This document shows positions 1 through 64,000 of a stretch of DNA of 64,000 nt, in pieces. Within the stretch, counting starts at the first letter, position 1, and the number at the start of each line of letters is the position of its first letter. A model generated the notes under the pieces. It was not told the DNA's origin. It was given only the letters and a program-made list of their open reading frames with translations, and did not search any database. This DNA is from Tepidiforma flava (GTDB lineage Bacteria > Chloroflexota > Dehalococcoidia > Tepidiformales > Tepidiformaceae). The stretch covers positions 372,001 to 436,000 of the forward strand of contig NZ_CP115149.1 of NCBI RefSeq assembly GCF_027594505.1. Reading direction: 5' to 3'. The position numbers and the translations under genes were made by a program.

Positions 1-282
1 GCGGCGCTGTTCGTCAATCGGCGGGGCGAGCGGCTGACGCGGCAGGGCTTCTGGCTGATTTTGAAGAACTACGCGAAGGAGGCGGGGCTGGACACGGCGA
101 TCACGCCGCATACGCTCCGCCACACGTACGCGACGCACATGCTGGCGGGTGGGATGCCGCTGCGGTACGTGCAGGATGCGCTGGGCCACGCGAGCATCTC
201 GACGACGCAGATCTACACGCACCTGACTGACCAGCAGAAGCGGAAGGAGTACGACAAGGCCCATCCGCGGGCCTCGGCGTAG
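1..282 (+). CDS. Tyrosine recombinase XerC/XerD family, C-terminal part (5' partial)
   Basis: The last 93 residues of a tyrosine recombinase; the start and the DNA-grasping N-terminal domain lie before base 1. The catalytic domain shows [12 protein letters not shown] (His and Arg of the active cluster), then the box [15 protein letters not shown], which has the second His and the nucleophilic Tyr. The tail is short and basic. Xer enzymes resolve chromosome dimers at dif. An element integrase cannot be excluded from this fragment, but no attachment site or phage gene follows. The frame is clean to the TAG at 280-282, and a convergent gene ends 3 bases later. Confidence 0.9.
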
Positions 283-285
283 GGC

Positions 286-710
286 TCAGGCGCCGGGCGC
301 GCGCAGGAGCTCGAGGAGCGCCGCCCGCGGCACTCCGAGGGAGGCGAAGAACATCGGGCTGCATTCGCCGGATTCGACGAGGGCGGCGGCAAGGTCGCTG
401 CAGCTGATGGTCGCGCTGCCGGCAGCGCGGGCGGCGGCGGCAGCGCGGGAGATCGCCTCGCGGGCGGCGGAGCCGAAGATGACGTCGCGGTCGAGCGGGT
501 CTTCGCCGAGCCCTGGGTGGCCACGAGAGCCTGCTGGACGGCGGCCGGTTCGGGCAGGCCTTCGAGCCCGGCGGAGCGGAGCTGGAGGAGACAGGCCGCC
601 AGCAGGTGCTCCGGCGCGACGATGGCGCAGTTCGTCCGGTAGCAGAGGGCCTGCGCCTCGCGGAGGGCGCGTGCGGCGTCGGCGGCGAGGGTGAGTTCTT
701 CGCTGCTCAT
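286..710 (-). CDS. Stand-alone Clp N-terminal domain protein (one frameshift)
   Basis: About 141 residues that resemble the double Clp-N repeat at the front of ClpA/ClpC, with no AAA+ module behind it. The first repeat reads ALREAQALCYRTNCAIVAPEHLL. The second reads GSAAREAISRAA and ends in GVPRAALLELLRAPGA. The frame breaks once, near 515-525 in a C/G run; the span of 425 bases fits one lost base. Its ATG (708-710) overlaps the recJ stop as ATGA, so it is the last gene of the fabF-recJ operon. Free Clp-N proteins may act as adaptors or decoys of ClpC; that role is inference. Confidence 0.75.
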
Positions 711-2414
711 CCGCCGCGTTCGAGGGGGCGGGCAAGGGCGGAGGGGGCGATATCGAGCACGTCGAGTTCGACGCCCTGCCCGGTGACATCGGGCTGGAGG
801 GAGTAGACGAGGTCGACCTCGGCATCGAGCTCGGCGCCGGCCTGGCGGAAGGCGATGCCGCGCCAGGTGACCGGGCCGTGGCGGACGGTGAGGCGGAGGT
901 GGTCGCCGGTAGCGCCGACGGGTTTGGCCTGGAGGAGGCGGACGCCGCGGCTGAGGAGGACCGGCTTCCGGTTGCCGTGGCCGGTGGGCTCGAAGCGCAT
1001 GAGGCCCTTCACTTCGAGGCCGTCGAGGGCGCTGAGGGGCGCCTCGGCGTCGATGTCGATGACCCGGCGGGGCGGCTCCCAGCCGAGGCGGGCCGCGGCG
1101 GTCGCGGTGAGCCGCTCGCGGAGTTCGTCGAGGTGCTCGTTGCGGACGGTGAAGCCGGCGGCGGCGCGGTGCCCGCCGTGGCGGACGAGCAGGTGCTTCT
1201 CGGCGCGGATGGCTGCGACGATGTCGAAGCCGGGGACGCTGCGGGCGCTGGCGCGGGATTCTTCGGGGCCGCGGGAGAGGACGACGGCGGGCCGGTTGCG
1301 CCGCTCGGCGAGGCGGGAGGCGACGAGGCCGACGATGCCGGGCGCGATCTGGTCGGTGACGACCCAGAGGAGGGAACATCGGCGGGGCCGAGGAGTTCTT
1401 CGGCGAGCTGGGTGGCCTCCTCAGTCTGGCGCTGGCGTTCGCGGTTGAGGGCGTGGAGCTCGTTCGCGAGGTCGAGGGCGCGCCGGAAATCCCGTTCGAG
1501 GAGGAGCTGGAGGGCGATGTTCGCGTGGGCGAGGCGGCCGGCGGCGTTCATGCGCGGGCCGAGGGCGAAGCCAAGCGTCTCGGAGGTGAAGCGCTCAGGG
1601 GTGACGCCGGCGACCCGGGCGAGGGCGGCAAGGCCGGGGCGGAGGCCGCCGGTGCGCATGACCTCGAGGCCGCGCGCGACGATGCGGCGGTTCTCGTCGA
1701 TGAGCGGCGCGACATCGGCGACGGTGCCGAGAGCGGCGAGGTCGATGAAGTCGGCATCCTCGAACGGGCGGCCGAGGTGGTCGTAGAGGACTTCGAGGAA
1801 GCGGTAGGCGACGCCGCAGGCGGCGAGTTCGTCGAACGGGTAGGGCGAATCGATGCGCTTCGGGTTGACGGCGGCGAGGGCATCGGGGATCACCTCGGGC
1901 ACCGTGTGGTGGTCGAGGATGATGACATCGAGGCCGAGTTCGTTGGCGTAGGCGACTTCGGCGACCGAGGAGATGCCGCAGTCGGCGGTGACGAGGAGGG
2001 TCGCGCCGGCGGCAGCGAGGAGCGGACAGCGCCGAAGTTGAGGCCGTAGCCTTCGGTGAAGCGGTCGGGGATGTAGGGCAGCGTGCGGGCGCCGAGGAGG
2101 GTGAGGCCTTCGCGGAGGATGGCGATGGAGGTGACGCCGTCGACGTCGAAGTCGCCGTAGAGGGCGATCAGTTCGCCGTCCTCGATGGCGCGGGCGACGC
2201 GCCGGACGGCGTCGGCCATGCCGGGGAGGAGGAGCGGGTCGTGGGCGGGGAGCAGGTGGGGTTTGTAGAAGGCGTCAGCCTGCTGGCGGGTGGTGATGCC
2301 GCGGGCGGCGAGGACGGCAGCGACGACGGGCGGGAAGCGGGGGATGCCGTTCTGGTGGGCGTAGGGGTCGCGGAGCCGCCAGCGGGGAGGCAGGGCGCCG
2401 ACGAGCTGTGTCAT
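707..2414 (-). CDS. recJ: Single-stranded-DNA-specific exonuclease RecJ (two frameshifts)
   Basis: A 5'-3' single-strand DNA exonuclease of RecF-type recombination and mismatch repair, about 569 residues, the usual length. The DHH phosphoesterase motifs are in order: [12 protein letters not shown] near residue 90, VTADCG near 145, [10 protein letters not shown] near 165. DHHA1 follows, ending in [14 protein letters not shown], and then the OB-like C-terminal domain. Frames change near 2025 and 1375. The ATG at 2412-2414 overlaps the fabF stop (ATGA), and the stop overlaps the start of the Clp-N gene. The gene is therefore translationally coupled on both sides. Coupling to fatty-acid genes looks positional rather than functional. 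Confidence 0.93.
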
Positions 2415-3677
2415 GGCGACGGCCGGTAGGTGCGGAAGATGAGGCTGGAGTTGTGGCCGCCGAAGCCGAGGGAGTTCGTCATCACGGCCTCGAGGCGGGC
2501 CGGGCGGGCGACGTTGGGCACGTAGTCGAGGTCGCAGTCGGGGTCCGGCACCTCGTAGTTGGCGGTGGGCGGGATGACCTGCTTCTGGAGGGCGAGGACC
2601 GAGATTGCGGCCTCGACGGCGCCGGCGGCGCCGAGCAGGTGGCCCGTCATCGATTTCGTGGAGCTGATGGGGAGGTCGTAGGCGTATTCGCCGAAGACGC
2701 GCTTGAGGGCGAGCGTTTCGAGGCGGTCGTTGATGGGGGTGGAGGTGCCGTGGGCGTTGAGGTAGTCGATTTCGTCGGGCTGGAGGCCAGCCTGGCGGAG
2801 CGCGATCTGCATGGCGCGGGCGGCGCCTTCGCCGCGGTCGTCGGGCTGGGTGATGTGGTAGGCGTCGGAGGTGGCGCCGTAGCCGGCGAGCTCGGCGAGG
2901 ATGGCAGCGCCGCGGGCGCGGGCGTGCGCTTCGCTTTCGAGGACGAGGACAGCAGCGCCCTCGGCGAGGACGAAGCCGTCGCGGCGGGCGTCGAAGGGGC
3001 GGGAGGCGCGGGCGGGGTCGGTGTTCGCGGTGGTGAGGGCTTTCGCGGAGGCGAACCCGGCAACGACGATGGGGGTGATGGGGGCTTCGGTGCCGCCGGC
3101 GAGGACGACCTCGGCGTCGCCGCGGCGGATGATGTTGGCGGCTTCGCCGATGCTGTCGGCTCCGCTGGCGCAGGCGCTGACGAGGCAGTAGTTCACGCCG
3201 CGCGCCGAGGCGGATGCTGAGCTGGCCGCTCGTCATGTCGGCGAGCATCATGGGCATGAGGAAGGGCGAGACGCGGCCGGGGCCCTTCGCGCGCATCGTT
3301 TCGTATTCGGCGACGAGGGTGGTGATGCCGCCGATGGCGGTGCCGATGATGATGGCGAGTTCGGAGCCGTTGCCGGGCGCGGGGCGGTAGCCGGACTGGG
3401 CGAGGGCCTCATCGGCGGCGACGAAGGCGAACTGGGTGGCGCGGTCGGCGCGGCGGGCTTCCTTGCGGTCCATGTAGGCGGCCGGGTCGAAGTCGGGGAC
3501 TTCGCCGGCGACCTGCGAGGCGAAGCCATCGGGGTCGAAAAGCGTGATGCGGCGGGTGCCGGAGCGGGCTTCGACGAGGGCCGCCCACGTATCGCAAGCG
3601 TTATGTCCGAGGGGACTGACGATGCCGAGGCCGGTAACGACGACGCGGCGGGCGGAGGTTGGTGCGTTGCTCGTCAC
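2411..3677 (-). CDS. fabF: 3-oxoacyl-ACP synthase II, FabF (one frameshift)
   Basis: Condensing enzyme of fatty-acid elongation, about 422 residues, normal length. The Cys-His-His triad is visible: VSACASG (active Cys, near residue 165), [11 protein letters not shown], and [12 protein letters not shown]. The N-terminus [15 protein letters not shown] is typical. The frame breaks near 3200, just before the active-site Cys. The start is GTG at 3675-3677, with a TACACT -10 box 11 bases before it, so it may have its own promoter downstream of the NAD(P)HX gene. With acpS two genes upstream, this is a small fatty-acid cluster. Confidence 0.95.
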
Positions 3678-3688
3678 GGGTTGCCCTG

Positions 3689-3694
3689 AGTGTA
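3689..3694 (-). promoter_or_regulatory. -10 box of fabF
   Basis: TACACT on the minus strand, 11 bases before the GTG of fabF, in the 30-base gap after the NAD(P)HX gene. No clear -35 box. Predicts a leader of only a few bases. Confidence 0.45.
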
Positions 3695-3707
3695 CATCAG
3701 GATTGGG

Positions 3708-5255
3708 TTAGGTCCCGGACGACACGGGGAGGCGGTCGGCGATGTCGCCGGCGAGGAGGCCGGCGCGGCCGAACTCGGGTTCGGCGGCCTCGGCGACGGC
3801 AGCGTGGAGGTAGACGCCGAGGCGGGCGGCGGTGAAGGGGTCCGCGCCCTGCGCGAGGTAGCCGGCGATGATGCCGGCGAGGACGTCGCCGCTGCCGGCG
3901 GTCGCGAGGAGGGGATTCGCGAACGGACAGAGGGCGGCGGCGCCGCCGGGTTCGGCGACGACGGTGTGGGCGCCTTTGAGGACGACGACGCAGCCGAGCG
4001 CGCGGCGGCCGTGCGGGCGGCGCCGAGACGGTCGCGCTGGACTTCGGGGATGGTGGTGCGGAGGAGCCGCGCCATCTCGCCGGGGTGGGGGTGAGGATGG
4101 CCCGCGGGTGGAGCCGGGCCGGGGCGTCGTCCATGGCGGCGAGGGCGTTGAGCGCATCGGCGTCGATGACGACGCCGCCGGGGCAATCGGCGGTATCGGG
4201 GAGGGCGGCCCAGGTGAACGCGCGGGTGTCATCGGCGAGGGCGAGGCCGGGGCCGATGACGGCCGCACGGGCGGCGGACCACTCCGGGCGGAGCGCCGGC
4301 GCAGCCTCGGCGGCGATGGTGCCTCCCGGGGCGGCGGGCAGCGGCAGCCGGTGGCTTCCGGGAGCGCCGGGGCGAGGCCGGCCGCGAGATCTTCGGCTGC
4401 GGCGATGGTGACGAGCCCGGCGCCGGCGCGGTAGGCGCCGCGGGCGGCGAGCAGGACTGCCCCGCGGTAGCGGCTGGACCCGCCGACGACGAGGACGCGG
4501 CCGAACGTGCCCTTGTTGGCGTCAGCCGGGCGGGCGGGGAGGTGCTGGCGGACCCAGCGGGAGGTGATGAGTTCGAGGGCGACGGCGTTGAGGGCCTCTT
4601 TCGGGATGCCGATGTCGATGACCTGGACGCGTCCGACGGCGTCGCTGCCGGGCGCCTGGTACATCCCGACCTTCGGCAGGCCGAAGGTCACGGTCATGTC
4701 GGGCACGACGAGGAGCGGGTCGACGGCGCCGGAGTCGCTGTCGAGGCCGGTGGGGAGGTCGACGGCGACGACTTTCGGGGGCTGGTAGGAGCCGGCGCGG
4801 ACGGCGGAGAGGGCGGCGAGGGCGCGGCCGACCGGGCTGGCCGGGTCGAGCGGGAGGCGCTGGCCGATGCCGAAGAGGGCATCGATGACGAGGTCGGCGG
4901 CTTCGAGCCGGGCGCGGAGCTGTGCGCCATCGGGGTCGTCCTCGCCCATGAGGAGGGGGACCTCGCGCGCGCGGAGTTCGTCGCACCGGGATTCATCGCG
5001 GTGGCCGGCGGGAAGGTAGACGGCGACCTCGGCACCCCAGTCGTAGAGGTGGCGGGCGGCGACGAGGCCATCGCCGCCGTTGTTGCCGGGGCCGGCGAGG
5101 ACGAGGATGCGGCGGCCTTCGAGGGTGCCGAGGAGCATCCAGGATTCCTGGGCGACGGCGAGGCCGGCTTCCTCCATGAGCTGGGCCTCGCTGGAGCCGG
5201 CGGCGATGGCCGCGGCTTCGAGCTGGCGCATTTCGGCGGCGGTGACGAGCTTCAT
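3708..5255 (-). CDS. nnr: Bifunctional NAD(P)H-hydrate epimerase / ADP-dependent dehydratase (frameshifts)
   Basis: Repairs hydrated NADH and NADPH. The N-terminal half (YjeF_N, residues 1-215) is intact: MKLVTAAEMRQLE, then AGPGNNGGDGLVAARHL (epimerase loop), DALFGIG and VDLPTGLDSDSG. The C-terminal half (ribokinase-like dehydratase) starts at TFGRVLVVGGSSRYRGA and carries TPHPGEMARLL, VVLKGAHTVV and the ATP-site loop ATAGSGDVLAGIIAGYLAQG. The frame is lost near 4350, 4090 and 4005 and returns to the original one. The restored length of about 515 residues is right for the fused enzyme. Its ATG overlaps the probable stop of acpS. Confidence 0.93.
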   Translation of the reverse strand: MKLVTAAEMRQLEAAAIAAGSSEAQLMEEAGLAVAQESWMLLGTLEGRRILVLAGPGNNGGDGLVAARHLYDWGAEVAVYLPAGHRDESRCDELRAREVPLLMGEDDPDGAQLRARLEAADLVIDALFGIGQRLPLDPASPVGRALAALSAVRAGSYQPPKVVAVDLPTGLDSDSGAVDPLLVVPDMTVTFGLPKVGMYQAPGSDAVGRVQVIDIGIPKEALNAVALELITSRWVRQHLPARPADANKGTFGRVLVVGGSSRYRGAVLLAARGAYRAGAGLVTIAAAEDLAAGLAPALPEATGCRCPPPREAPSPPRLRRRSARSGPPPVRPSSAPASPSPMTPARSPGPPSPIPPIAPAASSSTPMRSTPSPPWTTPRPGSTRGPSSPPPRRDGAAPPHHHPRSPARPSRRRPHGRRALGCVVVLKGAHTVVAEPGGAAALCPFANPLLATAGSGDVLAGIIAGYLAQGADPFTAARLGVYLHAAVAEAAEPEFGRAGLLAGDIADRLPVSSGT

Positions 5256-5720
5256 CGGAGGCCTTTCTCCCGGATGAGGCGGAGGGCGTTGTCGCCGCGC
5301 CGCGGGTGTCTTCGGCCTCGGTGAGGCGCGCTCGCCGACGACGGAGGCCATGGCGAGGTCGGCGAGGTGGGTCATGGAGATTTCGAGGCCGCGGAGTTCG
5401 ATCTCCTCGGCGCGCTTGGCGCCGCGGCCGTAGAGGAAGACGAGCGGCTTGCCGCGCCGGTTGGGGAGGATCTCGATGTCTTTCCAGCCGACGCCGCGGA
5501 TGCCGGTGCCGAGGGCTTTCATCACGGCTTCTTTCGCGGCGAAGCGGACGGCGAGCTCCGGGATGCGGCCGCGGCAGTGGGCGATTTCGTCGGGCGTGTA
5601 GACGCGGTTGAGGAAGCGGTCGCCGTGGCGGCGGATGACGTCGGCGATGCGGTGGGTTTCGATGACGTCGATGCCGTGGGCGAACTTGCGCGGGCGCGGC
5701 GGCGCGGTGTCGTCGGACAT
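5252..5720 (-). CDS. acpS: Holo-[acyl-carrier-protein] synthase (3' end probably frameshifted)
   Basis: Transfers 4'-phosphopantetheine from CoA to acyl carrier protein. Family marks are HGIDVIETHRI with the metal-binding Asp, then RFAAKEAVMKALGTG with the Glu and Lys, KDIEILPNRRGKP and ISMTHLADLAMASVVGE. After GER the open frame becomes an unlikely Pro/Arg string and runs into nnr. Shifting near 5320 and again near 5300 gives a tail ending NALRLIREKGLR with a TGA that overlaps the nnr ATG, the pattern seen throughout this window. I take that as the true end. A minus-strand TACGAT lies about 40-45 bases upstream of the ATG. Confidence 0.88.
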
Positions 5721-5830
5721 GAGAATCAGCCTGTTCGTGCAGGGTGGATGACTGTGCTGCGCGGATCGTACGCGAGGGCGGAGATTGGCGCGTGGCCGGG
5801 CCGGCTTTGGCCCGGAGAGAGGTTCCCGGC

Positions 5831-5836
5831 TACGCT
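5831..5836 (+). promoter_or_regulatory. -10 box of folD, leaderless type
   Basis: TACGCT followed by exactly 6 bases and the ATG of folD. There is no Shine-Dalgarno sequence, so transcription should begin at or beside the start codon. A 7-bp GC hairpin at 5796-5815 lies just upstream. Confidence 0.55.
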
Positions 5837-5842
5837 ACGCGC

Positions 5843-6733
5843 ATGCCGGCGAAGCTCATCGACGGGGCGGCGATTGCCGCGGAGATCCGCGCGGAGGTGG
5901 CGCGCGAGGCGGCGGAGCTGCGGGCCGCAGGGGTGACCCCGGGGCTGGCGGCGATCATCGTTGGCGACAACGCCGCGTCGATCAGTTATGTCTCAATGAA
6001 GACGAAGGCGTGCGCGGAAGCCGGCATCTTCTCGGAGACGTTCCGGCTCCCGGCAACGGCGACGGAGGCGGAGGTCGTCGCGCTCATCCGGCTGCTGAAC
6101 GCGGACGCGCGGTTCCACGCCATCCTGCCGCAGCTGCCGCTGCCGCCGCAGGTGAACGAGCTGCGGGTCATCGATGCGATGGACCCGGCGAAGGACGCCG
6201 ATGGGCTCCACCCGGTGAACCTCGGCAAGCTGCTCCGGGGCGAGCTCGACGGGGCGATCCCGTGCACGCCGCACGGGGTGGTGGAGCTGCTGCTGCGGAC
6301 CGGGAACGACCCGGCGGGAAAGCACGTGGTGGTCGTAGGCCGGAGCACGCTGGTCGGGCGGCCGCTGGCGGTGCTGCTTTCGAACAAGGCGCGGGGCGGC
6401 AACGCGACGGTGACCATCTGCCATACGGCGACGCCGGACCTCGCCGAGCACACGCGGCGGGCCGACATCATCGTGATGGCCGCGGGCCGGGCGGGGACCC
6501 TGACGAAGGAGATGGTGAAACCGGGCGCGGTGGTCATCGACGTGGGGGTGAACCGGGTGGACGCGCCGGACCGGCCGAGCGGCTACCGGCTCGTCGGCGA
6601 TGCGGCGCTGGACGTTCGGGAGGTGGCGAGCCAGGTGACGCCGTACACGGGCGGCGTGGGGCCGATGACGGTGGCGATGCTGCTGGTGAACACGGTGCGG
6701 GCCGCGCGGCGGGCGCTGGAGGGGCGGGCGTGA
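5843..6733 (+). CDS. folD: Bifunctional methylenetetrahydrofolate dehydrogenase / methenyltetrahydrofolate cyclohydrolase
   Basis: Interconverts 5,10-methylene-, methenyl- and 10-formyl-tetrahydrofolate with NADP. It has 296 residues and is intact. Landmarks are SYVSMKTKACAEAGI with the catalytic Tyr and Lys, ILPQLPLPPQV, KDADGLHPVNLGKL, the Rossmann fingerprint VVVVGRSTLVGRPLAVLL, and the terminal TPYTGGVGPMTVAMLL. I chose the ATG at 5843 over upstream starts because it fits the leaderless promoter and the family's N-terminus. It heads a plus-strand operon; its stop overlaps the next start as GTGA. Confidence 0.96.
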   Translation: MPAKLIDGAAIAAEIRAEVAREAAELRAAGVTPGLAAIIVGDNAASISYVSMKTKACAEAGIFSETFRLPATATEAEVVALIRLLNADARFHAILPQLPLPPQVNELRVIDAMDPAKDADGLHPVNLGKLLRGELDGAIPCTPHGVVELLLRTGNDPAGKHVVVVGRSTLVGRPLAVLLSNKARGGNATVTICHTATPDLAEHTRRADIIVMAAGRAGTLTKEMVKPGAVVIDVGVNRVDAPDRPSGYRLVGDAALDVREVASQVTPYTGGVGPMTVAMLLVNTVRAARRALEGRA

Positions 6734-7208
6734 CACCGCCCGAGCGGGTGGCCGCGGCGCTGCGCGCGCTCGGGCTGCCCGGCGAGGTGCGGGTGTTCGA
6801 AGCGAGCACCGCCACGGCGGAGGAGGCGGCGGCGGCTGTCGGGTGCGAAGCGGGGCAGATCGTGAAGACGCTGTTCTTCCTCGCCGACGGGCGGCCGACG
6901 ATGGTGCTCGCGGCGGGGGACCGGCAGGTGGACACCGGGGCGCTCGCGCAAATCCTCGGGGTCGGCCGGAAGCGGCTGAAAATGGGCTCGCCGGAGGAGG
7001 TGCGGGCGCACACCGGCTACGAGGTCGGGGGCGTGGCGCCGGTCGGCTGGCCCGCCGGGGCGGATGTGGTGGTGGACGACTCGCTGCGGCGGTTCGAGAC
7101 GGTGTGGGCCGCTGCGGGGCGCCGAACGCGGTGTTCGAAGCCAACGTCGAGCGGCTCGCGGCGGCGATCGGCGGGCAGTGGGCGCGCATCAGCCGGGAGC
7201 GCGAATGA
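6730..7208 (+). CDS. YbaK/EbsC-type aminoacyl-tRNA deacylase (one frameshift)
   Basis: About 159 residues of the YbaK fold, which removes wrongly attached amino acids such as Cys from tRNA-Pro. Seen: GCEAGQIVKTLFFLADG with the conserved Lys, VLAAGDRQVD, GSPEEVRAHTGYEVGGVAPVG, and the end PNAVFEANVERLAAA. The frame breaks near 7115 in a GC run. The GTG start overlaps the folD stop, and the restored TGA overlaps the next ATG. The amino-acid specificity cannot be read from sequence; it may be a general editing protein (YbaK group) rather than ProX. Confidence 0.85.
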
Positions 7209-8128
7209 GCGCGGCGGCACAGGCCGAACGGGCCGGGGGCCCCATGCCCCTGCTCATGGCGATGCGGCCGTACCAGTGGCCGAAGAACGCCGTCGTCTTT
7301 GCGGCGTTCGTGTTCAGCGCGGGGAGGCGTGGACGCCGGGCGACCCGGAGAGCTGGTGGCCGCTGCTCTGGCGGTCGCTGGTGCTGTTCGGCATGTGGTG
7401 CCTCGCTGCCTCGGCGACGTACCTGCTGAACGACGTCCGGGACCGGGAAGCGGACCGCCTGCACCCGCGGAAGCGGCTGCGGCCGATCGCGAGCGGGCGG
7501 GTGAACACCGGCACGGCACTCGCCGCTGCAGGGGTGCTGACCGCGGCGAGCGTCCCGGGGGCGTTCGCGCTCGACCCGGTGGCGGGGCTGGTGCTGGGGG
7601 CTACGTCGCGCTGATGGCCCTGTACTCTCTCGGGCTGAAGCGGGTCGCCATCCTGGACATCCTGCTGCTGAGCGCGGGGTGGTGGGGCGCGCCGTGAGCG
7701 GGGCGGCGGCGATCGAAGTCGACATCAGCCCGTGGCTGTACGTGTGTTCGAGCTTCGCAGCCTTCTTCGTGGCCACGACGAAGCGGTGGGCGGAGTTCCG
7801 GCAGCTGGGCCCGGAGGCGGCGAAGCACCGCCCGTCGCTGGCGGCCTACAACGCGGAGGTGCTGGAGCTGATGCTCGGCGTGAGCGCGGCGGGGGCGCTG
7901 CTCAGCTACTCGCTCTATACGATCGAGTCGGCGCGGGTGCCGGCCGACGGCTCGATGGCGCTGACGATCCCGTTCGTCGCGTTCGGGCTGTTCCGGTTCC
8001 TGCTGCTGATGAGCGGGCCGCGGCAGGCGGAGGCGCCGGACCGGGTGCTGTTCACGGACCCGCAGGTGCTGCTGGCGGTCGCGGGGTTCACGGCGACGGC
8101 CCTCGCGGTGCTGGTGGCGCACCGCTAG
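7205..8128 (+). CDS. UbiA-family prenyltransferase, decaprenyl-phosphate phosphoribosyltransferase-like (three frameshifts)
   Basis: An integral membrane enzyme of about 308 residues. The N-terminus MRPYQWPKNAVVFAAFVF, the Asp-rich motif YLLNDVRDREADRLHPRKR and the later TTKRWAEFRQLGPEAAKHRP match the branch that moves phosphoribose onto polyprenyl phosphate (known from mycobacterial arabinan synthesis). About eight hydrophobic spans are present. Frames change near 7320, 7600 and 7680. ATG overlaps the stop of the YbaK-like gene (ATGA). Whether this cell makes an arabinose or ribose glycan is unknown, and another polyprenyl acceptor is possible. Confidence 0.82.
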
Positions 8129-8144
8129 GATGGGCGGGGAGCCG

Positions 8145-8525
8145 ATGGCAGGGTATTCCGAGCTGGTTCGCGACCATTTCGAGCACCCGAGAAACGCCGG
8201 GGTGCTGGAGGGCGCCGACGGCGAGGGCGAGCGTTCGAACCCGGTCTGCGGCGACCGGATGCGGGTGATGATCCGGGTGGCGGACGGGCGCATCGCAGCG
8301 GTGCGGTGGCAAACACGGGGCTGCCCGGCGGCGATTGCGACGAGTTCGTTCGCGAGCGAGCTGGTGACGGGGTGGACGCTGGAGGCGGTGCGGGGGCTGA
8401 CGCGGGAGGCGATCGCGGAGGCGATGGGCGGGCTGCCGCGGGATAAGGTGCACTGCAGCGTGCTGGCGGCGGACGCGCTCAAGGCAGCCATCGCGGATTA
8501 CGAGGCGAAGCTAGCGAAGCGGTAG
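8145..8525 (+). CDS. IscU/NifU-like iron-sulfur cluster scaffold
   Basis: Scaffold on which Fe-S clusters are built; 126 residues from this start. The three cluster Cys are visible in NPVCGDRMRV, QTRGCPAAIA and KVHCSVLAADAL, along with the N-terminal YSELVRDHFEHPRN signature. The earlier ATG at 8130 is possible, but GGGGAG lies 3-8 bases before 8145 and family N-termini begin at this point. It is the last gene of the folD run. No cysteine desulfurase is adjacent. Intact. Confidence 0.88.
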   Translation: MAGYSELVRDHFEHPRNAGVLEGADGEGERSNPVCGDRMRVMIRVADGRIAAVRWQTRGCPAAIATSSFASELVTGWTLEAVRGLTREAIAEAMGGLPRDKVHCSVLAADALKAAIADYEAKLAKR

Positions 8526-8602
8526 CGCGCGGCATCGGGGAATTCCCGCACGTCCCGGATCGTTCCGGCGGTTCAACGCGCCGTCCACCGGATGGTTCCC
8601 CT

Positions 8603-8614
8603 GTTCGGCCGAAC
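8603..8614. promoter_or_regulatory. 12-bp palindrome upstream of the CAP gene
   Basis: GTTCGGCCGAAC, a perfect inverted repeat 44 bases before the CAP-protein ATG and after the IscU stop. It may be an operator; no matching regulator is evident nearby. Confidence 0.3.
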
Positions 8615-8657
8615 TTCCAACCGGGCCCACCAGGCATCCGCGGGCCCGGGGGATGAC

Positions 8658-9805
8658 ATGGCTGCAGGGGTACGACAGACGACGATGCCGCTCTGGATGG
8701 CGCTGGCGGGGGCGGTGCTGGCCGCGCTGGCGCTGACGATGGGCGCGGACCGGCGCGCCGAGGCGCTGACGAACTGCTCGGTGACGCACGATGCGCTCGA
8801 CAGCGAGGAGCAGCAGTTCCTGGTGCTCATCAACCAGTACCGGCAGCAGAACGGGCTGGCCCCGCTGACGATTTCGACGAACCTCAACCGGGCGGCGGCG
8901 TGGATGGTGGAGGACATGGCGACGAAGGGGTACTTCTCGCACACGGACAGCCTCGGGCGGTCGCCGTTCCAGCGGGCGATCGACTGCGGCTACCCGACGG
9001 GCGCGGGCGAGAACCTCGCCGCGGGGACGACGTGGTCTTCGGCGCAGGCGGCTTTCGATGCGTGGCGGGCTTCGCCGGGGCACAACCAGAACATGCTGAC
9101 CGGCTTCTACCAGCAGATCGGCATCGCGCGGTACTACCGGGCGGGCTCGCCCTACGGCTGGTACTGGGCGACGAACTTCGGGGCGACGAACGACGGCACG
9201 GGCGGCGGCGGGAGCAGCGGCCAGCCGACGAACACGCCGACGAATACGCCCTCGCCGACGAACACGCCGACGCCCACCGCGACGCCGACGCGGACGCCGA
9301 CGCCCACACCGACCCCGACGCAGAGCGCGCAGCCGTCGCCTTCACCGTCGCCCTCGCCGAGCCCGACGATGCCGCCGACGGCGACGCCCACCCCGACGCC
9401 GACGCAGGCGCAGGGCTCGGGTGCGCCGCCGATGCCGCCGTTGCCGCCGACGAACACACCGACGCCCACGCCGACGCGGACGAACACGCCGACGCCGACG
9501 CCGACCGCCACGGCCACGCCGACGCGGACGCCGACACCGACGCCGGCGGGCGGCCAGGAGCGCCTTCGCTGCCGCTCTCGCCGGGGGCGAACCTGGTGGC
9601 GTGGCCGGGCGGGAACGTGCCGCCGGCGCAGGTGTTCGGGCCGAACAGCAACGTGGCCGTGGTGTACGAATGGGACCCGTCGACGGGCAGCTGGCGCCGG
9701 TACCTGCCGGGGATGCCGGGGTACCTCAACACGCTGACACAGCTGCGGACGGGCGCGGCGTACTGGGTCATCGCGCGGGGACAGGCGCAGATCGCCATCC
9801 CCTGA
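8658..9805 (+). CDS. Secreted CAP (SCP/PR1) domain protein with Pro-Thr linker (one frameshift)
   Basis: An exported protein of about 382 residues. A signal peptide or anchor covers residues 10-35 ([21 protein letters not shown]). The CAP domain (about 40-170) has [48 protein letters not shown] and [10 protein letters not shown] low-complexity linker of roughly 110 residues made of PT, NTPT and SPSP units follows, then a C-terminal module [15 protein letters not shown]...[14 protein letters not shown] after a frameshift near 9555. CAP proteins of bacteria bind lipids or act as surface factors; the exact role is unknown. The start follows GGGGGATGAC. It converges on pmbA with only 4 bases between. 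Confidence 0.88.
9228..9548 (+). repeat. Low-complexity tandem coding repeat (Pro-Thr linker)
   Basis: Irregular repetition of CCGACG/ACGCCG triplets encoding PTNTPTP and PSPSPSP units in the CAP protein, interrupted near 9420-9450 by a [10 protein letters not shown] patch. On the opposite strand it reads as Val-Gly repeats, an artefact. Such tracts vary in length between strains by slippage. Confidence 0.85.
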
Positions 9806-9809
9806 GCGG

Positions 9810-11186
9810 TCAGCGGCCGGAGACGGTCATCTCACGGATGCGGACGGTGGGGGCAGCGGCAGCGCCGAACCAGGCGAGGTCGCTGCCCACCGCGTCGATG
9901 TCGGCGAGCATCTGCGCGAGGTTGCCGGAGACGTTGACCTCGGAGACGGGGTAGGCGAGCTGGTCGTCTTCGATCCAGAAGCCGGCTGCGCCCCGGGAGT
10001 AGTCGCCGGTGGCCGGGTTGAAGCCGGCGCCCATGAGCGCGGTGACGTAGAGGCCCTGCGGGATGCCGCGGAGGATGTCGGCCGGCTCGAGGCTCCCGGG
10101 TTCGAGGACGAGGTTGGACGAGGACGGCGCAGGCGCGGATTCGAGGCCGCGCACGGCGCTGCCGGTGGTGGCCCGGCCGAGGCGGCGGGCGGTGTAGCAG
10201 TCGAAGAGGAAGCCTTCGAAGCGGCCGGACTGGACGAGCACGTTGCGGCGGGCGGCGACGCCTTCGCCGTCGAAGGGGCGCGTGCCGAAGCGGCCGGGCA
10301 GGAGCGGGTCATCGACGATGGTGACGAGGGGCGAGGCGAGCGGCTGGCCTTCGCGGCCGGCGAGGAAGGTGGCGCCGCGGTAGAGGGCGTCGCCGGTGGC
10401 GCAGGCAGCGAGATGGCCGAGGAGCGAGACGGCCATCATCGGTTCGAAGACGACGGGGACGCGGGCGGTGGCGGGCTTGCGGGCGCCGAGCTGGTCGACA
10501 GCGCGGCGGGCGGCGATGCGGCCGACCTCCGCGGGGTCGCCGAGGCGGGAGAGGGAGCGCTCAGCGGAGAACCAGTAGCCGGGGCGCTTCTTCCCGTCGG
10601 CATCGTCGGCGATCGCCTCGGCGACGAGCGAGATGGAGGTGGCCGGGTAGCTTCCTTCGAAGCCGAGGGAGTTGACGAGGGCGACTTCGCCGACGCGGGT
10701 CGAGAGGGTGGCGCCGTCGGTGTTGGTGATGCGGCGGTCGGCTGCAAGGGCCGCGGCCTCGCATTCGCGCGCGAGGCGGATCTTCTCGTCGGGCGAGAGG
10801 GCTTCGATGAGCTCGTCGTAGAGGCCGAGCGCGGCGGCATCGCGCGCGGTCCCGAAGAGGCCTGGTTCGGGCAGGCCGGCGTAGTCGTCCGGGGCGCTGA
10901 TAGCGGCGAGTTCGACGGTCTCGGCGGCGAAGCGCTCGAGGGCGTCGGGGGCGAGGTCGGAAGTGGCGCAGATCGCGGTGCGGCCGCCCTGGATGACGCG
11001 GAGGCCGAGGCCGATGGATCCGGCTTCGATGAGCTTCTCGATCTCGCCGAGGCGGACGGTGACCGTGCTTTCGCTGCCGGCGACGACGATCGCGTCGCAC
11101 TGCTCGGCGCCGGCGCGGCGTGCGAGCTGGACGGCGCGGCGGGCGATGTCGAGCGCGGACACGCCTTCGGCGGCGCGGGCGGTCAC
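9810..11186 (-). CDS. pmbA: TldD/PmbA family protein, PmbA (TldE)-like
   Basis: Partner subunit of the TldD-TldE metalloprotease, which trims unfolded peptides and matures some ribosomally made peptides. 458 residues, intact. The N-terminal domain carries [21 protein letters not shown]. The C-terminal domain carries [13 protein letters not shown] and [24 protein letters not shown], ending [23 protein letters not shown]. It lacks the HExxxH zinc motif, as expected for TldE. The GTG start overlaps the restored tldD stop, so the two are coupled and should be made at equal rates. Confidence 0.93.
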
Positions 11187-12626
11187 AGCTTCGTCCCCCG
11201 ACGGTGATGCCGGACACGAGGACGGTCGGCATGCCGACGCCGACGGGGACGGACTGGCCGTCCTTGCCGCAGGTCCAGCGGCCGTCGGAGAGGCGGTAGT
11301 CGTTGGCGACGCGGGTGACTTTCGAGAGGACGTCGGGGCCGTTGCCGATGAGCATGACGTTCTTGAGGGGCGCGGTGACCCGGCCGTGCTCGATGAGGTA
11401 GGCCTCGGTGACGGAGAAGACGAAATCGCCGTTGGAGATATTGACCTGGCCGCCGGAGTAGGAGACGGCGTAGATGCCGCGGTCGACGGAGCGGATGATG
11501 TCCTCCGGGGTGTCCTCGCCGGGGAGCATGAAGGTATTGGTCATGCGGGGCATGACGTAGTCCTTGAAGGACTGGCGGCGGCCGGAGCCGGAAGGCGCGA
11601 CGCCGAAGTGGCGGGCGGAGATTTCGTCCTGGAGGTAGGCGCGCAGGACACCGTTTTCGATGAGGACGTTGCGGCCGGAGGGGTTGCCTTCGTCATCGAC
11701 GTTGATGGAGCCGCGGGAGGCGGCGATGGTGCCGTCATCGACGACGGTGACGAGGGGGCTCGCGACGGGCTGGCCGATGCGGCCGGTGTAGTTGCTCGTG
11801 CCCTTGCGGTTGAAGTCGGCTTCGAGGCCGTGGCCGACGGCTTCGTGGAGGAGGACGCCGCTGTCGCCGGCGGCGAGGACGACGGGGAGGGTGCCGGCGG
11901 GGGCCTCCGGGGCGTCCTGCTGGAGGACGGCCTGGCGGGCGGCTTCGCGCGCGAGCTCCTCGGGGGTCGTGACGCGGTCGAAGTATTCGATGCCCATGCG
12001 GCCGCCGCCGCCCTGCCGGGCGACCTGCCGGCTTTCGCCGCGCTGGGAGAGGGCGGAGACGTTGAAGCGGATGAGGGGCTGGACGTCGCCGACGATCTTG
12101 CCGTCGCTGCGGGCGATGAGGATGTACTTCAGCTCGTCGCCGATGGAGGCATCGAGGCGGGCGATGGAGGGGTCGAAGGCCCGGGCGGCGCGGTCGGCGC
12201 GTTCGAGGAGGGCGACCTTGGCGGCGGCCGGCTCGGCGGCAAGGGGATGGTCGATGTCGTAGTACGTCGCGCCGGAGAGGAAGGGGTGGCGTCGATGGGC
12301 GGGGCGGTGCGTTCGCCGGCGGAGATGCGGGCGGCAGTTTCAGCGGCGCGGCGCATGGCTTCGAACTCGAACGATTCGGTGTAGGCGTAGCCGATGGCAT
12401 CGCCGCGGACGACGCGGATGCCGAGCCCCTGCGAGACAGTGCGGGTGGCGGACTTGACGCGCTGGTCCTCCCACGTGATGGCGCTGTTGGTGCGGTGTTC
12501 GAAGTAGAGCTCGGCGAAGTCGCCGCCGCGGGAGAGGGCGACGGAGAGGAGGCTCGACGTGACCGAGGGGTCGATGGCGAAGCGGTCGCGGAAAAACTGG
12601 AGTGCGGCAAGGGCGGGGTCGGACAT
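11183..12626 (-). CDS. tldD: Metalloprotease TldD (two frameshifts)
   Basis: Catalytic subunit of the TldD-TldE protease, about 481 residues. The zinc motif HEAVGHGLEADFNRKG is present, preceded by AAGDSGVLLHE. Further marks are GRNVLIENGVLRAYLQDEISA and the end GMPTVLVSGITVGG. Breaks lie near 12290 and in the C5 run at 11195-11199; with one more C the protein ends GITVGGTKL and its TGA overlaps the pmbA GTG. This is the clearest single case of a lost homopolymer base in the window. AGGAGCC lies 9-15 bases before the ATG. Confidence 0.93.
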
Positions 12627-12639
12627 GACGGGTCGGCTC

Positions 12640-12665
12640 CTGTGACGGTGATTCGATCGTAACAG
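12640..12665. promoter_or_regulatory. Inverted repeat in the tldD / MFS divergent gap
   Basis: Arms CTGTGACG (12640-12647) and CGTAACAG (12658-12665) pair with one mismatch across a 10-base spacer. A minus-strand TACGAT (12661-12656), a likely -10 box of tldD, lies inside it, so a bound protein would block tldD. Confidence 0.35.
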
Positions 12666-12696
12666 GCCGGGGGCGGGGGACGGGAAGGGTGGAGCG

Positions 12697-14015
12697 TTGG
12701 CCGGTGATTGTGCAGGATCGAACGACAGGGCGCCCCTGCGCCCGGAGCTTTCGCTTGTCCTCCGGTGCTGTTCCTGCGGCCGAACGGAGCCCCCGGGCGG
12801 GGGGCTGACTGCGCCCGGCCGGCCGCTGGCCTCGCTCCGGCACCGCGATTTCCGCGTCCTGCTCTTCTCGACGATGGCGCTGCAGGTCGGGTCGTGGGTG
12901 CAGACGATCGGGCAGGGCTGGCTGGTGGTGAACGACCTCGGCGGTTCGGCGACGAACCTCGCGGTGGTAGCGCTGCTGCGGGGGCGTTCCTCGTGCTGGT
13001 ATCGCCGTTCGGCGGGGTGTTCGCGGCGCGGTACGAGCGGCGGAGCCTGCTGATGGTGTACACGGCGGTGAGCGCGGCGATCGCCGTGCTGCTGGCGGTG
13101 CTGGTCGGCACGGGGCACATCGAGCTGTGGATGGTGTACGTGCTGGCGGCGCTGGCGGGCATCGTCGAGGCGCTGGCGGGGCCGATCCGGAGCCTGCTCG
13201 TGTTCGATACCGTAGGGCCGGAGGAGATGACGAACGCGGTGGCGCTGAACGCGCTGGGCGGGAACGCGATGCGGGTCATCGGGCCGGCGATCGGCGGGGC
13301 GCTCATCGGGCTCATCGGCACGCAGGGGACGTTCGAAGTGCAGGCGGGCTGCCTCGTCGTGTCGCTGGCGCTGACGGCGCGGCTGCCGCGGTTCGAGCCG
13401 GAGCTCCGGGAGGCGAAGGAAAACGCGTTCGTGAGCGTCGGGCGGGGGCTGGCGTACGTGCTGCGCGACCGGCGGATGACGCTCATCGTGGGGATGGCGG
13501 TGCTGCCGAGCGTGCTCGTCTACCCGTACGTGAGCTTCCTGCCGGTGTTCGCGAAGGACGTGCTGCACGAAGGCGCGGAGGCGTACGGCTTCCTCGCGGG
13601 GGCCGTGGGGCTGGGGTCGCTGGCGGGCGGGGCGATCGTGGCGGCGACCTCGAACCGGCCGCGGCTGGGCCCGCCGATGATGTGGACCTGCCTGTTCTAC
13701 TGCCTTTCGGTGGCGTCGTTCACCTTCGCGCGGCACCTGTGGCTGGCAGTCGGGGCGCTGGTGGTGGCGGGGTGTTCCACAGCATCTACGCGGCGTTCAA
13801 TGCATCGCTGATGCAGATGAAGGCGGCGCCGGAGTTCCGCTCGCGGGTGGTGGCGCTGCAGACGGTGACGTGGGGCTCACGCCGTTCGCAGGACTGCTGA
13901 TGGGGGCAATGATTGACCGGTGGGCGCGCCGCACACGGTGCTGGCGTGGATGCTGGCTGCGGCGGGGCTGACGCTGGCGCTGGCCGTGGGGAGCCGGGAG
14001 CTGCGGAGGGTATAG
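12697..14015 (+). CDS. Major facilitator superfamily exporter (MFS_3/EntS-like; several frameshifts)
   Basis: Membrane exporter of about 420-440 residues with 12 predicted spans. Seen: LASLRHRDFRVLLFSTMALQVGSW at the front, GQGWLVVNDLGGSA, ALAGIVEALAGPIRSLLVFD, and a C-terminal half with RDRRMTLIVGMAVLPSVLVYPYVSFLPVFAKD-type spans. Breaks are near 12985, 13772, 13873 and 13923. The last is solved by one more G, giving RWGAPHTVLAW, and the protein ends SRELRRV at the TAG 14013-14015. The start is uncertain: 12697 is a TTG, and the real N-terminus may begin near 12770-12800. Substrate unknown. Confidence 0.8.
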
Positions 14016-14018
14016 GGG

Positions 14019-14674
14019 ATGGAGGCGCTGCAGTCGGTCCTGTCGATGGGGCTCCGGCGGCTGGATGCGGAGGGACGGCCGACGGGCGAACCGGCGGAAC
14101 TCGCTGACCTCGCCGCCGCAGCAGCGCTGTACGTGGTGGACCTGGAGATGTCGGGGCCGAACCCGCAGGTGCACGAGATTCTCGACATCGCCGGGGTGCG
14201 GGCGGCGCTGGCGCCGGGATTGCCGGAGGAGGAGTCGTGGAGCGCGCGGGTGCGGCCGAAGCGGATCGGAAACGCGGTGCCGGCGGCGCTGAAAGTGGTC
14301 GGCTATTCGCCGAAGGAGTGGAGGACGGCGCTGGACCTCGAGGCGGCGATGGACCGGTTCGCCGGGACGGGGCGCGACGCCGTGCTCACCGGCTGGGGGA
14401 TGGCGCAGGACCTTGCCTTCCTGAGCGAGGCGTTCCGGCAGCTGGGGAGCCGTGGCCGTTCGCACTGGCGGCGATCGACGTACAGGCGATAGCGCGGGCG
14501 CTGCTGAAGGGGAACGGCGAGGTGGACCGGTTCAACCTGGGGCACGTGGCGGACCGGCTCGGGATCGGGCGGATGGGGGAGCACGGCGCACTCGCGGACG
14601 CCTACGCGACGTACGACGTGCTCGTGAAGCTGGTGGAACGGGTCGCCCGGCTGACGGCCGAGAGGGAACGCTAA
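14019..14674 (+). CDS. DEDDh-type 3'-5' exonuclease domain protein (one frameshift)
   Basis: About 218 residues of the RNase T/DnaQ exonuclease fold. Acidic residues are placed as in the family: YVVDLEMSGPNP (Asp-x-Glu), GWGMAQDLAFLSEA (Asp of ExoII) and MGEHGALADAYATYDVLVKLVE (His and Asp of ExoIII). The frame changes near 14450. It starts 3 bases after the MFS stop, with GGAGGG about 10 bases before the ATG. It overlaps the convergent gene by 4 bases. Substrate (DNA ends or RNA) is not readable. Confidence 0.78.
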
Positions 14675-15465
14675 GGCCTGCTGGCGTCCGCGAGCCCTGC
14701 CGCGAAGTCCGCCTCCTGCTGCCGGAGCTCGGGCGAGGCGTAGCGGATGGTGTATCTGCCGATGCCGTTGTGCTCGTCGTAGCGGATCACCTCGAGCGGG
14801 GGCGTCGAGAACGTGGCCTGAGCGATCCCGAGGATGGTCCCGTCCGGAGCGATGTGAACCTGGAGGCGTGCAACCCGGTTCTCGGGGCGGGAGGCCTGCA
14901 CAGGCCCGCCGGGGACGTCGAACGGGTCGCGCGGTTCGATCCCGAGGATCGCCAGCGTGGTGCCATCCGCCATAGTGGCGAGGAGGTCGAGCCGCGGCAC
15001 CGGGCCTGCCAGGAGGTACTCGACCGCCCTGCGAGCATCGGCTTCATCAGCCCAGAAGCCGTTCGGCCGCCGGTCGAGCGTCACCTTTCGGATGACGGTG
15101 CCGGGGGCCACGCCGAGGCGCGTGCAGTCTGTTTCGCCGCGCACCATGATCGTTTCGCAGGCGACCGACAGGGTGCGAAGGCGGGAGAGCGTCGCTGCCG
15201 GGTCGCCGCGGAGGAGCCCATCGAGGGCAGAAGCCGCCGCAGGAGCTTCCTGCTGCAGCCGGGAAAGCGCCCCAACGGGGTCAGCGGGGACTCCGGAGAG
15301 AAGGCCGGGCGTAGGCGTCGGGGCTGCAGACACCGGCGGCTGCTCGCTGCTGCCGCTCCTCGCGTTCCAGAGGAGCGCGCCGGCGGCGATGATGACCGCG
15401 GCGAGTGCGGCTGCCGTCAGCGCAAGCTGCCGGGGGTGCCTCCACGAGATGTTCGATGAAGCCAT
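14671..15465 (-). CDS. Membrane-anchored protein of unknown function
   Basis: 264 residues, intact, no family recognised. An N-terminal membrane span (LALTAAALAAVIIAAGALLW) is followed by a Pro/Thr-containing stretch and an extracytoplasmic domain. The domain contains two Cys (SVACETIMVRGETDCTRLG) and a beta-rich part with MADGTTLAILGIEPRDPFD and VHIAPDGTILGIAQATFS. I chose the ATG at 15463-15465 because AAAGGA lies 8-13 bases upstream; the frame stays open further upstream, but that part is not protein-like. The alternating 'TLDRRPNGFWADEADARRAV' style suggests a beta-sandwich surface protein. Confidence 0.7.
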   Translation of the reverse strand: MASSNISWRHPRQLALTAAALAAVIIAAGALLWNARSGSSEQPPVSAAPTPTPGLLSGVPADPVGALSRLQQEAPAAASALDGLLRGDPAATLSRLRTLSVACETIMVRGETDCTRLGVAPGTVIRKVTLDRRPNGFWADEADARRAVEYLLAGPVPRLDLLATMADGTTLAILGIEPRDPFDVPGGPVQASRPENRVARLQVHIAPDGTILGIAQATFSTPPLEVIRYDEHNGIGRYTIRYASPELRQQEADFAAGLADASRP

Positions 15466-15503
15466 GGCGCGGTTCCTTTCGCCGGGCGCCACTGCCCGGC
15501 CGC

Positions 15504-16252
15504 TCAATGTGCTTCGAACGCTGGCGTGTCGGGCGAGCGCCAGCGTAAGGACCAGTTCTGACAGGAGTAGGGAATCCATGACGGGGAATAGCCAACCCCG
15601 CCCGACCGGTTGATGGTCGAGCCGACACGATATCCGGGGCACGACGTAGCCGAAGGTCCATGCAGCCCCACTGATTTGCCGCCCATTACCGAACATTCTG
15701 AACCGTTCGCCCAGCACGTGTCGTCCGTCTTATCCACGACGGCCACGTACGCTGAGGGCCGCATGGCCATATGAAGGTGGAGCGCGCCGTCCCACAATAC
15801 CCCGGATTGGCAACGACGGAAGCAAGCCACTGCCCTGCGGAGCTGACGGCTGATGTGTACCCGGAGCTCACAGAGGCCGTGGAAACGTGAAGGATGTCAA
15901 TGTCGTGGTCGTAATCGGTGACCCAGGTCCCTGCGACCAGGCGCTGCATGCGGGCCCGCACGCGGCAGTCCTCGGCAAGGAAGTACCAGTACCGGACGGG
16001 ATACGCCTGCGTGACGGGTGCCATCGCCCGGACGTAGACCGGTGTTGAAAGCGAGAGCGACCCAGAGTAGTCATAGGCTCCGAGGCCCGCGTAGTCGTCG
16101 AAATGCAGTCCATAATCAGCAACGGAAGCACCGCCGTTCTGATGGGCTGGCATTACCCAGACCTGCGTCGCAAGTGCCCCAGCGCTCCGTTCTGCCGTGA
16201 ACGACGCGAGCGTGACTGTCGCACAAGCAACGATGACAGCCACTCGCTTCAT
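15504..16252 (-). CDS. Secreted protein of unknown function (one frameshift)
   Basis: About 249 residues with a clear signal peptide (MKRVAVIVACATVTLASFTA) and no family I recognise. The mature part is rich in Tyr, Ser and Trp, with RYWYFLAEDCRVRARM, VTDYDHDIDILHV and a Cys-containing tail (DKTDDTCWANGSECSV, TSCPGYRVG). Composition is lower in GC than the neighbours, so it may be acquired. The frame breaks near 15802 in a C4 run; one more C joins VANPG to VLWDGALHLHM. CGGAGG precedes the ATG by 7 bases, with a promoter at 16281-16307. Confidence 0.72.
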
Positions 16253-16280
16253 GGGCGACCTCCGGTGCATAATTTTCGTC

Positions 16281-16307
16281 ATGCTAGCCACAAATTGGGG
16301 GGGTCAA
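16281..16307 (-). promoter_or_regulatory. Promoter of the secreted-protein gene
   Basis: Minus strand TTGACC (16307-16302) and TAGCAT (16286-16281), spacer 15 as written. The spacer begins with a C7 run, so the true spacing may be 16-17. It is divergent from the riboflavin promoter 50 bases away. Confidence 0.55.
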
Positions 16308-16355
16308 GGGCTCGGCAACGGTGAGCGAGGGGCGCCGGCAGCGGGCGCTGGCCCC

Positions 16356-16387
16356 TTGACAACCCTTAGCCCAAGGCGAACGATACA
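16356..16387 (+). promoter_or_regulatory. Promoter of the riboflavin operon
   Basis: TTGACA at 16356-16361, a full consensus -35 box. A -10 candidate AACGAT lies at 16379-16384 (spacer 17), or GATACA at 16382-16387 (spacer 20). It sits directly before the FMN aptamer. Confidence 0.55.
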
Positions 16388-16390
16388 GGT

Positions 16391-16520
16391 GATGTTCTCG
16401 GGGCGGGGTGCAATTCCCCACCGGCGGTGAGAGCCCGCGACCCCGAGCGCTGGCGCGGCGAGGGGCTGACCCGGTGGAATCCCGGGGCCGACGGTAACAG
16501 TCCGGATGGGAGAGAACAGG
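16391..16520 (+). promoter_or_regulatory. FMN riboswitch (RFN element)
   Basis: All conserved RFN blocks are present in order: TTCTCGGGGCGGGGTG, ATTCCCCACCGGCGGT, AGCCCGCGA, then after a variable arm GCTGACCCGGTGGAAT, CCGGGGCCGACGGT, AACAGTCCGGATGGGAGAGAA. The closing helix pairs TTCTC at the front with GAGAA at the end. It binds flavin mononucleotide and turns off riboflavin synthesis when FMN is plentiful. It lies 150 bases before ribE. Confidence 0.96.
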
Positions 16521-16671
16521 GCTGGCGCTGCGCTATGCGCGGCGCCGGTCGGCGGTCGCCGTCGTATGCCCGTCTGCCCCGGGGAGATCGCGACTACGGA
16601 CCCGGGGGCCAGGCATCGATGGCAGCAGCGCAAGGTGACATCAGCCATCCGGCGGGCGAGGGGCACGGCTG
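16521..16671 (+). promoter_or_regulatory. Riboswitch expression platform and ribE leader
   Basis: The 150 bases between aptamer and ribE contain no T-rich run, so a transcription terminator is unlikely. They hold GC-rich arms and GAGGGG (16658-16663) as a ribosome site 9 bases before the ATG. They also hold the strand that pairs with the start codon (next entry). Confidence 0.6.
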
Positions 16672-16679
16672 ATGTTCAC
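16635..16679 (+). promoter_or_regulatory. Start-codon-sequestering helix of ribE
   Basis: GTGACATCAGCC (16635-16646) pairs with GGCTGATGTTCAC (16667-16679) over 12 base pairs with a single T bulge. The ribE ATG at 16672-16674 is inside the helix and the ribosome site is in its loop. This is the form expected for translational OFF control. Confidence 0.6.
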
Positions 16680-17267
16680 GGGAATCATCGAAGAGGTTGG
16701 CGAGGTGGTGGAGGCGGGCGAGGGGACGCTGCGCATCCGCGCACCGCTCATCCTGCAGGACACGAAGCTCGGCGACTCGATTGCCATCAACGGGGTGGAC
16801 CTGACGGTGGCGGAGATCGCCGGGGACACGTTCTTCGCGAACCTGATGCCGGAGACGTACCGTCGGAGCAACCTCGGTGAGCTGCGGCCCGGGGACCGGG
16901 TGAACCTGGAGCGGTCGTGCCGCCCGACAGACCGCCTGAGCGGGCACATCGTGCGGGGGTGGTCGAGGGCACGGGGACGATCGATTCGTTCACGCCGGAG
17001 GGTGATGCGGTCGTGGTCCGGGTGCGGGCGCCGCGGGAGCTGCTGCGGTACATGGTAGTGAAGGGGCCGGTGTGCATCGACGGCATCAGCCTGACCATCA
17101 TCGCGAAGGACGCGGAGAGCTTCTCGGTTTCGCTGGTGCAGTACACGCAGGAGCACACGAACCTCGTGGGACGGAAGCCAGGCGACCGGGTGAACCCGGA
17201 AACGGACATCATGGCGCGCTACATCGACGCGCTGCTCGAGGCGCGCGCGCAGGAGGCAGGGCAATGA
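16672..17267 (+). CDS. ribE: Riboflavin synthase, alpha subunit (one frameshift)
   Basis: Dismutates two 6,7-dimethyl-8-ribityllumazines to riboflavin; about 199 residues. Two lumazine-binding repeats are seen: [12 protein letters not shown]...[10 protein letters not shown]...[16 protein letters not shown], and GTGTIDSF...[11 protein letters not shown]...[13 protein letters not shown]. The frame breaks near 16958 in a G5 run between the repeats. First gene after the FMN riboswitch; its TGA overlaps the ribBA ATG. In repeat 1 the usual Cys of NGVCLT is Asp here. Confidence 0.95.
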
Positions 17268-18511
17268 CGGAGCGCGACCCGGTGATGGCGACGGTGCCGG
17301 AGGCGGTCGAGGAGTACCGGCGCGGGAAGTTCGTGATCATCACGGACGACGAGGACCGGGAGAACGAAGGCGACCTCTGCATCGCGGCGCAGTTCGTGAC
17401 GCCGGACCACATCAACTTCATGGCGAAGTATGGGCGGGGGCTGATTTGCTGTTCGCTGACGGAGGAGCGGTGCGATGAGCTGCAGCTGCCGCTGATGGTG
17501 GACCCGCGTTCGAACACGTCGGGGTTCGGGACGCCGTTCACGGTCTCGGTCGAGGCGCGGACGGGGGTGACGACGGGGATCAGCGCGGCGGACCGTGCGC
17601 GGACGGTGCAGGTGCTGATCGACCCGGCGACGCGGCCGGAGGACCTCGCGCGGCCGGGACATATGTTTCCGCTGCGGGCGCGGAAGGGCGGGGTGCTCGT
17701 GCGGGCCGGGCAGACGGAGGCGAGCGTCGACCTTGCGAAGCTGGCGGGGCTGTACCCGGCGGCGGTGATCTGCGAAATCATGAAGATGGACGGGGAGATG
17801 GCGCGGATGCCGGACCTGAAGCGGTTCGCGCGGCGTCACGGGCTGCGCATCGTGACGGTGAACGACATCATCCGCTACCGGCTGCGGACGGAGCGGCTGG
17901 TGACGCGGGTGGCAGAGACGCGGCTGCCGACGCCCTACGGAGAGATGATGATCCTCGGGTACAAGGCCGAGGGGCAGCCGGACGAGCACGTCGCGCTGGT
18001 GAAGGGCGAGATCGACCCGGAGAAGCCGACGCTGGTGCGCGTGCACGACCAGTGCGTGACGGGCGACGTCTTCGGTTCGCTGCGGTGCGACTGCGGGGAG
18101 CAGAAGGAGAAGGCGCTGAAGATGATCGCCGAGGAAGGCGGCGTCTTCCTCTACATGCGGCAGGAGGGGCGCGGCATCGGCCTGCACAACAAGCTCCGGA
18201 CCTATGAGCTGCAGGAGCGCGGGCTGGACACGGTGGACGCGAATCTCGCGCTCGGGTTCCCGGCGGACCGGCGGGATTACGGCATCGGGATGCAGATCCT
18301 GCGGGACATCGGCGTGAGCAAGATGCGGCTGATTACGAACAACCCCGCGAAGCGCGCCGGCCTCGAAGCGTATGGGCTGGAGGTGGTGGAGCGGGTGCCG
18401 ATCGTGACGACGCCGAACCCGCACAACATCCGGTACCTCGAGACGAAGCGGCAGCGGATGGGCCACCTGCTCGATGGGCTGGAGTCGCTGGTCGTGGAGG
18501 GCGGCGTATGA
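17264..18511 (+). CDS. ribBA: 3,4-dihydroxy-2-butanone-4-phosphate synthase / GTP cyclohydrolase II
   Basis: Bifunctional enzyme supplying both precursors of lumazine; 415 residues, intact. The RibB half (1-205) has [14 protein letters not shown] (metal-binding Glu), [16 protein letters not shown] and [10 protein letters not shown]. The RibA half has [21 protein letters not shown] with the zinc Cys, [21 protein letters not shown] (GTP contacts) and the ending [16 protein letters not shown]. It is coupled to ribE and ribH by ATGA overlaps. No ribD is found in this operon. Confidence 0.97.
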
Positions 18512-18978
18512 GCCGCGTGCTCGAAGGGGCGCTGGACGGCGCCGGCCTGCGCGTCTGCGTCGTCGTGTCGCGGTGGAACGAGTTCGTGACGCGGCGGCTG
18601 CTGGAGGGCGCGGAGAAGGTGCTGCGCGAGCGCGGGCTGGCCGACGACGCGGTGACGGTCGCGTGGGTGCCGGGGGCGTTCGAACTGCCGACCGCGGCGA
18701 CGTGGGCAGCGTCGTCGGGGCGGTTCGACGCCGTCATCTGCCTTGGGGCGGTCATCCGCGGCGAGACGGCGCACTTCGAGTACGTGGCCGGGGGCGCGGC
18801 GGAGGGCATCCGGCAGGCGGCGCAGTCCACCGGGGTGCCTGTCATCTTCGGCGTGCTCACGGTGGATACGGTCGAGCAGGCGCTTTCGCGGACGGGCGGC
18901 AAGGACGGCCACAAGGGCGAGGAGGCGGCGCAGGCGGCGATCGAGATGGCGAATCTGCGGAAGCTGCTGACCGCCTGA
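18508..18978 (+). CDS. ribH: 6,7-dimethyl-8-ribityllumazine synthase
   Basis: Joins the pyrimidine and the four-carbon unit to form lumazine; 156 residues, intact. Seen: VSRWNEFVTRRLLEGA, WVPGAFELPTAATWAA, CLGAVIRGETAHFEYV and FGVLTVDTVEQALSRTGG. A Lys-His pair (KDGHKGEEAA) fits the phosphate-binding His region. Last gene of the riboflavin operon; a GCCCGC/GCGGGC hairpin at 18985-19000 follows and overlaps the end of the convergent lipoprotein gene. Confidence 0.97.
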   Translation: MSRVLEGALDGAGLRVCVVVSRWNEFVTRRLLEGAEKVLRERGLADDAVTVAWVPGAFELPTAATWAASSGRFDAVICLGAVIRGETAHFEYVAGGAAEGIRQAAQSTGVPVIFGVLTVDTVEQALSRTGGKDGHKGEEAAQAAIEMANLRKLLTA

Positions 18979-18989
18979 AGCAGCGCCCG

Positions 18990-20239
18990 CTACAGCGGGC
19001 AGACATCCCGGTAGGTGTAGGCCGGGTTGGCGTAGCCGTGGTCCATGAGCCGCTGGACGTAGCCGGGGGTATCGATGCCGGGGCCAGTCGCGGCGAGGTA
19101 GCGGGTGGCCTCGAGGCAGCCGCCGGTGACGGATTCGCGCTCCTGATAGCCCTTGCGGAAGGCCTCGGCGGCGTTGAGGAAGACGGGTTCTTTCGCCTCG
19201 CGGATGACCCGGTCGATCGCGGGGTTGGCGTCCTCGCCGCTGGCGGCGGTGGCGACGGCGATGCGGAAGAGGGCGTAGCTGACGAGAGCCTCGCGGGATT
19301 CGCCGCGGCCGTTTTCGAACTTCCAGTCGCGGAGGGTGCGGTCGGCGATGGCGCGTTCGTAGGCGGCGATGGCCTCGCGCCACTGGCCGCGTTCGAAGAG
19401 GGCATCGGCATCGACGATGGCGTGGAAGAGGAAGACGGGCGGGTCGAGTTCGACTTCGAGGGCGGCGAACCGGCCGCGGGAGAGGGTGTAGCGGTAGCTC
19501 CCGCCGCGGGTGGGACCGGCGGCGAGGCTGCTGGCGGGCTGGTTGTGGAGGACGATCGCGGTCGCGGCGCCTTCGCCTTCGAACGCGACGCGGTCGATGG
19601 CCGCGATGCCCTGGTCGGCGGGGCCGATATCGCGCCAGGTCGCGCCGTCCCGGTGTAGACGCGGACGAGGCTGGCGCAGCGGCTGGCGGTGCAAAGGTTT
19701 TCGAGAAAGGCGACTTCCGGGCGCGGCTGGCCGTCGCGGTCGGCGATGGAGAAGACAGCGCGGCCGAGGATGGAGGTATCGGCGGCGCCCGGCGGGCTGA
19801 GGGCGACGAAGCCGGGGGCTGTCGAGAGATGCACGAGGACGACGCCGGGATAGGGACCGACCGGCGCGGGCTGGCTGAGCGGCAGCAGGACGGCGGTATC
19901 GGGCGCGAGGTCGCCGTCGATGTCGGCCTGGAGGCAGGCGAGCTGCCAGCGGTCGGCGACGGCGGGGCTGCATGCGCCGATGGTGCGCTCGAGGCGGTCG
20001 AGGGCGGCGCGTGCCTCCGGGATATCGCGCGGGGGCGGGCCGACGGGGTCGGGGGTCGGGGTCGGGACGGGCGAGGGGCTGAGGGGGCCCGGGGAAACGG
20101 TTTCCGCCGGGGAGGGGATGGGCGTGGCAGCCGTCTCACCGCTGGCGCAGGCGCAGCCGGCAGCGAGGAGCGGCAGGACGAAGGCCAGCAGGGCCGTCAG
20201 GGCGCGGGGTGAGGTAGTTTTCGACCGCCCATCCTTCAC
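18990..20239 (-). CDS. Lipoprotein of unknown function (one frameshift)
   Basis: About 416 residues. An N-region with Lys/Arg, a hydrophobic run and the lipobox LLAAGC predict a lipid-anchored protein; a Pro-Thr-Ser linker follows. The body has QADIDGDLAPDTAVLLPLS (like a calcium-binding FG-GAP loop), a beta-rich middle and a helical part with GQWREAIAAYERAIADRTLRD, similar to one TPR unit. It ends TYRDVCPL. The frame breaks near 19655. The GTG at 20237-20239 gives the best signal peptide but overlaps the upstream gene by about 40 bases; a CTG near 20200 that overlaps its stop is an alternative. Confidence 0.7.
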
Positions 20240-21184
20240 CCAGCGATGTCTGGACTTTCCACCATGTGAAGTTCCCGGCCTGCTGCGGCCCGCCGGTGAC
20301 GCGGACTTCGGCGCCGTCCTGGAGGCAGACGATGGCGTCGTTTTCGGTGCCGGGGTTGGTGCGGACGTTCAGGCAATCGCCGGTGCCGGTGACGAGGAGT
20401 CGCTGGCCAGCCGTGAAGCGGCCCGGTCCGACGGATGCGGTCGCGGCAGGGGTTGGCGACCCGGCCGGGGAGGGCGGAGGGGATGGGGTGGCGAAGGCGG
20501 GCGGCGTCGGCGTCGGGACTTGCTGGCCGCCGGCGGCCGGGGTGGGCGACGCCGCGGGGAGGCTGCGCCATCGCCGGTGACCTGCCCGACGGCCCAGATC
20601 AGGCCGAAGGCGACGCCGATGGCGACGAGCACGGCGGCCGGGATGTACCAGTAGCCGAGCCAGCGGTGGCGGTCGTAGATGCGGGGAGTGGCTTGCGGGG
20701 CAGGGGCTCGTCGCGCGGGGGCTGATAGCGGCGCGGTCCGCTGCCGATGGGCGGCGCGACGTCTTCGGGCAGCTGGCGGCGGACGAAGCCCGCGCCGATG
20801 ACCGGCTCGGGCGAGGCTGCAGGAGCCGGGGGCGGCCCGGGGGCGCGGGCTCGCGCGGCGGCGACTGGGGAAAGGGAATGGGTCCCGGGGCGGGGTGTTG
20901 CGCGGTGCGGGTGCCTTCGCCGGGGTGCGGGGCCGGCTCGCCGGGCGGCCGCGAAGCGCCGGGGTAGGCCATCGCCTGGGGCGTGGACTGGTGGGGGTTC
21001 TGCGTGGCGCAGCCGTTGTTCGCGACCCAGCAGCCGGGATGATGCAGGACGCCGCAGCCGGTGCAGCGGAGCACCGCCTCGCCGTCGTCGAATGCGCGGT
21101 CACACAGGGGCAAAATCGCTGTTGGACGCTCAGCTGGGACCCCGGGGCGCCTCCCAGTATCGGTGTCGCGATCGGCTTCTTCAA
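20197..21184 (-). CDS. RING-finger-like, single-span membrane protein with SH3 domain (several frameshifts)
   Basis: About 330 residues in four parts. The N-terminal zinc finger has CPLCDRAFDDGEAVLRCTGC then LHHPGCWVANNGC, the prokaryotic RING pattern. A Pro-rich cytoplasmic stretch follows, then a membrane span (YIPAAVLVAIGVAFGLIWAVG), then an outer PT linker and a bacterial SH3 domain with GDCLNVRTNPGTENDAIVC and WWKVQTSLGEGWAVENYL. Breaks lie near 21110, 20850, 20570 and 20203; with one more C at the last it ends NYLTPAP. The start is uncertain (TTG at 21184). Role unknown; a sensor that links cell wall to cytoplasm is a guess. Confidence 0.7.
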
Positions 21185-21217
21185 GACGAAACGCCGGCCG
21201 GGCGCGAAAGGTTCCGT

Positions 21218-22132
21218 TCAGGCGGTCAGCCGCCGTGTAAATTCTTCGACTTCGTCGAACGACGGAAGGGAGGCGGCGGCGCCGGGGCGCGTGCAGGCGA
21301 GCGCGGCGGCCCGGCAGGCGTAGGCGGCCGCCGCTTCGAGGGGCCCGCCGGCAGCGAGGCGGACGGCGAGCGCGCCGCAGAAGGCGTCGCCGGCGCCGAC
21401 GGTGTCGACGGCCTCGACGCGCGGGGCCGGGACGCGCCGCACGCCGGAGTCGCTCTCGATGAGCGCTCCGCGCTCGCCGAGGGTGATGACGACGGCCGAC
21501 GGCCCGAGGGCGCGGAGGGCTGCGGCCTGCGTTTCGGGCGGTGCGCCGGCGGCGCCGGAGAGGGCGGCGGCCTCGACTTCGTTGGGGACGAGGACGTCGG
21601 CAAGGGCGAACACTTCGCCCGGGTGGGGCGCGACCGGCGCGGGGTTGAGGATGGTCCGCACGCCGGCCGCGCGGGCGATGCGGAGGGCGGCGAGGGTGGC
21701 CTCGGTCGCGACTTCGAACTGGACGAGGAGGACGTCGGCGGCTTCGATGACGGCCCGGGCGGCCTCGATATCGGCCGGCGCGAGGGCGAGGTTCGCGCGC
21801 GGGAGGGCGTAGATGAGATTCGAACCATCGTCGAAGACGACGGGGACGGCGACGCCGGTGCCTTCGCCGCCGAGGCGGCGCACGAAGCCGGTTTCGATGC
21901 CGTCGGCGGCGAGGCTGGCGAGGATGGCCTCGCCGAACGCGTCAGCGCCGACGGCGCCGACCATCGCGACCCGGGCGCCGAGGCGGGCGGCGGCAGCGGC
22001 CTGGTTGCCGCCCTTTCCGCCGACGAAGGTCGCGAAGGAGCGGCCGATGAGGGATTCGCCCGGCACCGCCGGGCGCGGGGCGCGGACGACGAGGTCCATC
22101 ATGAGGGAGCCGACGACGGCGATCCGGGCCAC
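21218..22132 (-). CDS. rbsK: Ribokinase (PfkB family)
   Basis: Phosphorylates ribose to ribose 5-phosphate; 304 residues, intact. PfkB marks: ATFVGGKGGNQAAAAARLGA (signature 1) and VDTVGAGDAFCGALAVRL (signature 2, catalytic Asp), with NPAPVAPHP and LVPNEVEAAAL between. It has no ribose transporter or RbsD beside it. It is divergent from the flavin reductase across a 55-base gap. TACACT then 6 bases then GTG predicts leaderless mRNA. Confidence 0.92.
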   Translation of the reverse strand: MARIAVVGSLMMDLVVRAPRPAVPGESLIGRSFATFVGGKGGNQAAAAARLGARVAMVGAVGADAFGEAILASLAADGIETGFVRRLGGEGTGVAVPVVFDDGSNLIYALPRANLALAPADIEAARAVIEAADVLLVQFEVATEATLAALRIARAAGVRTILNPAPVAPHPGEVFALADVLVPNEVEAAALSGAAGAPPETQAAALRALGPSAVVITLGERGALIESDSGVRRVPAPRVEAVDTVGAGDAFCGALAVRLAAGGPLEAAAAYACRAAALACTRPGAAASLPSFDEVEEFTRRLTA

Positions 22133-22138
22133 GGGAGG

Positions 22139-22144
22139 AGTGTA
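22139..22144 (-). promoter_or_regulatory. -10 box of rbsK, leaderless type
   Basis: TACACT, 6 bases before the GTG of rbsK. It faces the flavin-reductase promoter 30 bases away. Confidence 0.5.
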
Positions 22145-22174
22145 GCGCGGCTCGCGCGGGAGCCGCCGGGCGCG

Positions 22175-22180
22175 TAGGCT
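22175..22180 (+). promoter_or_regulatory. -10 box of the flavin-reductase gene, leaderless type
   Basis: TAGGCT, 7 bases before the ATG at 22188. No ribosome-binding site lies between. Confidence 0.5.
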
Positions 22181-22187
22181 CCGGGGC

Positions 22188-22734
22188 ATGGTTCGGATTC
22201 TTGGCATCAACGGGGCGATTCGGCCGGGGAGCACGGCAGACCGCGCGCTGCGGCACGTGCTCGGGCTGCTCGCTGCGGACGGCGCGGCGTGCGAGACGTT
22301 CGACATCGGGACGCTGCCGCTGCTCGACGGGCGCCCGGCGGACCAGCTGCCGCCGGGCGTCGCGGCGTGGCGGGAAGCGTGCCGGGCGGCGGACGGCTTC
22401 GTCGTGGCGACGCCCTCGTACCACGGCGCGATGCCCGGCGGGCTGAAGAATGCGCTGGACTACCTCGACGCGCCGGAAGCGGGCGGGAAGCCGTTCCTCG
22501 TCGTCGCGGTGGCCGGCGGCGACGCGGAGCCGGCGGCGACGGACGTGACGCGGGTGCTGCGGCACATCGGCGGGGTGGCGGGAGGGCCGAATGTCGTGGT
22601 CTCCCGGGCGGGCGACGCGTGGGGCAAGGGGTCGACCCGGCCAGCGCGGAGGCGGCCGAGCTGGCGCGGCGGGGGCCGCGGCATTCCTCGCGCTCTGCCG
22701 GCTGCGGGCCGAGGGGCGGCTGCCGGGGCCGTGA
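22188..22734 (+). CDS. NADPH-dependent FMN reductase family protein (two frameshifts)
   Basis: Flavodoxin-like reductase of about 182 residues. Seen: RILGINGAIRPGSTADRAL (FMN phosphate loop), CETFDIGTLPLLDGR, FVVATPSYHGAMPGGLKNALDYL (isoalloxazine contact) and GGVAGGPNVVVSRAG. The C-terminal helix is recovered only after shifts near 22625 and 22675 (VDPASAEAAELARRG, then LCRLRAEGRLPGP). The stop overlaps the Nudix GTG. Likely quinone or flavin reduction; FMN supply comes from the riboflavin genes nearby, though there is no shared control. Confidence 0.85.
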
Positions 22735-23233
22735 GCGGCTGGCGCTACTGCCCGGCCTGCGGTGCGCAGCGGCCGGCAGGGCTGGACGACCCGTCGAGTG
22801 CCTGCCCGGCGTGCGGCCACCGGGAGGCGCGCTACCCGGGCGTCGGCGTCGCCGTCATCGTCCGGGATACGCTGGGGCGGGTGCTGCTGGGGCGGCGCAC
22901 CGGGGGACGGCGGGCCGGGCTCTGGTGCATCCCGTGCGGGCGGCTGGAGTGGGGGAGGAGGTGCGGGCGGCGGCTCTCCGCGAATTCCGCGAGGAGACGG
23001 GCCTCGAGGTCGAGCTGACGGGCGTCTACGACGTGCACAGCAACTTCCACGACCCGGACCGGCTGACGGTCGGGATCTGGTTTTCGGGCACGGTGACCGG
23101 CGGGGAGCTGCACCCGGCCGACGGCGAGCTGAGCGAGCTGGGGTGGTTCGACCCGGCTCAGCCGCCGGAGCTGGCGTTCCCGACGGACGCGCTGGTGCTG
23201 CGCCGCCTCGCGATGGAAGGCCACGGCCAGTAG
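22731..23233 (+). CDS. Nudix hydrolase with N-terminal zinc ribbon (one frameshift)
   Basis: About 168 residues. The zinc ribbon CPACGAQRP...CPACGH is followed by a Nudix fold: GVAVIVRDTLGRVLLGRR, then the Nudix box ending AALREFREETGLEVEL after a frameshift near 22955, then VYDVHSNFHDPDRLTVGIWF. Zinc-ribbon Nudix enzymes include NADH pyrophosphatase relatives and ADP-ribose hydrolases; the substrate cannot be chosen here. GTG overlaps the upstream TGA. Its 3' end overlaps the convergent protease gene by about 75 bases unless that gene ends earlier. Confidence 0.87.
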
Positions 23234-23576
23234 CGGGCGACGACGCGGCCTTCGACGAGGTAGGGCGGGACTGGCCCGAAGGCGCGGCTGTCGGTGCTGG
23301 CGGCCGCGTTGTCCCCGAGGAGATCGAGGCTGCCGTCAGCATGGACGCGGGCGACGCGCTTCACGAGCAGCCGGTCGAAATCGCGGGGTCGCGGGCCATG
23401 ACGACGTCGCCGGGGCGGGGCGGGTGGGTGCGGTAGGCGCGGCGGTCGGCGATCGCCCAGTCGCCGGGGCGAAGGGCGGGACGCATGCTGTCGCCCTCGA
23501 CGGCGATGCGCTGGAACCGGCGGCTGAGGTAGCCGGCGAGGACGGCGATGAGGAGGAAACCGGCGAGGAGGCGCAT
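23158..23576 (-). CDS. S24/S26 family protease, nickel-SOD maturation protease-like (one frameshift)
   Basis: About 139 residues. An N-terminal membrane span (LLAGFLLIAVLAGYL) precedes the signal-peptidase fold: IAVEGDSMRPALRPGDW (Ser nucleophile), then LLVKRVARV (catalytic Lys, after a frameshift near 23385), then LLGDNAAASTDSRAFGPVP and a GRVVARYWP end. The GDNxAASTDSRxFGPV block and short size match the proteases that cut the leader of nickel superoxide dismutase (SodX type) better than general LepB. A sodN gene lies 27 kb away in this window. The exact 3' end is uncertain. Confidence 0.78.
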
Positions 23577-23589
23577 GCGGATGTCCCGG

Positions 23590-24444
23590 TCAGTGGATGA
23601 GCGGCGTGTCTGCGGGGGCGCCGCTGAGGTCGGGACGGCCGCTCCAGAGCCACGCGAAGTTCGTCTTCGAAACGCCGACGAGCATGCCGAAGAGGGCCTT
23701 CGGGTGGATGAAGAGATTCGTCCCGGGCGGGCGCCCTCGGCGGGCGCCCGGGGAGGCCGAGCGCGTCGAGCCGGGCTTCGAGCATGGGGACGTCGTCGGT
23801 TTCGAGGTAGCACATGTAGAGCGAGGGCCGCGGCGGCGGAAGAAGCGGTCCATGGCGCCGCCGCCGAAGGTCTGGGTGATTTCGATGCGGTCGAGCCGGC
23901 GCGGCGGGTCGAAGAGGGTGAGGACGCCGTCGTAGCCGTAGCGCTCGCTGCGGATGGGGCAGAAGTGCGCCGGCTCGAGGCCGAAGATGCGGGTGTAGTA
24001 GTCGGCGGCTTCGCGCCAGTCGGCGACGGGGTTGGTGACTTCGTAGATGGAGCGGATATCGCCGACGGGGTCGCGGGGGTATCGGGGACGATGACGGCGG
24101 GCATGCCGTAGCGGGCTTCGCGGAGGTAGAGGACGCCGTGCTCGGCGGCGAAGGGGACGCCGTTGGCATCGAGCCGGGCGGCCATGGCCTCGATGGAAGG
24201 GGTGGCGAAGCCGGCGCCGAAGAGGCCCTGGCCCCAGCGGTCGGCGAATTCCTGGACGGGGCCGGGGCCGGTGGGCGTCAGCAGTTCGATGAGGGATTCG
24301 CCGGCCTGGAGGGTCGTCCGGCGCGCTGAGCACGGCGGAGCCGTCTTCGGCGAGGCGGCGCGCGCCGAAAAGCGCGGCGAAGCGCTCAGCTGCTTCCGCG
24401 CGGTCCGGGACGACGAGCAGGATGCGGTCGAGACGGGTGAGCAT
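23590..24444 (-). CDS. VOC (glyoxalase/dioxygenase) superfamily protein (at least four frameshifts)
   Basis: About 287 residues with two VOC half-domains. The first has LDRILLVVPDRAEAAERFAALFGARR, ESLIELLTPTGPGPVQEF and GMPAVIVPDTP. The second has IYEVTNPVADWREAADYYTRIFGL, RIEITQTFGGGAMDRFF, LYMCYLETDDVPMLEARLDA and NLFIHPKALFGMLVGVSKTNFAW. Breaks are near 24310, 24080, 23830 and 23750, the highest density in the window. GGAGG precedes the ATG by 7 bases. Possible epimerase, lyase or dioxygenase; not resolvable. Confidence 0.8.
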   Translation of the reverse strand: MLTRLDRILLVVPDRAEAAERFAALFGARRLAEDGSAVLSAPDDPPGRRIPHRTADAHRPRPRPGIRRPLGPGPLRRRLRHPFHRGHGRPARCQRRPLRRRARRPLPPRSPLRHARRHRPRYPRDPVGDIRSIYEVTNPVADWREAADYYTRIFGLEPAHFCPIRSERYGYDGVLTLFDPPRRLDRIEITQTFGGGAMDRFFRRRGPRSTCATSKPTTSPCSKPGSTRSASPGARRGRPPGTNLFIHPKALFGMLVGVSKTNFAWLWSGRPDLSGAPADTPLIH

Positions 24445-24498
24445 GGCGCACCTCCGGCAGGGCTATTGAAGCACAGGGAGGGGCGGATGGGGCAGGGG

Positions 24499-25818
24499 TC
24501 AGGCGGGTTCGCGGACGCCTTCGCCGGAGGTGGAAAGGTCGACGGCCTGGCCGCCGCGGGTGAGGAGGAGCGGCCGCGTCTTGTTGATGACGCAGTCGGC
24601 GTTGACGACGCATTTCTTGATGTCGGTGCGGCCGGGGATTTCGTACATCACGTCCATGAGCGTCTCTTCGAGGACGGTGCGGAGGCCGCGGGCGCCGGTT
24701 TTGTGCTTGATGGCGAGGTCGGCGACGGCGCGAAGGGCGTCGTCGGTGAAGACGAGCTCGACGCCGTCCATGGCGAAGTAGCGCTGGTACTGCTTGACGA
24801 GGGCGTTCTTGGGCTCGGTGAGGATGCGGACGAGGGCGTCCTCATCGAGCGACTGGAGGCCGACGACCATGGGCAGGCGGCCGACGAATTCGGGGATGAG
24901 GCCGAATTCGAGCAGGTCGTCGTGGGTGACGTGGGCGAGGAGTTCGTCCTTGCGCTTCTGGCCGCGGAAGCCGCCGCGCTGGGCAGCCTGGAAGCCGAGG
25001 CGGACGTGGTCGCGGGTGAGGCGCTTTTCGATGTGGTTTTCGAGGCCTTCGAAGGCGCCGCCGCAGATGAAGAGGATGTTGGCGGTGTTGATCTGGAGGA
25101 AGTCCTGGTGGGGGTGCTTCCGGCCGCCCTGCGGGGGCACGTTGGCGATACAGCCTTCGATGATCTTGAGGAGGGCCTGCTGGACGCCTTCGCCGGAGAC
25201 GTCGCGGGTGATGGAGGGGTTATCGCCTTTGCGGGCGATCTTGTCGATTTCGTCAATGTAGATGATGCCGCGCTCGGCTTTCTGGATGTCGAAATCGGCG
25301 GCCTGGATGAGGTGGAGGAGGATGTTCTCGACGTCTTCGCCGACGTAGCCGGCTTCGGTGAGGGCGGTGGCATCAGCGATGGAGAAGGGGACATCGAGGA
25401 GCTTGGCGAGCGTCTTGGCGAGGTAGGTCTTGCCGACGCCGGTGGGGCCGACGAGGAGGATGTTGGACTTTTCGAGCTCGATGTCGCCGTCGGCGGGCTG
25501 GCCGATGCGCTTGTAGTGGTTATAGACGGCGACGGAGAGGACTTTCTTGGCCTGCTCCTGGCCGATGACGTACTCGTTGAGGTGTTCGTAGATTTTGCGC
25601 GGGGGCGGGACGTTCTGGAGGGTGACGCTGCCCTGGCGGCTGGCGGAACCGGACGCGGCCTGGCCGTTCTCCTCGTCGATGATTTCGCGGCAGAGGTCGA
25701 CGCATTCGTCGCAGATGTAGACGGCGCCGGGGCCGGCGATGAGGCGCCGGACCTGGTCCTGGCTCTTGCCGCAGAAGGAGCAGTGGTACTGGACGCGGTT
25801 GGTTCGGTTGGTGGCCAA
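24499..25818 (-). CDS. clpX: ATP-dependent Clp protease ATP-binding subunit ClpX
   Basis: AAA+ unfoldase that feeds ClpP; 439 residues, intact. Zinc-binding domain [11 protein letters not shown]...CDECVDLC, Walker [14 protein letters not shown], Walker [12 protein letters not shown], the pore loop [11 protein letters not shown], the RKH loop and sensor 2 ([11 protein letters not shown]). The IGF-type ClpP-binding loop appears as [12 protein letters not shown]. The start is TTG with AGAGGGG upstream. It follows clpP by 30 bases in the classical tig-clpP-clpX order. Confidence 0.98.
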
Positions 25819-25848
25819 GGCGGTGGTGTCCCCTCTGCGTGTGCTGTC

Positions 25849-26478
25849 TAGTTGGTTTCCGCGACGGGGCGGAGGAGTTCGTCGACGAAGCCGTACTTTT
25901 GGCGCCTTCGGCGTCGAGGTAGAAGTCGCGGTCGAAGTCGCGGGTGACGCGTTCGACGGGCTGGCCGGTGTGCTTCGCGATGATGTTCCGGATGATTTCG
26001 TTGTTGCGGAGGATTTCCTTCGCAGCGATTTCGATGTCGGCGGCCTGGCCGCGGGCGCCGCCGAGGGCCTGGTGCATGTGGACGGTGGCGTTGGGGAGGG
26101 CGTAGCGCTTGCCCTTGGCGCCGGCGCAGAGGAGGACGGTGGCCATGGACGCGGTCTGCCCGACGGCGATGGTGGAGACGTCGGGCTCGATGAGCTGCAT
26201 GGTGTCGTAGATGGCGAGGCCGGCGGTGATGACGCCGCCGGGCGAGTGGATGTAGAGCGAGATGTCGCGCTCCGGGTCTTCGCGCTGGAGGTAGAGGAGC
26301 TGGGCGACGATCAGGTTGGCGATCTGGTCGTCGATGGGGGTGCCGAGGAAGACGATCCGCTCTTTGAGGAGCAGGGAGAAGATATCGAAGGCGCGCCGGA
26401 GCGGGGGCCGGATTCGATGACCGTGGGGATGACGTCGTAGATGAGCGGGTGGACGCGCGGGGGCTGCTGCTGGCTCAT
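25849..26478 (-). CDS. clpP: ATP-dependent Clp protease proteolytic subunit (two frameshifts)
   Basis: Serine protease that forms the ClpP barrel; about 210 residues. Catalytic Ser in [12 protein letters not shown], His in [12 protein letters not shown], Asp in [13 protein letters not shown]. The front [23 protein letters not shown] and [20 protein letters not shown] are standard. Breaks near 26400 and 25905. The ATG overlaps the tig stop (ATGA), and GGAGGAA lies 6-12 bases upstream. The end [16 protein letters not shown] is close to the clpX start. Confidence 0.96.
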
Positions 26479-27765
26479 GCCTGTTCCTCCTGGAGTTCGC
26501 CCCGGGCAAGGGCGCTGAGGCGTTCGAGGGTCTTCCGCGAAAGCAGGTTCCGGCGGATGGTGGCGACCCCTCTTCGGTGGCGAACATCTGGCGGAACCGT
26601 TCGGCATCGTCGCCCATGGGCGCGACCAGCGAATCGAGCTCCTGTTCTATCTCTTCGGCCGAAACGTCGATGCCTTCAGCCTCGGCGAGCGCTTCGAGCA
26701 CGAGCGAACGCTTGACGCGGGTCTCGGCGGCCTCCCGCCAGGTCTCGCGGAACTCCTGCTCGGTGCGGCCGATGGTCTGGAGGTAGGCGAGGTACTGCTG
26801 GCGGTCGTTGCCCATCGCATCGCGGATGAGGTGGTCGATTTCGTGCTCGACGAGGATGCGCGGGTATTCGATGGTGGCGGTTTCAACGAGCTTATCGACG
26901 GCGGCGGCGCGGAAGCGGTTTTCGGCGGCTTCCTCGAGGGTGCGGCGGAGGTCGGCCTCGATGCGGTCGCGGAGCGCCTGCAGCGTCGGGAACTCGTCGG
27001 CGTTGATGGACTGGGCGAACTCGTCATCGAGCGCGGGGAGCTGTTCTTCCTTCACCTCGTGGACGGTGATGGTGAAGGTCGCGGTCTTGCCCTGGAAGCG
27101 TTCGATGCGGAAGTCGGCCGGGAATTCGATGTCGAAGGTGCGCGATTTGCCTTTTTCGAGGCCGAGGAACGCCTCGGCGAGGCCGTCGACGAAGAGGGTC
27201 TCGCCTTCGCGCAGCTGGAACTCGGCGCGGTCGTCGCGGAGGACTTCTGCGCCGTCGATGGTGGCGGAGACATCGGCGATGAGGATGTCGCTCCACTGGA
27301 CGGGGCGGTCGACGGGGACGTGGGTGGCGTGCCGCTTGCGGAGCGCCTCGAGCTGCTCGTCGACCATTTCAGGGGTGACTTCGACGGTTTCGCGCTCGAC
27401 GCGGATGCTGCGGTAGTCGTTCAGTTCGACCGAGGGGCGGACGGGGACGATGGCTTTGAAGCGGAGCGGCTCGAGGGAGTCGATCTCGAGCTCAGGCTGG
27501 CCGATGGCGGGGACGTCCTCGGCTTCGATGGCTTCGTTGTAGACGTCGGGGACGAGGGTATCGAGGGCTTCGCGGATGAGGCCCTGGCGGCCGTAGGCGC
27601 GTTCGACGATGGCGCGGGGGCTTTGCCGGGGCGGAAGCCGGGGAAGCGGTTGCGCCGGGCGATGCGGCGGTAGGCGGCATCGAGCGACTGTTCGAGTCGC
27701 TCGTCATCGACTTCGATTTCGAGTTTGACGCGGCTTTCGGGCAGCCGCTCGAGCGTTACCTTCAC
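26475..27765 (-). CDS. tig: Trigger factor (two frameshifts)
   Basis: Ribosome-bound chaperone and prolyl isomerase; about 430 residues. The ribosome-binding loop is seen as [10 protein letters not shown] (usual GFRxGKxP), the FKBP-like domain as [15 protein letters not shown], and the helical arms follow with [13 protein letters not shown] and [15 protein letters not shown]. Breaks near 27620 and 26570. GTG start with GGAGGAA 12-18 bases before it. First gene of tig-clpP-clpX, an arrangement found in many bacteria. Confidence 0.95.
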
Positions 27766-27790
27766 GGGCTGAAACGTTCCTCCGGGTTCG

Positions 27791-27796
27791 AGTATA
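27791..27796 (-). promoter_or_regulatory. -10 box of tig-clpP-clpX
   Basis: TATACT on the minus strand in the 72-base gap before tig, predicting a leader of about 19 bases that includes the ribosome site. No good -35 at 17 bases. Confidence 0.5.
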
Positions 27797-27837
27797 GCAA
27801 ACGGGTTCGCTGGGGCTCCGGGGCGCGCGGCCGGGCC

Positions 27838-28816
27838 TCAGCGGAGGGCCTGGGTGCGGGGCTCGAGGAGGTCGACGAGGGCGTCGCCGAGGAGGTTCCA
27901 GGCGAAGAAGAAGAGGGTGACGGGGATGGCGGGCGCGAGGAGGAGGTGGGGGTAGCGCTCGAAGGTCTGGGGGCCGGCGCCGGCGGCGATGAGCGAGCCG
28001 AAGCTGGCCGTCGGCGGGTCGATGCCGAGGCCGAGGAAGCTGAGTGTGACCTCGGCGCCGGCCGTCCCGGCCATGCCGGCGGAGACGCCGACGACGAAGA
28101 GCGGGAGCACGCCGGGGAGGATGTGGCGGAAGATGATGCGCCACGAGGAGGCGCCCATGGCTTCGGCGGCGAGGACGTAGGTTTCTTCGCGGATGGCGAG
28201 GGCCTGGCTGCGGACGATGCGGCTCGTGCCGATCCAGGCGAAGGGAACAGTGGCGAAGACGATGATGCTGAACTTCACGAAGGTGCGGGCATCGCTGCCG
28301 AGGAAGGTGTTGTCCTGGAGCCAGAAGGCGACGTCGTTGATGCGGGTGCGGAAGGCGGCGGTGATGGCGAGCATGAGGAGGAGGGTCGGGAGGCCGGCGA
28401 GGACTTCGCCGACGCGCATGATGAGGGTATCGACCCAGCCGCCCCGGTAGCCGGCGAGGAGGCCGAGGCCGAGCCCGAGGACGAGGCTGCCGCTGATGAG
28501 GACGACGATGGTGAAAACGACCGTGGTGCGGGCGGCGTAGATGACGCGGCTGGCGAGGTCGCGGCCGAGGGCGTCGGTGCCGAGCCAGTGTTCGGCGGAG
28601 GGGCCCGGCGGGTGGCGCCGGGGGTGAGGTTCTGCTGGTAGGGGTCGTGGGGAGCGATGAGCGGGGCGAAGATGCCGCAGGTGTAGAAGATGGCGAGGTA
28701 GACGATAGCGAGCATCGCCAGTTTCTTGCGCAGGAGCTGGCGGAGGAAGCGGCGCCGGGCGGGGGCGGCGGCGGTTTCGAACGCCAGGGGTCGGAAGCGG
28801 CAACGGCGGTGCTCAT
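27838..28816 (-). CDS. ABC transporter permease, DppC/OppC type (two or three frameshifts)
   Basis: Inner-membrane subunit of a peptide/nickel-type importer; about 326 residues. N-terminal tail, then the first span with FAPLIAPHDPYQQNLTPG, HWLGTDALGRDLASRVIYAART (family signature), and the coupling loop EETYVLAAEAMGASSWRIIFRHILP. The C-terminal signature WNLLGDALVDLLEPRTQ is complete. Breaks near 28780 and 28625. The ATG overlaps the stop of the DppB-type gene. Confidence 0.9.
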
Positions 28817-29763
28817 CCGCGCTGGGCCCCGAGGCGGATTCGCGGGTCGATCACCGCGTAGAGGATATCGATGAGGATGTTGGCGAGGACGAAGAGGACG
28901 GAGCCGAAGAGGACGAGCGCGAGGATGACGTCGAAATCCGGGGCGAGGACGGCTTCGAAGCTTTCGGCGCCGATGCCGGGGATGCCGAAGAGCTGCTCGA
29001 CGATGAGGGAGCCGCCGGCGACACCGGGGAGCGAGAGGCCGATGATGGTGATGAGCGGGAGGAGGGCGTTCCGGGCGACGTGGCGGATGATGACGATGCG
29101 CTCGGGGAGCCCCTTGGCGCGCGCCGTGCGGACGTAGTCCTCGCGGAGGACGCCGAGGACGGAGGCGCGGACGAAGCGGGCGATGCCGGCGGTGCCGGGC
29201 AGCGCGAGGATGAGGATGGGGAGGATGATGTTGGGGCTGGTGAAGCCTTGCCAGCTGAGCCCGACGAGGTCGAGCTTGACGGCGAAGAGCCATTGCAGGA
29301 AGGGCACGGCGACGAAGATGGGGACGGCGTCGATGGCGAGCCAGAAGGAGATGGTGAGCGGGTCGAGGAAGGTGCCGCGGGCGATGGCGGCGTAGATGCC
29401 GGCGGAGATGCCGAGGAAGAAGCTGATGGCGAGGGCGATGAGGCCGAGCCGGGTGGAGACCCAAATCTTGGGGATGATGATTTCGGAGACGGTGAAGGAC
29501 TGGTGGCGGGTGGAGACGCCGAGGTCGCCCCGGAGGAGGTTCTGCATGTATTTGACGTACTGGACGTGGATGGGCTGGTCGTAGCCGTACTTCTTGCGGA
29601 TGAGGGCAGCCTCCTCCTCGCGGTAGCGCTGGCCGAGGAGGGAATCGACCGGGTCGCCGGGGGCGAGCCGGAGCATGTAGAAGACGATGACGGAGATGGC
29701 GAAGAGGACCGGTATCGCCCAGAGCAGCCGACGAACGATGTAGCCGGCGAGGCCCGGTGCCAC
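28813..29763 (-). CDS. ABC transporter permease, DppB/OppB type
   Basis: Second permease of the same importer; 316 residues, intact. MAPGLAGYIVRRLLWAIPVLF, then RLAPGDPVDSLLG, the GDLGVSTRHQSFTV block, and the coupling helix EDYVRTARAKGLPERIVIIRH with EAA-type spacing. Six spans. The GTG start lies 3 bases after the substrate-binding gene. No ATPase genes (DppD/DppF) accompany these permeases, so the motor is encoded elsewhere or shared. Confidence 0.94.
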   Translation of the reverse strand: MAPGLAGYIVRRLLWAIPVLFAISVIVFYMLRLAPGDPVDSLLGQRYREEEAALIRKKYGYDQPIHVQYVKYMQNLLRGDLGVSTRHQSFTVSEIIIPKIWVSTRLGLIALAISFFLGISAGIYAAIARGTFLDPLTISFWLAIDAVPIFVAVPFLQWLFAVKLDLVGLSWQGFTSPNIILPILILALPGTAGIARFVRASVLGVLREDYVRTARAKGLPERIVIIRHVARNALLPLITIIGLSLPGVAGGSLIVEQLFGIPGIGAESFEAVLAPDFDVILALVLFGSVLFVLANILIDILYAVIDPRIRLGAQRG

Positions 29764-29766
29764 GGT

Positions 29767-31433
29767 CTACGGCTCCTTGATTTCGACGTACCGGAACTTC
29801 GGGATGGTCATCGGCGCATCGGGCAGGCCTTTGACGCACGGCTTGACGAGCATGTGCTCGACGGACCAGAAGGTGGGGATGATGGAGGCGTCGTCGATGA
29901 TCTTCTGCTCGGCCTGGCCGTAGAGCTGGTAGCGGCGCTCGCGGTTGGTTTCGACGCGGGCCTGCTTGAGGAGGGCGTCGACCTCCGGGTTGCTGTACTT
30001 GGTGTAGTTGAGCGGGCTGTCGCTGGCGAAGAGCTTGCCGAGGAAGTTTTCGGGGTCGGGGTAGTCGGCGGACCAGCCTTCGCTCTGGATCTGGAAGTTG
30101 CCCTGGCGCTGTTCGCGGAGGAAGGCGGCGGTATCGATGGCCTGGAGTTCGACGGTGACGCCGAGGACCTGCTGCCAGTTTTCCTGGATGGCGACGAGGA
30201 GGTCGCCGGGGGCAGCGCCGGTGCCGGCGTAGGTGAGGACGATGCGAGGCATGCTGTTCGCGTACTTCGATTCGGCGATGAGCTGCTTCGCGCGCTGGGG
30301 GTCGTAGGGGTAGGTCTTGACGCTGCTGGAGCGCCCGGGCATCGCGCCGGGGACGATGCCGCCGGCGACGTCGTAGTAATCGAAGAGGAGGACGGTGTTG
30401 ATGGTCTCGCGGTCGATGGACATGGCGAAGGCCTGGCGGACCTTCGGGTCATCGAAGGGGCTTTGTTGGGGTTGAGGGTGAAGTAGAAGGTGGCGAGCCC
30501 GGGATAGGAGCGGTAGTCCTTCGAGAGCGGGTTGGAGCCGTCGACGATGGAGTCGAGGAGGGACGCCGGGAGCGGCGTCATGTGGATTTCGTCGTTCTGG
30601 TACTGGGTGAGGAGGGAGCCGCCGCCGAGCTGGAAGATGACCTCATCGACCCCGGGGGCGCCGAGGTGGTAGCGGGGGTTCTTGACGAGGCGGATGCGCT
30701 CGGCGGGCTTGAATTCGGCGAGGCGGAAGGGGCCGGTGCCGTTCGGGTTGCGCGTCCAGTTGCGCGGGTCGGATTCGATCTGCTGGCGGTCGACGACGAA
30801 GGAGACGGGGTAGGTGAGTTCGAAGATGAAGTAGTCGGAGGGTTCGATGAGGTCGATCTGGAGGGTGCGCTCATCGATGACTTTGACGCCGGAGACGGAG
30901 GGTGCGCGGCCCTGGAAGCGGTCTTTGAGGCCGACAATGTTGCCGAGGTAGGCGACGACGGTGGGGGAGGCGTTGGCGGGGTCGGCGGCGCGCTCGATGG
31001 AATACTTCACGTCTTCGGCGGTGACGCGGCGCTGATTGCCGGTATGGAAGACGACGTTGTCGCGGAGGCGGAAGGTGTAGGTGCGGCCGCCGTTGGTGAC
31101 TTCCCAGTTCTCGGCGATGTCGCCGACGACCTTGAGGTCGGGGTCGAGGGTGACGAGGCCGCCGAAGATTTCGACGACGTATTCGCTGGTGGAGACATCG
31201 ACGACCTGGATGGGGTCGAGGACGGTGTTGGGCTGGGAGCCCGGGATGATGAGGGAGTTGCCCTTGCAGATGCCGCCGGCGGATGCGCCGGGGCGGTTTT
31301 CGGAGCCGCCGCTGGCCGGCGCGGTGCCATCATCGCCGCCGCCCCCGGCGAGGGCGATGACGAAGACGACGCCGACGGCGAGGATGAGGAATGCGACGAC
31401 GCCCATCATGAGGGCGAGCATGCGGTTCGACAT
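29767..31433 (-). CDS. ABC transporter substrate-binding protein, family 5 (one frameshift)
   Basis: Extracellular peptide-type binding protein, about 556 residues. An N-terminal span (MMGVVAFLILAVGVVFVIALAG) acts as anchor without a lipobox Cys; a Gly/Ser linker follows. Family marks: LDPDLKVVGDIAENWEVTNG, FHTGNQRRVTAEDVKYSIERA and GTGPFRLAEFKPAERIRLVKN. After the break near 30465, FDDPKVRQAFAMSIDRE. First gene of the operon. GGGAG lies 8 bases before ATG. Substrate not inferable; peptides, sugars and nickel chelates are all known for the family. Confidence 0.92.
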
Positions 31434-31574
31434 TGAGCAGACTCCCAGCGTCAGCGGTTTTCGCAGGCGGGCACCCGGGGCGGCGGCGGTCGCGGGCCCC
31501 GGATGGCCTACAAGCGTACACGCCGCGGCGGGCTCAGGGGATGCATCGGCTCACCACGGCGGGAAAAGAACGCT
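31434..31574. other. Gap between the binding-protein gene and aspS
   Basis: 140 bases upstream of the importer operon and downstream of aspS. It contains GC-rich sequence and a minus-strand TACGCT near 31515 as a weak -10 candidate. No convincing terminator for aspS. Confidence 0.35.
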
Positions 31575-33336
31575 TTACGCCGGGGCGATGACCTGAATGC
31601 CGAGCTCTTCGAGCTGTTTGGGGTCGACGGGCGAAGGCGCGCCCATGAGCGGGTCGGTGCCGGAGGAGGCCTTGGGAAAGGCGATGACGTCGCGGATGTT
31701 GTCGGTGCCGACGAGGGACATCATGAGGCGGTCGATGCCCATGCCGACGCCGCCTTCGGGCGGGACGCCGTAATCGAGGGCATCGAGGATGACGCCGAAG
31801 CGCTCCTGCTGCTCCTCGGGGGTGTAGCCCATGAGGCTGAAGACTTTCTCCTGGTGGCGGCGGTTGTTGATGCGGATGGAGCCGCCGCCGACCTCGGCGC
31901 CGTTGAGGATGAGGTCGTACTGGCGGGCGATGACGGCGCCGGGGTCGGTATCGAGCAGGGATTCGTGCTCGGGGAGGAAGCCGCTGAAGGGGTTGTGGGT
32001 GGCGTCCCAGCGCTGCTCTTCGGGCCGCCATTCGAGGAGGGGGAAGCCGGTGACCCAGGCCATGCGGTAGACGGACGGGTCTTTGAGACCGAGCCGGGTG
32101 CCGAGTTCGTCGCGGACTTCGTGGAGGGAGCGGGCAACGACGCCGGGCTGGTCGGCGACGATGAAGAGCATGTCGCCGTCGCGGGCGCCGGTGCGGGCGC
32201 GGATGGCGGCGAGCTCGTCTGCGGTGAGGAACTTGGCGATGGGGGAGCGGAGTTCGCCGGGGGTGAAGCCGATGTAGGCGAGGCCTTTCGCGCCGCCGCC
32301 GCGGGCGATGGCGGTCAATTCGTCGATGTCGCGGCGGGTCATGTCGGCCTGGCCTTCGACGCGGATGGCTTTGACCTGGCCGCCGGCGGCGAGGGCGCCG
32401 GCAAAGACCTGGAAGGCGGTGCCGCGGAGCGGTTCGGAGATGTCGACGAACTCGAGGCCGTAGCGGAGGTCCGGCCGGTCGATGCCGTACTTCTCGATGC
32501 ACTCGGCGTAGGAGAGGCGCGGGATGGTGCGGGAGGGGAGTTTCGCGGCGCCGAAGCGGGAGAGGATTTCGACGTAGAGGTCTTCGACGAGGCCCATGAC
32601 GTCGTTTTCGTCGACGAAGGCCATTTCGAGGTCGAGCTGGGTGTGTTCGGCGACGCGGTTGGCGCGGAAGTCTTCGTCGCGGTAGCAGCGGGCGAGCTGG
32701 AAGTATTTTTCGAAACCGGCCGCCATGAGGAGCTGCTTGAGGATTTGCGGCGACTGGGGAGGGCGAAGAAGGTGCCGGGCCGGATGCGGGCGGGGACGAG
32801 GAAGTCGCGGGCGCCCTCGGGGGTGCTCTTGATGAGGGTGGGGGTTTCGATTTCGCAGAAGCCGCGGCTGCTGAGGTAGTCGCGGATGAAGCGGACGACC
32901 TCGTGGCGCAGCTTGATGACGCGGGCGACTTCAGGCCGGCGAAGGTCGAGATAGCGGTACTTCAGGCGGAGGTGCTCGTCGACCTCGGCGGGTTCGTTGA
33001 TGTAGAAGGGCGGCGTCTGGGCCTCGGCGAGGACGGTGCAGGCGGAGGGGATGACTTCGACCTCGCCGGTGGGGAGGTTGGGGTTGACGGTGGCGGGGCT
33101 GCGGAGGGCGACCGTGCCTTCGACTGGAGCACCCACTCCGTGCGGGCGCGGTGGGCGACGGCGTGGGCTTCCGGGGTATCGGGGTTGAAGACGACCTGGA
33201 CGATGCCGGAGGTATCGCGGAGGTCGATGAAGATGAGGCCGCCGTGGTCGCGGCGGCGGTGGACCCAGCCGGCGAGGGTGACGCGGCGGCCTTCGTCGGC
33301 GCGGCGGAGTTCGCCGCAGTAGGCATCCTTGAGCAT
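31575..33336 (-). CDS. aspS: Aspartate-tRNA ligase (two frameshifts)
   Basis: Class II aminoacyl-tRNA synthetase of the bacterial type, about 588 residues. Anticodon-binding OB fold with [20 protein letters not shown], motif 1 near [20 protein letters not shown], motif 2 [20 protein letters not shown], the GAD insertion, and motif 3 [19 protein letters not shown]. Breaks near 33125 and 32760. TACCCT 7 bases before the ATG predicts leaderless mRNA. Whether it also charges tRNA-Asn cannot be told without the rest of the genome. Confidence 0.97.
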
Positions 33337-33343
33337 GGACTAC

Positions 33344-33349
33344 AGGGTA
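33344..33349 (-). promoter_or_regulatory. -10 box of aspS, leaderless type
   Basis: TACCCT on the minus strand, 7 bases before the ATG; the gap to the next gene is only 26 bases. Confidence 0.5.
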
Positions 33350-33362
33350 GCCGAGGGCGTGC

Positions 33363-33731
33363 TTACGCGGTGGTGCGGGGTTCGGCGGCGAGCGGGCCGA
33401 GCTCCTCGGCGAAGGCGGCCTGGACGGCGGCATCGACGCGGCGGCGGAAGCGGTCGTAGGCCTCGACGAGGCGGGCGCCTTCCGGGGTGAGGGCGGTGTG
33501 GCCGCCGCCGGCGCCGCCGACTTCGGAGCGGACGAGCGGGTAGCCGAGGTTCGCTTCGAGCTCCTTCACCTTGCCCCACGCGCGGCGGTAAGAGAGGCCC
33601 ATGGCGGCGGCGGCGGCGGCGAGGGAGCCGGTCTCGGCGATGAGTGCGAGCAGGCGAAGCCGGTAGTCGGACATGACGAGGCCGTCGCCGGACTCGAGCC
33701 AGAGCTTGTAGCGGGGGACGAGGTCGCCCAT
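33363..33731 (-). CDS. ModE-like winged-helix regulator (LysR-type DNA-binding domain only)
   Basis: 122 residues, intact. The domain RLLALIAETGSLAAAAAAMGLSYRRAWGKVKELEANLG is the ModE/LysR winged helix (SYRRAW is the recognition helix seen in molybdate regulators), followed by a wing with GGGHTALTPEGARLVEAYDRFR. There is no molybdate-binding domain. Stand-alone forms occur beside molybdate or tungstate genes, but none is near here except a MobA-like transferase 11 kb away. It has its own -10 box that overlaps the stop of the preceding methyltransferase gene. Confidence 0.85.
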   Translation of the reverse strand: MGDLVPRYKLWLESGDGLVMSDYRLRLLALIAETGSLAAAAAAMGLSYRRAWGKVKELEANLGYPLVRSEVGGAGGGHTALTPEGARLVEAYDRFRRRVDAAVQAAFAEELGPLAAEPRTTA

Positions 33732-33737
33732 GGCGCC

Positions 33738-33743
33738 AGCCTA
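33738..33743 (-). promoter_or_regulatory. -10 box of the ModE-like gene, leaderless type
   Basis: TAGGCT, 6 bases before the ATG; it shares its first three bases with the stop codon of the upstream methyltransferase gene. Confidence 0.45.
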
Positions 33744-34480
33744 CTGCGGGGCGGGGGCCTCGGCCACCGGCTGCGGCTGGAAGGCGAGGGAGGCGGTGAC
33801 GATCATCGCGGAGGGCACGCGGAAGCGCTGCTCCCAGTTGAGGCCGGGGAGGCGGTCGATGTCGGTGCGGTACCGCTCGGAGCCGGCGATCTCCTCGAAG
33901 GCGTCGAGCGCGAAGCCGGCATCGGCGAGCGCGCTGAGGAGGTCGGCGAGCGTCCAGGGTTGTCGCCGTCGCGGAAGCGGAAGTAGGCGTGGGAGATGAC
34001 GAGCAGGCCCTTGTGGAGGCCGACGACGCGGGCGAAGGGGTGGCGGTCGTAGAGGTAAAGGCGGCCGCCGGGCTGGAGGAGGGCGGCGGCATGGCGGGCC
34101 CAGGCGTCGAAGTCGTCGACGGCGTCGAGGCCGCTCCATCCGTGGTAGAGGAGGTCGAACGCGGCGGGGGCGCGGGCCGCGATGGCTTCGAGGTCGCCGA
34201 ACTCCCAGGCCACGTCGATGCCGGCCTCGGCGGCGAGGCGGCGGGCCGGCGCGGCGGCGGCCTCATCGAGCGCCCAGGCGGTGACGCGGGCGCCGAGGTT
34301 GGCGAGGGAGAGCGCCTCTTCAGCGCGGTTCTCCGGGGTGACCGGGCCGGCGAGGACGCGGAGGCCGCCGACCTCGCCGAGGTACTCTGCCTCGAGGTCG
34401 GAGAAGCAGGAGCCGCCGTGCGCGTAGAAAGCCGGGTCGATCTCGAACCAGGAGGGCGATGGTTCGAGGGTGCGGCTCAT
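33741..34480 (-). CDS. Class I SAM-dependent methyltransferase (one frameshift)
   Basis: About 247 residues. Fold elements: GGLRVLAGPVTPENRAEEALSLANLGARVTAWALDE (motif I region, unusual because the Gly-rich loop is replaced by LAGPVTPEN), DVAWEFGDLEAI, FDLLYHGWSGLDAVDDFDAW, LLQPGGRLYLYDRHPFARV and, after a break near 33960, QPWTLADLLSALADAGF. This ending is typical of small-molecule methylases. The ATG overlaps the phosphatase stop. Substrate unknown. Confidence 0.82.
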
Positions 34481-35185
34481 GCGTTGAGGTCGCTGCGGGA
34501 CGACTGGATCGGCATGACGTGGGAGTAGTCGTTGATGGTGAGGATGACGCGGCGGGTGTCGGCGGCGCGCATGACGGAGATGGAGGTGTGGTGGACCGGC
34601 ACGAGGTGGTCGAAGGGGAGCCGAAGACCTGGCTGAGGATGGCGTTGATGACGCCCCCGTGGCAGACGACGGCGACGCGCATGCCGATGGACTCCTCGAT
34701 GATGCGGTCCATGGCGCGGAAGACGCGGGTGCGGAAAGCGTCGACGTCTTCGCAGAAGGGGTAGGCGCTGTGTTTGCGGGTGCGGGTCACCTCGCGGTAG
34801 ATGTCGGCGAGCTGTTCGCGGGTGTAGATATCGAGGAGGCTCTTGTCCTGCGGGCGCGCTGCCAGAGGTCGATTTCGCGGAGGTCGGGGATGACGACGGG
34901 CTCGAGGCCGTGGTGGACGGCGATGGCTTTCGCGGTGTCGTGGGCGCGGCGCATGTCGGAGGAGTAGACGCGGCCGAGGCGGGCGGGCGCGAGCCGCAGG
35001 CCGACGGCTTCGGCCTGCTTTTGGCCGAGTTCAGAGAGGGGAGCATCGTAGGCCTGGCCGAGGGGGATGTTCTCGAAGAACTTCTGCTCGCCGTGGCGGA
35101 TGAGCAGGATTTCGACCATGCCTTCGAACGAATCGACGAAGGGGTTTTCGAGGTCGATGGTGCGGACGCGGCGGACGGAGGTCAT
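34477..35185 (-). CDS. Histidine phosphatase (phosphoglycerate-mutase-like) family protein (two frameshifts)
   Basis: About 237 residues. Phosphohistidine motif LLIRHGEQKFFE near residue 30, then YDAPLSELGQKQAEAVGLRL, RVYSSDMRRAHDTAKAI and the second His in AVVCHGGVINAIL. Breaks near 34855 and 34620. Middle gene of marR - phosphatase - methyltransferase, all joined by ATGA overlaps. It is likely a small phosphatase rather than a glycolytic mutase, because of length and the missing insertion. Confidence 0.88.
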
Positions 35186-35687
35186 GCGAGGTTCACCCCG
35201 GGCATGGCGACGGCGGCGAGGTTGGGCTCGACTTTCTGCACGTATTCGCTGGCGGCGACGAAGGCGGCGAGGCCGCGGACGAGGGCTTCGAGGTCTTCGT
35301 GGTGCATTTCGACGAGGATGCGGCGCGTGAAGATTTCGCTGCCGGTTTCGAGGCGGGAGCAGGTGGCTTCGCCCTGTTCAGTGAGGAAGTTGCGGACGAG
35401 GCGGCGGTCGGACTCGTCGTCTTCGCGGCGGATGAGCCCGGATTTGACGAGGCGGTCGACGATGCCGGAGATGGTCGGCGGGGTGACGCCGAGGCGCGTG
35501 GCGAGTTCGCCGGCGGTGACCCCGGGGCTTCGCGGACGAGGAAGAGGACGCGGAGCTGGGCGGTGGTGAGGCCCATCTCGGCCCATGCGCGGAAGCGGAG
35601 GGGGTCGAAGAGGTTGACGGTTTCGCCGAAGAGCCGGATGGCTGCGTCGACGGCGCTTTCAGAGGTGGGCGGAGACTGCACGGGCAC
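35182..35687 (-). CDS. MarR family transcriptional regulator (one frameshift)
   Basis: About 169 residues. Winged helix: AGELATRLGVTPPTISGIVDRLVKSGLIRREDDESDRRLVRNFLTEQG, with the DxRxxR-type wing. Helical dimer arms are at both ends. The frame breaks near 35525. It leads its operon and a palindrome sits at its probable transcription start, so it probably represses itself and the two downstream genes, with relief by a small ligand. GTG start; a second GTG 6 bases on is an alternative. Confidence 0.9.
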
Positions 35688-35700
35688 GCCTCGAATGTGG

Positions 35701-35713
35701 TTCGTCGTACGAA
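35701..35713. promoter_or_regulatory. Likely MarR operator
   Basis: TTCGTCGTACGAA, arms TTCGT/ACGAA, centred about 20 bases before the marR start and just after a minus-strand TAAAGT (35723-35718) -10 candidate. It lies in the 88-base gap shared with the divergent midA promoter. Confidence 0.5.
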
Positions 35714-35762
35714 GGGGACTTTAGCACCGATTGCGGCTTGCCTCCTCCCCGGGAGCGGCGCG

Positions 35763-35768
35763 CATACT
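35763..35768 (+). promoter_or_regulatory. -10 box of midA, leaderless type
   Basis: CATACT, 7 bases before the second of two consecutive ATG codons (35776) and 4 before the first; the spacing favours the second. Confidence 0.45.
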
Positions 35769-35775
35769 GGAAATG

Positions 35776-36851
35776 ATGACGCTCGACCTCGACCCGGGCA
35801 CGGCGGCGCTGGGGAACCCGCGGCTCATCGCGGCGATCGTCGCCGAGATGGACGGCGGGGCGATCCCGTTCCGGCGGTTCATGGAGCTGGCGCTCTACCA
35901 CCCGGAGCACGGCTACTACCGGAAGCGGGGCCGCATCGGGCGGCAGGGCGACTTCCTCACGAGCCCGGCGGTGCACCCGATGTTCGGCTGGGCGGTGGCC
36001 GGCTGGGCGCGCGACGCCTGGCGGCGGCTGGGCGAGCCGGCGGAGTTCACCATCTTCGAGCCGGGCGCGGGCGAGGGACACCTCGCGAAGGCCGTGCTCG
36101 ACTGGGCGGAAGGGCGGGACCCGGCGTTCGCGGCGGCAATTCGTTATGTTGCCATCGAGCCGAACAGCCCGGGGACGACCCGCGGGTCGACTGGCGGGTG
36201 CCGCCGGTGGAGCCGGCCGCGGCCGGCGTGGTCGTGGCGAACGAGCTGTTCGACGCGTTCCCGGTGCGGGTGTTCGAGGGCTCGCCGCGAGGGCCGGTGG
36301 AAGTGTTCGTGCGCTGGGATGGCGATCAGTTCGTGGAGGAGCGCGGGCCGATTGCGACGATGGACGACGCGCCGGCCGAGGGGCGGTTCGAGGTCAACCC
36401 GGCGGCCTACCCGGCGATGGTGAGCCTGTGCGGGCTGGTGGAGCGCGGCGCGGTGCTCGTGTTCGACTACGGCTACCCGCAGGAGGAGCTGTGGGCGCCG
36501 TGGCGGCGGCAGGGGACGCTGCTCTGCTTCTACCGGCACACGGCGCACGAGAACCCGTACATCCACGTCGGCGAACAGGACCTGACCTCGCACGTGAACC
36601 TCTCGGAGCTGCTGGCGGCGGTGGAGGATGCGGGGATGCAGCCGTGGGGGCCGGTTTCTCAGCAGGAGTTCCTGTACAGCGTGGGGCTCGGCGGACTCGT
36701 CGAAGCGGCGCGCGGGGACCTGCAGGAGTACTTCACGCGGCGGCGTGCGCTCGAGCAGCTCACGGACGGCGCCGGGCTGGGGCGCATCCGGGTCATCGCC
36801 GGGACACGCGGCATCGACGGGCCGCCGCCGGGGTTCGAGCCGCTGCCGTGA
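35776..36851 (+). CDS. SAM-dependent methyltransferase, MidA/NDUFAF7 family (one frameshift)
   Basis: About 358 residues. Family marks: IPFRRFMELALYHPEHGYY, GDFLTSPAVHPMFGWAVA, IFEPGAGEGHLAKAVLDW (SAM loop), VVVANELFDAFPVRVF, LVFDYGYPQEELW and LTSHVNLSELL. The mitochondrial relative methylates an Arg of complex I subunit NDUFS2; bacterial copies are uncharacterised. Break near 36175. The stop overlaps the peroxiredoxin GTG. I use the ATG at 35776 because of the promoter spacing; 35773 adds one Met. Confidence 0.9.
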
Positions 36852-37357
36852 GCGGGCACGCGAACGGGCAGGAGCCGCCGCTGCGGGGCCGGTGCAGCCG
36901 GGCGAACCCGCGCCGGATTTCGAGCTCCCGGCCGTGCCGGACGGCGGCGAACCGTTCACGGTCCGGCTGCGGGAGCTGCTGCGGAAGGGCCGGGTGCTGC
37001 TGATTTTCTACCAGGACGACGGGATGCCGATTTGCACGAGCGAGCTGAAGGCGTTCGCGCAGGAGTACGAAACGCTGCGGCAGGCGGGCGTGCAGGTGTT
37101 CGGCATCAACACGAACGGGATCGGCTCGCACACGAAGTTCCACGAGCGGGACCACTTCCCGTTCCCGCTGATCAGCGACTTCTACGGGGAGGCGGTGAAG
37201 GCGTACGGCTTCTGGGACCCTGGGAGCGGAAATCCCGCCGGGGGTGGTCGTCATCGGGCAGGACGGGCGGGTGGCGTACGTGCTGCCGCACTTCAACCCG
37301 GGGAGTCTCTCGGCCTTCGAAGGGGTGTTCCGGGCGCTGGGGCTGTTCGACGGCTGA
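36848..37357 (+). CDS. Peroxiredoxin, AhpC/TSA family (two frameshifts)
   Basis: About 170 residues. Thioredoxin fold with GEPAPDFELPAVPDGGEPF, IFYQDDGMPICTSELKAFAQE (peroxidatic Cys in PICTSE), GINTNGIGSHTKFHERDHFPFPLISD and a last part VVVIGQDGRVAYVLPHFNPG. Breaks near 36890 and 37225. Only one conserved Cys is seen, so a 1-Cys or partner-dependent mechanism is likely. It is co-transcribed with midA. Its TGA abuts the stop of the convergent gene (TGATCA). Confidence 0.87.
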
Positions 37358-37741
37358 TCAGCCGGGGAGGCCGCGGGCGCGGAGGGCCGCGCGGATCTCG
37401 CGCTGGCGTTCGATGCAGGGGATTTCGAGCGGGTGGCGGCCGTGGCGGAAGCCGGACTGGAGCTGGCCGAGCAGGTAGCGGCCGTAAAAGCGGGGCCGGC
37501 CCATCTCGCGGACCTGGGTGAGGTGGAGCGCTTCGTGGGCGATGAGCGCGAGGCCGGCAGCCGTGCCAGGCCGGTAGCCGCCGGCGCGGAAAATGACGAA
37601 CGGCGCGAAGGTGATGGCCGTCTTCCCGAGCAGGGCCGGAATCCAGCGCCACGGCCAGCCGGTGACGACGCGCATCGCCTCGAGGTCGCGGCGGGGCACC
37701 CATTCGGCGAGGAGGCCGATGACCGGGGCGTCAAGGCGCAC
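37358..37741 (-). CDS. Small HEXXH-motif protein, putative metallopeptidase
   Basis: 127 residues, intact, no firm family. Central motif GLALIAHEALHLTQVREMG holds HEALH, a zinc-protease type HEXXH, between two short hydrophobic helices (WIPALLGKTAITFAPFVIFRAG upstream). The tail is basic (HPLEIPCIERQREIRAAL). It resembles DUF4157-like or membrane-near zincins in size. The GTG start overlaps the last 11 bases of the giant GT-C gene, so the two are made together. No third zinc ligand can be assigned with certainty. Confidence 0.65.
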   Translation of the reverse strand: MRLDAPVIGLLAEWVPRRDLEAMRVVTGWPWRWIPALLGKTAITFAPFVIFRAGGYRPGTAAGLALIAHEALHLTQVREMGRPRFYGRYLLGQLQSGFRHGRHPLEIPCIERQREIRAALRARGLPG

Positions 37742-40700
37742 GGCCGAGGTCCCGGGCGAGGATGTCGGCCGCGAGGCGGGCCTGGTCGACGCGGTAGATG
37801 ACGTTGGGACCGTCGCGGAAGACTTCGGTGAGGGCCGGCATGGCGGCGAACTTCGCCAGGCCGGCTTCGGTGCCGTGGACGCGCTCCTCGGTGCCAACGA
37901 CGACGTAGCGGACATCATATTTACGGAGGAAGCGCTCGGCGCGGTCGGTGGAGGGGTCGGTGTAGAAGAGCTGGACGTCGGTGCGGCGCTCCCGGACGAG
38001 GTGGGCGTAGTCGGTGCGCTGCTGGATTTGGTGCCAGTCCCAGCCGATGACGGCGGGAAGGCCGGTGTACTGCGAGATGCGGCCAGTCCAGCGGTAGAGC
38101 GGTCCGACGGCTTCGACGATGACCGGCGAGCCTTCGACGTTCTGGCGGAGCCATGCGATGAGCGGGAGGTCTTCATCGAGGCGGAAGGTGACGTCGTCGG
38201 CCGGGGTCGCGTCGCTGCGGGGCTCGGTGAAGACGCCGTGTTCGAAAAAGGCGAAACCGTTGAGCGTGAGGGGCGTGTCGCCGAAGCGGGCCTCCTGGCG
38301 CCGCGGGTGCCGGAGACGAGGAAGAGGCTGGAGGCGACGACGACGGCGGCGAGCGCGGCGACGGCGAGCCCGGCAGCCGCGCGGGCCGGCGCTGCCGCCC
38401 GCGGGCGCGTTCGACGAGGCCGCGGACGGCGTACCAGCCGGCGTAGCCGCCGCCGAGCGCGAAGAGGTGCCACGCCTGGAGGCTGAACTTGAAGACGGTG
38501 TTCATCCGGACGATGTCGTTCTTCAGGGTGACGACATCGACGCCGGCGGCGATGGCGACCGCGAGCGCGAGGAAGAGCGTGGCGATGAGCCGCGGGACAT
38601 CGCGTTCGGACGCGCGCAGGTCGAGCCAGGCGAGGTTCAGCAGGAAGGCCAGGGCGGCGAGCGACATCGCGAGGGTCGCCAGGCCGAAGGGCCACGTGAA
38701 GGCGATGAGCCCTGCGAGGAAGACGGCGAGGGAGGCGACCTCGAGGCGGCCGGCGACGACCGCGAGCACCGGGTTGCGCCCGGGGTCGAAGCCGCGGGCT
38801 TCGAGTTCTTCGCGGCAGCGCAGGGCGACGAACGCTGCCGTGAGCGCGAGGAACACGCCGTACTGGACGACGAACTGGTGGAGCGGCGTGGTCGCCGGGG
38901 CGCGGGTGATGCCGGGGTCGAAGGTTTCGAAGCGGGCGTTGTAGGGGCGAACGCGGCGGCGGAGACGAGGCCGGCGAGCGCGAGCTGACCGAGAGCGGTC
39001 CAGGCGCGGCGCTCGGCTGAGCCGGGCGCGAGGAGCCCGGCGAGGGCGATGGCGCCGGCGGCGATGAGCGCGGCGGTCGGGAAGTCCCGGTGTGGACGGT
39101 GCGGATGAGGCCGACGAAGAGGCCCGCGACGGCGGCCATGACCCAAGGGCGAAGCCGATCGCCGCGCGCGGCGGAGAGCGCGAGCGCCGCGCCGGTGCCG
39201 GCAAGGCTGACGAAGAAGGGAATCCCCATCAGATGGGGGTGGAGGTCGGCGAAGAGGAACGACCAGTACGGGAACTCGGTGATATCGAAGCTGCCGAAGT
39301 GGACCCGGGAGCTGCGCCACCAGTCGAAGGGCGGGAGCTGCGCGCCGCCGAAGAGCCAGCGCCAGAGGCCGCCCGCGATCCCGACGGCGCCGCCGACGAC
39401 GGGCGTGCCCGAGGCGAACGACCTCTGGTTGAGCGCCTGGAGCCGTTCTACCCACTGGTGGGCGGCATCGAGGTTGCCGATGGCGACGAGGAGGAAGGCG
39501 GCGAAGGCGCCGGCGAGGAGCGGTTCGGCGGCGCGCCGCCGGACGGCGGCAATGGATGGGGCCGCCGCGCCCACGAGGCCGCTGACGACGGCGAAGGCAG
39601 CGGCGGCAGCCGTGGCGGCGAAGGTAGGCACGCCCAGGTTGAAGGCGTATTCGGGAAGGATGCCGAAGGCGCGCACCGGCACGGCGAGGTAGAACCACCC
39701 CATGTAGTAGTAGTTGAGGCTGCCGCCGGCAAACCAGGGGTCGTAGGGCGGGAGGATGGTGGAGCGGACGACGGCCGTGAAGTAGGCGATCTCCATCGGC
39801 TTTTCGCCGCCCTGCGGATGGTGCCAGAGGTCGGGATTCGCCATGCGGAGGAGGAGGAAGGCGGCAAAGGCGAGGAGGAAGACGGCCTCGGCGGCGAGCC
39901 AGTTGCGCCACTGGCCGCGGAGGTCGTCCCGCAGGGCGCGGCGGCGGAGGAGGCCGACGGCAACGCCGGCGGCGAGAACGGCGGCAAACGCGGCCCATGC
40001 GAGGCCTTTCGAGAAGTGGAACGGCCCCAGGCGACGGCCATCCAGGTGAAGAGAACGACGGCAAGCGGGCCGAAGAGCTTCGCGAGGCCGTAGCCGCGGC
40101 CGGCGAACGGGCGAAAGAGCCAGGTGACCCACGGCACGGCGGCGAGGCTCGCGGCCTCGAGCCAGAGCAGCCACCAGACCCATGCGGTGCGGTTCAGCCA
40201 GCCGGGGGCATCGAAAACGTCCGTGAAGGTGCCGCCGGACTGCTGGATTTCGGCCTCGGCGGCGGTGAACTGGAGGCCGTTCGAGCGGCCCTGGCGGGGA
40301 GGAGGTTCACGGCGGACTCCGGTCGCGCCTCACTGAGGAGCGCGTAGGCGCGGGCAGGGTCGAAGGCCGCGGTCTTCCGGTAGATGCGGACCTCGGGGTG
40401 GTCGTACACGGTGAACGACTCCTCAGCGCCGGAATCGTCGACCGAGATGCCGAGGAACGAGGGATTGACGGTAAAGGTTGCGACGCGTTGGAAGCCGAGG
40501 TCGCCGGATTCGAGGAGCTGGTAGTAGCGGATGGTGGCCGGGTATTCCCGCTCGAGCTTCGTGACCGAGTCGCGGATGCGGTTGGAAGTGACCGCGACGT
40601 AGTCAGCGCCCGCGAGGCCGGCCTTCGCGGGGTCGCCGGGGACGCCGAAGACGAGGTCGCGGATTTTTCCGGCGCGTCGGTGCGGTACATGTCGAGTTCG

Positions 40701-42265
40701 ACGAAGCGGTACGCGCGGGGCCGGCCGGGGAGGTCCCGTGGCACGGGGTCGTCCCAGATTTCGGTGGTGATGGCGCTGCCGGGGGGACGTTCGCGTAGAC
40801 CCAGCGGGTGGCGGCGATGCGGGGGTGCTCTTCGAGGTAGACGCGCTGGAAGGCGAGCGCCCACCATGCCGAGGTCCCGAGGACGATGGCGAGCGCGGCG
40901 AACGCGAGGGCGCGGGCGCGCGGCGGGGGCAGGGACGCGCGGACGCAGCCGCGGGGAGCCGGAAGCCGGCGCGGCTTCGCTCGAGCAGCTGAAGCAGGCC
41001 CCACGCGGCGAAGAGGCAGAGGACAGGGTACATCGGCAGGAAGTAGCGCATGAACGCGACGAAGCGCGGCCCCCAGAAGCCGAAGACGAGCAGGGCGAAG
41101 GCGAGCGGCAGGAGGAGGATGAGGTCGCGGGAGCGGGCGGTTCGAACCGCGGCTGCGATGAGGCCGGCGAATGCGGCGGCGGCGAGGACGGGACCGAGGC
41201 CCCAGAGGGTGATATTGCGGAGGGCTGTGAGGAACGGCGTCGTGCCCGCGAACTGGATGAACGGCGGATAATCGGCGTTGCCCTGCTGAAAGTCGCGTTC
41301 GCGCTGGATGTCGTCCCACCACCGCTGGTTGAGGGCGAAATCCCATACGTGGGGGCCGGCGAAGGCGTAGGGCTGGGCGACGCGGAAGACGAGGAGCGAG
41401 ACAGCGCCGGCGAGGCAGAGCATGGAGACGTCGCTCAGCCAGGCCGAGCCGTGGCGGGGCGGCGGCTCGCTCCCGTCCCATCGGGCGGCGAGACGGCGGA
41501 GGTCATAGAGCGCGATGCGGACGGCGAAGGCGAGGACGGGGATGGCGGCGAAGATCGCGCCGTTGACCTTGCAGGCCGTGGCGAGGCCGATGCTGGCGCC
41601 GAAGCCGATGGCGAGCCACCAGGCGCGGGAGCCTTCGGCGCGCACTCCAGTGAACGGAGAAAAGGAGGGTGAGGAGGGCGAAGACGTTGAGGTACGGGTC
41701 CATCGCCCAGAAGTGGGCGAGCTGGGTCGGAAGGACGGCGAGGGCGTAGAGGAGGGCCGCGAGGAGGCCAAGGCGGCGGCTGCCGAGGGCGCTGCCGAGG
41801 AGGAAGACGAGGAGGATGGCGAACACATCGAAGGCGGCCGTCACCTGGCGGCCGGAGGCGACCGTCGCGGCGTAGGAGTTGCCCGGGCCGGGCGGGTCGT
41901 CGCCGCGAAGGGTGGCGACGGCTTTGACGAGGAAGAGCGGGAAGGTGCCATAGACGTAGGAGTTGGTTTCGCCGTCGTTGTAGGGATTGAGCGGCGAACC
42001 GGCGGTATCGAAGTAGCCGCCGATGCTGCCGGGCCAGTCGATGCGGTTCGCGACGAGGGAGAGGAACCGCTCATCAGGGTGCATCTGGAGGGGTAGTCGG
42101 CTTCCGGCGGCTGGTCCCAGCCGAGCCCGTGGAAGCGAAGGACGGCGCCGAGGACCAGGACCGCGGCGAGCCCGGCCTGCCAGGTGAGGACGCGCGCGAG
42201 GAAGCCGGACCGCAGGGCGGCGAGGCGGCCGCGGGCGGGCGTGACGGCGGGGAGGTCTCGGCCAC
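37731..42265 (-). CDS. Giant membrane protein: GT-C glycosyltransferase fused to DUF2298/'YYY' domain (about ten frameshifts)
   Basis: About 1,510 residues. The N-terminal half is a GT-C transferase: first span RVLTWQAGLAAVLVLGAVLR, the acidic loop QMHPDERFLSL, then GLATACKVNGAIFA, WWDDIQRERDFQQGNADYPP and FMRYFLPMYPVLCLF. Its outer domain leads through GLQFTAAEAEIQQSGGTF into the second half, which carries LNYYYMGWFYLAVP (the YYYxG mark), YWSFLFADLHPHLMGIPFF and NTVFKFSLQAWHLFALG. Breaks lie near 42095, 41650, 40955, 40780, 40670, 40295, 40025, 39085, 38955, 38400 and 38295. Joining at 40295 with one more C leaves no stop between the halves. The GTG start has GGAGGAG just upstream. Confidence 0.82.
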
Positions 42266-42288
42266 GCGCTCCTCCAGTGGTGGGCTAC

Positions 42289-42294
42289 AGGATA
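42289..42294 (-). promoter_or_regulatory. -10 box of the giant GT-C gene
   Basis: TATCCT on the minus strand, giving a leader of roughly 17-18 bases that includes GGAGGAG before the GTG. The 249-base gap between this gene and gap also holds a small hairpin, TCAGCG/CGCTGA at 42401-42416. Confidence 0.45.
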
Positions 42295-42514
42295 CGGCCG
42301 GCGGGCGTTCGGGACAGGAAACGGGCCGCGGGCCGGCCGGCGCTGCATCCGCGGTCCGGGCGTCCGGGGCGCGGAGCACCGCCGAAGGCAAGGCGGCGGC
42401 TCAGCGACGCCGCTGACCGCGGGCGGAGGCGCCGGGGCCTCGCGAACGGGCCGGGAACGGCGCTGCCCTCGCGGAGCGCGGGGGCAGCGGGTCCGGGACG
42501 AACGGGAGCGGGGG

Positions 42515-43532
42515 CTACAGGCCTTGTTCGGCGACGAAGGCGGCGAGGTCGCTGAGGCGGCAGGCGTAGCCCCACTCGTTGTCGTACCAGGCCGCGACCT
42601 TCACGAGGTTGCCCCCGACGACGTTGGTGGAGAGGCCATCGACGATGGACGAGCGCTCGTCGCCTTTCATGTCCATGGAGACGACGGGGTCCATGGTGAT
42701 GCCGAGGATGCCCTTCATCTTCTCGGCGGCGGTTTCGCGGATGAGGTCGTTGAGGGCGTCTTTGGTGATGTCCTTCTCGGTGAGGGCGACGACTTCGACG
42801 ATGGAGACGGTGGGCGTGGGTACGCGGTAGGCGAGGCCGTCGAGCTTGCCTTCGACCTCGGGGATCACGAGCTTGAGGGCGCGGGCGGCGCCGGTGGAGG
42901 TGGGGACGATGTTGAGGGCGCCGGCGCGCATTTCGCGGAGAGTCGCTGCCGGCGGCTTTGTCGAGGATCTGCTGGGAGTTGGTGTAGGAGTGGATGGTGG
43001 TCATCTGGCCTTTGACGAGGCCGAGGTTGTCGACGATGACCTTGACGACGGGGGCGAGGCCGTTGGTGGTGCAGGAGGCGTTGGAGATGACGTGGTGCTT
43101 CGCCGGGTCGTAGGCCTCGGGGTTGACGCCGAGGACGATGGTGACGTCTTCGTTCTTGGCGGGGGCGGAGATGATGACCTTCTTGACCGAATCGCGGCGG
43201 TGCGCGGCGGCTTTCGTGGCGTCGGTGAAGAGGCCGGTGGATTCGATGACGATGTCGGCGCCGACGGAGCCCCACGGGATGGCGCCGGGGTCGCGCTCGG
43301 CGAAGACGCGGACGGTGCGGCCGTCGACGACGAGCGCGTCCTGCTCGGCGCGGATATCGCGGTTCCAGCGGCCGTAGTTGGAGTCGTACTTGAGGAGGTT
43401 AGCGTTGACGTCGGTGGCGACGAGGTCGTTGATGGCGACGACTTCGAGCTTGCCGGCGTAGCGGTCGGTGATGGCTTTGAAGACCTGGCGGCCGATGCGG
43501 CCGAAGCCGTTGATGCCGATCCTGGTGACCAA
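42515..43532 (-). CDS. gap: Glyceraldehyde-3-phosphate dehydrogenase, type I (one frameshift)
   Basis: Oxidises glyceraldehyde 3-phosphate with NAD(P) in glycolysis; about 339 residues. RIGINGFGRIGRQVFKAI (Rossmann), SNASCTTNGLAPVVKVI (active Cys), TTIHSYTNSQQILDKAAG (catalytic His before a break near 42950), RAGALNIVPTSTGAARAL, and the end WYDNEWGYACRLSDL. TTG start with GGAGGG 8 bases before it. Glycolysis is also represented by pyruvate kinase at the window end. Confidence 0.97.
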
Positions 43533-43610
43533 GGGAGTCCCTCCGGTGGGTGGTTCGTGTTCGTAGCCTAGCGGGCAGGCACTAACGTTCCACCCGCCGA
43601 ATGGCCGGGT

Positions 43611-43931
43611 TCAGGCGAGCTTCACGGCCGTGCCGGAGGCGGTGATCATGAGCATCTGGCCGCCGACGGTCTCGTAATCGATTTTGACGCCGACGACGGC
43701 ATCAGCACCGAGCTGCTGGGCGTACTGGAGCATCTCGGCGACGGCGTGGTCGCGGCCCTTGCGGAGCTCCTCTTCGTACTTGCCCGAGCGGCCGCCGACG
43801 ATGTTGCGGAAGCCGGCGGCGATGTCCTTGAAGACGTTGACACCGAGGATGACTTCGCCCGCGACGAGGCCGAGGTACTGCTGGATGGGGCGGCCTTCGA
43901 CGGTGTTGGTGGTGGTGAGGATGATGGCCAT
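43611..43931 (-). CDS. YbjQ/DUF74 family protein
   Basis: 106 residues, intact. YbjQ proteins form pentamers of unknown function and carry a heavy-metal-binding-like fold. Seen: [47 protein letters not shown] and [21 protein letters not shown] lies 7 bases before ATG, and TAGACT at 43978-43973 is a probable -10 box. It is divergent from a pair of very small genes across a palindrome-rich gap. Confidence 0.9.
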
Positions 43932-43972
43932 GCGAAACCTCCGGGCGGGGATTTGGGGCCGTGCGCATCCCC

Positions 43973-43978
43973 AGTCTA
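43973..43978 (-). promoter_or_regulatory. -10 box of the YbjQ-like gene
   Basis: TAGACT on the minus strand, about 42 bases before the ATG; the palindromes at 44002-44026 begin just behind its -35 region. Confidence 0.4.
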
Positions 43979-44001
43979 GCGGAGCGGGGATGTTCCCGGA
44001 T

Positions 44002-44051
44002 GTTCACTGAACCTATCGATCGATAGCCTACGCGTATGGCTATTCCGGAAT
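44002..44051. promoter_or_regulatory. Cluster of three perfect palindromes in a divergent promoter
   Basis: GTTCACTGAAC at 44002-44012, CTATCGATCGATAG at 44013-44026 directly next to it, and ATTCCGGAAT at 44042-44051. The second overlaps the TAGCCT box (44024-44029) that stands 6 bases before the ATG at 44036. The patch is much richer in AT than its surroundings. Confidence 0.5.
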
Positions 44052-44130
44052 CGATGCCGAATTTCGCCTACCTCGCACAGCGCGGCCGGCCGATGCTGGA
44101 GGTGAACCCCGCGAAGGAGAACGACGATGA
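44036..44130 (+). CDS. Very small leaderless gene, about 31 residues (frameshift assumed)
   Basis: MAIPESMPNFAYLAQRGRP then MLEVNP. TAGCCT plus 6 bases precedes the ATG, the leaderless layout seen at folD and aspS. As written, the frame runs on antisense to the HAD gene, but one more C in the C4 run near 44106-44109 gives the end NPREGERR and a TGA (44128-44130) overlapping the next ATG. No family known. This is an inference from promoter and coupling, not from homology. Confidence 0.4.
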
Positions 44131-44252
44131 AGCGGAAGCTGGTGACCTGCCCGAAGTGCGAACTGGAATTCACCTCGAACCGGGAGCTGACCTACTGCCC
44201 GGGGTGCCACGCGCTGGTGGAGCCGCGAGCGCGCGCGGCGGCGGGGCGTTAG
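44127..44252 (+). CDS. Small zinc-ribbon protein, 41 residues
   Basis: MKRKLVTCPKCELEFTSNR followed by ELTYCPGCHALVEPRAR and a basic tail. Two CPxC knuckles 16 residues apart form one treble-clef or rubredoxin-like zinc site. AAGGAG lies 7 bases before the ATG. Intact. It ends 4 bases inside the convergent HAD gene. It is too short for standard gene callers and may be missed in annotations. Nucleic-acid or partner binding is likely; the role is unknown. Confidence 0.72.
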   Translation: MKRKLVTCPKCELEFTSNRELTYCPGCHALVEPRARAAAGR

Positions 44253-44922
44253 CCGGCGGGGGCCCGGCCTTCCCAGCGGCGGAGGATGGCCTCGCGGAGG
44301 GCGGCGGGGGAAGGTATTTCGATGCCGCCGGGGTCGGGCTCGACCGCCCACACGGCGGTGAAGGCGATGGCGCCGGCGCGGTCGGCAGCGGCGCGTTCGT
44401 GGCGGCCGGGGGCGACGAACGCGGTTTCGGTGGGATGCGTGTCGAGCAGGCTGAGGCACTCGGCGAGCTGGTCGGCCGGGGCGTAGGCGCCGCCGCGGGG
44501 CGGAACGATGACGGTGAGGAAGCGGTCGAGGCCGGTCGACTCGGCGTGTTTTCGGGCGAGGGGGTAGGGGAGCCGCGAAATCGCGGCCATCTCGATGAGT
44601 TCGCCGCGGAGCTCATCGAGCGCCATGCCGATGCCCTCGAAGACGAGCAGCCGTTTGAGGGCGCTGCGGGCGGCGTACTGTTCGCAGAGGGCTTCGGCGG
44701 CGTCGCGCTCGCGCGGGTCATCGAGGAGGATGCGGAGCGCCTCGCGCCAGGGCGGGCGTGGTAGGCGTCGGCGAGGTCGCGGGCGGAGATGCGGCGGCCC
44801 GTGACGGCGGCGACGGCTTCTTCGAGGGCGTAGGTGAAGGCGGGGCGGCTATCGATGAGGGCGCGGTCGAGGTCGAACACCACGAGGCGCGGGCGCGGGC
44901 GTCCGCTGCCGACGAGGGGCAT
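44249..44922 (-). CDS. HAD superfamily hydrolase (one frameshift)
   Basis: About 224 residues. Motif I is RLVVFDLDRALIDSRPAFTYALEEA (nucleophile and acid Asp). An alpha-helical cap follows, then GLDRFLTVIVPPRG and the motif IV region DTHPTETAFVAPGRHERAAADRAG. The frame breaks near 44758. In motif I the usual DGTL is DRAL. The ATG shares one base with the stop of the transferase gene (TGATG). Substrate unknown; co-transcription with a nucleotidyltransferase suggests a sugar or cofactor phosphate. Confidence 0.82.
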
Positions 44923-45514
44923 CAGCGGACGGCGGCGAAGAAGCGGTCGCGCGCGGCCTGGTACTCCTCGGGGGTGTTGAAGGTGAGGTCGAGGAGGTCG
45001 CCGGCGTCGACTTCGGCGTGGCGGCTTTCGTGGGCGCGGAGGATGCCGCGGAGTCCCTCGCTGGCATCGTCGGCGCGCATGAGCTCTTCGCGGAGGCGGC
45101 CGGCGACGACGACGGGGTGGCCGTGTTTCCCGGCGTGGACGGGGATGGTGTAGTCCGCCTCGGCGGGATGGCCTTCGTAGAGGGCGCGGAGGAAGGCGGC
45201 GGGCCGGGGCTGGTCGACGTCTTCGATGAGGATGCGGTCGGCGTCGCGGTTGGCGGCCTTGGCGCCGATGCGGAGGGAGCCGGCGCGGCCGAGCTGGAAG
45301 CGGGGTTGAACATGATGCGGCAGGGGATGCCGCGGAGCTGGCGGGAGACGTCGTCGGCGCGGTAGCCGAGGACGACGATGACTTCATCGGCGCCGGCTTC
45401 CCAGAGCTGTTCGAGTTCGTAGCGGATGAGGGGCTGTCCGCCCCAGTCGAGGAGGGGCTTGAGGGTGCCCATGCGCTGGGAGATGCCGGCGGCGAGGATG
45501 ATGGCGGAGTTCAT
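44922..45514 (-). CDS. MobA-like nucleotidyltransferase (one frameshift)
   Basis: About 198 residues of the NTP-transferase fold used by molybdenum-cofactor cytidylyl/guanylyl transferases and sugar nucleotidyltransferases. Start AIILAAGISQRMGTLKPLL (nucleotide loop with Lys), then IRYELEQLWEAGADEVIVVLGY. After a break near 45300: RFQLGRAGSLRIGAK, ILIEDVDQPRPAAFLRAL, and HPVVVAGRLREELM. The metal Asp motif is EDVDQP, as in MocA-type enzymes. -10 TACACT (45530-45525) and AGGAG give it a promoter with a very short leader. Confidence 0.85.
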
Positions 45515-45524
45515 GGCGACTCCT

Positions 45525-45530
45525 AGTGTA
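45525..45530 (-). promoter_or_regulatory. -10 box of the MobA-like gene
   Basis: TACACT followed by AGGAGTCGCC and the ATG: a 10-base gap that holds the ribosome site, so the leader is minimal. Confidence 0.45.
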
Positions 45531-45556
45531 GGAAGGCCTGCGGCTTGGGGCGATGG

Positions 45557-46482
45557 TCAGGCGCGGGCGGCCGCGGCGGCCTGGAAGGTGTTCTCGACGC
45601 CGAATTCCCGGGTGAGGATGCGGAGGAATTCGTGGATGGGCGGCGCGAGGATGCGGTTGCGGAGGATGTGGACGCCGACTTCGAGCTGCGCGGGCTGCTC
45701 CATTTCGCGGATTTCGACGCGGGCGAGGGTGCCGCGCTCCCGTTCGCGCTCGAAGGAGACGACGGGGAGGATGGCGACGCCGAGGCCGGCTTCGACCATG
45801 TGCTTCGTGGTCTCCATGTCGTCGAGCTCCATGACGGATTCGGGGACGACGCCGGCGCGGAGGAACATGGAGTAGACCAGGCTGTGGTAGCTGGAGCCGC
45901 GTTCGAAGAAGAGGAACGGCTGGCGGCCGGCTTCGGCGATCGAGACGCGGCCCTTTTCGGCGAAGGGGTGGTCCGGGGGAACGACGAGGGCGAGGTCGTC
46001 GTTGTAGAGGTGGAGCGACTGGATTTCGGGGTGCTGAGCGAGGCGGGTAACGGCAACGTGGAAGTCGCCGGCGAGGAGGGAGTCGATGATGTCTTCGGTC
46101 TGGCCGGTGGCGAGGTGGATGTGGACGCGCGGGCGGAGCTCGCGGAACTTTTTGAGGATGCGGGGAGGACGTAGGTGGCGATGGAGGTGGAGGCGCCGAT
46201 GCGGATGGTGCCGACTTCGCCGTGGCGGACGGCTTCGATGGCGTCGGTGCCTTCCTGGACGGCGGTGAGGGCGCGCTGGGCGTGGGGCATGAAGGCGCGG
46301 CCGGCATCGGTCAGGGTGACGCTGCGGCCGGTGCGTTCGAAGAGGCGCTCGCCGAGCTCGCGCTCGAGGGACTGGATGCGGGCGGTGACGGATGGCTGGG
46401 TGAGGAAGAGGGCCTCGGCAGCACGGCTGAAGGAGCGGTGGTGAGCGACCTGGATGAAGGCTTCGAGCTGTGCCAGTTCCAC
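45557..46482 (-). CDS. LysR family transcriptional regulator (one frameshift)
   Basis: About 308 residues. N-terminal helix-turn-helix LEAFIQVAHHRSFSRAAEALFLTQPSVTARIQSLE, then the linker helix and a periplasmic-binding-like effector domain: VGTIRIGASTSIATYVLP, a break near 46165, LALVVPPDHPFAEKG, LFFERGSSYHSLVY and EAGLGVAILPVVSFERE. GTG start with GGAGGAA 5-11 bases before it. Similar to CysB/CbbR-like regulators. It stands between ferredoxins and a MobA-like gene; target and ligand unknown. Confidence 0.92.
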
Positions 46483-46514
46483 GGGGTTCCTCCGCGGCGG
46501 GGTGCCGTCGGTTT

Positions 46515-46769
46515 TTAGGGTAGCGCCTGGGAACGGTAGAAGTTGGCGTTGATCTCGATGTAGCGGCGCATGTCGCCTTCGAGGGAGGCGTCGTGAGCGA
46601 TGGCGCTGACGGGGCAGGCGAGCTCGCAGGCGGCGCAGTCGATGCACTGGTCGGGGTTGATGTAGTACTGCGGAGCGTCGTCGGTGGTGTGGATGCAATC
46701 GACGGGGCAGACGTCGACGCAGGAGGCATCTTTGACGCCGATGCAGGGTTCGGTGATGACATAGGGCAT
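46515..46769 (-). CDS. 7Fe ferredoxin, [3Fe-4S][4Fe-4S]
   Basis: 84 residues, intact; small electron carrier. MPYVITEPCIGVKDASCVDV then CPVDCIH gives the first cluster set with the longer spacing C-x7-C-x3-C typical of FdxA-type proteins. DQCIDCAACELACPVSAI gives the [4Fe-4S] set CxxCxxCxxxCP. It starts 3 bases after the [2Fe-2S] ferredoxin stop, so the two are co-transcribed. Confidence 0.95.
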   Translation of the reverse strand: MPYVITEPCIGVKDASCVDVCPVDCIHTTDDAPQYYINPDQCIDCAACELACPVSAIAHDASLEGDMRRYIEINANFYRSQALP

Positions 46770-46772
46770 GGG

Positions 46773-47107
46773 TCAGCGGGCCTCCTGGCGTGCGAATGGG
46801 TCGGGGAAGACGCCGGTCTTTTCGACGACGATGTCGCCGAGGACGCGGGCCTGGCAGGCGAGGCGGAGGCGGGGGTCTTCGATGGCGCGCGGGCCGCGCT
46901 GGCGGATGAGGTTGGCGCGTTCGAATCGGCCCATGACGCTGAGGCGGCCGAGGCCGGAGATGACGGTCATGGCGCAGTTGGTGCATTCGCCGTTGCGGCT
47001 GCAGCCGACGGGCCAGTAGTAGCCGGCGGCGTTGGCGGCATCGAGGACGGTTTCGTTATGGGGTGCGGGGAATTCGAAGCCCCGGGCTCGACGCGGACGC
47101 GGTGCAC
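46773..47107 (-). CDS. [2Fe-2S] ferredoxin (one frameshift)
   Basis: About 111 residues. HNETVLDAANAAGYYWPVGC then CSRNGECTNCAMTVISG shows the C-x5-C-x2-C cluster loop (adrenodoxin-type spacing), and the fourth Cys is in RLRLACQARVLGD. The frame breaks near 47085 (VRVEPG to FEFPAP), close to the start. GTG at 47105-47107 is the best start but has no ribosome site. First gene of the ferredoxin pair; the tRNA-Ala gene lies 47 bases upstream. Confidence 0.87.
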
Positions 47108-47154
47108 GGCCGGTATTGTGCGGCGAGGCGCGGGGGCTGTCGATGGTGTGGGGG

Positions 47155-47230
47155 TGGTGGAGACGAGGGGACTCGAACCCCTTACCTCAGCAATGCGAAT
47201 GCTGCGCTCTCCCAGATGAGCTACGTCCCC
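47155..47230 (-). tRNA. tRNA-Ala (anticodon CGC)
   Basis: 76 bases with encoded CCA. Acceptor GGGGACG pairs with CGTCTCC (one G-T pair). D arm GCTC/GAGC. Anticodon stem CAGCA/TGCTG with loop TTCGCAT, anticodon CGC for GCG. T arm AGGGG-TTCGAGT-CCCCT. All invariant bases are present. It suits the heavy use of GCG codons in this genome. Confidence 0.96.
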
Positions 47231-47238
47231 ACGATGAA

Positions 47239-47268
47239 CGAGCCGCCTCCATCGTAGGAAGCGGCTCG
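47239..47268. terminator. Hairpin between tRNA-Ala and the small zinc-ribbon gene
   Basis: CGAGCCGC / GCGGCTCG, extended by TCC/GGA after one unpaired base on each side. It lies just downstream of the small zinc gene on the minus strand, without a T run. Confidence 0.4.
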
Positions 47269-47293
47269 CGGCTGGGTCAACTGGTGCGGAGGG

Positions 47294-47464
47294 CTAGGAG
47301 CGGTGGGAGGAGCCCCGGCCGATGCGGTAGGAGGTTTCGCCGGTGAACTCGCGCTCTTTGCCGCACTTCTTACACCGCCCGGGCGTCAGCTCTCCACGCG
47401 GAGGTTCGAGGATCCAGTGATGCACGCATTCCGCGACTACCTGGAGCGCTTCGGCCTTGGACAT
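47294..47464 (-). CDS. Small zinc-ribbon protein, 56 residues
   Basis: MSKAEALQVVAECVHHWILE, then a PRGELTPGRCKKCGKEREF stretch with C-x-H and CKxCG metal ligands, then a basic Ser-rich tail. Intact. The frame is open to an earlier start near 47524, but the ATG at 47462-47464 has GGGGA 7-11 bases before it. Proteins with the pattern CxHHWIL...CKxCG are common as unnamed small proteins in Chloroflexota, as far as I recall; function unknown. Confidence 0.75.
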   Translation of the reverse strand: MSKAEALQVVAECVHHWILEPPRGELTPGRCKKCGKEREFTGETSYRIGRGSSHRS

Positions 47465-47568
47465 GCAACTATCCCCTGGGTCGTTCAGGTTGTGGTGTTT
47501 GGCCAGGGCTAAGCACCCCGCCACCGGCCGGGGTCAGTGTAGTCGGGGTTATAGACGGTTTCAATCGT

Positions 47569-48147
47569 TTATGGCGATTCGTCCAGCATGCCGGGCAAAG
47601 GTGTAATGACGACGCGGCCGGCAGCGAGGTCGATGGACTGGACGACTTGCCCGATGGCGGGAACGAGGATTTCGCCCCGCGCGCCGTGGACGACGTAGAC
47701 GTCGTTGGCGCCAGGCTGGAGGACTTCGACGAGGGTGCCGAGGGCTTCGCCGGCGGCGGTGACGACGGCGAGTCCGATGAGCTCGTGGATGAAGTACGAC
47801 TCGGCGTCGTCGCGGAGGACGTCGCTATCGAGGGCTTCGATCAGCTCGCCGTGGAGGTCTTCGACGTCGGTGCGAGTCTCAAGCCCCGAGAGTTTGATGA
47901 TCCAGTCGTCGCCGGCCGGGCGGGCGCGCTGCACGATGCGGCGGACGCCGCGGAGGTAGACGGGCCGGCCGCGCTGGATGTTGCGGGCGGTGGGGGAGAA
48001 GACTTCGACGCGGAGTTCGCCGCGGAGCGCGTGCGGCCGGAGCACGCGGGCGACGGCGGTGTACCCGGGCCGGGGTTCGGCGGGCAGCGTGACGGGGTTG
48101 CGGGGGCGCGGTGGACGGGAGGGACCGGGCGAGGGCGTCCCGCTCAG
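47569..48147 (-). CDS. rimM: Ribosome maturation factor RimM
   Basis: 16S rRNA processing factor that binds S19; about 192 residues. RimM half: YTAVARVLRPHALRGELRV, RARPAGDDWIIKLSGLETR, and RTDVEDLHGELIEA. PRC half: FIHELIGLAVVTAAGEALG, PGANDVYVV and EILVPAIGQVVQSID. No ATG or GTG exists before TAVARV in this frame. A CTG at 48145-48147 that overlaps the khpA stop (CTGA) is the probable start, or a frameshift hides one. The 35-residue Pro/Arg front is longer than usual. Confidence 0.9.
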   Translation of the reverse strand: MSGTPSPGPSRPPRPRNPVTLPAEPRPGYTAVARVLRPHALRGELRVEVFSPTARNIQRGRPVYLRGVRRIVQRARPAGDDWIIKLSGLETRTDVEDLHGELIEALDSDVLRDDAESYFIHELIGLAVVTAAGEALGTLVEVLQPGANDVYVVHGARGEILVPAIGQVVQSIDLAAGRVVITPLPGMLDESP

Positions 48148-48389
48148 TGGCCAATCTCCAGGTTGACGCGAACGTCTTCGCGGACTGCGGCGACCTTAGC
48201 GAGGGCGCGGAGGGAGGTGGCGATGCGGCCGCCTTTGCCGATGACTTTGCCGTAGTCGTCTTCGTGGACGTTGAGGTAGACGGTGACGCGGTCGCCCTGG
48301 ATGGACTCGCTGACCTGGACGTCGTCGGGGTGGTCGACGAGCGCTTTCGCGAGGTATTCGATGAGCTCGCCGGTCATGGTCTCGGGCAT
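48144..48389 (-). CDS. khpA: KH-domain RNA-binding protein KhpA
   Basis: 81 residues, intact. A single KH fold with VTVYLNVHEDDYGKVIGKGGRIATSLR, including the GKGG loop that holds RNA, and VREDVRVNLEIGH at the end. It stands between rpsP and rimM, the usual place. KhpA pairs with KhpB in other bacteria to affect cell division and RNA fate. It starts 3 bases after the rpsP stop; the ATG at 48375-48377 is an alternative start. Confidence 0.93.
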   Translation of the reverse strand: MPETMTGELIEYLAKALVDHPDDVQVSESIQGDRVTVYLNVHEDDYGKVIGKGGRIATSLRALAKVAAVREDVRVNLEIGH

Positions 48390-48392
48390 GGC

Positions 48393-48792
48393 TTACTCGG
48401 CGGGTTCGCTGGAGTCGGCCTCAGCGGGGGCTTCGGCGGCAGCTGCGGCAGCTTCGGCCTCGGCCTTGGCGCGGGCGGCAGCGCGCTCGGCGGCGGCCTT
48501 CGCCTGCTCGGCGCGCTTCGCTTCGAGCTTCGCCTTCACGACGGGCGGCTTCTTTCGATGACGCCGGCGCGGACGAGGATCTTCTCGGCCGCCTCGGAGG
48601 GCTGGGCGCCCTTGCTGATCCACTCGCGGGTGCGGTCGGCGTCGAGGGTGATGCGGGGCGGGTCCTGGTGCGGGTCGTAGGACCCGAGGGTTTCGATGAA
48701 GCGGCCGTCGCGGCGGTCGGGCTGGTTGGCGACGACGACGCGGTAGAGGGGTAGCCCTTCTTGCCGGTGCGCCGGAGGCGGATGCGAATCAT
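48393..48792 (-). CDS. rpsP: 30S ribosomal protein S16 with Ala/Glu-rich tail (two frameshifts)
   Basis: MIRIRLRRTGKKGYP, a break near 48750, then YRVVVANQPDRRDGRFIETLG and KGAQPSEAAEKILVRAGVI. After a break near 48555 a tail of about 55 residues follows, rich in Ala, Lys and Glu (KAKLEAKRAEQAKAAAERAAARA and on), ending SSEPAE. Total about 133 residues, against roughly 80-90 for most S16, so the tail is an extension. Order ffh-rpsP-khpA-rimM as in many genomes. A 111-base gap separates it from ffh. Confidence 0.92.
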
Positions 48793-48903
48793 GGGAGCTC
48801 CTGCGAAACGCCGCGCGGGGCGGACGGGATTGGCGGTGCTACTGAGGATACGACATGACGGCGTTAGCGCCACGCGGCGGGCGGCGCGCCGGGTTGAGCG
48901 GCC

Positions 48904-50219
48904 TCAGCGGAAGAGGGGCATCTTGCCGGTGCTGAGGGTCTTGGCGATCTTCCGGGCTTCGAAGAACTGCTTGAGCAGCTGGTTGACCTGGGAGGGGTCG
49001 GTAGCGCTGCCGCGGGCGATGCGCTTGCGGCGCTTGCCGTCGATTTTCTCGGGGTGGCGGCGCTCCCACGGGGTCATGGAGAGGACGATGGCCTCGGCCT
49101 GGGCGAAGAAGCGGTCGTCGATGTCGTCGACCTGGAGCTGCATCTTGATGCGGTTGAAGCCGGGGAGCATGGAGACGAGCTGGCCGAGGGGCCCATCTTG
49201 CGGACTTTGCGGAGCTGGTCGACGAAATCCTGGAGGTCGAAGGTGCCGCGCTTGAGCTTGTCCTTGAAGGCGTCGGTGTCCTCTTCGCCCATCGTCTCCT
49301 TGGCTTTTTCGATGAGCGTGAGGAGGTCGCCCATGCCGAGGATGCGGCTCGCGAGGCGGTCGGGGTAGAACGGTTCGAGCGCATCGGCTTTTTCGCCGAC
49401 GCCGATGAATTTGACGGGGACGCCGGTGACGGCGCGGATGCTGAGCGCGGCGCCGCCGCGGGCATCGCCGTCCATTTTGGTGAGGATGAGGCCGGTGGTG
49501 CCGACGCGCTCGTGGAACTCTTTGGCGGCGTTCACGGCGTCCTGGCCGGCCATGGCGTCGGCGACGAAGAGGACTTCCGCGGGGTCGAGGAGGCGCCGGA
49601 GTTCGGCGACCTCGTTCATCATGTCGTCGTCAATGTGGAGGCGGCCGGCGGTATCGACGATGAGGTGGGTGGCGCCCATGCGCTTTGCTTTTTCGAGGGC
49701 GTTTTGGGCGATGACGGCGGGTTTGACGCTGGTGCCTTCTTCGTGGATCGGCACGTCGAGGGTGCGGGCGAGGGTGACGAGCTGGTCGACGGCCGCCGGG
49801 CGGTAGATATCGCAGGCCGCGAGGAGGGGGCGGAGCCGCTGCTTCTTCAGGAGGTTGGCGAGCTTGGCGGCGCTGGTGGTCTTCCCGGAGCCCTGGAGGC
49901 CGACGAGCATGATGACGGTCGGGGGCCGGCTGGCGGTGGCGAGCTTCGGGGCTTCGCCGCCGAGGATATCGACGAGCTCCTGGTGGACGATGTCGATGAC
50001 CTGCTGGGCGGGGGTTAGGCTGCGCAGAACTTCGGCGCCGAGGGCCTTTTCGCGGACGCGGGCGGTGAATTCGCGGACGACGCGGAAGTTGACGTCGGCC
50101 TCGAGCATGGCCATGCGGACTTCGCGGAGGGCCTGGTCGAGGTCCTCTTCGGTGACGATGCCGCGGGAGCCGAATTTGCGGAAGGCGCCCTGGAGCCGGT
50201 CGGTCAGCGTTTCGAACAT
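48904..50219 (-). CDS. ffh: Signal recognition particle protein Ffh (one frameshift)
   Basis: SRP54 GTPase that targets membrane proteins with 4.5S RNA; about 439 residues. N domain MFETLTDRLQGAFRKF, G1 VGLQGSGKTTSAAKLA, G3 VDTAGRLHIDDDMMNEV, G4 TKMDGDARGGAALS, closing loop GVGEKADALEPFYPDR. After a break near 49190 the M domain has MLPGFNRIKMQ and RKRIARGSATDPSQVNQLL. TACACT 8 bases before the ATG predicts leaderless mRNA. Confidence 0.97.
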
Positions 50220-50227
50220 CGATTCTC

Positions 50228-50233
50228 AGTGTA
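50228..50233 (-). promoter_or_regulatory. -10 box of ffh, leaderless type
   Basis: TACACT on the minus strand, 8 bases before the ATG of ffh, between ffh and sodN. Confidence 0.45.
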
Positions 50234-50261
50234 CCGGGGTTGGGGTGAACGGGGCAGATGC

Positions 50262-50293
50262 GGCGAGGGGCCTGCGGCGGCAGACCCCTCGCC
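50262..50293. terminator. Stem-loop after sodN
   Basis: GGCGAGGGG (50262-50270) pairs with CCCCTCGCC (50285-50293), extended by CTGC/GCAG inside. It lies 23 bases past the sodN stop; no T run, so termination or mRNA protection are both possible. Confidence 0.5.
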
Positions 50294-50315
50294 GATGAGC
50301 GGCGTTGCGCCGTGC

Positions 50316-50762
50316 TCAGGGGTTGGCGCGGTAGAAGGGGACGTCGGTGCGGTTCTTCGTGGCCCAGAAGATGTTGTGGATTTCTTCGACGGCCTTCAGG
50401 AGGGCCTCGCCGTTGGCGGGGTTGGACTCGTGCTTGCACTTGGAGGCAGCCTTGGCGGCCTTCCAGAAGACGTCGTGGAGGTTCGGGTACTTCTCGAGGT
50501 GCTCCGGCTTGAAGTAGTCGTGCCAGAGGATGTCGAGCTCCTTTTTGACGATGTCGGCCTGCTGCTCCTTGATGACGATGAAGCGGGTGCGGGTGTTGAT
50601 GGTGGCGAGGTCCCGGGCATCGCCGAGGGCGGCGATTTTCTTTTCCATGGAGAGGACGGCCTCGGCTGCGATGCGGGCCGCGGCCGGGTCGTAGACGCCG
50701 CAGGGGCCATCGCAGTGGGCGCTGGCGATGGTCGACGGGCGGAGGAAGCGGAGGAGGTTCAT
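50316..50762 (-). CDS. sodN: Nickel superoxide dismutase precursor
   Basis: Converts superoxide to oxygen and hydrogen peroxide. 148 residues, intact. A 15-residue leader (MNLLRFLRPSTIASA) precedes the nickel hook HCDGPCGVYDPAAAR: after cleavage His1, Cys2 and Cys6 bind nickel. The helical bundle follows, with EKKIAALGDARDLATINTRTRF and KPEHLEKYPNLHDVFWKAAKA. The leader must be cut by a special protease; the S26-like gene at 23158-23576 is the candidate. It has a perfect TATAAT box and shares a 151-base gap with a peroxiredoxin. Confidence 0.97.
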   Translation of the reverse strand: MNLLRFLRPSTIASAHCDGPCGVYDPAAARIAAEAVLSMEKKIAALGDARDLATINTRTRFIVIKEQQADIVKKELDILWHDYFKPEHLEKYPNLHDVFWKAAKAASKCKHESNPANGEALLKAVEEIHNIFWATKNRTDVPFYRANP

Positions 50763-50806
50763 GGCCTGTGGTTACTCCTGGTGGGATGGTGCGAGTGCCG
50801 TTAGCG

Positions 50807-50812
50807 ATTATA
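50807..50812 (-). promoter_or_regulatory. -10 box of sodN
   Basis: TATAAT on the minus strand, the only full-consensus -10 box I found in the window, 44 bases before the ATG. The -35 region is poor, which suits an activator- or metal-controlled promoter. AGGAG lies 12 bases before the ATG. Confidence 0.6.
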
Positions 50813-50870
50813 GGCGGGCCCGTGAACGGCCTGCACCCGGGGCGGGCAGACGGGGCGCGGGGCGAGCCTG

Positions 50871-50876
50871 TACGAT
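50871..50876 (+). promoter_or_regulatory. -10 box of the AhpE-like peroxiredoxin
   Basis: TACGAT, about 37 bases before the GTG; divergent from the sodN promoter 60 bases away. Confidence 0.4.
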
Positions 50877-50913
50877 CGGTGGGTCATCTTTCGAGGAATG
50901 GGGGTTTGTTCCC

Positions 50914-51387
50914 GTGGCTGAGACTGCAACGCTGAAGGTTGGGGATGAGGCACCGGATTTCGAGCTGCCGATGAGCCCGACGGGCGAGAAGTTCAAGCTT
51001 TCGGACTACCGGGGCAAGAACGCGGTCATCATCAACTTCGTGCCGGCGGCGTTTTCGCCGGTGTGCAGCAACCAGCTGCCGCTCATCGAGCAGAAGCGGA
51101 AGGAGTTCGAATCGCAGGGCGCGATCCCGGTGGTGATTTCGAGCGACGGCCCGTGGGCGCAGGCGGCGTGGAAGAAGGAGCTGGGCGTGGACTTCCCGAT
51201 CCTGAGCGACTTCAATCCGCTGGGCGAGACGGCGCGGAAGTACGGGGTGCTGATCGAATCGCGCGGCATCGCCAACCGGGTGGTGATCGTGGTGGACAAG
51301 CACGGCAAGGTGGCCCGGATTCAGCCGACGGAGAAGATCACGGACATCCCGGACTACGACCCGGTGGTGGCCTGCGCAAAGGGCTGA
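50914..51387 (+). CDS. Peroxiredoxin, AhpE-like
   Basis: 157 residues, intact; reduces hydrogen peroxide and organic peroxides. ATLKVGDEAPDFELPMSPTG, then INFVPAAFSPVCSNQLPLIE with the peroxidatic Cys after PV, as in AhpE (P-x3-T/S-x2-C). AWKKELGVDFPILSDFNPLG and GIANRVVIVVDKHGKVARI follow. A second Cys near the end (VVACAKG) may resolve. GTG start; GAGGAATGGGGG lies 11-22 bases before it. Placed head to head with sodN, it removes the peroxide that the dismutase makes. Confidence 0.93.
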   Translation: MAETATLKVGDEAPDFELPMSPTGEKFKLSDYRGKNAVIINFVPAAFSPVCSNQLPLIEQKRKEFESQGAIPVVISSDGPWAQAAWKKELGVDFPILSDFNPLGETARKYGVLIESRGIANRVVIVVDKHGKVARIQPTEKITDIPDYDPVVACAKG

Positions 51388-51413
51388 GGCTCCCCGTTCG
51401 CGCCTGGACGAAC

Positions 51414-51440
51414 AGCGCCCCGCCGAGTCGGCGGGGCGCT
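51414..51440. terminator. Bidirectional terminator hairpin
   Basis: AGCGCCCCGCC and GGCGGGGCGCT form an 11-bp perfect stem with loop GAGTC, placed between the convergent peroxiredoxin and alcohol dehydrogenase genes. Short T/A ends only. Confidence 0.75.
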
Positions 51441-51470
51441 TCATGCGTTCCGGAAGCGCCGGGCAGGGCG

Positions 51471-52562
51471 CTAGTTCTCGTCGAAGACGATGACGGAGCG
51501 GTTGACCTCGCCCTTCTTGAGCGCGTCGTAGGCCTCGTTGATCTGGTCGAGGGTGTAGCGGCGGGAGATGAGCTCGTCGATCTTGAGGCGCTTCTGGCGG
51601 TAAAGCTCCATGAGCCACGGCATGTCGTAGGTCTGGCGGGTGGAGCCGTAGAAGCTGCCGACGATGCCTTTTTCGCCGAGGAAGGCCATGCCGGCGTTGG
51701 GGATGGTGAGCTGCTCGGTGAGGGGGAGCATGCCGACGATGACGGCCTGGCCGCCGCGGCGGGCCATTTCGAAGCACTGCTGGGCGGTCTTCATGAGGCC
51801 GATGGCTTCGAAGGCGTAGTCGACGCCGCCGCCCGTCATGGCGATGACCTGCTGGACGGCGTCGCCCTTGGAGGCGTCGACGACGTCGGTGGCGCCGAAT
51901 TCTTTCGCGGCGGCGAGCTTCGACTCCATGAGGTCGACGGCGATGATGCGGGAGGCGCCGGCGATCTTGGCGCCCTGGATGATGTTGAGCCCGACGCCGC
52001 CGCAGCCGACGACGGCGACGGTCTGGCCGGCCTGGAGCTTGACGGTGTTGGTGACGGCGCCGACGCCGGTCATGACGCTGCAGCCGACGAGGGCCGCGGC
52101 CTGCATGGGCACGCCTTCGGGGACGTGGACGCAGGCGTGGGCGCTGACGAGCTGGTACTCGGCGAAGGCGGACATGCCGGCGAACTGCATGATCGGCTGG
52201 CCCTTGAGCTTGACGCGGCCCATGCGGTTGAGGGCCTGGGTGTTCTCGCAGAGGTTGGGCCGGCCGGTGACGCACCGGTTGCAGGTGCCGCAGGACTGGA
52301 CGAAGGCGACGACGACGCGGTCGCCTTCTTTGACGTTGGTGACGCCGGGGCCGACCTTGGCGACGACGCCGGCGGACTCATGGCCGAGGACGACGGGCAT
52401 GGGGTAGAGCCACTTGCCTTCCATGAAGTGGAGGTCGGAGTGGCAGACGCCGGTGACGGCGGTTTTGATGAGGACCTCGCCGGCCTGGGGCTCGTCGAGC
52501 TCGATCTCCTCGATGCTGAGGGGCTGGTTGGGGGCGTACAGGACCGCTGCTTTGACGTTCAT
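51471..52562 (-). CDS. Zinc-dependent alcohol dehydrogenase
   Basis: Medium-chain dehydrogenase, 363 residues, intact. Catalytic zinc ligands in TGVCHSDLHFMEGKW and VVLGHESAGVV, with Cys in LVGCSVMTGVGAV. The structural zinc loop is CGTCNRCVTGRPNLC. NAD site is VAVVGCGGVGLNIIQGAKIAGA followed by Asp (IIAVD), so NAD is favoured over NADP. The ending DQINEAYDALKKGEVNRSVIVF fits class III-like and NDMA-dependent enzymes. It stands after the sugar ATPase gene with an 84-base gap; a link to the importer is possible, not proven. Confidence 0.93.
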   Translation of the reverse strand: MNVKAAVLYAPNQPLSIEEIELDEPQAGEVLIKTAVTGVCHSDLHFMEGKWLYPMPVVLGHESAGVVAKVGPGVTNVKEGDRVVVAFVQSCGTCNRCVTGRPNLCENTQALNRMGRVKLKGQPIMQFAGMSAFAEYQLVSAHACVHVPEGVPMQAAALVGCSVMTGVGAVTNTVKLQAGQTVAVVGCGGVGLNIIQGAKIAGASRIIAVDLMESKLAAAKEFGATDVVDASKGDAVQQVIAMTGGGVDYAFEAIGLMKTAQQCFEMARRGGQAVIVGMLPLTEQLTIPNAGMAFLGEKGIVGSFYGSTRQTYDMPWLMELYRQKRLKIDELISRRYTLDQINEAYDALKKGEVNRSVIVFDEN

Positions 52563-52645
52563 GGGGTGTAGGGCTCCTCCTTCTCGAAGCATGGGGATTC
52601 TTCCGCCCGGTAGGTTCGGCGTCAAGCGCGGCGGCGGGGGAAGGT

Positions 52646-53751
52646 TCAGGCCGGGATCAGCTCGGCGGGGGCGGGTTCGGCATCGAGCCGCTGCCCCGTC
52701 TCGGCATCGAACCAGTGGAAGGCGTCGCCGGCGGGGACGAGGCCGAGCACCTCGCCGGGGCGGACGTCGACTGCCGGGTCGAGGCGGGCCGTGACCTGCT
52801 GGCCGGCCGCGTCGACGGTGACGTAGAGGTCCGGGCCGTGGGGTTCGACGAGGGCGACAGGACCGGCGATTGGCGCCGGGGCGGCCTGCGGCCAGCGGTG
52901 GAACGCCTCGGGCCGAATGCCGAGGATAGCGGGCGCGGGGAGCGCGACGGCTGGCGGCCGGCTGACCGGGATATCGATGGCAGCCGCCGCGAAACGGGCG
53001 CCCCGGGGCCGGGGACGAGGTCGCCGCGGAGCAGGTTCATCGCGGGGCTGCCGATGAACGAGGCGACGAAGGTGTTCGCCGGGCGGTCGTAGATGAGCTG
53101 CGGGGTAGCAACCTGCTGGAGAACGCCGTCGTGCATGACGGCGATGCGGGTGCCCATGGTCATGGCTTCGACCTGGTCGTGGGTGACGTAGATGAGGGTG
53201 GTGCCGAGGCGGCGGTGGAGGTCGCTGAGCTCGGCGCGGGTGCGGAGCCGGAGCTGGGCATCGAGGTTGCTCAGCGGCTCGTCCATGAGGAAGACGCGGG
53301 GCCGGCGGGCGATGGCGCGGCCGAGCGCGACGCGCTGCCGCTGGCCGCCGGAGAGCTCGCGCGGCCGGCGGTTGAGGAGATGGCCGATTTCGAGCATCTC
53401 GGCGACTTCGCGGATGCGGCGATCGACGTCGGCTTTCGGCGTCTTGCGCTGGCGGAGTCCGAAGGCGAGGTTGTCGTAGACGCTCATGTGGGGGTAGAGC
53501 GCGTAGGACTGGAAGACCATCGCGATGTCGCGGTCGCGCGGTTCGACGCCGAGGACGGAGCGGCCGTCGATGCGGATATCGCCGGAGGTGGGCTCTTCGA
53601 GGCCGGCGACCATGCGGAGGGCGGTGGTCTTCCCGCAGCCCGAGGGGCCGACGAGGACGAGGAACTCGCCTTCGCGGACCTCGAGGGTGAGGTCGCGGAC
53701 GGCGCGGACATGGCCGAAGGTCTTGTGGACGCGGTCGAATTCGACGCCCAT
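52646..53751 (-). CDS. Sugar ABC transporter ATP-binding protein, UgpC/MsmK type (one frameshift)
   Basis: About 368 residues. Walker [22 protein letters not shown] loop [17 protein letters not shown], signature [20 protein letters not shown], Walker [17 protein letters not shown], and H loop [13 protein letters not shown]. After a break near 53005 the OB/TOBE domain has LGIRPEAF and [22 protein letters not shown]. ATPases of this kind can serve several permease pairs. Fourth gene of the sugar importer, behind a strong hairpin. Confidence 0.94.
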
Positions 53752-53773
53752 GGAAGCCTCCCGAGGGGAATGG

Positions 53774-53802
53774 GGCAGCCCGGGGCGCGTCCCCGGGCTG
53801 CC
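53774..53802. terminator. Strong intra-operon stem-loop between binding protein and ATPase
   Basis: GGCAGCCCGGGG and CCCCGGGCTGCC form a 12-bp perfect stem with a 5-base loop. It follows the binding-protein stop by 24 bases and precedes the ATPase start. It probably protects or partly terminates upstream mRNA so that binding protein exceeds ATPase. Confidence 0.7.
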
Positions 53803-53825
53803 GGAGGGGGATGGCGGCCGGGGGC

Positions 53826-55201
53826 TCAGATCTTGAGCTTGGGCCGGATTTCGGTGTCGACGATCTTCTGGAGCTCCTTCTTGACGTCGGGCCAGACGTT
53901 CTTCGCGTCCTCGTTGTTGAGGATCATCCGCTCGAGGCCTTTGCCGAGGATGGCGTCGCCGCCGGGGACGTAGACGCGGGCGGAATCCTGCGGCTGGGTC
54001 TTGGGGAGCTGGTCGACGGCCGTCTTGAACTGGGGGTACCGGCGAAGAACTCGGACATGAGGGGGCCGTTGACGGCGCTCTTGCGGACCGGCATGTAGCC
54101 GACGTTCTGGGAGTAGTAGGCGGTGTTCTCGGGGTTGGTGATGAAGGCGATGAAGAGCATGGCGGCGAGCTTTTTCTCGTCGGAGATGGCCTTCGGGATG
54201 CAGAGGCCGGCGCCGCCGGTGGGGCAGCCGAACTGCTTCTTCTCGGGGTAGAAGGCGGTGCCGACGGGGAACTTCGCGTCCTTCAGGACGCCGGCGAGGC
54301 CGCCGGTGGAGGAGAGCATGGAGTAGGTGGTGCCGGCGAGGAAGTCGGCCTTTTCGTCCTTGGCGGTGACGTTGGCGTACTTCTTCGTGAAGACCTGGGA
54401 GCGGATGTAGTTGCCGGCCTCGATGCCCTCCGGGGAGTCCATCAGCATCGTGAACTTCTCATCGGAGTAGCGGCCGCCGAACTGCCAGATGATGCCCTGG
54501 AAGGTCCAGGCGATGTAGCTGTCGCCTTTGACGTGGGTGAAGGCGAATTCGCCGGGCTTGGCCATCGCCTGGAGCCTGGCGGCCCACTCGTCGAATTCGT
54601 CCCAGGTCTTGGGGCCGCGGTCGGGGAGGCCGGCGGCGGCCCACTTCTCTTTGTTGTAGTAGAAGAGCGGGGTGCTGCGGGCGAAGGGCATGCCCCACTG
54701 CTTGCCGTCGAACTGGTAATCCTTCAGCAGGGTGTCCTGGTAGTCGGAGCGGTCGACCTTGACCTCATCGAGCAGGGCATCGAGGGGTTCGATGGTGCCG
54801 GCGAGGAAGTACTTGAACCACCAGACGTCGGAGAGCATGACGACGTCGGGGATCTGCTTCGCGGCGAGGCCGGCGTTGAACTTCTGGGAAACCTCGGCGT
54901 AGTTGGCGCCGGCGGTTTCGAGCTTGACTTTGATATCGGGGTAGGCGGCCTGGAAGCGCTTGATCAGCTCTTCCTCGGCGGCCTTGGAGTTGGCGGGGTG
55001 GACGCTCCAGTAGGTGATTTCGGCGGCGGGCTTGATGCCGCGCGGGGTCGGGGTGGCAGCGGGGGAGGCGCCGCCGGAGGCCTGGGTCGCGGCAGCCGGG
55101 GGCTGCCCGGCGTCGTCGTCATCGCCGCCGCAGCCGACGAGGCCGAGGGCGGCCGCGCCGCCGGCCATGCCGAGGAGGTGGCGCCGTGAGATATGCGTCA
55201 T
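53826..55201 (-). CDS. Sugar ABC transporter substrate-binding protein (one frameshift)
   Basis: Family 1 binding protein, about 459 residues. N-terminus [24 protein letters not shown] combines a twin-Arg-like start with a lipobox Cys, so it is a lipoprotein, perhaps Tat-exported. Body: [60 protein letters not shown] and [18 protein letters not shown] break near 54040 precedes the end [19 protein letters not shown]. Similar to glycerol-3-phosphate and maltose binding proteins; the ligand is unknown. Confidence 0.93.
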
Positions 55202-55286
55202 GGGTCGTGGAACTCCTTTTGGGTGGTGCCTGTGGTGTGATGCGCGAACTGCCCCGGCACGGGCAGGAATCGCCGGGTGGCGCGGC

Positions 55287-56167
55287 TCAGCCTTTGACTG
55301 AGCCGGCGGTGAGCCCTTCGACGATGTGGCGCTGGGCCCAGAGGAAGATGAGCAGGACGGGTGTGATGACCATGACCGCGCCGGCCATGACGACGCCCCA
55401 TTCGCTGGAGCCTTCTGAGTGCTGGAGCTGGGTGAGACCGACGGGGAGCGTCATGTGCCGGTCGTTGTTGGTGACGAGCAGCGGCCAGAGGTAGTCGTTC
55501 CATTTCGCGACGATGGAGATGAGCGCGAAGGTGACGAGGGCTGGCCGGGACATGGGGAGGACGATGCTCCAGAGCATGCGGAGGTGGCCGGCGCCGTCGA
55601 TGCGGGCGGCTTCGATGACGTCGCGGGGAGGCTGAGGAACTGCTGCCGCATGAGGAACGCGCCGAACGCGACGGCGGCGCCCGGGATGACGATGCCCTGG
55701 TAGGTGTTGACCCAGCCGAGCTCGGCGACGAGGACGTAGTTGGGGATGATGGTGACCTGGAAGGGCACCATCAGGGCGGCGATGACGAGGAGGAAGATGA
55801 GGTTCTTCTTCGGGAAGGGGAGGAAGACGAGGGCGTACGCGGTGAGGACGCCGTTGATGAGTTCGAGGCCGCTGCCGGCGACGGTGGTGATGACGCTGTT
55901 GATGAAGAAACGCTCGAAGGGGACGGCAGTCCAGGCCTGGCGGTAGTTCTCCCAGCGGAAGGTCTCGGGAATCCAGGACACCGGGAGGGTGTAGATCTCC
56001 TGGCGGGTTTTCAGCGACGCGGTGAGCATCCAGGCGAGCGGGAGGACGATGACGAGGACCGCGAGCGCGAGCGCGGCGTAGGCGGCGAGCGTGCGGAGGG
56101 GGAGGGCGGCGCGGATGCCGGCAAGGCGGCGCGGGCGTGCGGGCAGGGAGAGTTCGCTCGTGGTCAT
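55287..56167 (-). CDS. Sugar ABC transporter permease, UgpE/MalG type (one frameshift)
   Basis: About 294 residues, six spans. [42 protein letters not shown], then the coupling helix [21 protein letters not shown] (EAA motif) after a break near 55630, and [20 protein letters not shown]. The end [15 protein letters not shown] is the family signature. It lies 7 bases after the first permease and 85 before the binding-protein gene. Confidence 0.93.
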
Positions 56168-56174
56168 CGGAAGG

Positions 56175-57101
56175 TCACCCGTAGTTGACGCGGCGCTCGA
56201 GGAAGCGGACCTGGAGGAGCGTCACGCCGAGGAGGATGAAGAAGAGGACGGTCGCGACGGTGGAGGCATCGCCGACGCGGAAGCGCACGAAGGCCTCTTC
56301 GTACACCTGGTAGACCATGGTCTTGGTGGCATCGAGCGGCCCGCCGGCCGTCATGACGCTGATGATGTCGAAGGCCTGCATGGAGCTGAGCATGGTGGTG
56401 ACGAGGAGGAAGAAGGTCATAGGCGAGAGCTGGGGAGCGTGACGTGCCAGAAGCGCGCCAGGGGCCCGCGCCGTCGACGCGGGCAGCTTCGTAAAGTTCG
56501 CGGGGGATGGTTTGGAGGCCGGCGAGGTAGATGACGGTGGCGTAGCCGAGGTTCTTCCGGTGTAGACGATGATGACCATCGGCATGGCCCAGTTCGGGTC
56601 GTTGTACCAGTTGGGCGACGGGAGCCCGAGGCGGCCGAGGAGGGCGGATACGAGGCCGAAGCGGGGGTCGAAGATGAAGAGCCAGATGATGCCGATGGCG
56701 GCGCCGCCGAGGACGTAGGGGGCGAAGAGAACGGTTCGGGCGGCGTTGCGGCCGCGGAGGCGGAGGTTGAGGAGGAGGGCGAGGCCGAGGCCGATGGCCA
56801 TCGTCGTGCCGACGGTGGCGGCGGTGAAGACGAGGGTATTGCGGATGATGTAGCGCGACGTCGGGTCGGTGAAGTAGTCGGAATAATTCTCGAACCCGAC
56901 CCACGTCTTCTGCGGCGAAATGAGGTCCCAGTCGTAGAACGAAAGCCGGATGCTTTCGACGAGCGGACGGTAGGTAAAAAGGATCAGCAGGGTGATATTC
57001 GGCGCGATGAACAGGAGGAAGAGAAGGTACGGAAGCAGGCGCTGGAATCGGCGCGGCGCCGCGGGATGTGGTGCTGCGTGAGCCATGAGCGGGATGGTCA
57101 C
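56175..57101 (-). CDS. Sugar ABC transporter permease, UgpA/MalF type (two frameshifts)
   Basis: About 309 residues. [61 protein letters not shown], then [24 protein letters not shown] (EAA coupling helix) around breaks near 56565 and 56440, and [15 protein letters not shown]. First gene of the importer operon. Start GTG at 57101 or ATG at 57086; the second removes only five residues. Confidence 0.92.
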
Positions 57102-57186
57102 GCTGCTGGTTTAACCGGGATGGAACGGTGCATGAACGAATCGCGATCAGGTTCGAGGCGCGCTTTACGTCCTGTTCATCGTTCGA

Positions 57187-57207
57187 CAATCGATTGCAAA
57201 CCGTTGC
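57187..57207. promoter_or_regulatory. Overlapping palindromes in the importer / glycosidase gap
   Basis: CAATCGATTG (57187-57196), a perfect 10-bp palindrome, runs into GCAAACCGTTGC (57196-57207), whose GCAA/TTGC arms and central CG resemble LacI-family sugar operators. It sits 18-38 bases before the glycosidase ATG in a 123-base gap. No LacI gene is in the window. Confidence 0.4.
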
Positions 57208-57224
57208 GCCGGACGCTGGCAGGC

Positions 57225-59130
57225 ATGGCATTCGAACGCGCGGAACGGGGCAGCGGGCAGGGGCCGGGGCTGATCGTCCCGGCGTACTACTGGGCCGGGA
57301 ACGGCAGCATGGTGATCCACCGGCTGAAGGGCTTCGGGCGGCCGGTGGACGGCGAGGCGTACCTGCGGGCCTACGAGCCGGAGCGGCTTCGGTGGCTGCG
57401 GGACCGGGCCGGGGTGACGTGCGTGTTCCTCAGCTACAACTGGGGCTTCCGCCGGAGCTGGAGGCAGAGGACTGGCGGGCGTTCGAACGCGCGGCGCGGA
57501 CATGCCGCGACCTCGGGATGCAGGCGGCGGCGTACATCCAGCCTTCGAACGCGGCAGCCTCGGGGTCGTTCGCGCGCAAGGGCTGGTACGCGCTGACGCC
57601 GAAGGGGAAGCGCATCCCGTACTACAACGGGCGGTTCTTCACCTGCCTGAACGACCCGGAGTGGAGGGAGTGGGTGTTCGAGCGGTGCATGGACGCCTGC
57701 CGCCGGGGCGCCGACGTGCTGTTCTTCGACAACTGCGCGTTCGGGGGAATGCCGATTCCTCTGTCGCGCGACTACACGGCGTTTGCCGGCTGCGCATGCG
57801 GGCGGTGCCGGGAGCGGTTCGCGGCGTGGCAGGAGCGGCAGGGACTGACGCCGCTGGAGCTGCCGCGGCTGTTCCGGCCGGCGCGGGACGAGGCGGCGCG
57901 GCGGTTCGCGCGGTGGCGGGCAGAGACACTGACGGGGTTCCTCCGCGGCATCGTGGAAGACGTGCGGCTCGCCTACCCCGGCACGAAGTTCGTCACCAAC
58001 ACGGTGGGCGGGGTGAACGTGAACACGTTCAACGTGTTCGGCGCCGACCTGCCGGCGATCGCCTCGTTCATGGACTGGCTGTTCGTGGAGAACCTGCAAT
58101 CGCCGCGGTGCGACGGGCCGCGGCTGGTCCAGAACGCGGGGACGTACGGGCTGCTCCGGGCGCTGCGGCCGGGGGCGCCGGCGCTGAGCATCGCGTACGA
58201 GCGGGGTATCGGGGTGGACGGGCCGCCGGCGCCGGCGGTGTTCGCGCGGATCGCGGCCGAGGGCTTCGCGGCCGGGGGAACGCCGGTGCTGCGGGCGGGG
58301 GAATACATCCGCGAGGGGAAGTGGTCGCTGCTGCAGCCCGGTGCCGACGACCGCCGGCTCGAGGCGTTCGGGCGGGTCGCTGCGGCGTACGCAGCGCTGC
58401 TGCGCGCCGGCGGCGAGCGGCGGGAGGCCGCGCGGGTGGGCGTGTACGTGCCCGACGCGGTCGGCTGGGGCGGGGACCTCTACCCGGGGAGCGGCGACGA
58501 TTACCTCGCGGTCATCCAGGCGCTCGTGGGGGCGGGGATCCCGTTCCGGGTCATCGGCGAGCGGAATGAGCCGTGCGACCTCGGCTGCCTGCTCGTGCCG
58601 GCGAGCGCGGAGCCGCCGGCGTGGTTCAGCGGGAGGGTGATGCGGTTCGCCGAGCTGGGGCTGCGGATGCCGCGGTCGCGGCCGTTCCGCTGGTTCGGCG
58701 GGCCGCTGGAGCCGGCGGTCCGGGTGCTCGGGCCGCGAGTGGTCGACGGCTACTACAGCCGGGTGCACGTGCGGCGGTTCGTGGACCGGCTGGACCTGCT
58801 GTTCCGGCTGGTCTTCGGCGGGCGGTTCGAGCGGGTGCCGATGCGAGAGGATGCGGCGCGCTTGCTGGCGGCGACGAACCCGGTGCAGGTCGAACTTTCG
58901 GGCCCCGGGTACGTCCACCTGTGGGAGAGCGAACGCGGGTTCGAAGTCCACCTCGTGAACTACGGGGACGCGCCGCTGCGGGCGGAGGTGCGGGGCGGCC
59001 GGGGACGCGGTTGCGGGTGGAGGGCGACGGCCGCGCCGGGCCGGGCGGCCGGTTGGAGGTGGGGGTGTACGCGATTGCGGTGCTGGAGCGCGCGGCGGAG
59101 CGGGAGCGGCTGGCGGCGGCGGCGAGGTGA
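57225..59130 (+). CDS. Putative glycoside hydrolase, TIM-barrel, GHL6-like (two frameshifts)
   Basis: About 636 residues, probably cytoplasmic (no signal peptide). A barrel is suggested by [62 protein letters not shown] (likely acidic residue on strand 4), the [10 protein letters not shown] knuckle, [16 protein letters not shown], and a C-terminal beta-rich part. Breaks near 57450 and 59005. Divergent from a sugar importer, so the imported sugar or glycan is the likely substrate. The hypothetical-glycosidase-6 assignment is from pattern memory and tentative. Confidence 0.7.
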
Positions 59131-60064
59131 GCCTGCGGACGGCGGCGCTGGCGCCGCGCGGCGGCAGTCGGGGCGCTGGGGTTCGCCGCCGTCGTGGCGG
59201 CGCGGGAGATTGCGGCAAGCCACCGGGGCTGGGCGCTGGACGCGCTCGGGTGGGCGGCAGTGCTGATGGCGGCACAGGTCGTGCTGCTGGCCGCCGGGTG
59301 GCGGGCGATCGGCCGCAGCCACTGGCCGCCGGGAGAGCGCTGGACGTGGCTGCGGTCGTTCGCGCACGGCTGGGCGGCGCGGTACGTGCCGGGGCCGCCG
59401 ACGGGGCCGGCGGGCAAGTACCTCGCCCTGCGCGACGCGGGCATGACGGTGCCGGCGGCGGCGGCGCTCCTGTGGGTGGACCAGGTGCTGTCGCTGGCGG
59501 CGGGGTCGCGGTGCCGGCGGCGCTGGCGGTGCCGGCCTTCGGCGCTGGGTGGCTGTGGGCGGCGGCGCCGGCAGCCGCCTGCGCGCTGGCGCTCGCCGGG
59601 GCGGGGGCCCGGCCGGGGCTGGTGCGGCGGGTGAGCGGGCGGTTCGGGCCGCGGGGCGAACGCGAAGGGGCCGCGGTCGCCCCGCGCGATGCCGCGGCAG
59701 GGTTCGCGGCGTACACCGGGGCAGCGTTGCTCGCCGGGCTGGCGTTCCACGTCACCGCCGTGGTGGTGAGCCCATGGCCGCTTTCGCGGTGGGAGGAAGG
59801 GGTGCTGGTGTTCTCGCTGGCGAGCCTTGCCGGGTACGTTACACCGTTCGCCCTGTCGGGCGCGGGAGTCCGCGAGAGCATCATCGTGGCGCTGCTGGGC
59901 GGGACGCTCGGGGCGCCGGCCGCGCTGACGGTCGCGGTGGTGGCGCGGGCGACGGCGGTGCTGGTCGATGCCGTGCTGCTGGCGGGCGCCTACGGGGCAG
60001 GCTGGCTGGCGCGGGGGCTTCGCGGCGCCACTCAGCCGCCACGGCATCGAACAGGCGCGCGTAG
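59127..60064 (+). CDS. Flippase-like membrane protein, LPG-synthase TM (UPF0104) type (two or more frameshifts)
   Basis: About 310 residues with seven or eight spans. GWAAVLMAAQVVLLAAGWRA, then WLRSFAHGWAARYVPGPPTGPAGKY (the RYxPG mark of this family), LLWVDQVLSLAAG, and late VFSLASLAGYVTPFALSGAGVRES (GxxxPxxPGGxGxRE-like block). Breaks near 59165 and 59510. The GTG overlaps the glycosidase stop. The 3' end is unclear and runs into the convergent GT4 gene; 60064 is one possible stop. It may move lipid-linked sugars. Confidence 0.75.
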
Positions 60065-61045
60065 TCGGCGGCAACGTCGGCCCAGGAGCGGACGCGGGGG
60101 CGGGGACGGGGCGGGGCGGCGAGCTCGTCGGCGACGGCGCGGGCCCGTGCCGCCGGGTCGGCGGGGGAACCAGCCGCGCGCCGCAGAGGCGGGCCATATC
60201 GACGAGGCCTTCGAGGCCGGCGACGAGGACGGGGAGCCCGGCGGCGGCGGCTTCCGCGGGGGCGATGCCGAAGCCTTCCGGGCGGCCGGGCACGGGGATG
60301 TTCGGCGCGACGAAGAGGTCGGCGCAGGCGTACAGGGCATCGAGGCGGTCCGGCGGGAGGGCGCCGAGGAGGCAGAGCCGGGGTTCGCGGCCGGCGAGGG
60401 CGCGGAGCCGCGGCGCCTCGGGGCCTTCGCCGACGACGGCGAAGGTGACGCCGGACGGCAGCAGCGGCAGGACGTGCGCGGCGAACCAGGCGGCGCCTTT
60501 CCGTTCGACGAGCCGGCCGGTCGTGACGAGCAGGGCCCGCCGCGCGGGAGGCCGAGGGCGGCGCGCTGCGGACGGGTCCGGCGCGCGGCGGATGCGGGCG
60601 AAGCGGCCGGCATCGACGCCGTTCAGGATGACACGGGGCCGGAACCCGCAGCGGGCTTCGACTTCGTCGGCGGTGTAGCTGCTGACGGCGACGACGCGCC
60701 CCGGGCCGAGCCAGCGTAGCGCCGAGCGGACGAGCGCGCCGTAGCCGGGGAACGGGCGGGTGACATCCTGCCCGTGGACGGTGACGACGGCGGGGCGGCG
60801 GCGAGGAATTCGACGAGCGGCGCGGCGAGCGCGAGGAGGCCGTCGCCGAGGTGGACGGCATCGACGCGGCCGCGGAGGCTGAAGACGCGCCACGCAGCGG
60901 CAGGAAGGAACAGGGGCAGCCACCGCTGGCCGCGGCGGAGGGCGCAGACCTCGGCCGGGCGGGGGAAGTGGCCCGTGAGCTGGCGCGAGAACTCCTCCAT
61001 GCCCCCGATGGCAGGCGGGTATTTGCGGGTGACGAACAGGATCAC
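60032..61045 (-). CDS. Glycosyltransferase family 4 (three frameshifts)
   Basis: GT-B enzyme of about 338 residues. N-terminus ILFVTRKYPPAIGGMEEFSRQL (Gly loop), VVTVHGQDVTRPFPGYGALV, VVAVSSYTADEVEARCG, VILNGVDAGRFA; the second half has VTTGRLVERKGAAWF, FAVVGEGPEAPRLRALAG and NIPVPGRPEGFGIAPAEAAAAGLPVLV (donor site with the EGFGI..E motif). Breaks near 60795, 60170 and 60040. GTG at 61043-61045 is chosen by family N-terminus. Divergent from the dehydrogenase gene; donor and acceptor unknown. Confidence 0.87.
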
Positions 61046-61065
61046 GGTGCGAGTGAAGCGGGTAA

Positions 61066-61126
61066 ACGTGAACGGACGGATCCGGGACGGCGATTCCTTA
61101 ACGGTCCGTTCGCGGGACGTGAACGG
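61066..61126. promoter_or_regulatory. Repeated AACGG elements in a divergent promoter
   Basis: ACGTGAACGG occurs at 61066-61075 and 61117-61126, 51 bases apart (about five DNA turns), on either side of the palindrome AACGGTCCGTT (61100-61110). In all there are three AACGG and one CCGTT within 60 bases. Confidence 0.45.
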
Positions 61127-61176
61127 CACGACAACCGGGGCGGGGTACTCCTGAAGGAACCGAAACAGGAGCACCC

Positions 61177-62485
61177 ATGGTGACTGGCGAACGGGTCCTG
61201 GTGATTGGCGTCGGGCGGATCGGGGCGGTGACGGCGATTGGGCTGGCGCATTTGCTGCACGACGTCACGGGCGTCGACACAAACGCGGAGCGGGTGGAGG
61301 AGCTGCGGGCGGGGCGGCTGCGGGAGGCGGAGCCGGGGCTGCGGGCAGCGCTCAAGAGCGCCCTCCGGCTGCGGCAGCTGCGGTTCGAGCGGGCGGTGGC
61401 GCCGGGCGACCACGACGTCACGTTCCTGTGCGTCGACACGCCGCCGCTGCCCGGCGGCGAACCGGACCTGCGGCAGCTCTTCGCGGCCGGGGAGTTCGCG
61501 GCGCGGGTGACGGCGCGGGGCGGGGTCGTCGTCACGCGGTCGACGGTGCCGCCGGGGACGGGCGACCGGCTGGAGGCAGCGCTCCGGGCGGCGGGGCGGC
61601 GGGATCTCGCAGTGGTGCACGTGCCCGAGTTCCTGCGGGAGGGCCGGGCATGGGAGGACTTCCGCGAACCGGACCGGGTGGCGATCGGCGCGAACGACCC
61701 GGCAGCGGGCGAGCGCGTGGCGCGGCTGTTCACGGACATCGCGGCGCCGGTGTACCGGATGGACCGGGTGACGGCGGAGCTCGCGAAGTACGCGGCGAAC
61801 GCCTACCTCGCGACGGCGGTGAGCTTCGCGAACGAGATGGCCGACCTCGCGGCCTGCTTCGGGGCCGACACCGACCGGCTGTTCGAGGTGCTAAAGGCGG
61901 ACCGGCGCATCGGGCGGGAGGCCTACCTCGGGCCGGGGCTCGGGTTCGGGGGCACTGCCTGCCGAAGGACACGGCGGCGCTCGAGTACGTCGCGGCGGCG
62001 CGGGGCATCGAGCTGCACCAGCTGCGGGCGACCATCCGGGTGAACGCGCTGCGGGTGGAGCGCGCGGCGGAGTGGCTCGCGCAGGCGCTCGAGGGGCTCG
62101 AAGGGCGGACGGTCGCACTGCTGGGGCTGGCCTTCAAACCGGGGACGGACGACCTGCGGGCCTCGCCGGCGCTGGCGCTGGCCGGGGAGCTCCGGGCGCG
62201 GGGCGCGGCGGTGCGCGGGTTCGACCCGCTGGTGCGGGGCGCCGAGGGGCTGGAATGCCCGGGGACGCTGCCGGCGGCGCTGGACGGGGCGGACGCCGTG
62301 GTGGCGGCGCACCGCGCAGACTGGGTGCGCGCCATCGACCCGGGGTCGGCGGCCGCGCTGATGCGGCGGCTGGTCGCGTTCGATGCGCCGGGGCGCTCGA
62401 CCACGCGGCCTGGACCGCGGCCGGCTTCGCGACGAACCGCTGCCCGCGGGTAGCCGCACGGGCGGGCGAAGGGGCCGAGCGGTGA
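61177..62485 (+). CDS. UDP-glucose/GDP-mannose dehydrogenase family protein (two frameshifts)
   Basis: NAD-dependent oxidation of a sugar nucleotide to the uronic acid; about 436 residues. NAD loop VLVIGVGRIGAVTAIGLAH, then FLCVDTPPLPGG and RSTVPPGTGDRL; the middle AELAKYAANAYLATAVSFANEM has the catalytic Lys. The active Cys is in GLGFGGTACLPKDTAAL, across a break near 61955. The C-terminus is LGLAFKPGTDDLRASPALAL, then a break near 62395 to ALDHAAWTAAGF. AGGAG precedes the ATG by 6 bases. The TGA overlaps the next GTG. The GRIG in place of GYVG in the NAD loop is unusual. Confidence 0.9.
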
Positions 62486-63619
62486 GGCTGCTCATCGCGA
62501 CCGATTCGTTCCCGCCGAAGATCGACGGGGTTTCGGACACCGCGGCGACGGTCGCGCGGGTGCTCGGCCAGCTCGGCCACACGCCGCGGGTGGTCGCGCC
62601 GGCGCCGGGGCCGCGCTGCGTCGAGCGAGCGCAGGTTGCGCGGATCCGGTCGCTGCCGGCGCCGCTCTATCCGAGCTGCGGCTGGGGTGGGAGTTCGACC
62701 GGGTGGTTCGCATCGCGCGGGCGCGGTGGGACGGGGCGATCGTGCTGACGCCCGGGCCGATCGGGGCGACGGCGGCGCTGGCGCTGCCCCGGGGCACGCC
62801 GCTCCTCAACATCTACACGACAGACATCCCGCGGTACCTGCGGACGTACGGCATGCACCGGTTCGTCAGCCCGGCGACGTGGCTGCTGCGGCGAATGGCC
62901 GAGCGTTCGGTGCGGACGCTCTGCCCGACCCGCTTCGTGCAGGAGGAGCTGGCGGCGCTCGGCTTTCCGCGCCTCGAGGTGTGGGGGCGCGGCGTCGATA
63001 CCGCGCTGTTCCACCCGGGGCGGCGGAGCGCGATGATGCGGGAGCGGCTGACGGGCGGGGAGCCCTGGAAGCCGCTGGTGCTGTATGTGGGTCGGCTGGC
63101 GAAGGAGAAGCGGGTCGAACAGCTGGCGGAGGTGCTCGACGGGAACCCGGGCGCGCGCCGGCGCTCGTCGGCGACGGGCCGGAGCGGGGACGGCTCGAGG
63201 CGCTGTTCGCGGGCCGGCCGGCCGTCTTTACGGGCTACCTGCGGGGCATCGAGCTGGCGGAGGCGTTCGCCTCGGCGGACGTCTTCGTCTTCCCCAGCGC
63301 GACGGACACGTTCGGGCAGGTGGTGCTGCAGGCGATGGCGAGCGGCGTGCCGCCGGTGGTGGGGACGGGCTCGGCGACGGCGGAGCTGGTGCCGGCGGGG
63401 GTGTGCGGCCTGCACGTCGCGCCCGGGCGGCCCGGGGCGCTGGCGGCGGCGGTGCGGCGGCTCATCGAGGACGAAGCGATGCGGCGCTCGATGGGGCTGG
63501 CGGCCTCGGAGTATGCGCGGCGGTTTTCGTGGCAGGCGCTGGTGCTGCGGCTGGTGGAGCTGCTGGCGCCGGGGGACGCGCCGGGGCCGGTCGACGTTCC
63601 CCGTTCGTTCGCGAAGTGA
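62482..63619 (+). CDS. Glycosyltransferase family 4, SQD2/MgtA-like (two frameshifts)
   Basis: About 379 residues. RLLIATDSFPPKIDGVSDTAA, NIYTTDIPRYLRTYGMHRFV, VWGRGVDTALFHPGRRS, VLYVGRLAKEKRVEQLAEVL, ALVGDGPERGRLEALF, and SADVFVFPSATDTFGQVVLQAMASGVPPVV. The pattern YTTDIPxYLRxYG with TDTFGQVVLQAMASG is typical of glycosyltransferases that put sugar on diacylglycerol. Breaks near 62690 and 63165. Coupled to the dehydrogenase, so a uronic acid is a plausible donor (glucuronosyl-diacylglycerol); this is inference. Confidence 0.88.
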
Positions 63620-63626
63620 GGCGGCG

Positions 63627-63728
63627 TCAGTCCGGAGCGGCGGGCGTGAGGAGCTCGGAGGCGTCGCTGAGGAGCGAAACGAGCCAGGCGAACCCGGAGG
63701 CCACGAGCAGCGCAGCGATCAGCTTCAT
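63627..63728 (-). CDS. Possible 33-residue membrane peptide
   Basis: MKLIAALLVASGFAWLVSLL followed by SDASELLTPAAPD. One span with a positive front and acidic tail. It lies 8 bases past the convergent GT4 stop, in a place otherwise empty. No clear ribosome site. Intact frame, but short frames of this kind occur by chance in GC-rich DNA. Confidence 0.35.
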   Translation of the reverse strand: MKLIAALLVASGFAWLVSLLSDASELLTPAAPD

Positions 63729-63751
63729 GCCCGGATCATCGGGTGCCGGCA

Positions 63752-64000
63752 TTAACACCCGTGGAAGACCGGCGGGGGCGCCGGTTCAGCGGCGCCATCG
63801 TCTTCGAGCGCGATGAAGGCGCGGAAGAGCTCGCGCTTCTTCTCGCGGTTGCGGTGCTCGGCGGTGAGCAGGCGGTCGAGGAAGCTGACGGCGGCGGCGA
63901 CATGGGGGCCTTTGTTGAGCATGACGCAATCGGCGCGGGTGGCCGCGGCGGCGTCGGTGATCTCGGGGCGGGCCGGCATGCCGTGGCGGGCGAGGGTTTC
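63752..64000 (-). CDS. pyk: Pyruvate kinase, C-terminal part (5' partial)
   Basis: Final 82 residues of pyruvate kinase; the start lies beyond the window. [20 protein letters not shown] followed by [15 protein letters not shown] matches the end of the catalytic barrel (EVTDAA...ECVMLNKGP). The tail [15 protein letters not shown] and an acidic-Pro end replace the usual allosteric C domain, so this may be a short form that ends soon after the barrel. Clean frame in the visible part. Confidence 0.88.

Follow-up and report, generated by a model that had tools for sequence, protein, structure and literature searches.

A probable SodX protease gene lying 27 kb from the nickel superoxide dismutase gene in Tepidiforma

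The genes for nickel superoxide dismutase (sodN) and for its maturation protease (sodX) lie far apart in Tepidiforma, a genus of hot-spring bacteria in the Tepidiformaceae (Chloroflexota). In our opinion the gene at 23158-23576 of the window, by which we mean the whole stretch of 64,000 nt of Tepidiforma flava DNA analysed here, very probably encodes a genuine SodX that acts on SodN in trans and was parted from sodN by two blocks inserted in the Tepidiforma ancestor. The interval between the stop of sodN and the start of sodX measures 26,739 nt in the window and 26,583, 27,997 (approximate, as sodN is frameshifted there), 26,604, 29,213 and 29,220 nt in the five other Tepidiforma genomes, G001 to G005 respectively; in all six sodX lies 26.6-29.2 kb downstream of sodN and on the same strand. 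The original prediction, which proposed that such a pair had been separated by 27 kb, agrees with the split seen in all six Tepidiforma genomes and with the adjacency seen in 23 of 23 other family genomes that have both genes on one contig. What escaped it is the frameshift in the gene and the likely course of events, in which sodX would have stayed in place while the blocks were put in between.

What we describe is a known protease in an uncommon arrangement of a known gene pair, and unlinked pairs are rare elsewhere. Prochlorococcus and Streptomyces SodX are the literature examples of the nickel-type superoxide dismutase maturation protease. PMC3919588 describes sodN and sodX as neighbours in Streptomyces coelicolor, with a spacer conserved across streptomycetes. 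Superoxide dismutase is given as conserved in Tepidiformales in PMC10284905, whose main text makes no mention of "nickel". Our literature search, outside which most subscription journals lie, turned up no description of sodN and sodX being unlinked.

RESULTS

The protease gene is split between two frames

The protease gene, its substrate gene and the parts of both that are discussed below are as follows.

23158-23576, minus strand: sodX, nickel-SOD maturation protease gene, with one frameshift in the assembly; catalytic Ser30 and Lys73 in the read-through
23385-23388, no strand assigned: homopolymer run, site of the frame break
50316-50762, minus strand: sodN, nickel superoxide dismutase; TIGR02753 180.8 bits (cut-off 90), PF09055 160.9 bits
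50718-50762, minus strand: SodN leader, 15 codons, MNLLRFLRPSTIASA; cleavage expected before HCDGPCGVYDP

The first sodX frame starts with the ATG at 23576 and runs for 71 codons (MRLLAG...GDSMRP...VVMARDP) up to a stop, and LVKRV...GDNAAASTDSRAFGPVP is read in a different frame, which ends at 23158. The sequence as given holds no single open frame of 139 codons and cannot yield the full protein. The original prediction of one S26-type gene was therefore right about position and about the GDSM and LVKRV catalytic motifs, both of which are present, but these belong to separate frames that had been joined into one gene. Intact sodX genes were found in all five other Tepidiforma genomes at 75-94% identity, with G002 the closest (94%). 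When G004 proteins were compared with the window, 17 of 31 genes, including ffh, gap and clpP, were found split over more than one frame, and the same comparison in four other Tepidiforma genomes gave 1 of 30, 1 of 26, 1 of 32 and 2 of 33. Since breaks abound in this assembly and the relatives are intact, the sodX frameshift most likely stems from an error in sequencing or assembly. Findings on small genes in so frameshift-rich an assembly need comparison with relatives. A frameshift also occurs near the leader in sodN of G002 (locus L111, about 16000, minus strand), where there are two partial profile matches and the leader frame is altered.

Assignment to SodX rather than to signal peptidase I

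The 139-aa read-through passes the SodX model TIGR02754 (66.1 bits, 3e-18, cut-off 63.25), and it also matches the signal peptidase I (LepB) model TIGR02227, with 69.9 bits (cut-off 47), 3.8 above the SodX model, as well as Pfam PF10502 Peptidase_S26 (71.2 bits, 1.3e-19). These matches exceed chance. The gene as sequenced gives only two TIGR02754 pieces, of 37.3 and 17.4 bits. SodX of G001, G002, G003 and G004 all pass (66.7, 67.7, 67.9 and 69.4 bits), and that of G005 has 62.6 bits as a protein and, in the genome scan, 63.4 together with its neighbours.

The original prediction had suggested comparing the two families by profile and regarded best matches to general signal peptidase I as evidence against a maturase. 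On paper the higher LepB score is just such evidence, although the SodX cut-off is passed; SodX proteins encoded next to sodN in other genera behave alike, with SodX and LepB scores of 81.9 and 78.7 bits (G018), 75.4 and 72.4 (G026), 73.7 and 74.6 (G024), and 62.7 and 72.6 (G010). As all four of these controls match both models, the double match is normal for SodX. The genome's own LepB scores 46.5 bits with the SodX model and 152 with the LepB model and spans positions 4-161 of the 162 in TIGR02227 as one stretch; the read-through aligns to this model in two stretches, the best of which covers positions 5-76.

Catalytic Ser and Lys are invariant in all 22 aligned family SodX. In tree 1 (37 rows) the six Tepidiforma SodX form one group (100/99) within the 22-row family SodX clade (98/91), with LepB outside. 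Tree 2, of 37 rows with other family members, puts the three LepB rows across a 98/94 branch from Tepidiforma SodX. On the LepB side of it are also two sodN-adjacent S26 genes from other families (G041, G059), so a place beside sodN is not enough to mark out one SodX clade. Tree 2 puts SodX of G009, which starts at a contig edge, closest to the Tepidiforma group. Each tree holds three LepB rows; the LepB candidates of G003, G012, G030 and G056 and the G324 gene failed a motif filter and were left out of tree 1, where the G056 gene stands twice, trimmed differently, and remote S26 rows were left out of tree 2.

A second SodX, for which the original prediction proposed a search, was not found above the TIGR02754 cut-off anywhere in the window genome; a weak match lies at 719453 (13.7 bits). 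The other S26-like places inspected there comprise two LepB genes, of which one was scored and one judged by eye, and an open frame of 538 aa that belongs to another S26 type. One Peptidase_S24 place was matched too. A LepB-like protein (L006, reverse strand, genome about 1794472-1794924) has a very long, repetitive, acidic N-terminal extension with EEPRPWWEASEAEETVEEAVAS repeats.

By profile and tree, then, no SodX other than the gene at 23158-23576 was found in this genome, and the proposal of a SodX-type maturase is supported: the protein passes the family cut-off and groups with SodX, apart from LepB. It resembles SodX in being a short S26 protease with a Ser/Lys dyad and the GDN...S.DSR block, in a genome that also encodes SodN with a short leader before HCDGPCG; it differs in that its gene is not beside sodN but follows clpP-clpX-VOC. 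With LepB it shares the peptidase family, the catalytic dyad and a match of its N-terminal half to the model, but it has only 139 aa, no single full-length match and a separate tree branch, and the genome already has two LepB.

sodN of the window is the sole PF09055 match in its genome. SodN leaders are alike in Tepidiforma and relatives, with A-x-A before HCDGPCGVYDP in the family loci whose frame is intact (the exception, G018, has R-A). The Tepidiforma leader is the presumed target of SodX.

Linkage of sodN and sodX in relatives and beyond

Our family survey comprised 37 genomes, the six of Tepidiforma and 31 others (G006-G036). In each of the 23 others with both genes on one contig the two are adjacent and on the same strand, with 119-343 nt between the profile matches. 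Among the rest, G030 has them on different contigs, G012 and G032 have sodN only, G009 has sodX only and four have neither. Co-occurrence in relatives was another check that the original prediction called for: sodX is present in 30 of the 32 family genomes with sodN and in one of the five without it. The 30 include the window with its frameshifted copy and G021 with a full-length match below the cut-off.

The phylum survey included 399 Chloroflexota genomes that are at least 90% complete; sodN was found in 111 of them and a TIGR02754 match over the cut-off in 39. These 39 SodX lie no more than 306 nt from sodN in 37 cases, the other two being that of Tepidiforma G004 and one on another contig (G324). 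When weaker full-length matches are added, the total is 66, of which 59 are no farther than 306 nt from sodN and six are on other contigs, with G004 again apart. The 72 sodN genomes (of 111) with no match over the cut-off mean either that the SodX model misses remote members or that SodX is often absent.

Among the 80 best of a larger set of named loci that match SodN of the window, from several phyla, 73 have a match within 1 kb to a profile built from SodX of Tepidiforma's class, which may miss remote SodX; if one takes only those of the 80 whose flanks each reach 2 kb or more, the count is 54 of 58. The four exceptions are two Tepidiforma loci, cyanobacterium L211 with no SodX match in its flanks, and Xenococcaceae cyanobacterium MO_234.B1 (L184, 10001-18912). 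The last resembles Tepidiforma in that a SodX-like gene lies 8.2 kb from sodN, and differs in belonging to an unrelated lineage.

Short S26 genes of genus g38 located off the sodN contig (G056, G324, G370, G408 and G441; loci L134, L245, L247, L249 and L251) were not counted as SodX, because those of G056, G370, G408 and G441 form a distinct long branch and that of G324, just over the cut-off, is outside the tree. The four on this branch may represent another kind of protease.

Two housekeeping blocks lie between sodN and sodX

The neighbours of both genes and the contents of the interval between them are listed below.

22188-22643, plus strand: NADPH-dependent FMN reductase-like gene (PF03358), retained sodX-side neighbour
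22901-23233, plus strand: Nudix gene, frameshifted, convergent with sodX and overlapping its 3' end (PF00293 in the G004 copy), retained neighbour in other genera
23590-24444, minus strand: VOC/glyoxalase-fold gene, broken in the window (PF00903 on the G004 copy), stop 13 nt before the sodX start
24499-25818, minus strand: clpX, of block C
23590-35523 (upper limit approximate), minus strand: block C, with MarR, histidine phosphatase, methyltransferase-like gene, aspS, peptide ABC transporter, tig, clpP, clpX and VOC (Pfam on G004 copies except tig)
35600-50219 (lower limit approximate), minus strand: block B, with ffh, rpsP, rimM, tRNA-Ala, 2Fe-2S ferredoxin, LysR, MobA-like gene, YbjQ-like gene, gap and DUF2298 membrane protein (Pfam on G004 and G003 copies)
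47155-47230, minus strand: tRNA-Ala(CGC), at the permuted junction between rimM and ferredoxin
50262-50293, minus strand: strong hairpin between sodN and ffh, possible end of the sodN transcript
50728-52625, no single strand: peroxiredoxin (plus) and Zn-dependent alcohol dehydrogenase (ADH, minus), sodN-side neighbours retained in some other genera

The Nudix and VOC neighbours named in the original prediction are indeed there, VOC upstream and the convergent Nudix downstream, identified by PF00903 and PF00293, respectively, on the intact G004 copies; the VOC frame of the window, itself broken, has no Pfam match. At their 3' ends sodX and the Nudix gene share about 75 nt (23158-23233), and the last 20 or so residues of SodX are antisense to a conserved part of Nudix.

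In the linked genome G024 the order is ADH, peroxiredoxin, sodN, sodX, convergent Nudix, FMN reductase, pfkB, a RING/SH3 gene, an unnamed gene, ribH, ribBA and ribE (named by Pfam on the G004 and window copies). Tepidiforma has this order on both flanks, but some 27 kb separate sodN from sodX. Elsewhere in the family these neighbourhoods are shared in part: of the 16 sodX-bearing loci examined, 13 have a Nudix gene that converges on sodX at a distance of up to about 1.3 kb, rib genes follow sodX in six of those 16 and pfkB in five, and ADH-peroxiredoxin precedes sodN in three of 17 sodN loci, also in G030 and G032. Because both flanks keep the G024 order, it appears that neither gene left its place and that two housekeeping blocks came between them in the Tepidiforma ancestor, together or successively. 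G004 and G005 have two further predicted genes (22819 and 24402) inside the interval, which fits the larger distance there.

Both blocks have counterparts elsewhere in the family. The transporter, clpP and clpX of block C occur together in 10 of 10 family windows (rearranged in G022), with VOC beside clpX in six. As for block B, the set of ferredoxin, LysR, MobA, gap and DUF2298, or a remnant of it, precedes ffh in five of nine ffh windows of sister genera; in the other four ffh is alone or with rpsP-rimM, and rpsP of G024 is several kb from ffh. The same set comes after tRNA-Ala in Tepidiforma, which amounts to a circular permutation. This tRNA gene is found downstream of rimM on the same strand in all eight family ffh windows that hold rimM, and it occupies the permuted junction in the window and in G002 to G005, the five Tepidiforma genomes tested. 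Recombination is common at tRNA genes, so its position is a hint about mechanism, no more. Outside Tepidiforma the blocks can be far from sodN: one contig of G018 carries sodN at 1457 kb, ffh at 639 kb and clpX at 380 kb, and the positions in G017 are 423, 9 and 2086 kb. An origin of the 27 kb in a mobile element was considered and set aside as unlikely, the contents being housekeeping genes with homologues elsewhere in sister-genus chromosomes.

Transcription context and selective constraint

A hairpin follows sodN in all six Tepidiforma genomes, with differing letters and the same shape, and ffh comes next. Its z-scores against shuffled sequences are -4.70 in the window, -3.56 (G001), -2.80 (G003), -4.23 (G004), -3.36 (G005) and -2.10 (G002), where 8 of 200 shuffles were equally good. 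A simple terminator scan after sodN made no call, as the hairpin has no T run. At the other end, only 10-16 nt separate the VOC stop from the sodX start in all six genomes; sodN and sodX are -4 to 131 nt apart in the 11 other family loci for which a start was called. Judging by this layout, Tepidiforma sodN and sodX are probably not cotranscribed, and sodX would be read together with clpX-VOC. In G024 and G026, where the pair is linked, inspection by eye shows inverted repeats between sodN and sodX, and the two may therefore have been only loosely cotranscribed even before the split.

The dN/dS of the SodX domain is 0.11-0.45 in Tepidiforma (six pairs, G001-G004) versus 0-0.50 in genus g13, which has the linked arrangement (11 pairs with defined values of 15), and the Tepidiforma protease domain is under continued selective constraint. 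With the variable N-terminus included and the last 22 codons trimmed, sodX gives 0.26-0.69 (ten pairs), well above sodN with 0.03-0.17. SodX pairs of G005, sodX loci of G031, G030 and G011, and the sodN locus of G028 were left out of the domain comparison.

A probable second separation in genus g8

Of the g8 genomes, G024 and G028 have sodN and sodX side by side, and G012, G030 and G032 share a different stretch after sodN, from which sodX is missing. G030 has sodX on a 7-kb contig (L255, contig C184, 3823-6400), after the block C genes for MarR, histidine phosphatase and a methyltransferase-like protein; this histidine phosphatase is the only close copy found in the G030 genome. Under the thresholds applied, none of sodX, clpX and histidine phosphatase was matched in G012. 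The single short contig of this draft genome suggests a second separation of sodX, again beside block C. Tree 2 does not firmly tie the G030 protein to those of G024 and G028. Other loci that belong to this comparison are L256, L257 and L140.

DISCUSSION

Taken as a genuine SodX, the Tepidiforma protein would be a short S26 Ser/Lys protease, hydrophobic at its N-terminus, and would cut the leader of 15 residues off SodN, and the new N-terminal histidine and the CDGPC hook would then be free to bind nickel. The two blocks would have been inserted in the Tepidiforma ancestor exactly between the two genes. sodN would thus have retained its upstream neighbours and gained the hairpin and ffh at its 3' side, and sodX would have retained its downstream neighbours and come to lie 3' of the VOC gene that ends the clpP-clpX-VOC run. 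The genes would probably no longer be cotranscribed, and their products would still cooperate in trans.

Several other explanations have to be weighed. The protein might be a small general signal peptidase I of LepB type, unrelated to SodN, as its TIGR02227 score slightly above that of TIGR02754 would allow. We think this very unlikely given the like scores of sodN-adjacent SodX on both models, the grouping with those SodX and not with LepB in both trees, the two LepB genes that the genome has of its own (the second recognized by eye) and the presence of sodX in nearly all family genomes that have sodN. Still less probable is that sodX of the window is a true pseudogene and some other protease processes SodN there. 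The assembly does carry the frameshift, and SodN deprived of this protease might depend on a LepB or stay immature; against this stand the breaks in more than half of the compared window genes, housekeeping genes such as ffh, gap and clpP included, and the intact copies in all five relatives, of which the closest, G002, is 94% identical.

The distance could also have arisen by relocation of sodX itself over 27 kb, or by its regain through transfer, instead of by insertion. sodX of G030, away from sodN and beside block C genes, means that a mobile sodX is possible in this family. The Tepidiforma gene, however, retains its ancestral downstream neighbours, with the convergent Nudix that most of the examined family loci share and with pfkB, RING/SH3 and rib genes following as in G024, and we regard a move of sodX as the least probable of these explanations. 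One may go further and see the separation as a recurrent step in the family, which re-homes the protease beside the aspS-clpP-clpX block, at its VOC end in Tepidiforma and near histidine phosphatase in the G030 lineage, and would tie nickel-SOD activation to a Clp/protein-quality-control transcript, not to the dismutase, perhaps with added substrates. We find this idea improbable.

Under insertion of the blocks between two genes that stayed in place, a protease gene and its substrate gene can be parted and kept so across the sampled genomes of a genus, and adjacency would be a habit and not a need. This bears on genomes scored as having SodN and no SodX, such as the ten cyanobacterial strains so listed in PMC8346466, some of which may hide an unlinked or frameshifted copy. 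By the profile cut-off the window genome itself would count as lacking SodX. The Tepidiforma pair is a ready test case, provided by nature, for whether SodX can act in trans from an unrelated transcript.

Follow-up and report, generated by a model that had tools for sequence, protein, structure and literature searches.

A zinc-ribbon microprotein gene conserved in Tepidiforma-like bacteria lies behind a predicted LysR-type promoter

Three palindromes stand close together at the head of positions 44002 to 44252 of the window, which is the whole 64,000-nucleotide stretch of Tepidiforma flava DNA analysed here (G000:C1:372001-436000; G+C content, 70.7%; genome, 2.77 Mb). The original prediction read this locus as two very small genes, the first leaderless and the second encoding a zinc ribbon, under strict control by the palindromes. 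This raises the question of which of these elements are real and what they serve. Judged from sequence comparison, 44002-44252 is probably one regulated transcription unit, in which a LysR-type promoter drives a lone zinc-ribbon microprotein as part of a LysR regulon for acetyl-CoA assimilation.

The zinc-ribbon gene (44127 to 44252, plus strand) encodes a 41-residue protein with the pattern CPKC-x12-CPGCH. Profile searches detected matches in 24 of the 38 genomes of the order, with E-values down to 3e-24, and in 3 of 301 genomes of a phylum sample, all three of which belong to the same family. All six genomes of the genus carry the gene (93-98% identity). Within the genus, pN/pS was 0.14 and the numbers of variable columns at codon positions 1, 2 and 3 were 4, 5 and 23, respectively. 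The invariant residues include C8, C11, C24, C27 and H28, and the AlphaFold2 model is a beta-hairpin ribbon (pLDDT 79.8). Further, the expected ribosome-binding site, GAAGGAGAA, is present at 44113-44121 on the plus strand. The conservation, pN/pS and the model together establish that the 41-residue zinc ribbon is a true gene, as had been proposed, that is small enough to escape notice and is retained by a family of Tepidiforma-like bacteria. When the protein was compared with Pfam and NCBIfam, every match was under the curated cut-off (best Pfam match, E=0.0023), and a search of PDB sequences with its profile returned chance matches only. The zinc ribbon is a family-wide microprotein that was previously undescribed; our guess is that it serves as a zinc-binding accessory or protein-interaction factor.

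Conservation in relatives, which held for the zinc ribbon, failed for the other proposed peptide, the product of a leaderless ORF at 44036 to 44128 (plus strand), and we reject this ORF as a gene. Its pN/pS was 0.90, not better than that of the other five frames, and variable columns in the genus were spread evenly over the codon positions (12, 13 and 13). In 12 of 24 relatives the start or frame is lost, either because ATG is replaced by ATA, ATC, ATT or GTG or because stops intervene. Codon 4 is TAG in the sister species G002, and stops occur in the frame in G008, G009, G019, G020 and G032. In the source genome the frame is open for 242 codons. A base missing from a C4 run had been invoked to bring the ORF into overlap with the zinc-ribbon start. 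This run, whose true position is 44107-44110, does not differ in length between the source genome and four sister genomes (G002, G003, G004 and G005), which rules out a missing base there; a sequencing error is not the cause of the frame offset. The ORF does terminate in an ATGA overlap in G003 and G004, because in these genomes an extra base adjoins the zinc-ribbon ATG, outside the C run. A 31-codon ORF with this overlap was found only in these two genomes and in a few distant relatives. These overlaps, together with an ATG and open frame in 12 of the 24 relatives and the residues S-[IM]...Y-L that are similar between genera, could be taken to indicate that a leader peptide of ~31 residues is translated from a leaderless start at 44036 and is coupled to the zinc ribbon. 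Against the evenly distributed variation, the lost starts and the internal stops, we regard such a peptide as very improbable; further, promoter elements account for the conserved letters.

The palindromes present are GTTCACTGAAC at 44002-44012, CTATCGATCGATAG at 44013-44026 and the ATTCCGGAAT element. As such, palindromes in the window are near chance: there were 14 perfect 14-mers compared with 8.9 in shuffles, and 44 perfect 12-mers compared with 32.9. In the sister genomes the first and third sequences have no palindromic symmetry, and they were ruled out as operators for this reason. Relatives retain just the middle palindrome, as a degenerate CTAT-N6-ATAG. The suggestion of control by three palindromes finds support for the middle palindrome and falls for its two neighbors.

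When 24 genomes were anchored on ATAG (44023-44026), conserved A/T positions were aligned nearly without gaps from about -24 to +74 (~95 bp). The strongest element of this pattern was the dyad ATAG-N7-CTAT, which was present in 24/24 genomes and has T-N11-A within its inverted repeat. We call the copy at 44021-44039 LysR-type box 2 (CGATAG-N7-GTATGG, with a T-N11-A core; consensus, CCATAG-N7-CTATGGCT). Box positions were taken by best-score anchoring, and shuffles and the promoters of a second LysR gene (LysR B, see below) served as controls. Box 2 scored at least 16 in all 24 zinc-ribbon promoters compared with ~1.3% of shuffles. The second-best offset of the dyad was -21 (mean, 4.5 of 8 matches; mean of all offsets, 1.85, sd 0.81), and it places box 1 at 44002-44016 (GTTC-N7-CTAT, which keeps T-N11-A), 21 bp upstream of box 2. 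Since the dyad recurs at exactly this distance, the middle palindrome CTATCGATCGATAG is best read as the CTAT-N6-ATAG junction of two boxes that are two helical turns apart. It had been assigned to the -10 box of the leaderless ORF; the best-supported -10 lies ~70 bp downstream. Further, the ATG that was taken for a leaderless start lies within CTATGG, the right arm of the predicted box 2, which illustrates that a conserved operator arm can be mistaken for a leaderless start codon. Genome-wide pattern searches found 58 occurrences of CTATSSATSSATAG in 23 family genomes compared with 11 of the reversed control. Exact boxes numbered 42 compared with 16 for the control family-wide (2.6-fold), and 14 compared with 1 within the genus. 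For known regulators, the BenM/CatM box is ATAC-N7-GTAT (PMC6628147), and LysR-type (LTTR) sites are T-N11-A near -65 (PMC8407307). The view that palindromic sequence marks real transcriptional control here is therefore borne out in that the middle palindrome lies in a conserved, putative LysR-type promoter with a box in 24/24 relatives.

Downstream of box 2, the block AATCGAT..GAA.TT (44049 to 44064) is conserved at fixed spacing, +26 to +41 from ATAG, and is a candidate activation site between the box and the promoter. It is followed on the plus strand by CTACCTC (44068 to 44074), a conserved -35-region block at fixed spacing that matches the -35 consensus weakly and stands 17 bp before the candidate -10. 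A poor -35 is expected if the promoter is of the activated type, as we suppose. The -10-like hexamer GATGCT (44092 to 44097, plus strand) keeps A2 and T6 in 21 of 24 relatives, compared with 28% of background windows. It predicts a transcription start near 44104, which would leave a leader of ~22 nt that holds the ribosome-binding site. Measured from the predicted -10 hexamers, the box lies at about -74 at the zinc ribbon and about -62 at the gene for crotonyl-CoA carboxylase/reductase (ccr). Directly over the palindrome, another promoter (P1, TTGTTC-N17-SATAGY) has spacing that fits sigma-70 in the genus, but we rejected it because it requires the leaderless reading; P1 is possible as a second promoter.

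The conservation over ~75 bp downstream of the box is rigid, as would be expected if the leader were a structured RNA that regulates the zinc ribbon. However, the genus consensus fold (-16.0) was close to that of shuffled columns (-13.5, sd 2.9), single-sequence z-scores were around 0, the whole set gave no fold, and an Rfam search returned nothing above threshold. We give an RNA element scarcely any credence and retain the LysR-type promoter as the explanation of the conserved stretch.

To which regulator would the boxes belong? The most likely binder is LysR A, a protein of 299 residues encoded elsewhere in the genome (G000:C1:2335317-2336213, L194). It has an N-terminal LysR HTH (PF00126, E=7e-25) and an effector domain, and its full length gave structure matches to OxyR, CbbR, CatM and BenM. 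The promoters of all 26 LysR A orthologues (26/26) have a box scoring at least 16. The LysR A promoter is dense in ATAG and CTAT half-sites, and identity of LysR A across the genus is 98-100%, above that of the zinc ribbon. LysR A is missing in nine to ten g13 genomes and in G007 and G013, from which the zinc ribbon is also absent. G011 and G023 possess LysR A but lack the zinc ribbon; conversely, G015, which is 69% complete, has the zinc ribbon with no LysR A found.

A box was detected before ccr in 20 of 23 genomes with LysR A and in 0 of 7 without it (Fisher P=6e-5, uncorrected for relatedness; all seven that lack LysR A come from one genus, so that there were fewer independent events than these counts imply); three ccr promoters in genomes with LysR A have no box. 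In the ccr promoter, the box is accompanied at fixed spacing by TTTAC, another ATAG and a -10-like hexamer, and the predicted transcription start follows the box by ~62 bp. A box also precedes a thiolase gene, which has a divergent small gene, in G000, G001, G002, G003 and G006, and an acyl-CoA carboxylase gene in G021. The 3-hydroxyacyl-CoA dehydrogenase (HACDH) gene of several genomes and a gene for a 65-residue microprotein have the junction form CTAT-N6-ATAG and not a clean box. The thiolase, carboxylase and HACDH genes would be the candidates beyond ccr for an ethylmalonyl-CoA pathway regulon. The microprotein gene (G000:C1:1782377-1782571, L174; M[AS]GIFYDP...WTLVTH[ND]...CRRI) occurs in 20 of 38 family genomes, has no family in Pfam or NCBIfam, and has a strongly conserved promoter, CTAT-N6-ATAG-CC-GATAAT. 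Separately, in three genomes (L304, L305 and L307), we observed a LysR box upstream of a gene whose product resembles substrate-binding lipoproteins (YWDxYWxxRxSRRRFL...GCGDDDD).

The predominance of CTAT-N6-ATAG over ATAG-N7-CTAT at the 65-residue and HACDH genes would suit a different regulator, either a LysR paralogue or a non-LysR reader of CTAT-N6-ATAG, with LysR A merely co-regulated. In most relatives the gene of one paralogue, LysR B, is close to that of the zinc ribbon. However, none of the 20 LysR B promoters scored for the box reached 16, and LysR B was rejected as an autoregulated binder for this reason. Further, the restriction of the ccr box to genomes with LysR A and the exact LTTR geometry of ATAG-N7-CTAT argue against another regulator, and we consider it unlikely. 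LysR A thus remains our preferred candidate for the binder.

The neighboring genes were also inspected. A YbjQ-family gene (43611 to 43931, minus strand; PF01906, E=4.4e-39) is divergent from the zinc ribbon, as the original prediction had it, and in relatives the two genes lie side by side on shared contigs. The sequence AGTCTA(G) at 43972-43979 reads TAGACT on the minus strand (43973-43978) and recurs upstream of YbjQ in relatives; it is a candidate YbjQ -10. Its distance to the LysR box differs among relatives, as judged by eye. Shared control of YbjQ and the zinc ribbon is possible. The genes for a GAPDH-like protein, for the product of the frame that follows the zinc ribbon and for LysR B (42285-43532, 44249-44922 and 45557-46480 (minus strand), respectively) are apparently split over two frames. 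LysR B is one intact frame in relatives, and these splits suggest assembly indel errors or decay.

We propose that LysR A occupies the two tandem ATAG-N7-CTAT boxes, spaced 21 bp, and that it would activate rather than repress. RNA polymerase would use the -35 and -10 elements at 44068-44097. The boxes would then precede the predicted start by ~74 to 95 bp, near the position that is usual for LysR activation. LysR A may also control its own gene, ccr and the genes for the thiolase, HACDH and the 65-residue microprotein. Under such common control, expression of the zinc ribbon would most likely accompany acetyl-CoA assimilation. Isolates of Tepidiforma incorporate acetate and have no complete glyoxylate cycle (PMC10284905), which fits a need for an acetyl-CoA assimilation route. 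A further idea, which we hold to be rather doubtful, is that the zinc ribbon and the 65-residue protein are microprotein partners dedicated to a new acetyl-CoA assimilation regulon that a LysR protein runs in Chloroflexota, for example by modulating LysR A or an acyl-CoA enzyme in a zinc-dependent way. On the main reading, the microprotein belongs to a predicted metabolic regulon for which a regulator and an operator can be named, and the locus bears on how Tepidiforma may control acetyl-CoA assimilation.

Among known proteins, the short zinc ribbons of the Zn_ribbon_9, Zn_ribbon_3 and YnfU families (Pfam/NCBIfam) have the CPxC...CPxC knuckles in common with the 41-residue protein, which differs from them in being unusually short and in its conserved VEP after the second knuckle. 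The predicted promoter resembles those of BenM/CatM-type LysR regulators in its dyad with a 7-bp spacer, T-N11-A core and tandem sites, in the predicted place of the box near -62 at ccr and in a predicted autoregulatory site on the regulator gene. In contrast to the BenM/CatM type, the arms here are ATAG/CTAT and binding is predicted; the box at the zinc ribbon is farther upstream than the ccr box, by about one helical turn. Known regulators of acetyl-CoA and propionyl-CoA assimilation include CcrR, a TetR-family protein of Methylobacterium, and RamB and PccR of the ScfR family (PMC10370305). The system proposed here is like these in its predicted control of ccr and neighboring acyl-CoA steps. 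Unlike CcrR, RamB and PccR, the candidate regulator belongs to the LysR type and comes from the Chloroflexota, and two uncharacterised microproteins fall within the regulon predicted for it.
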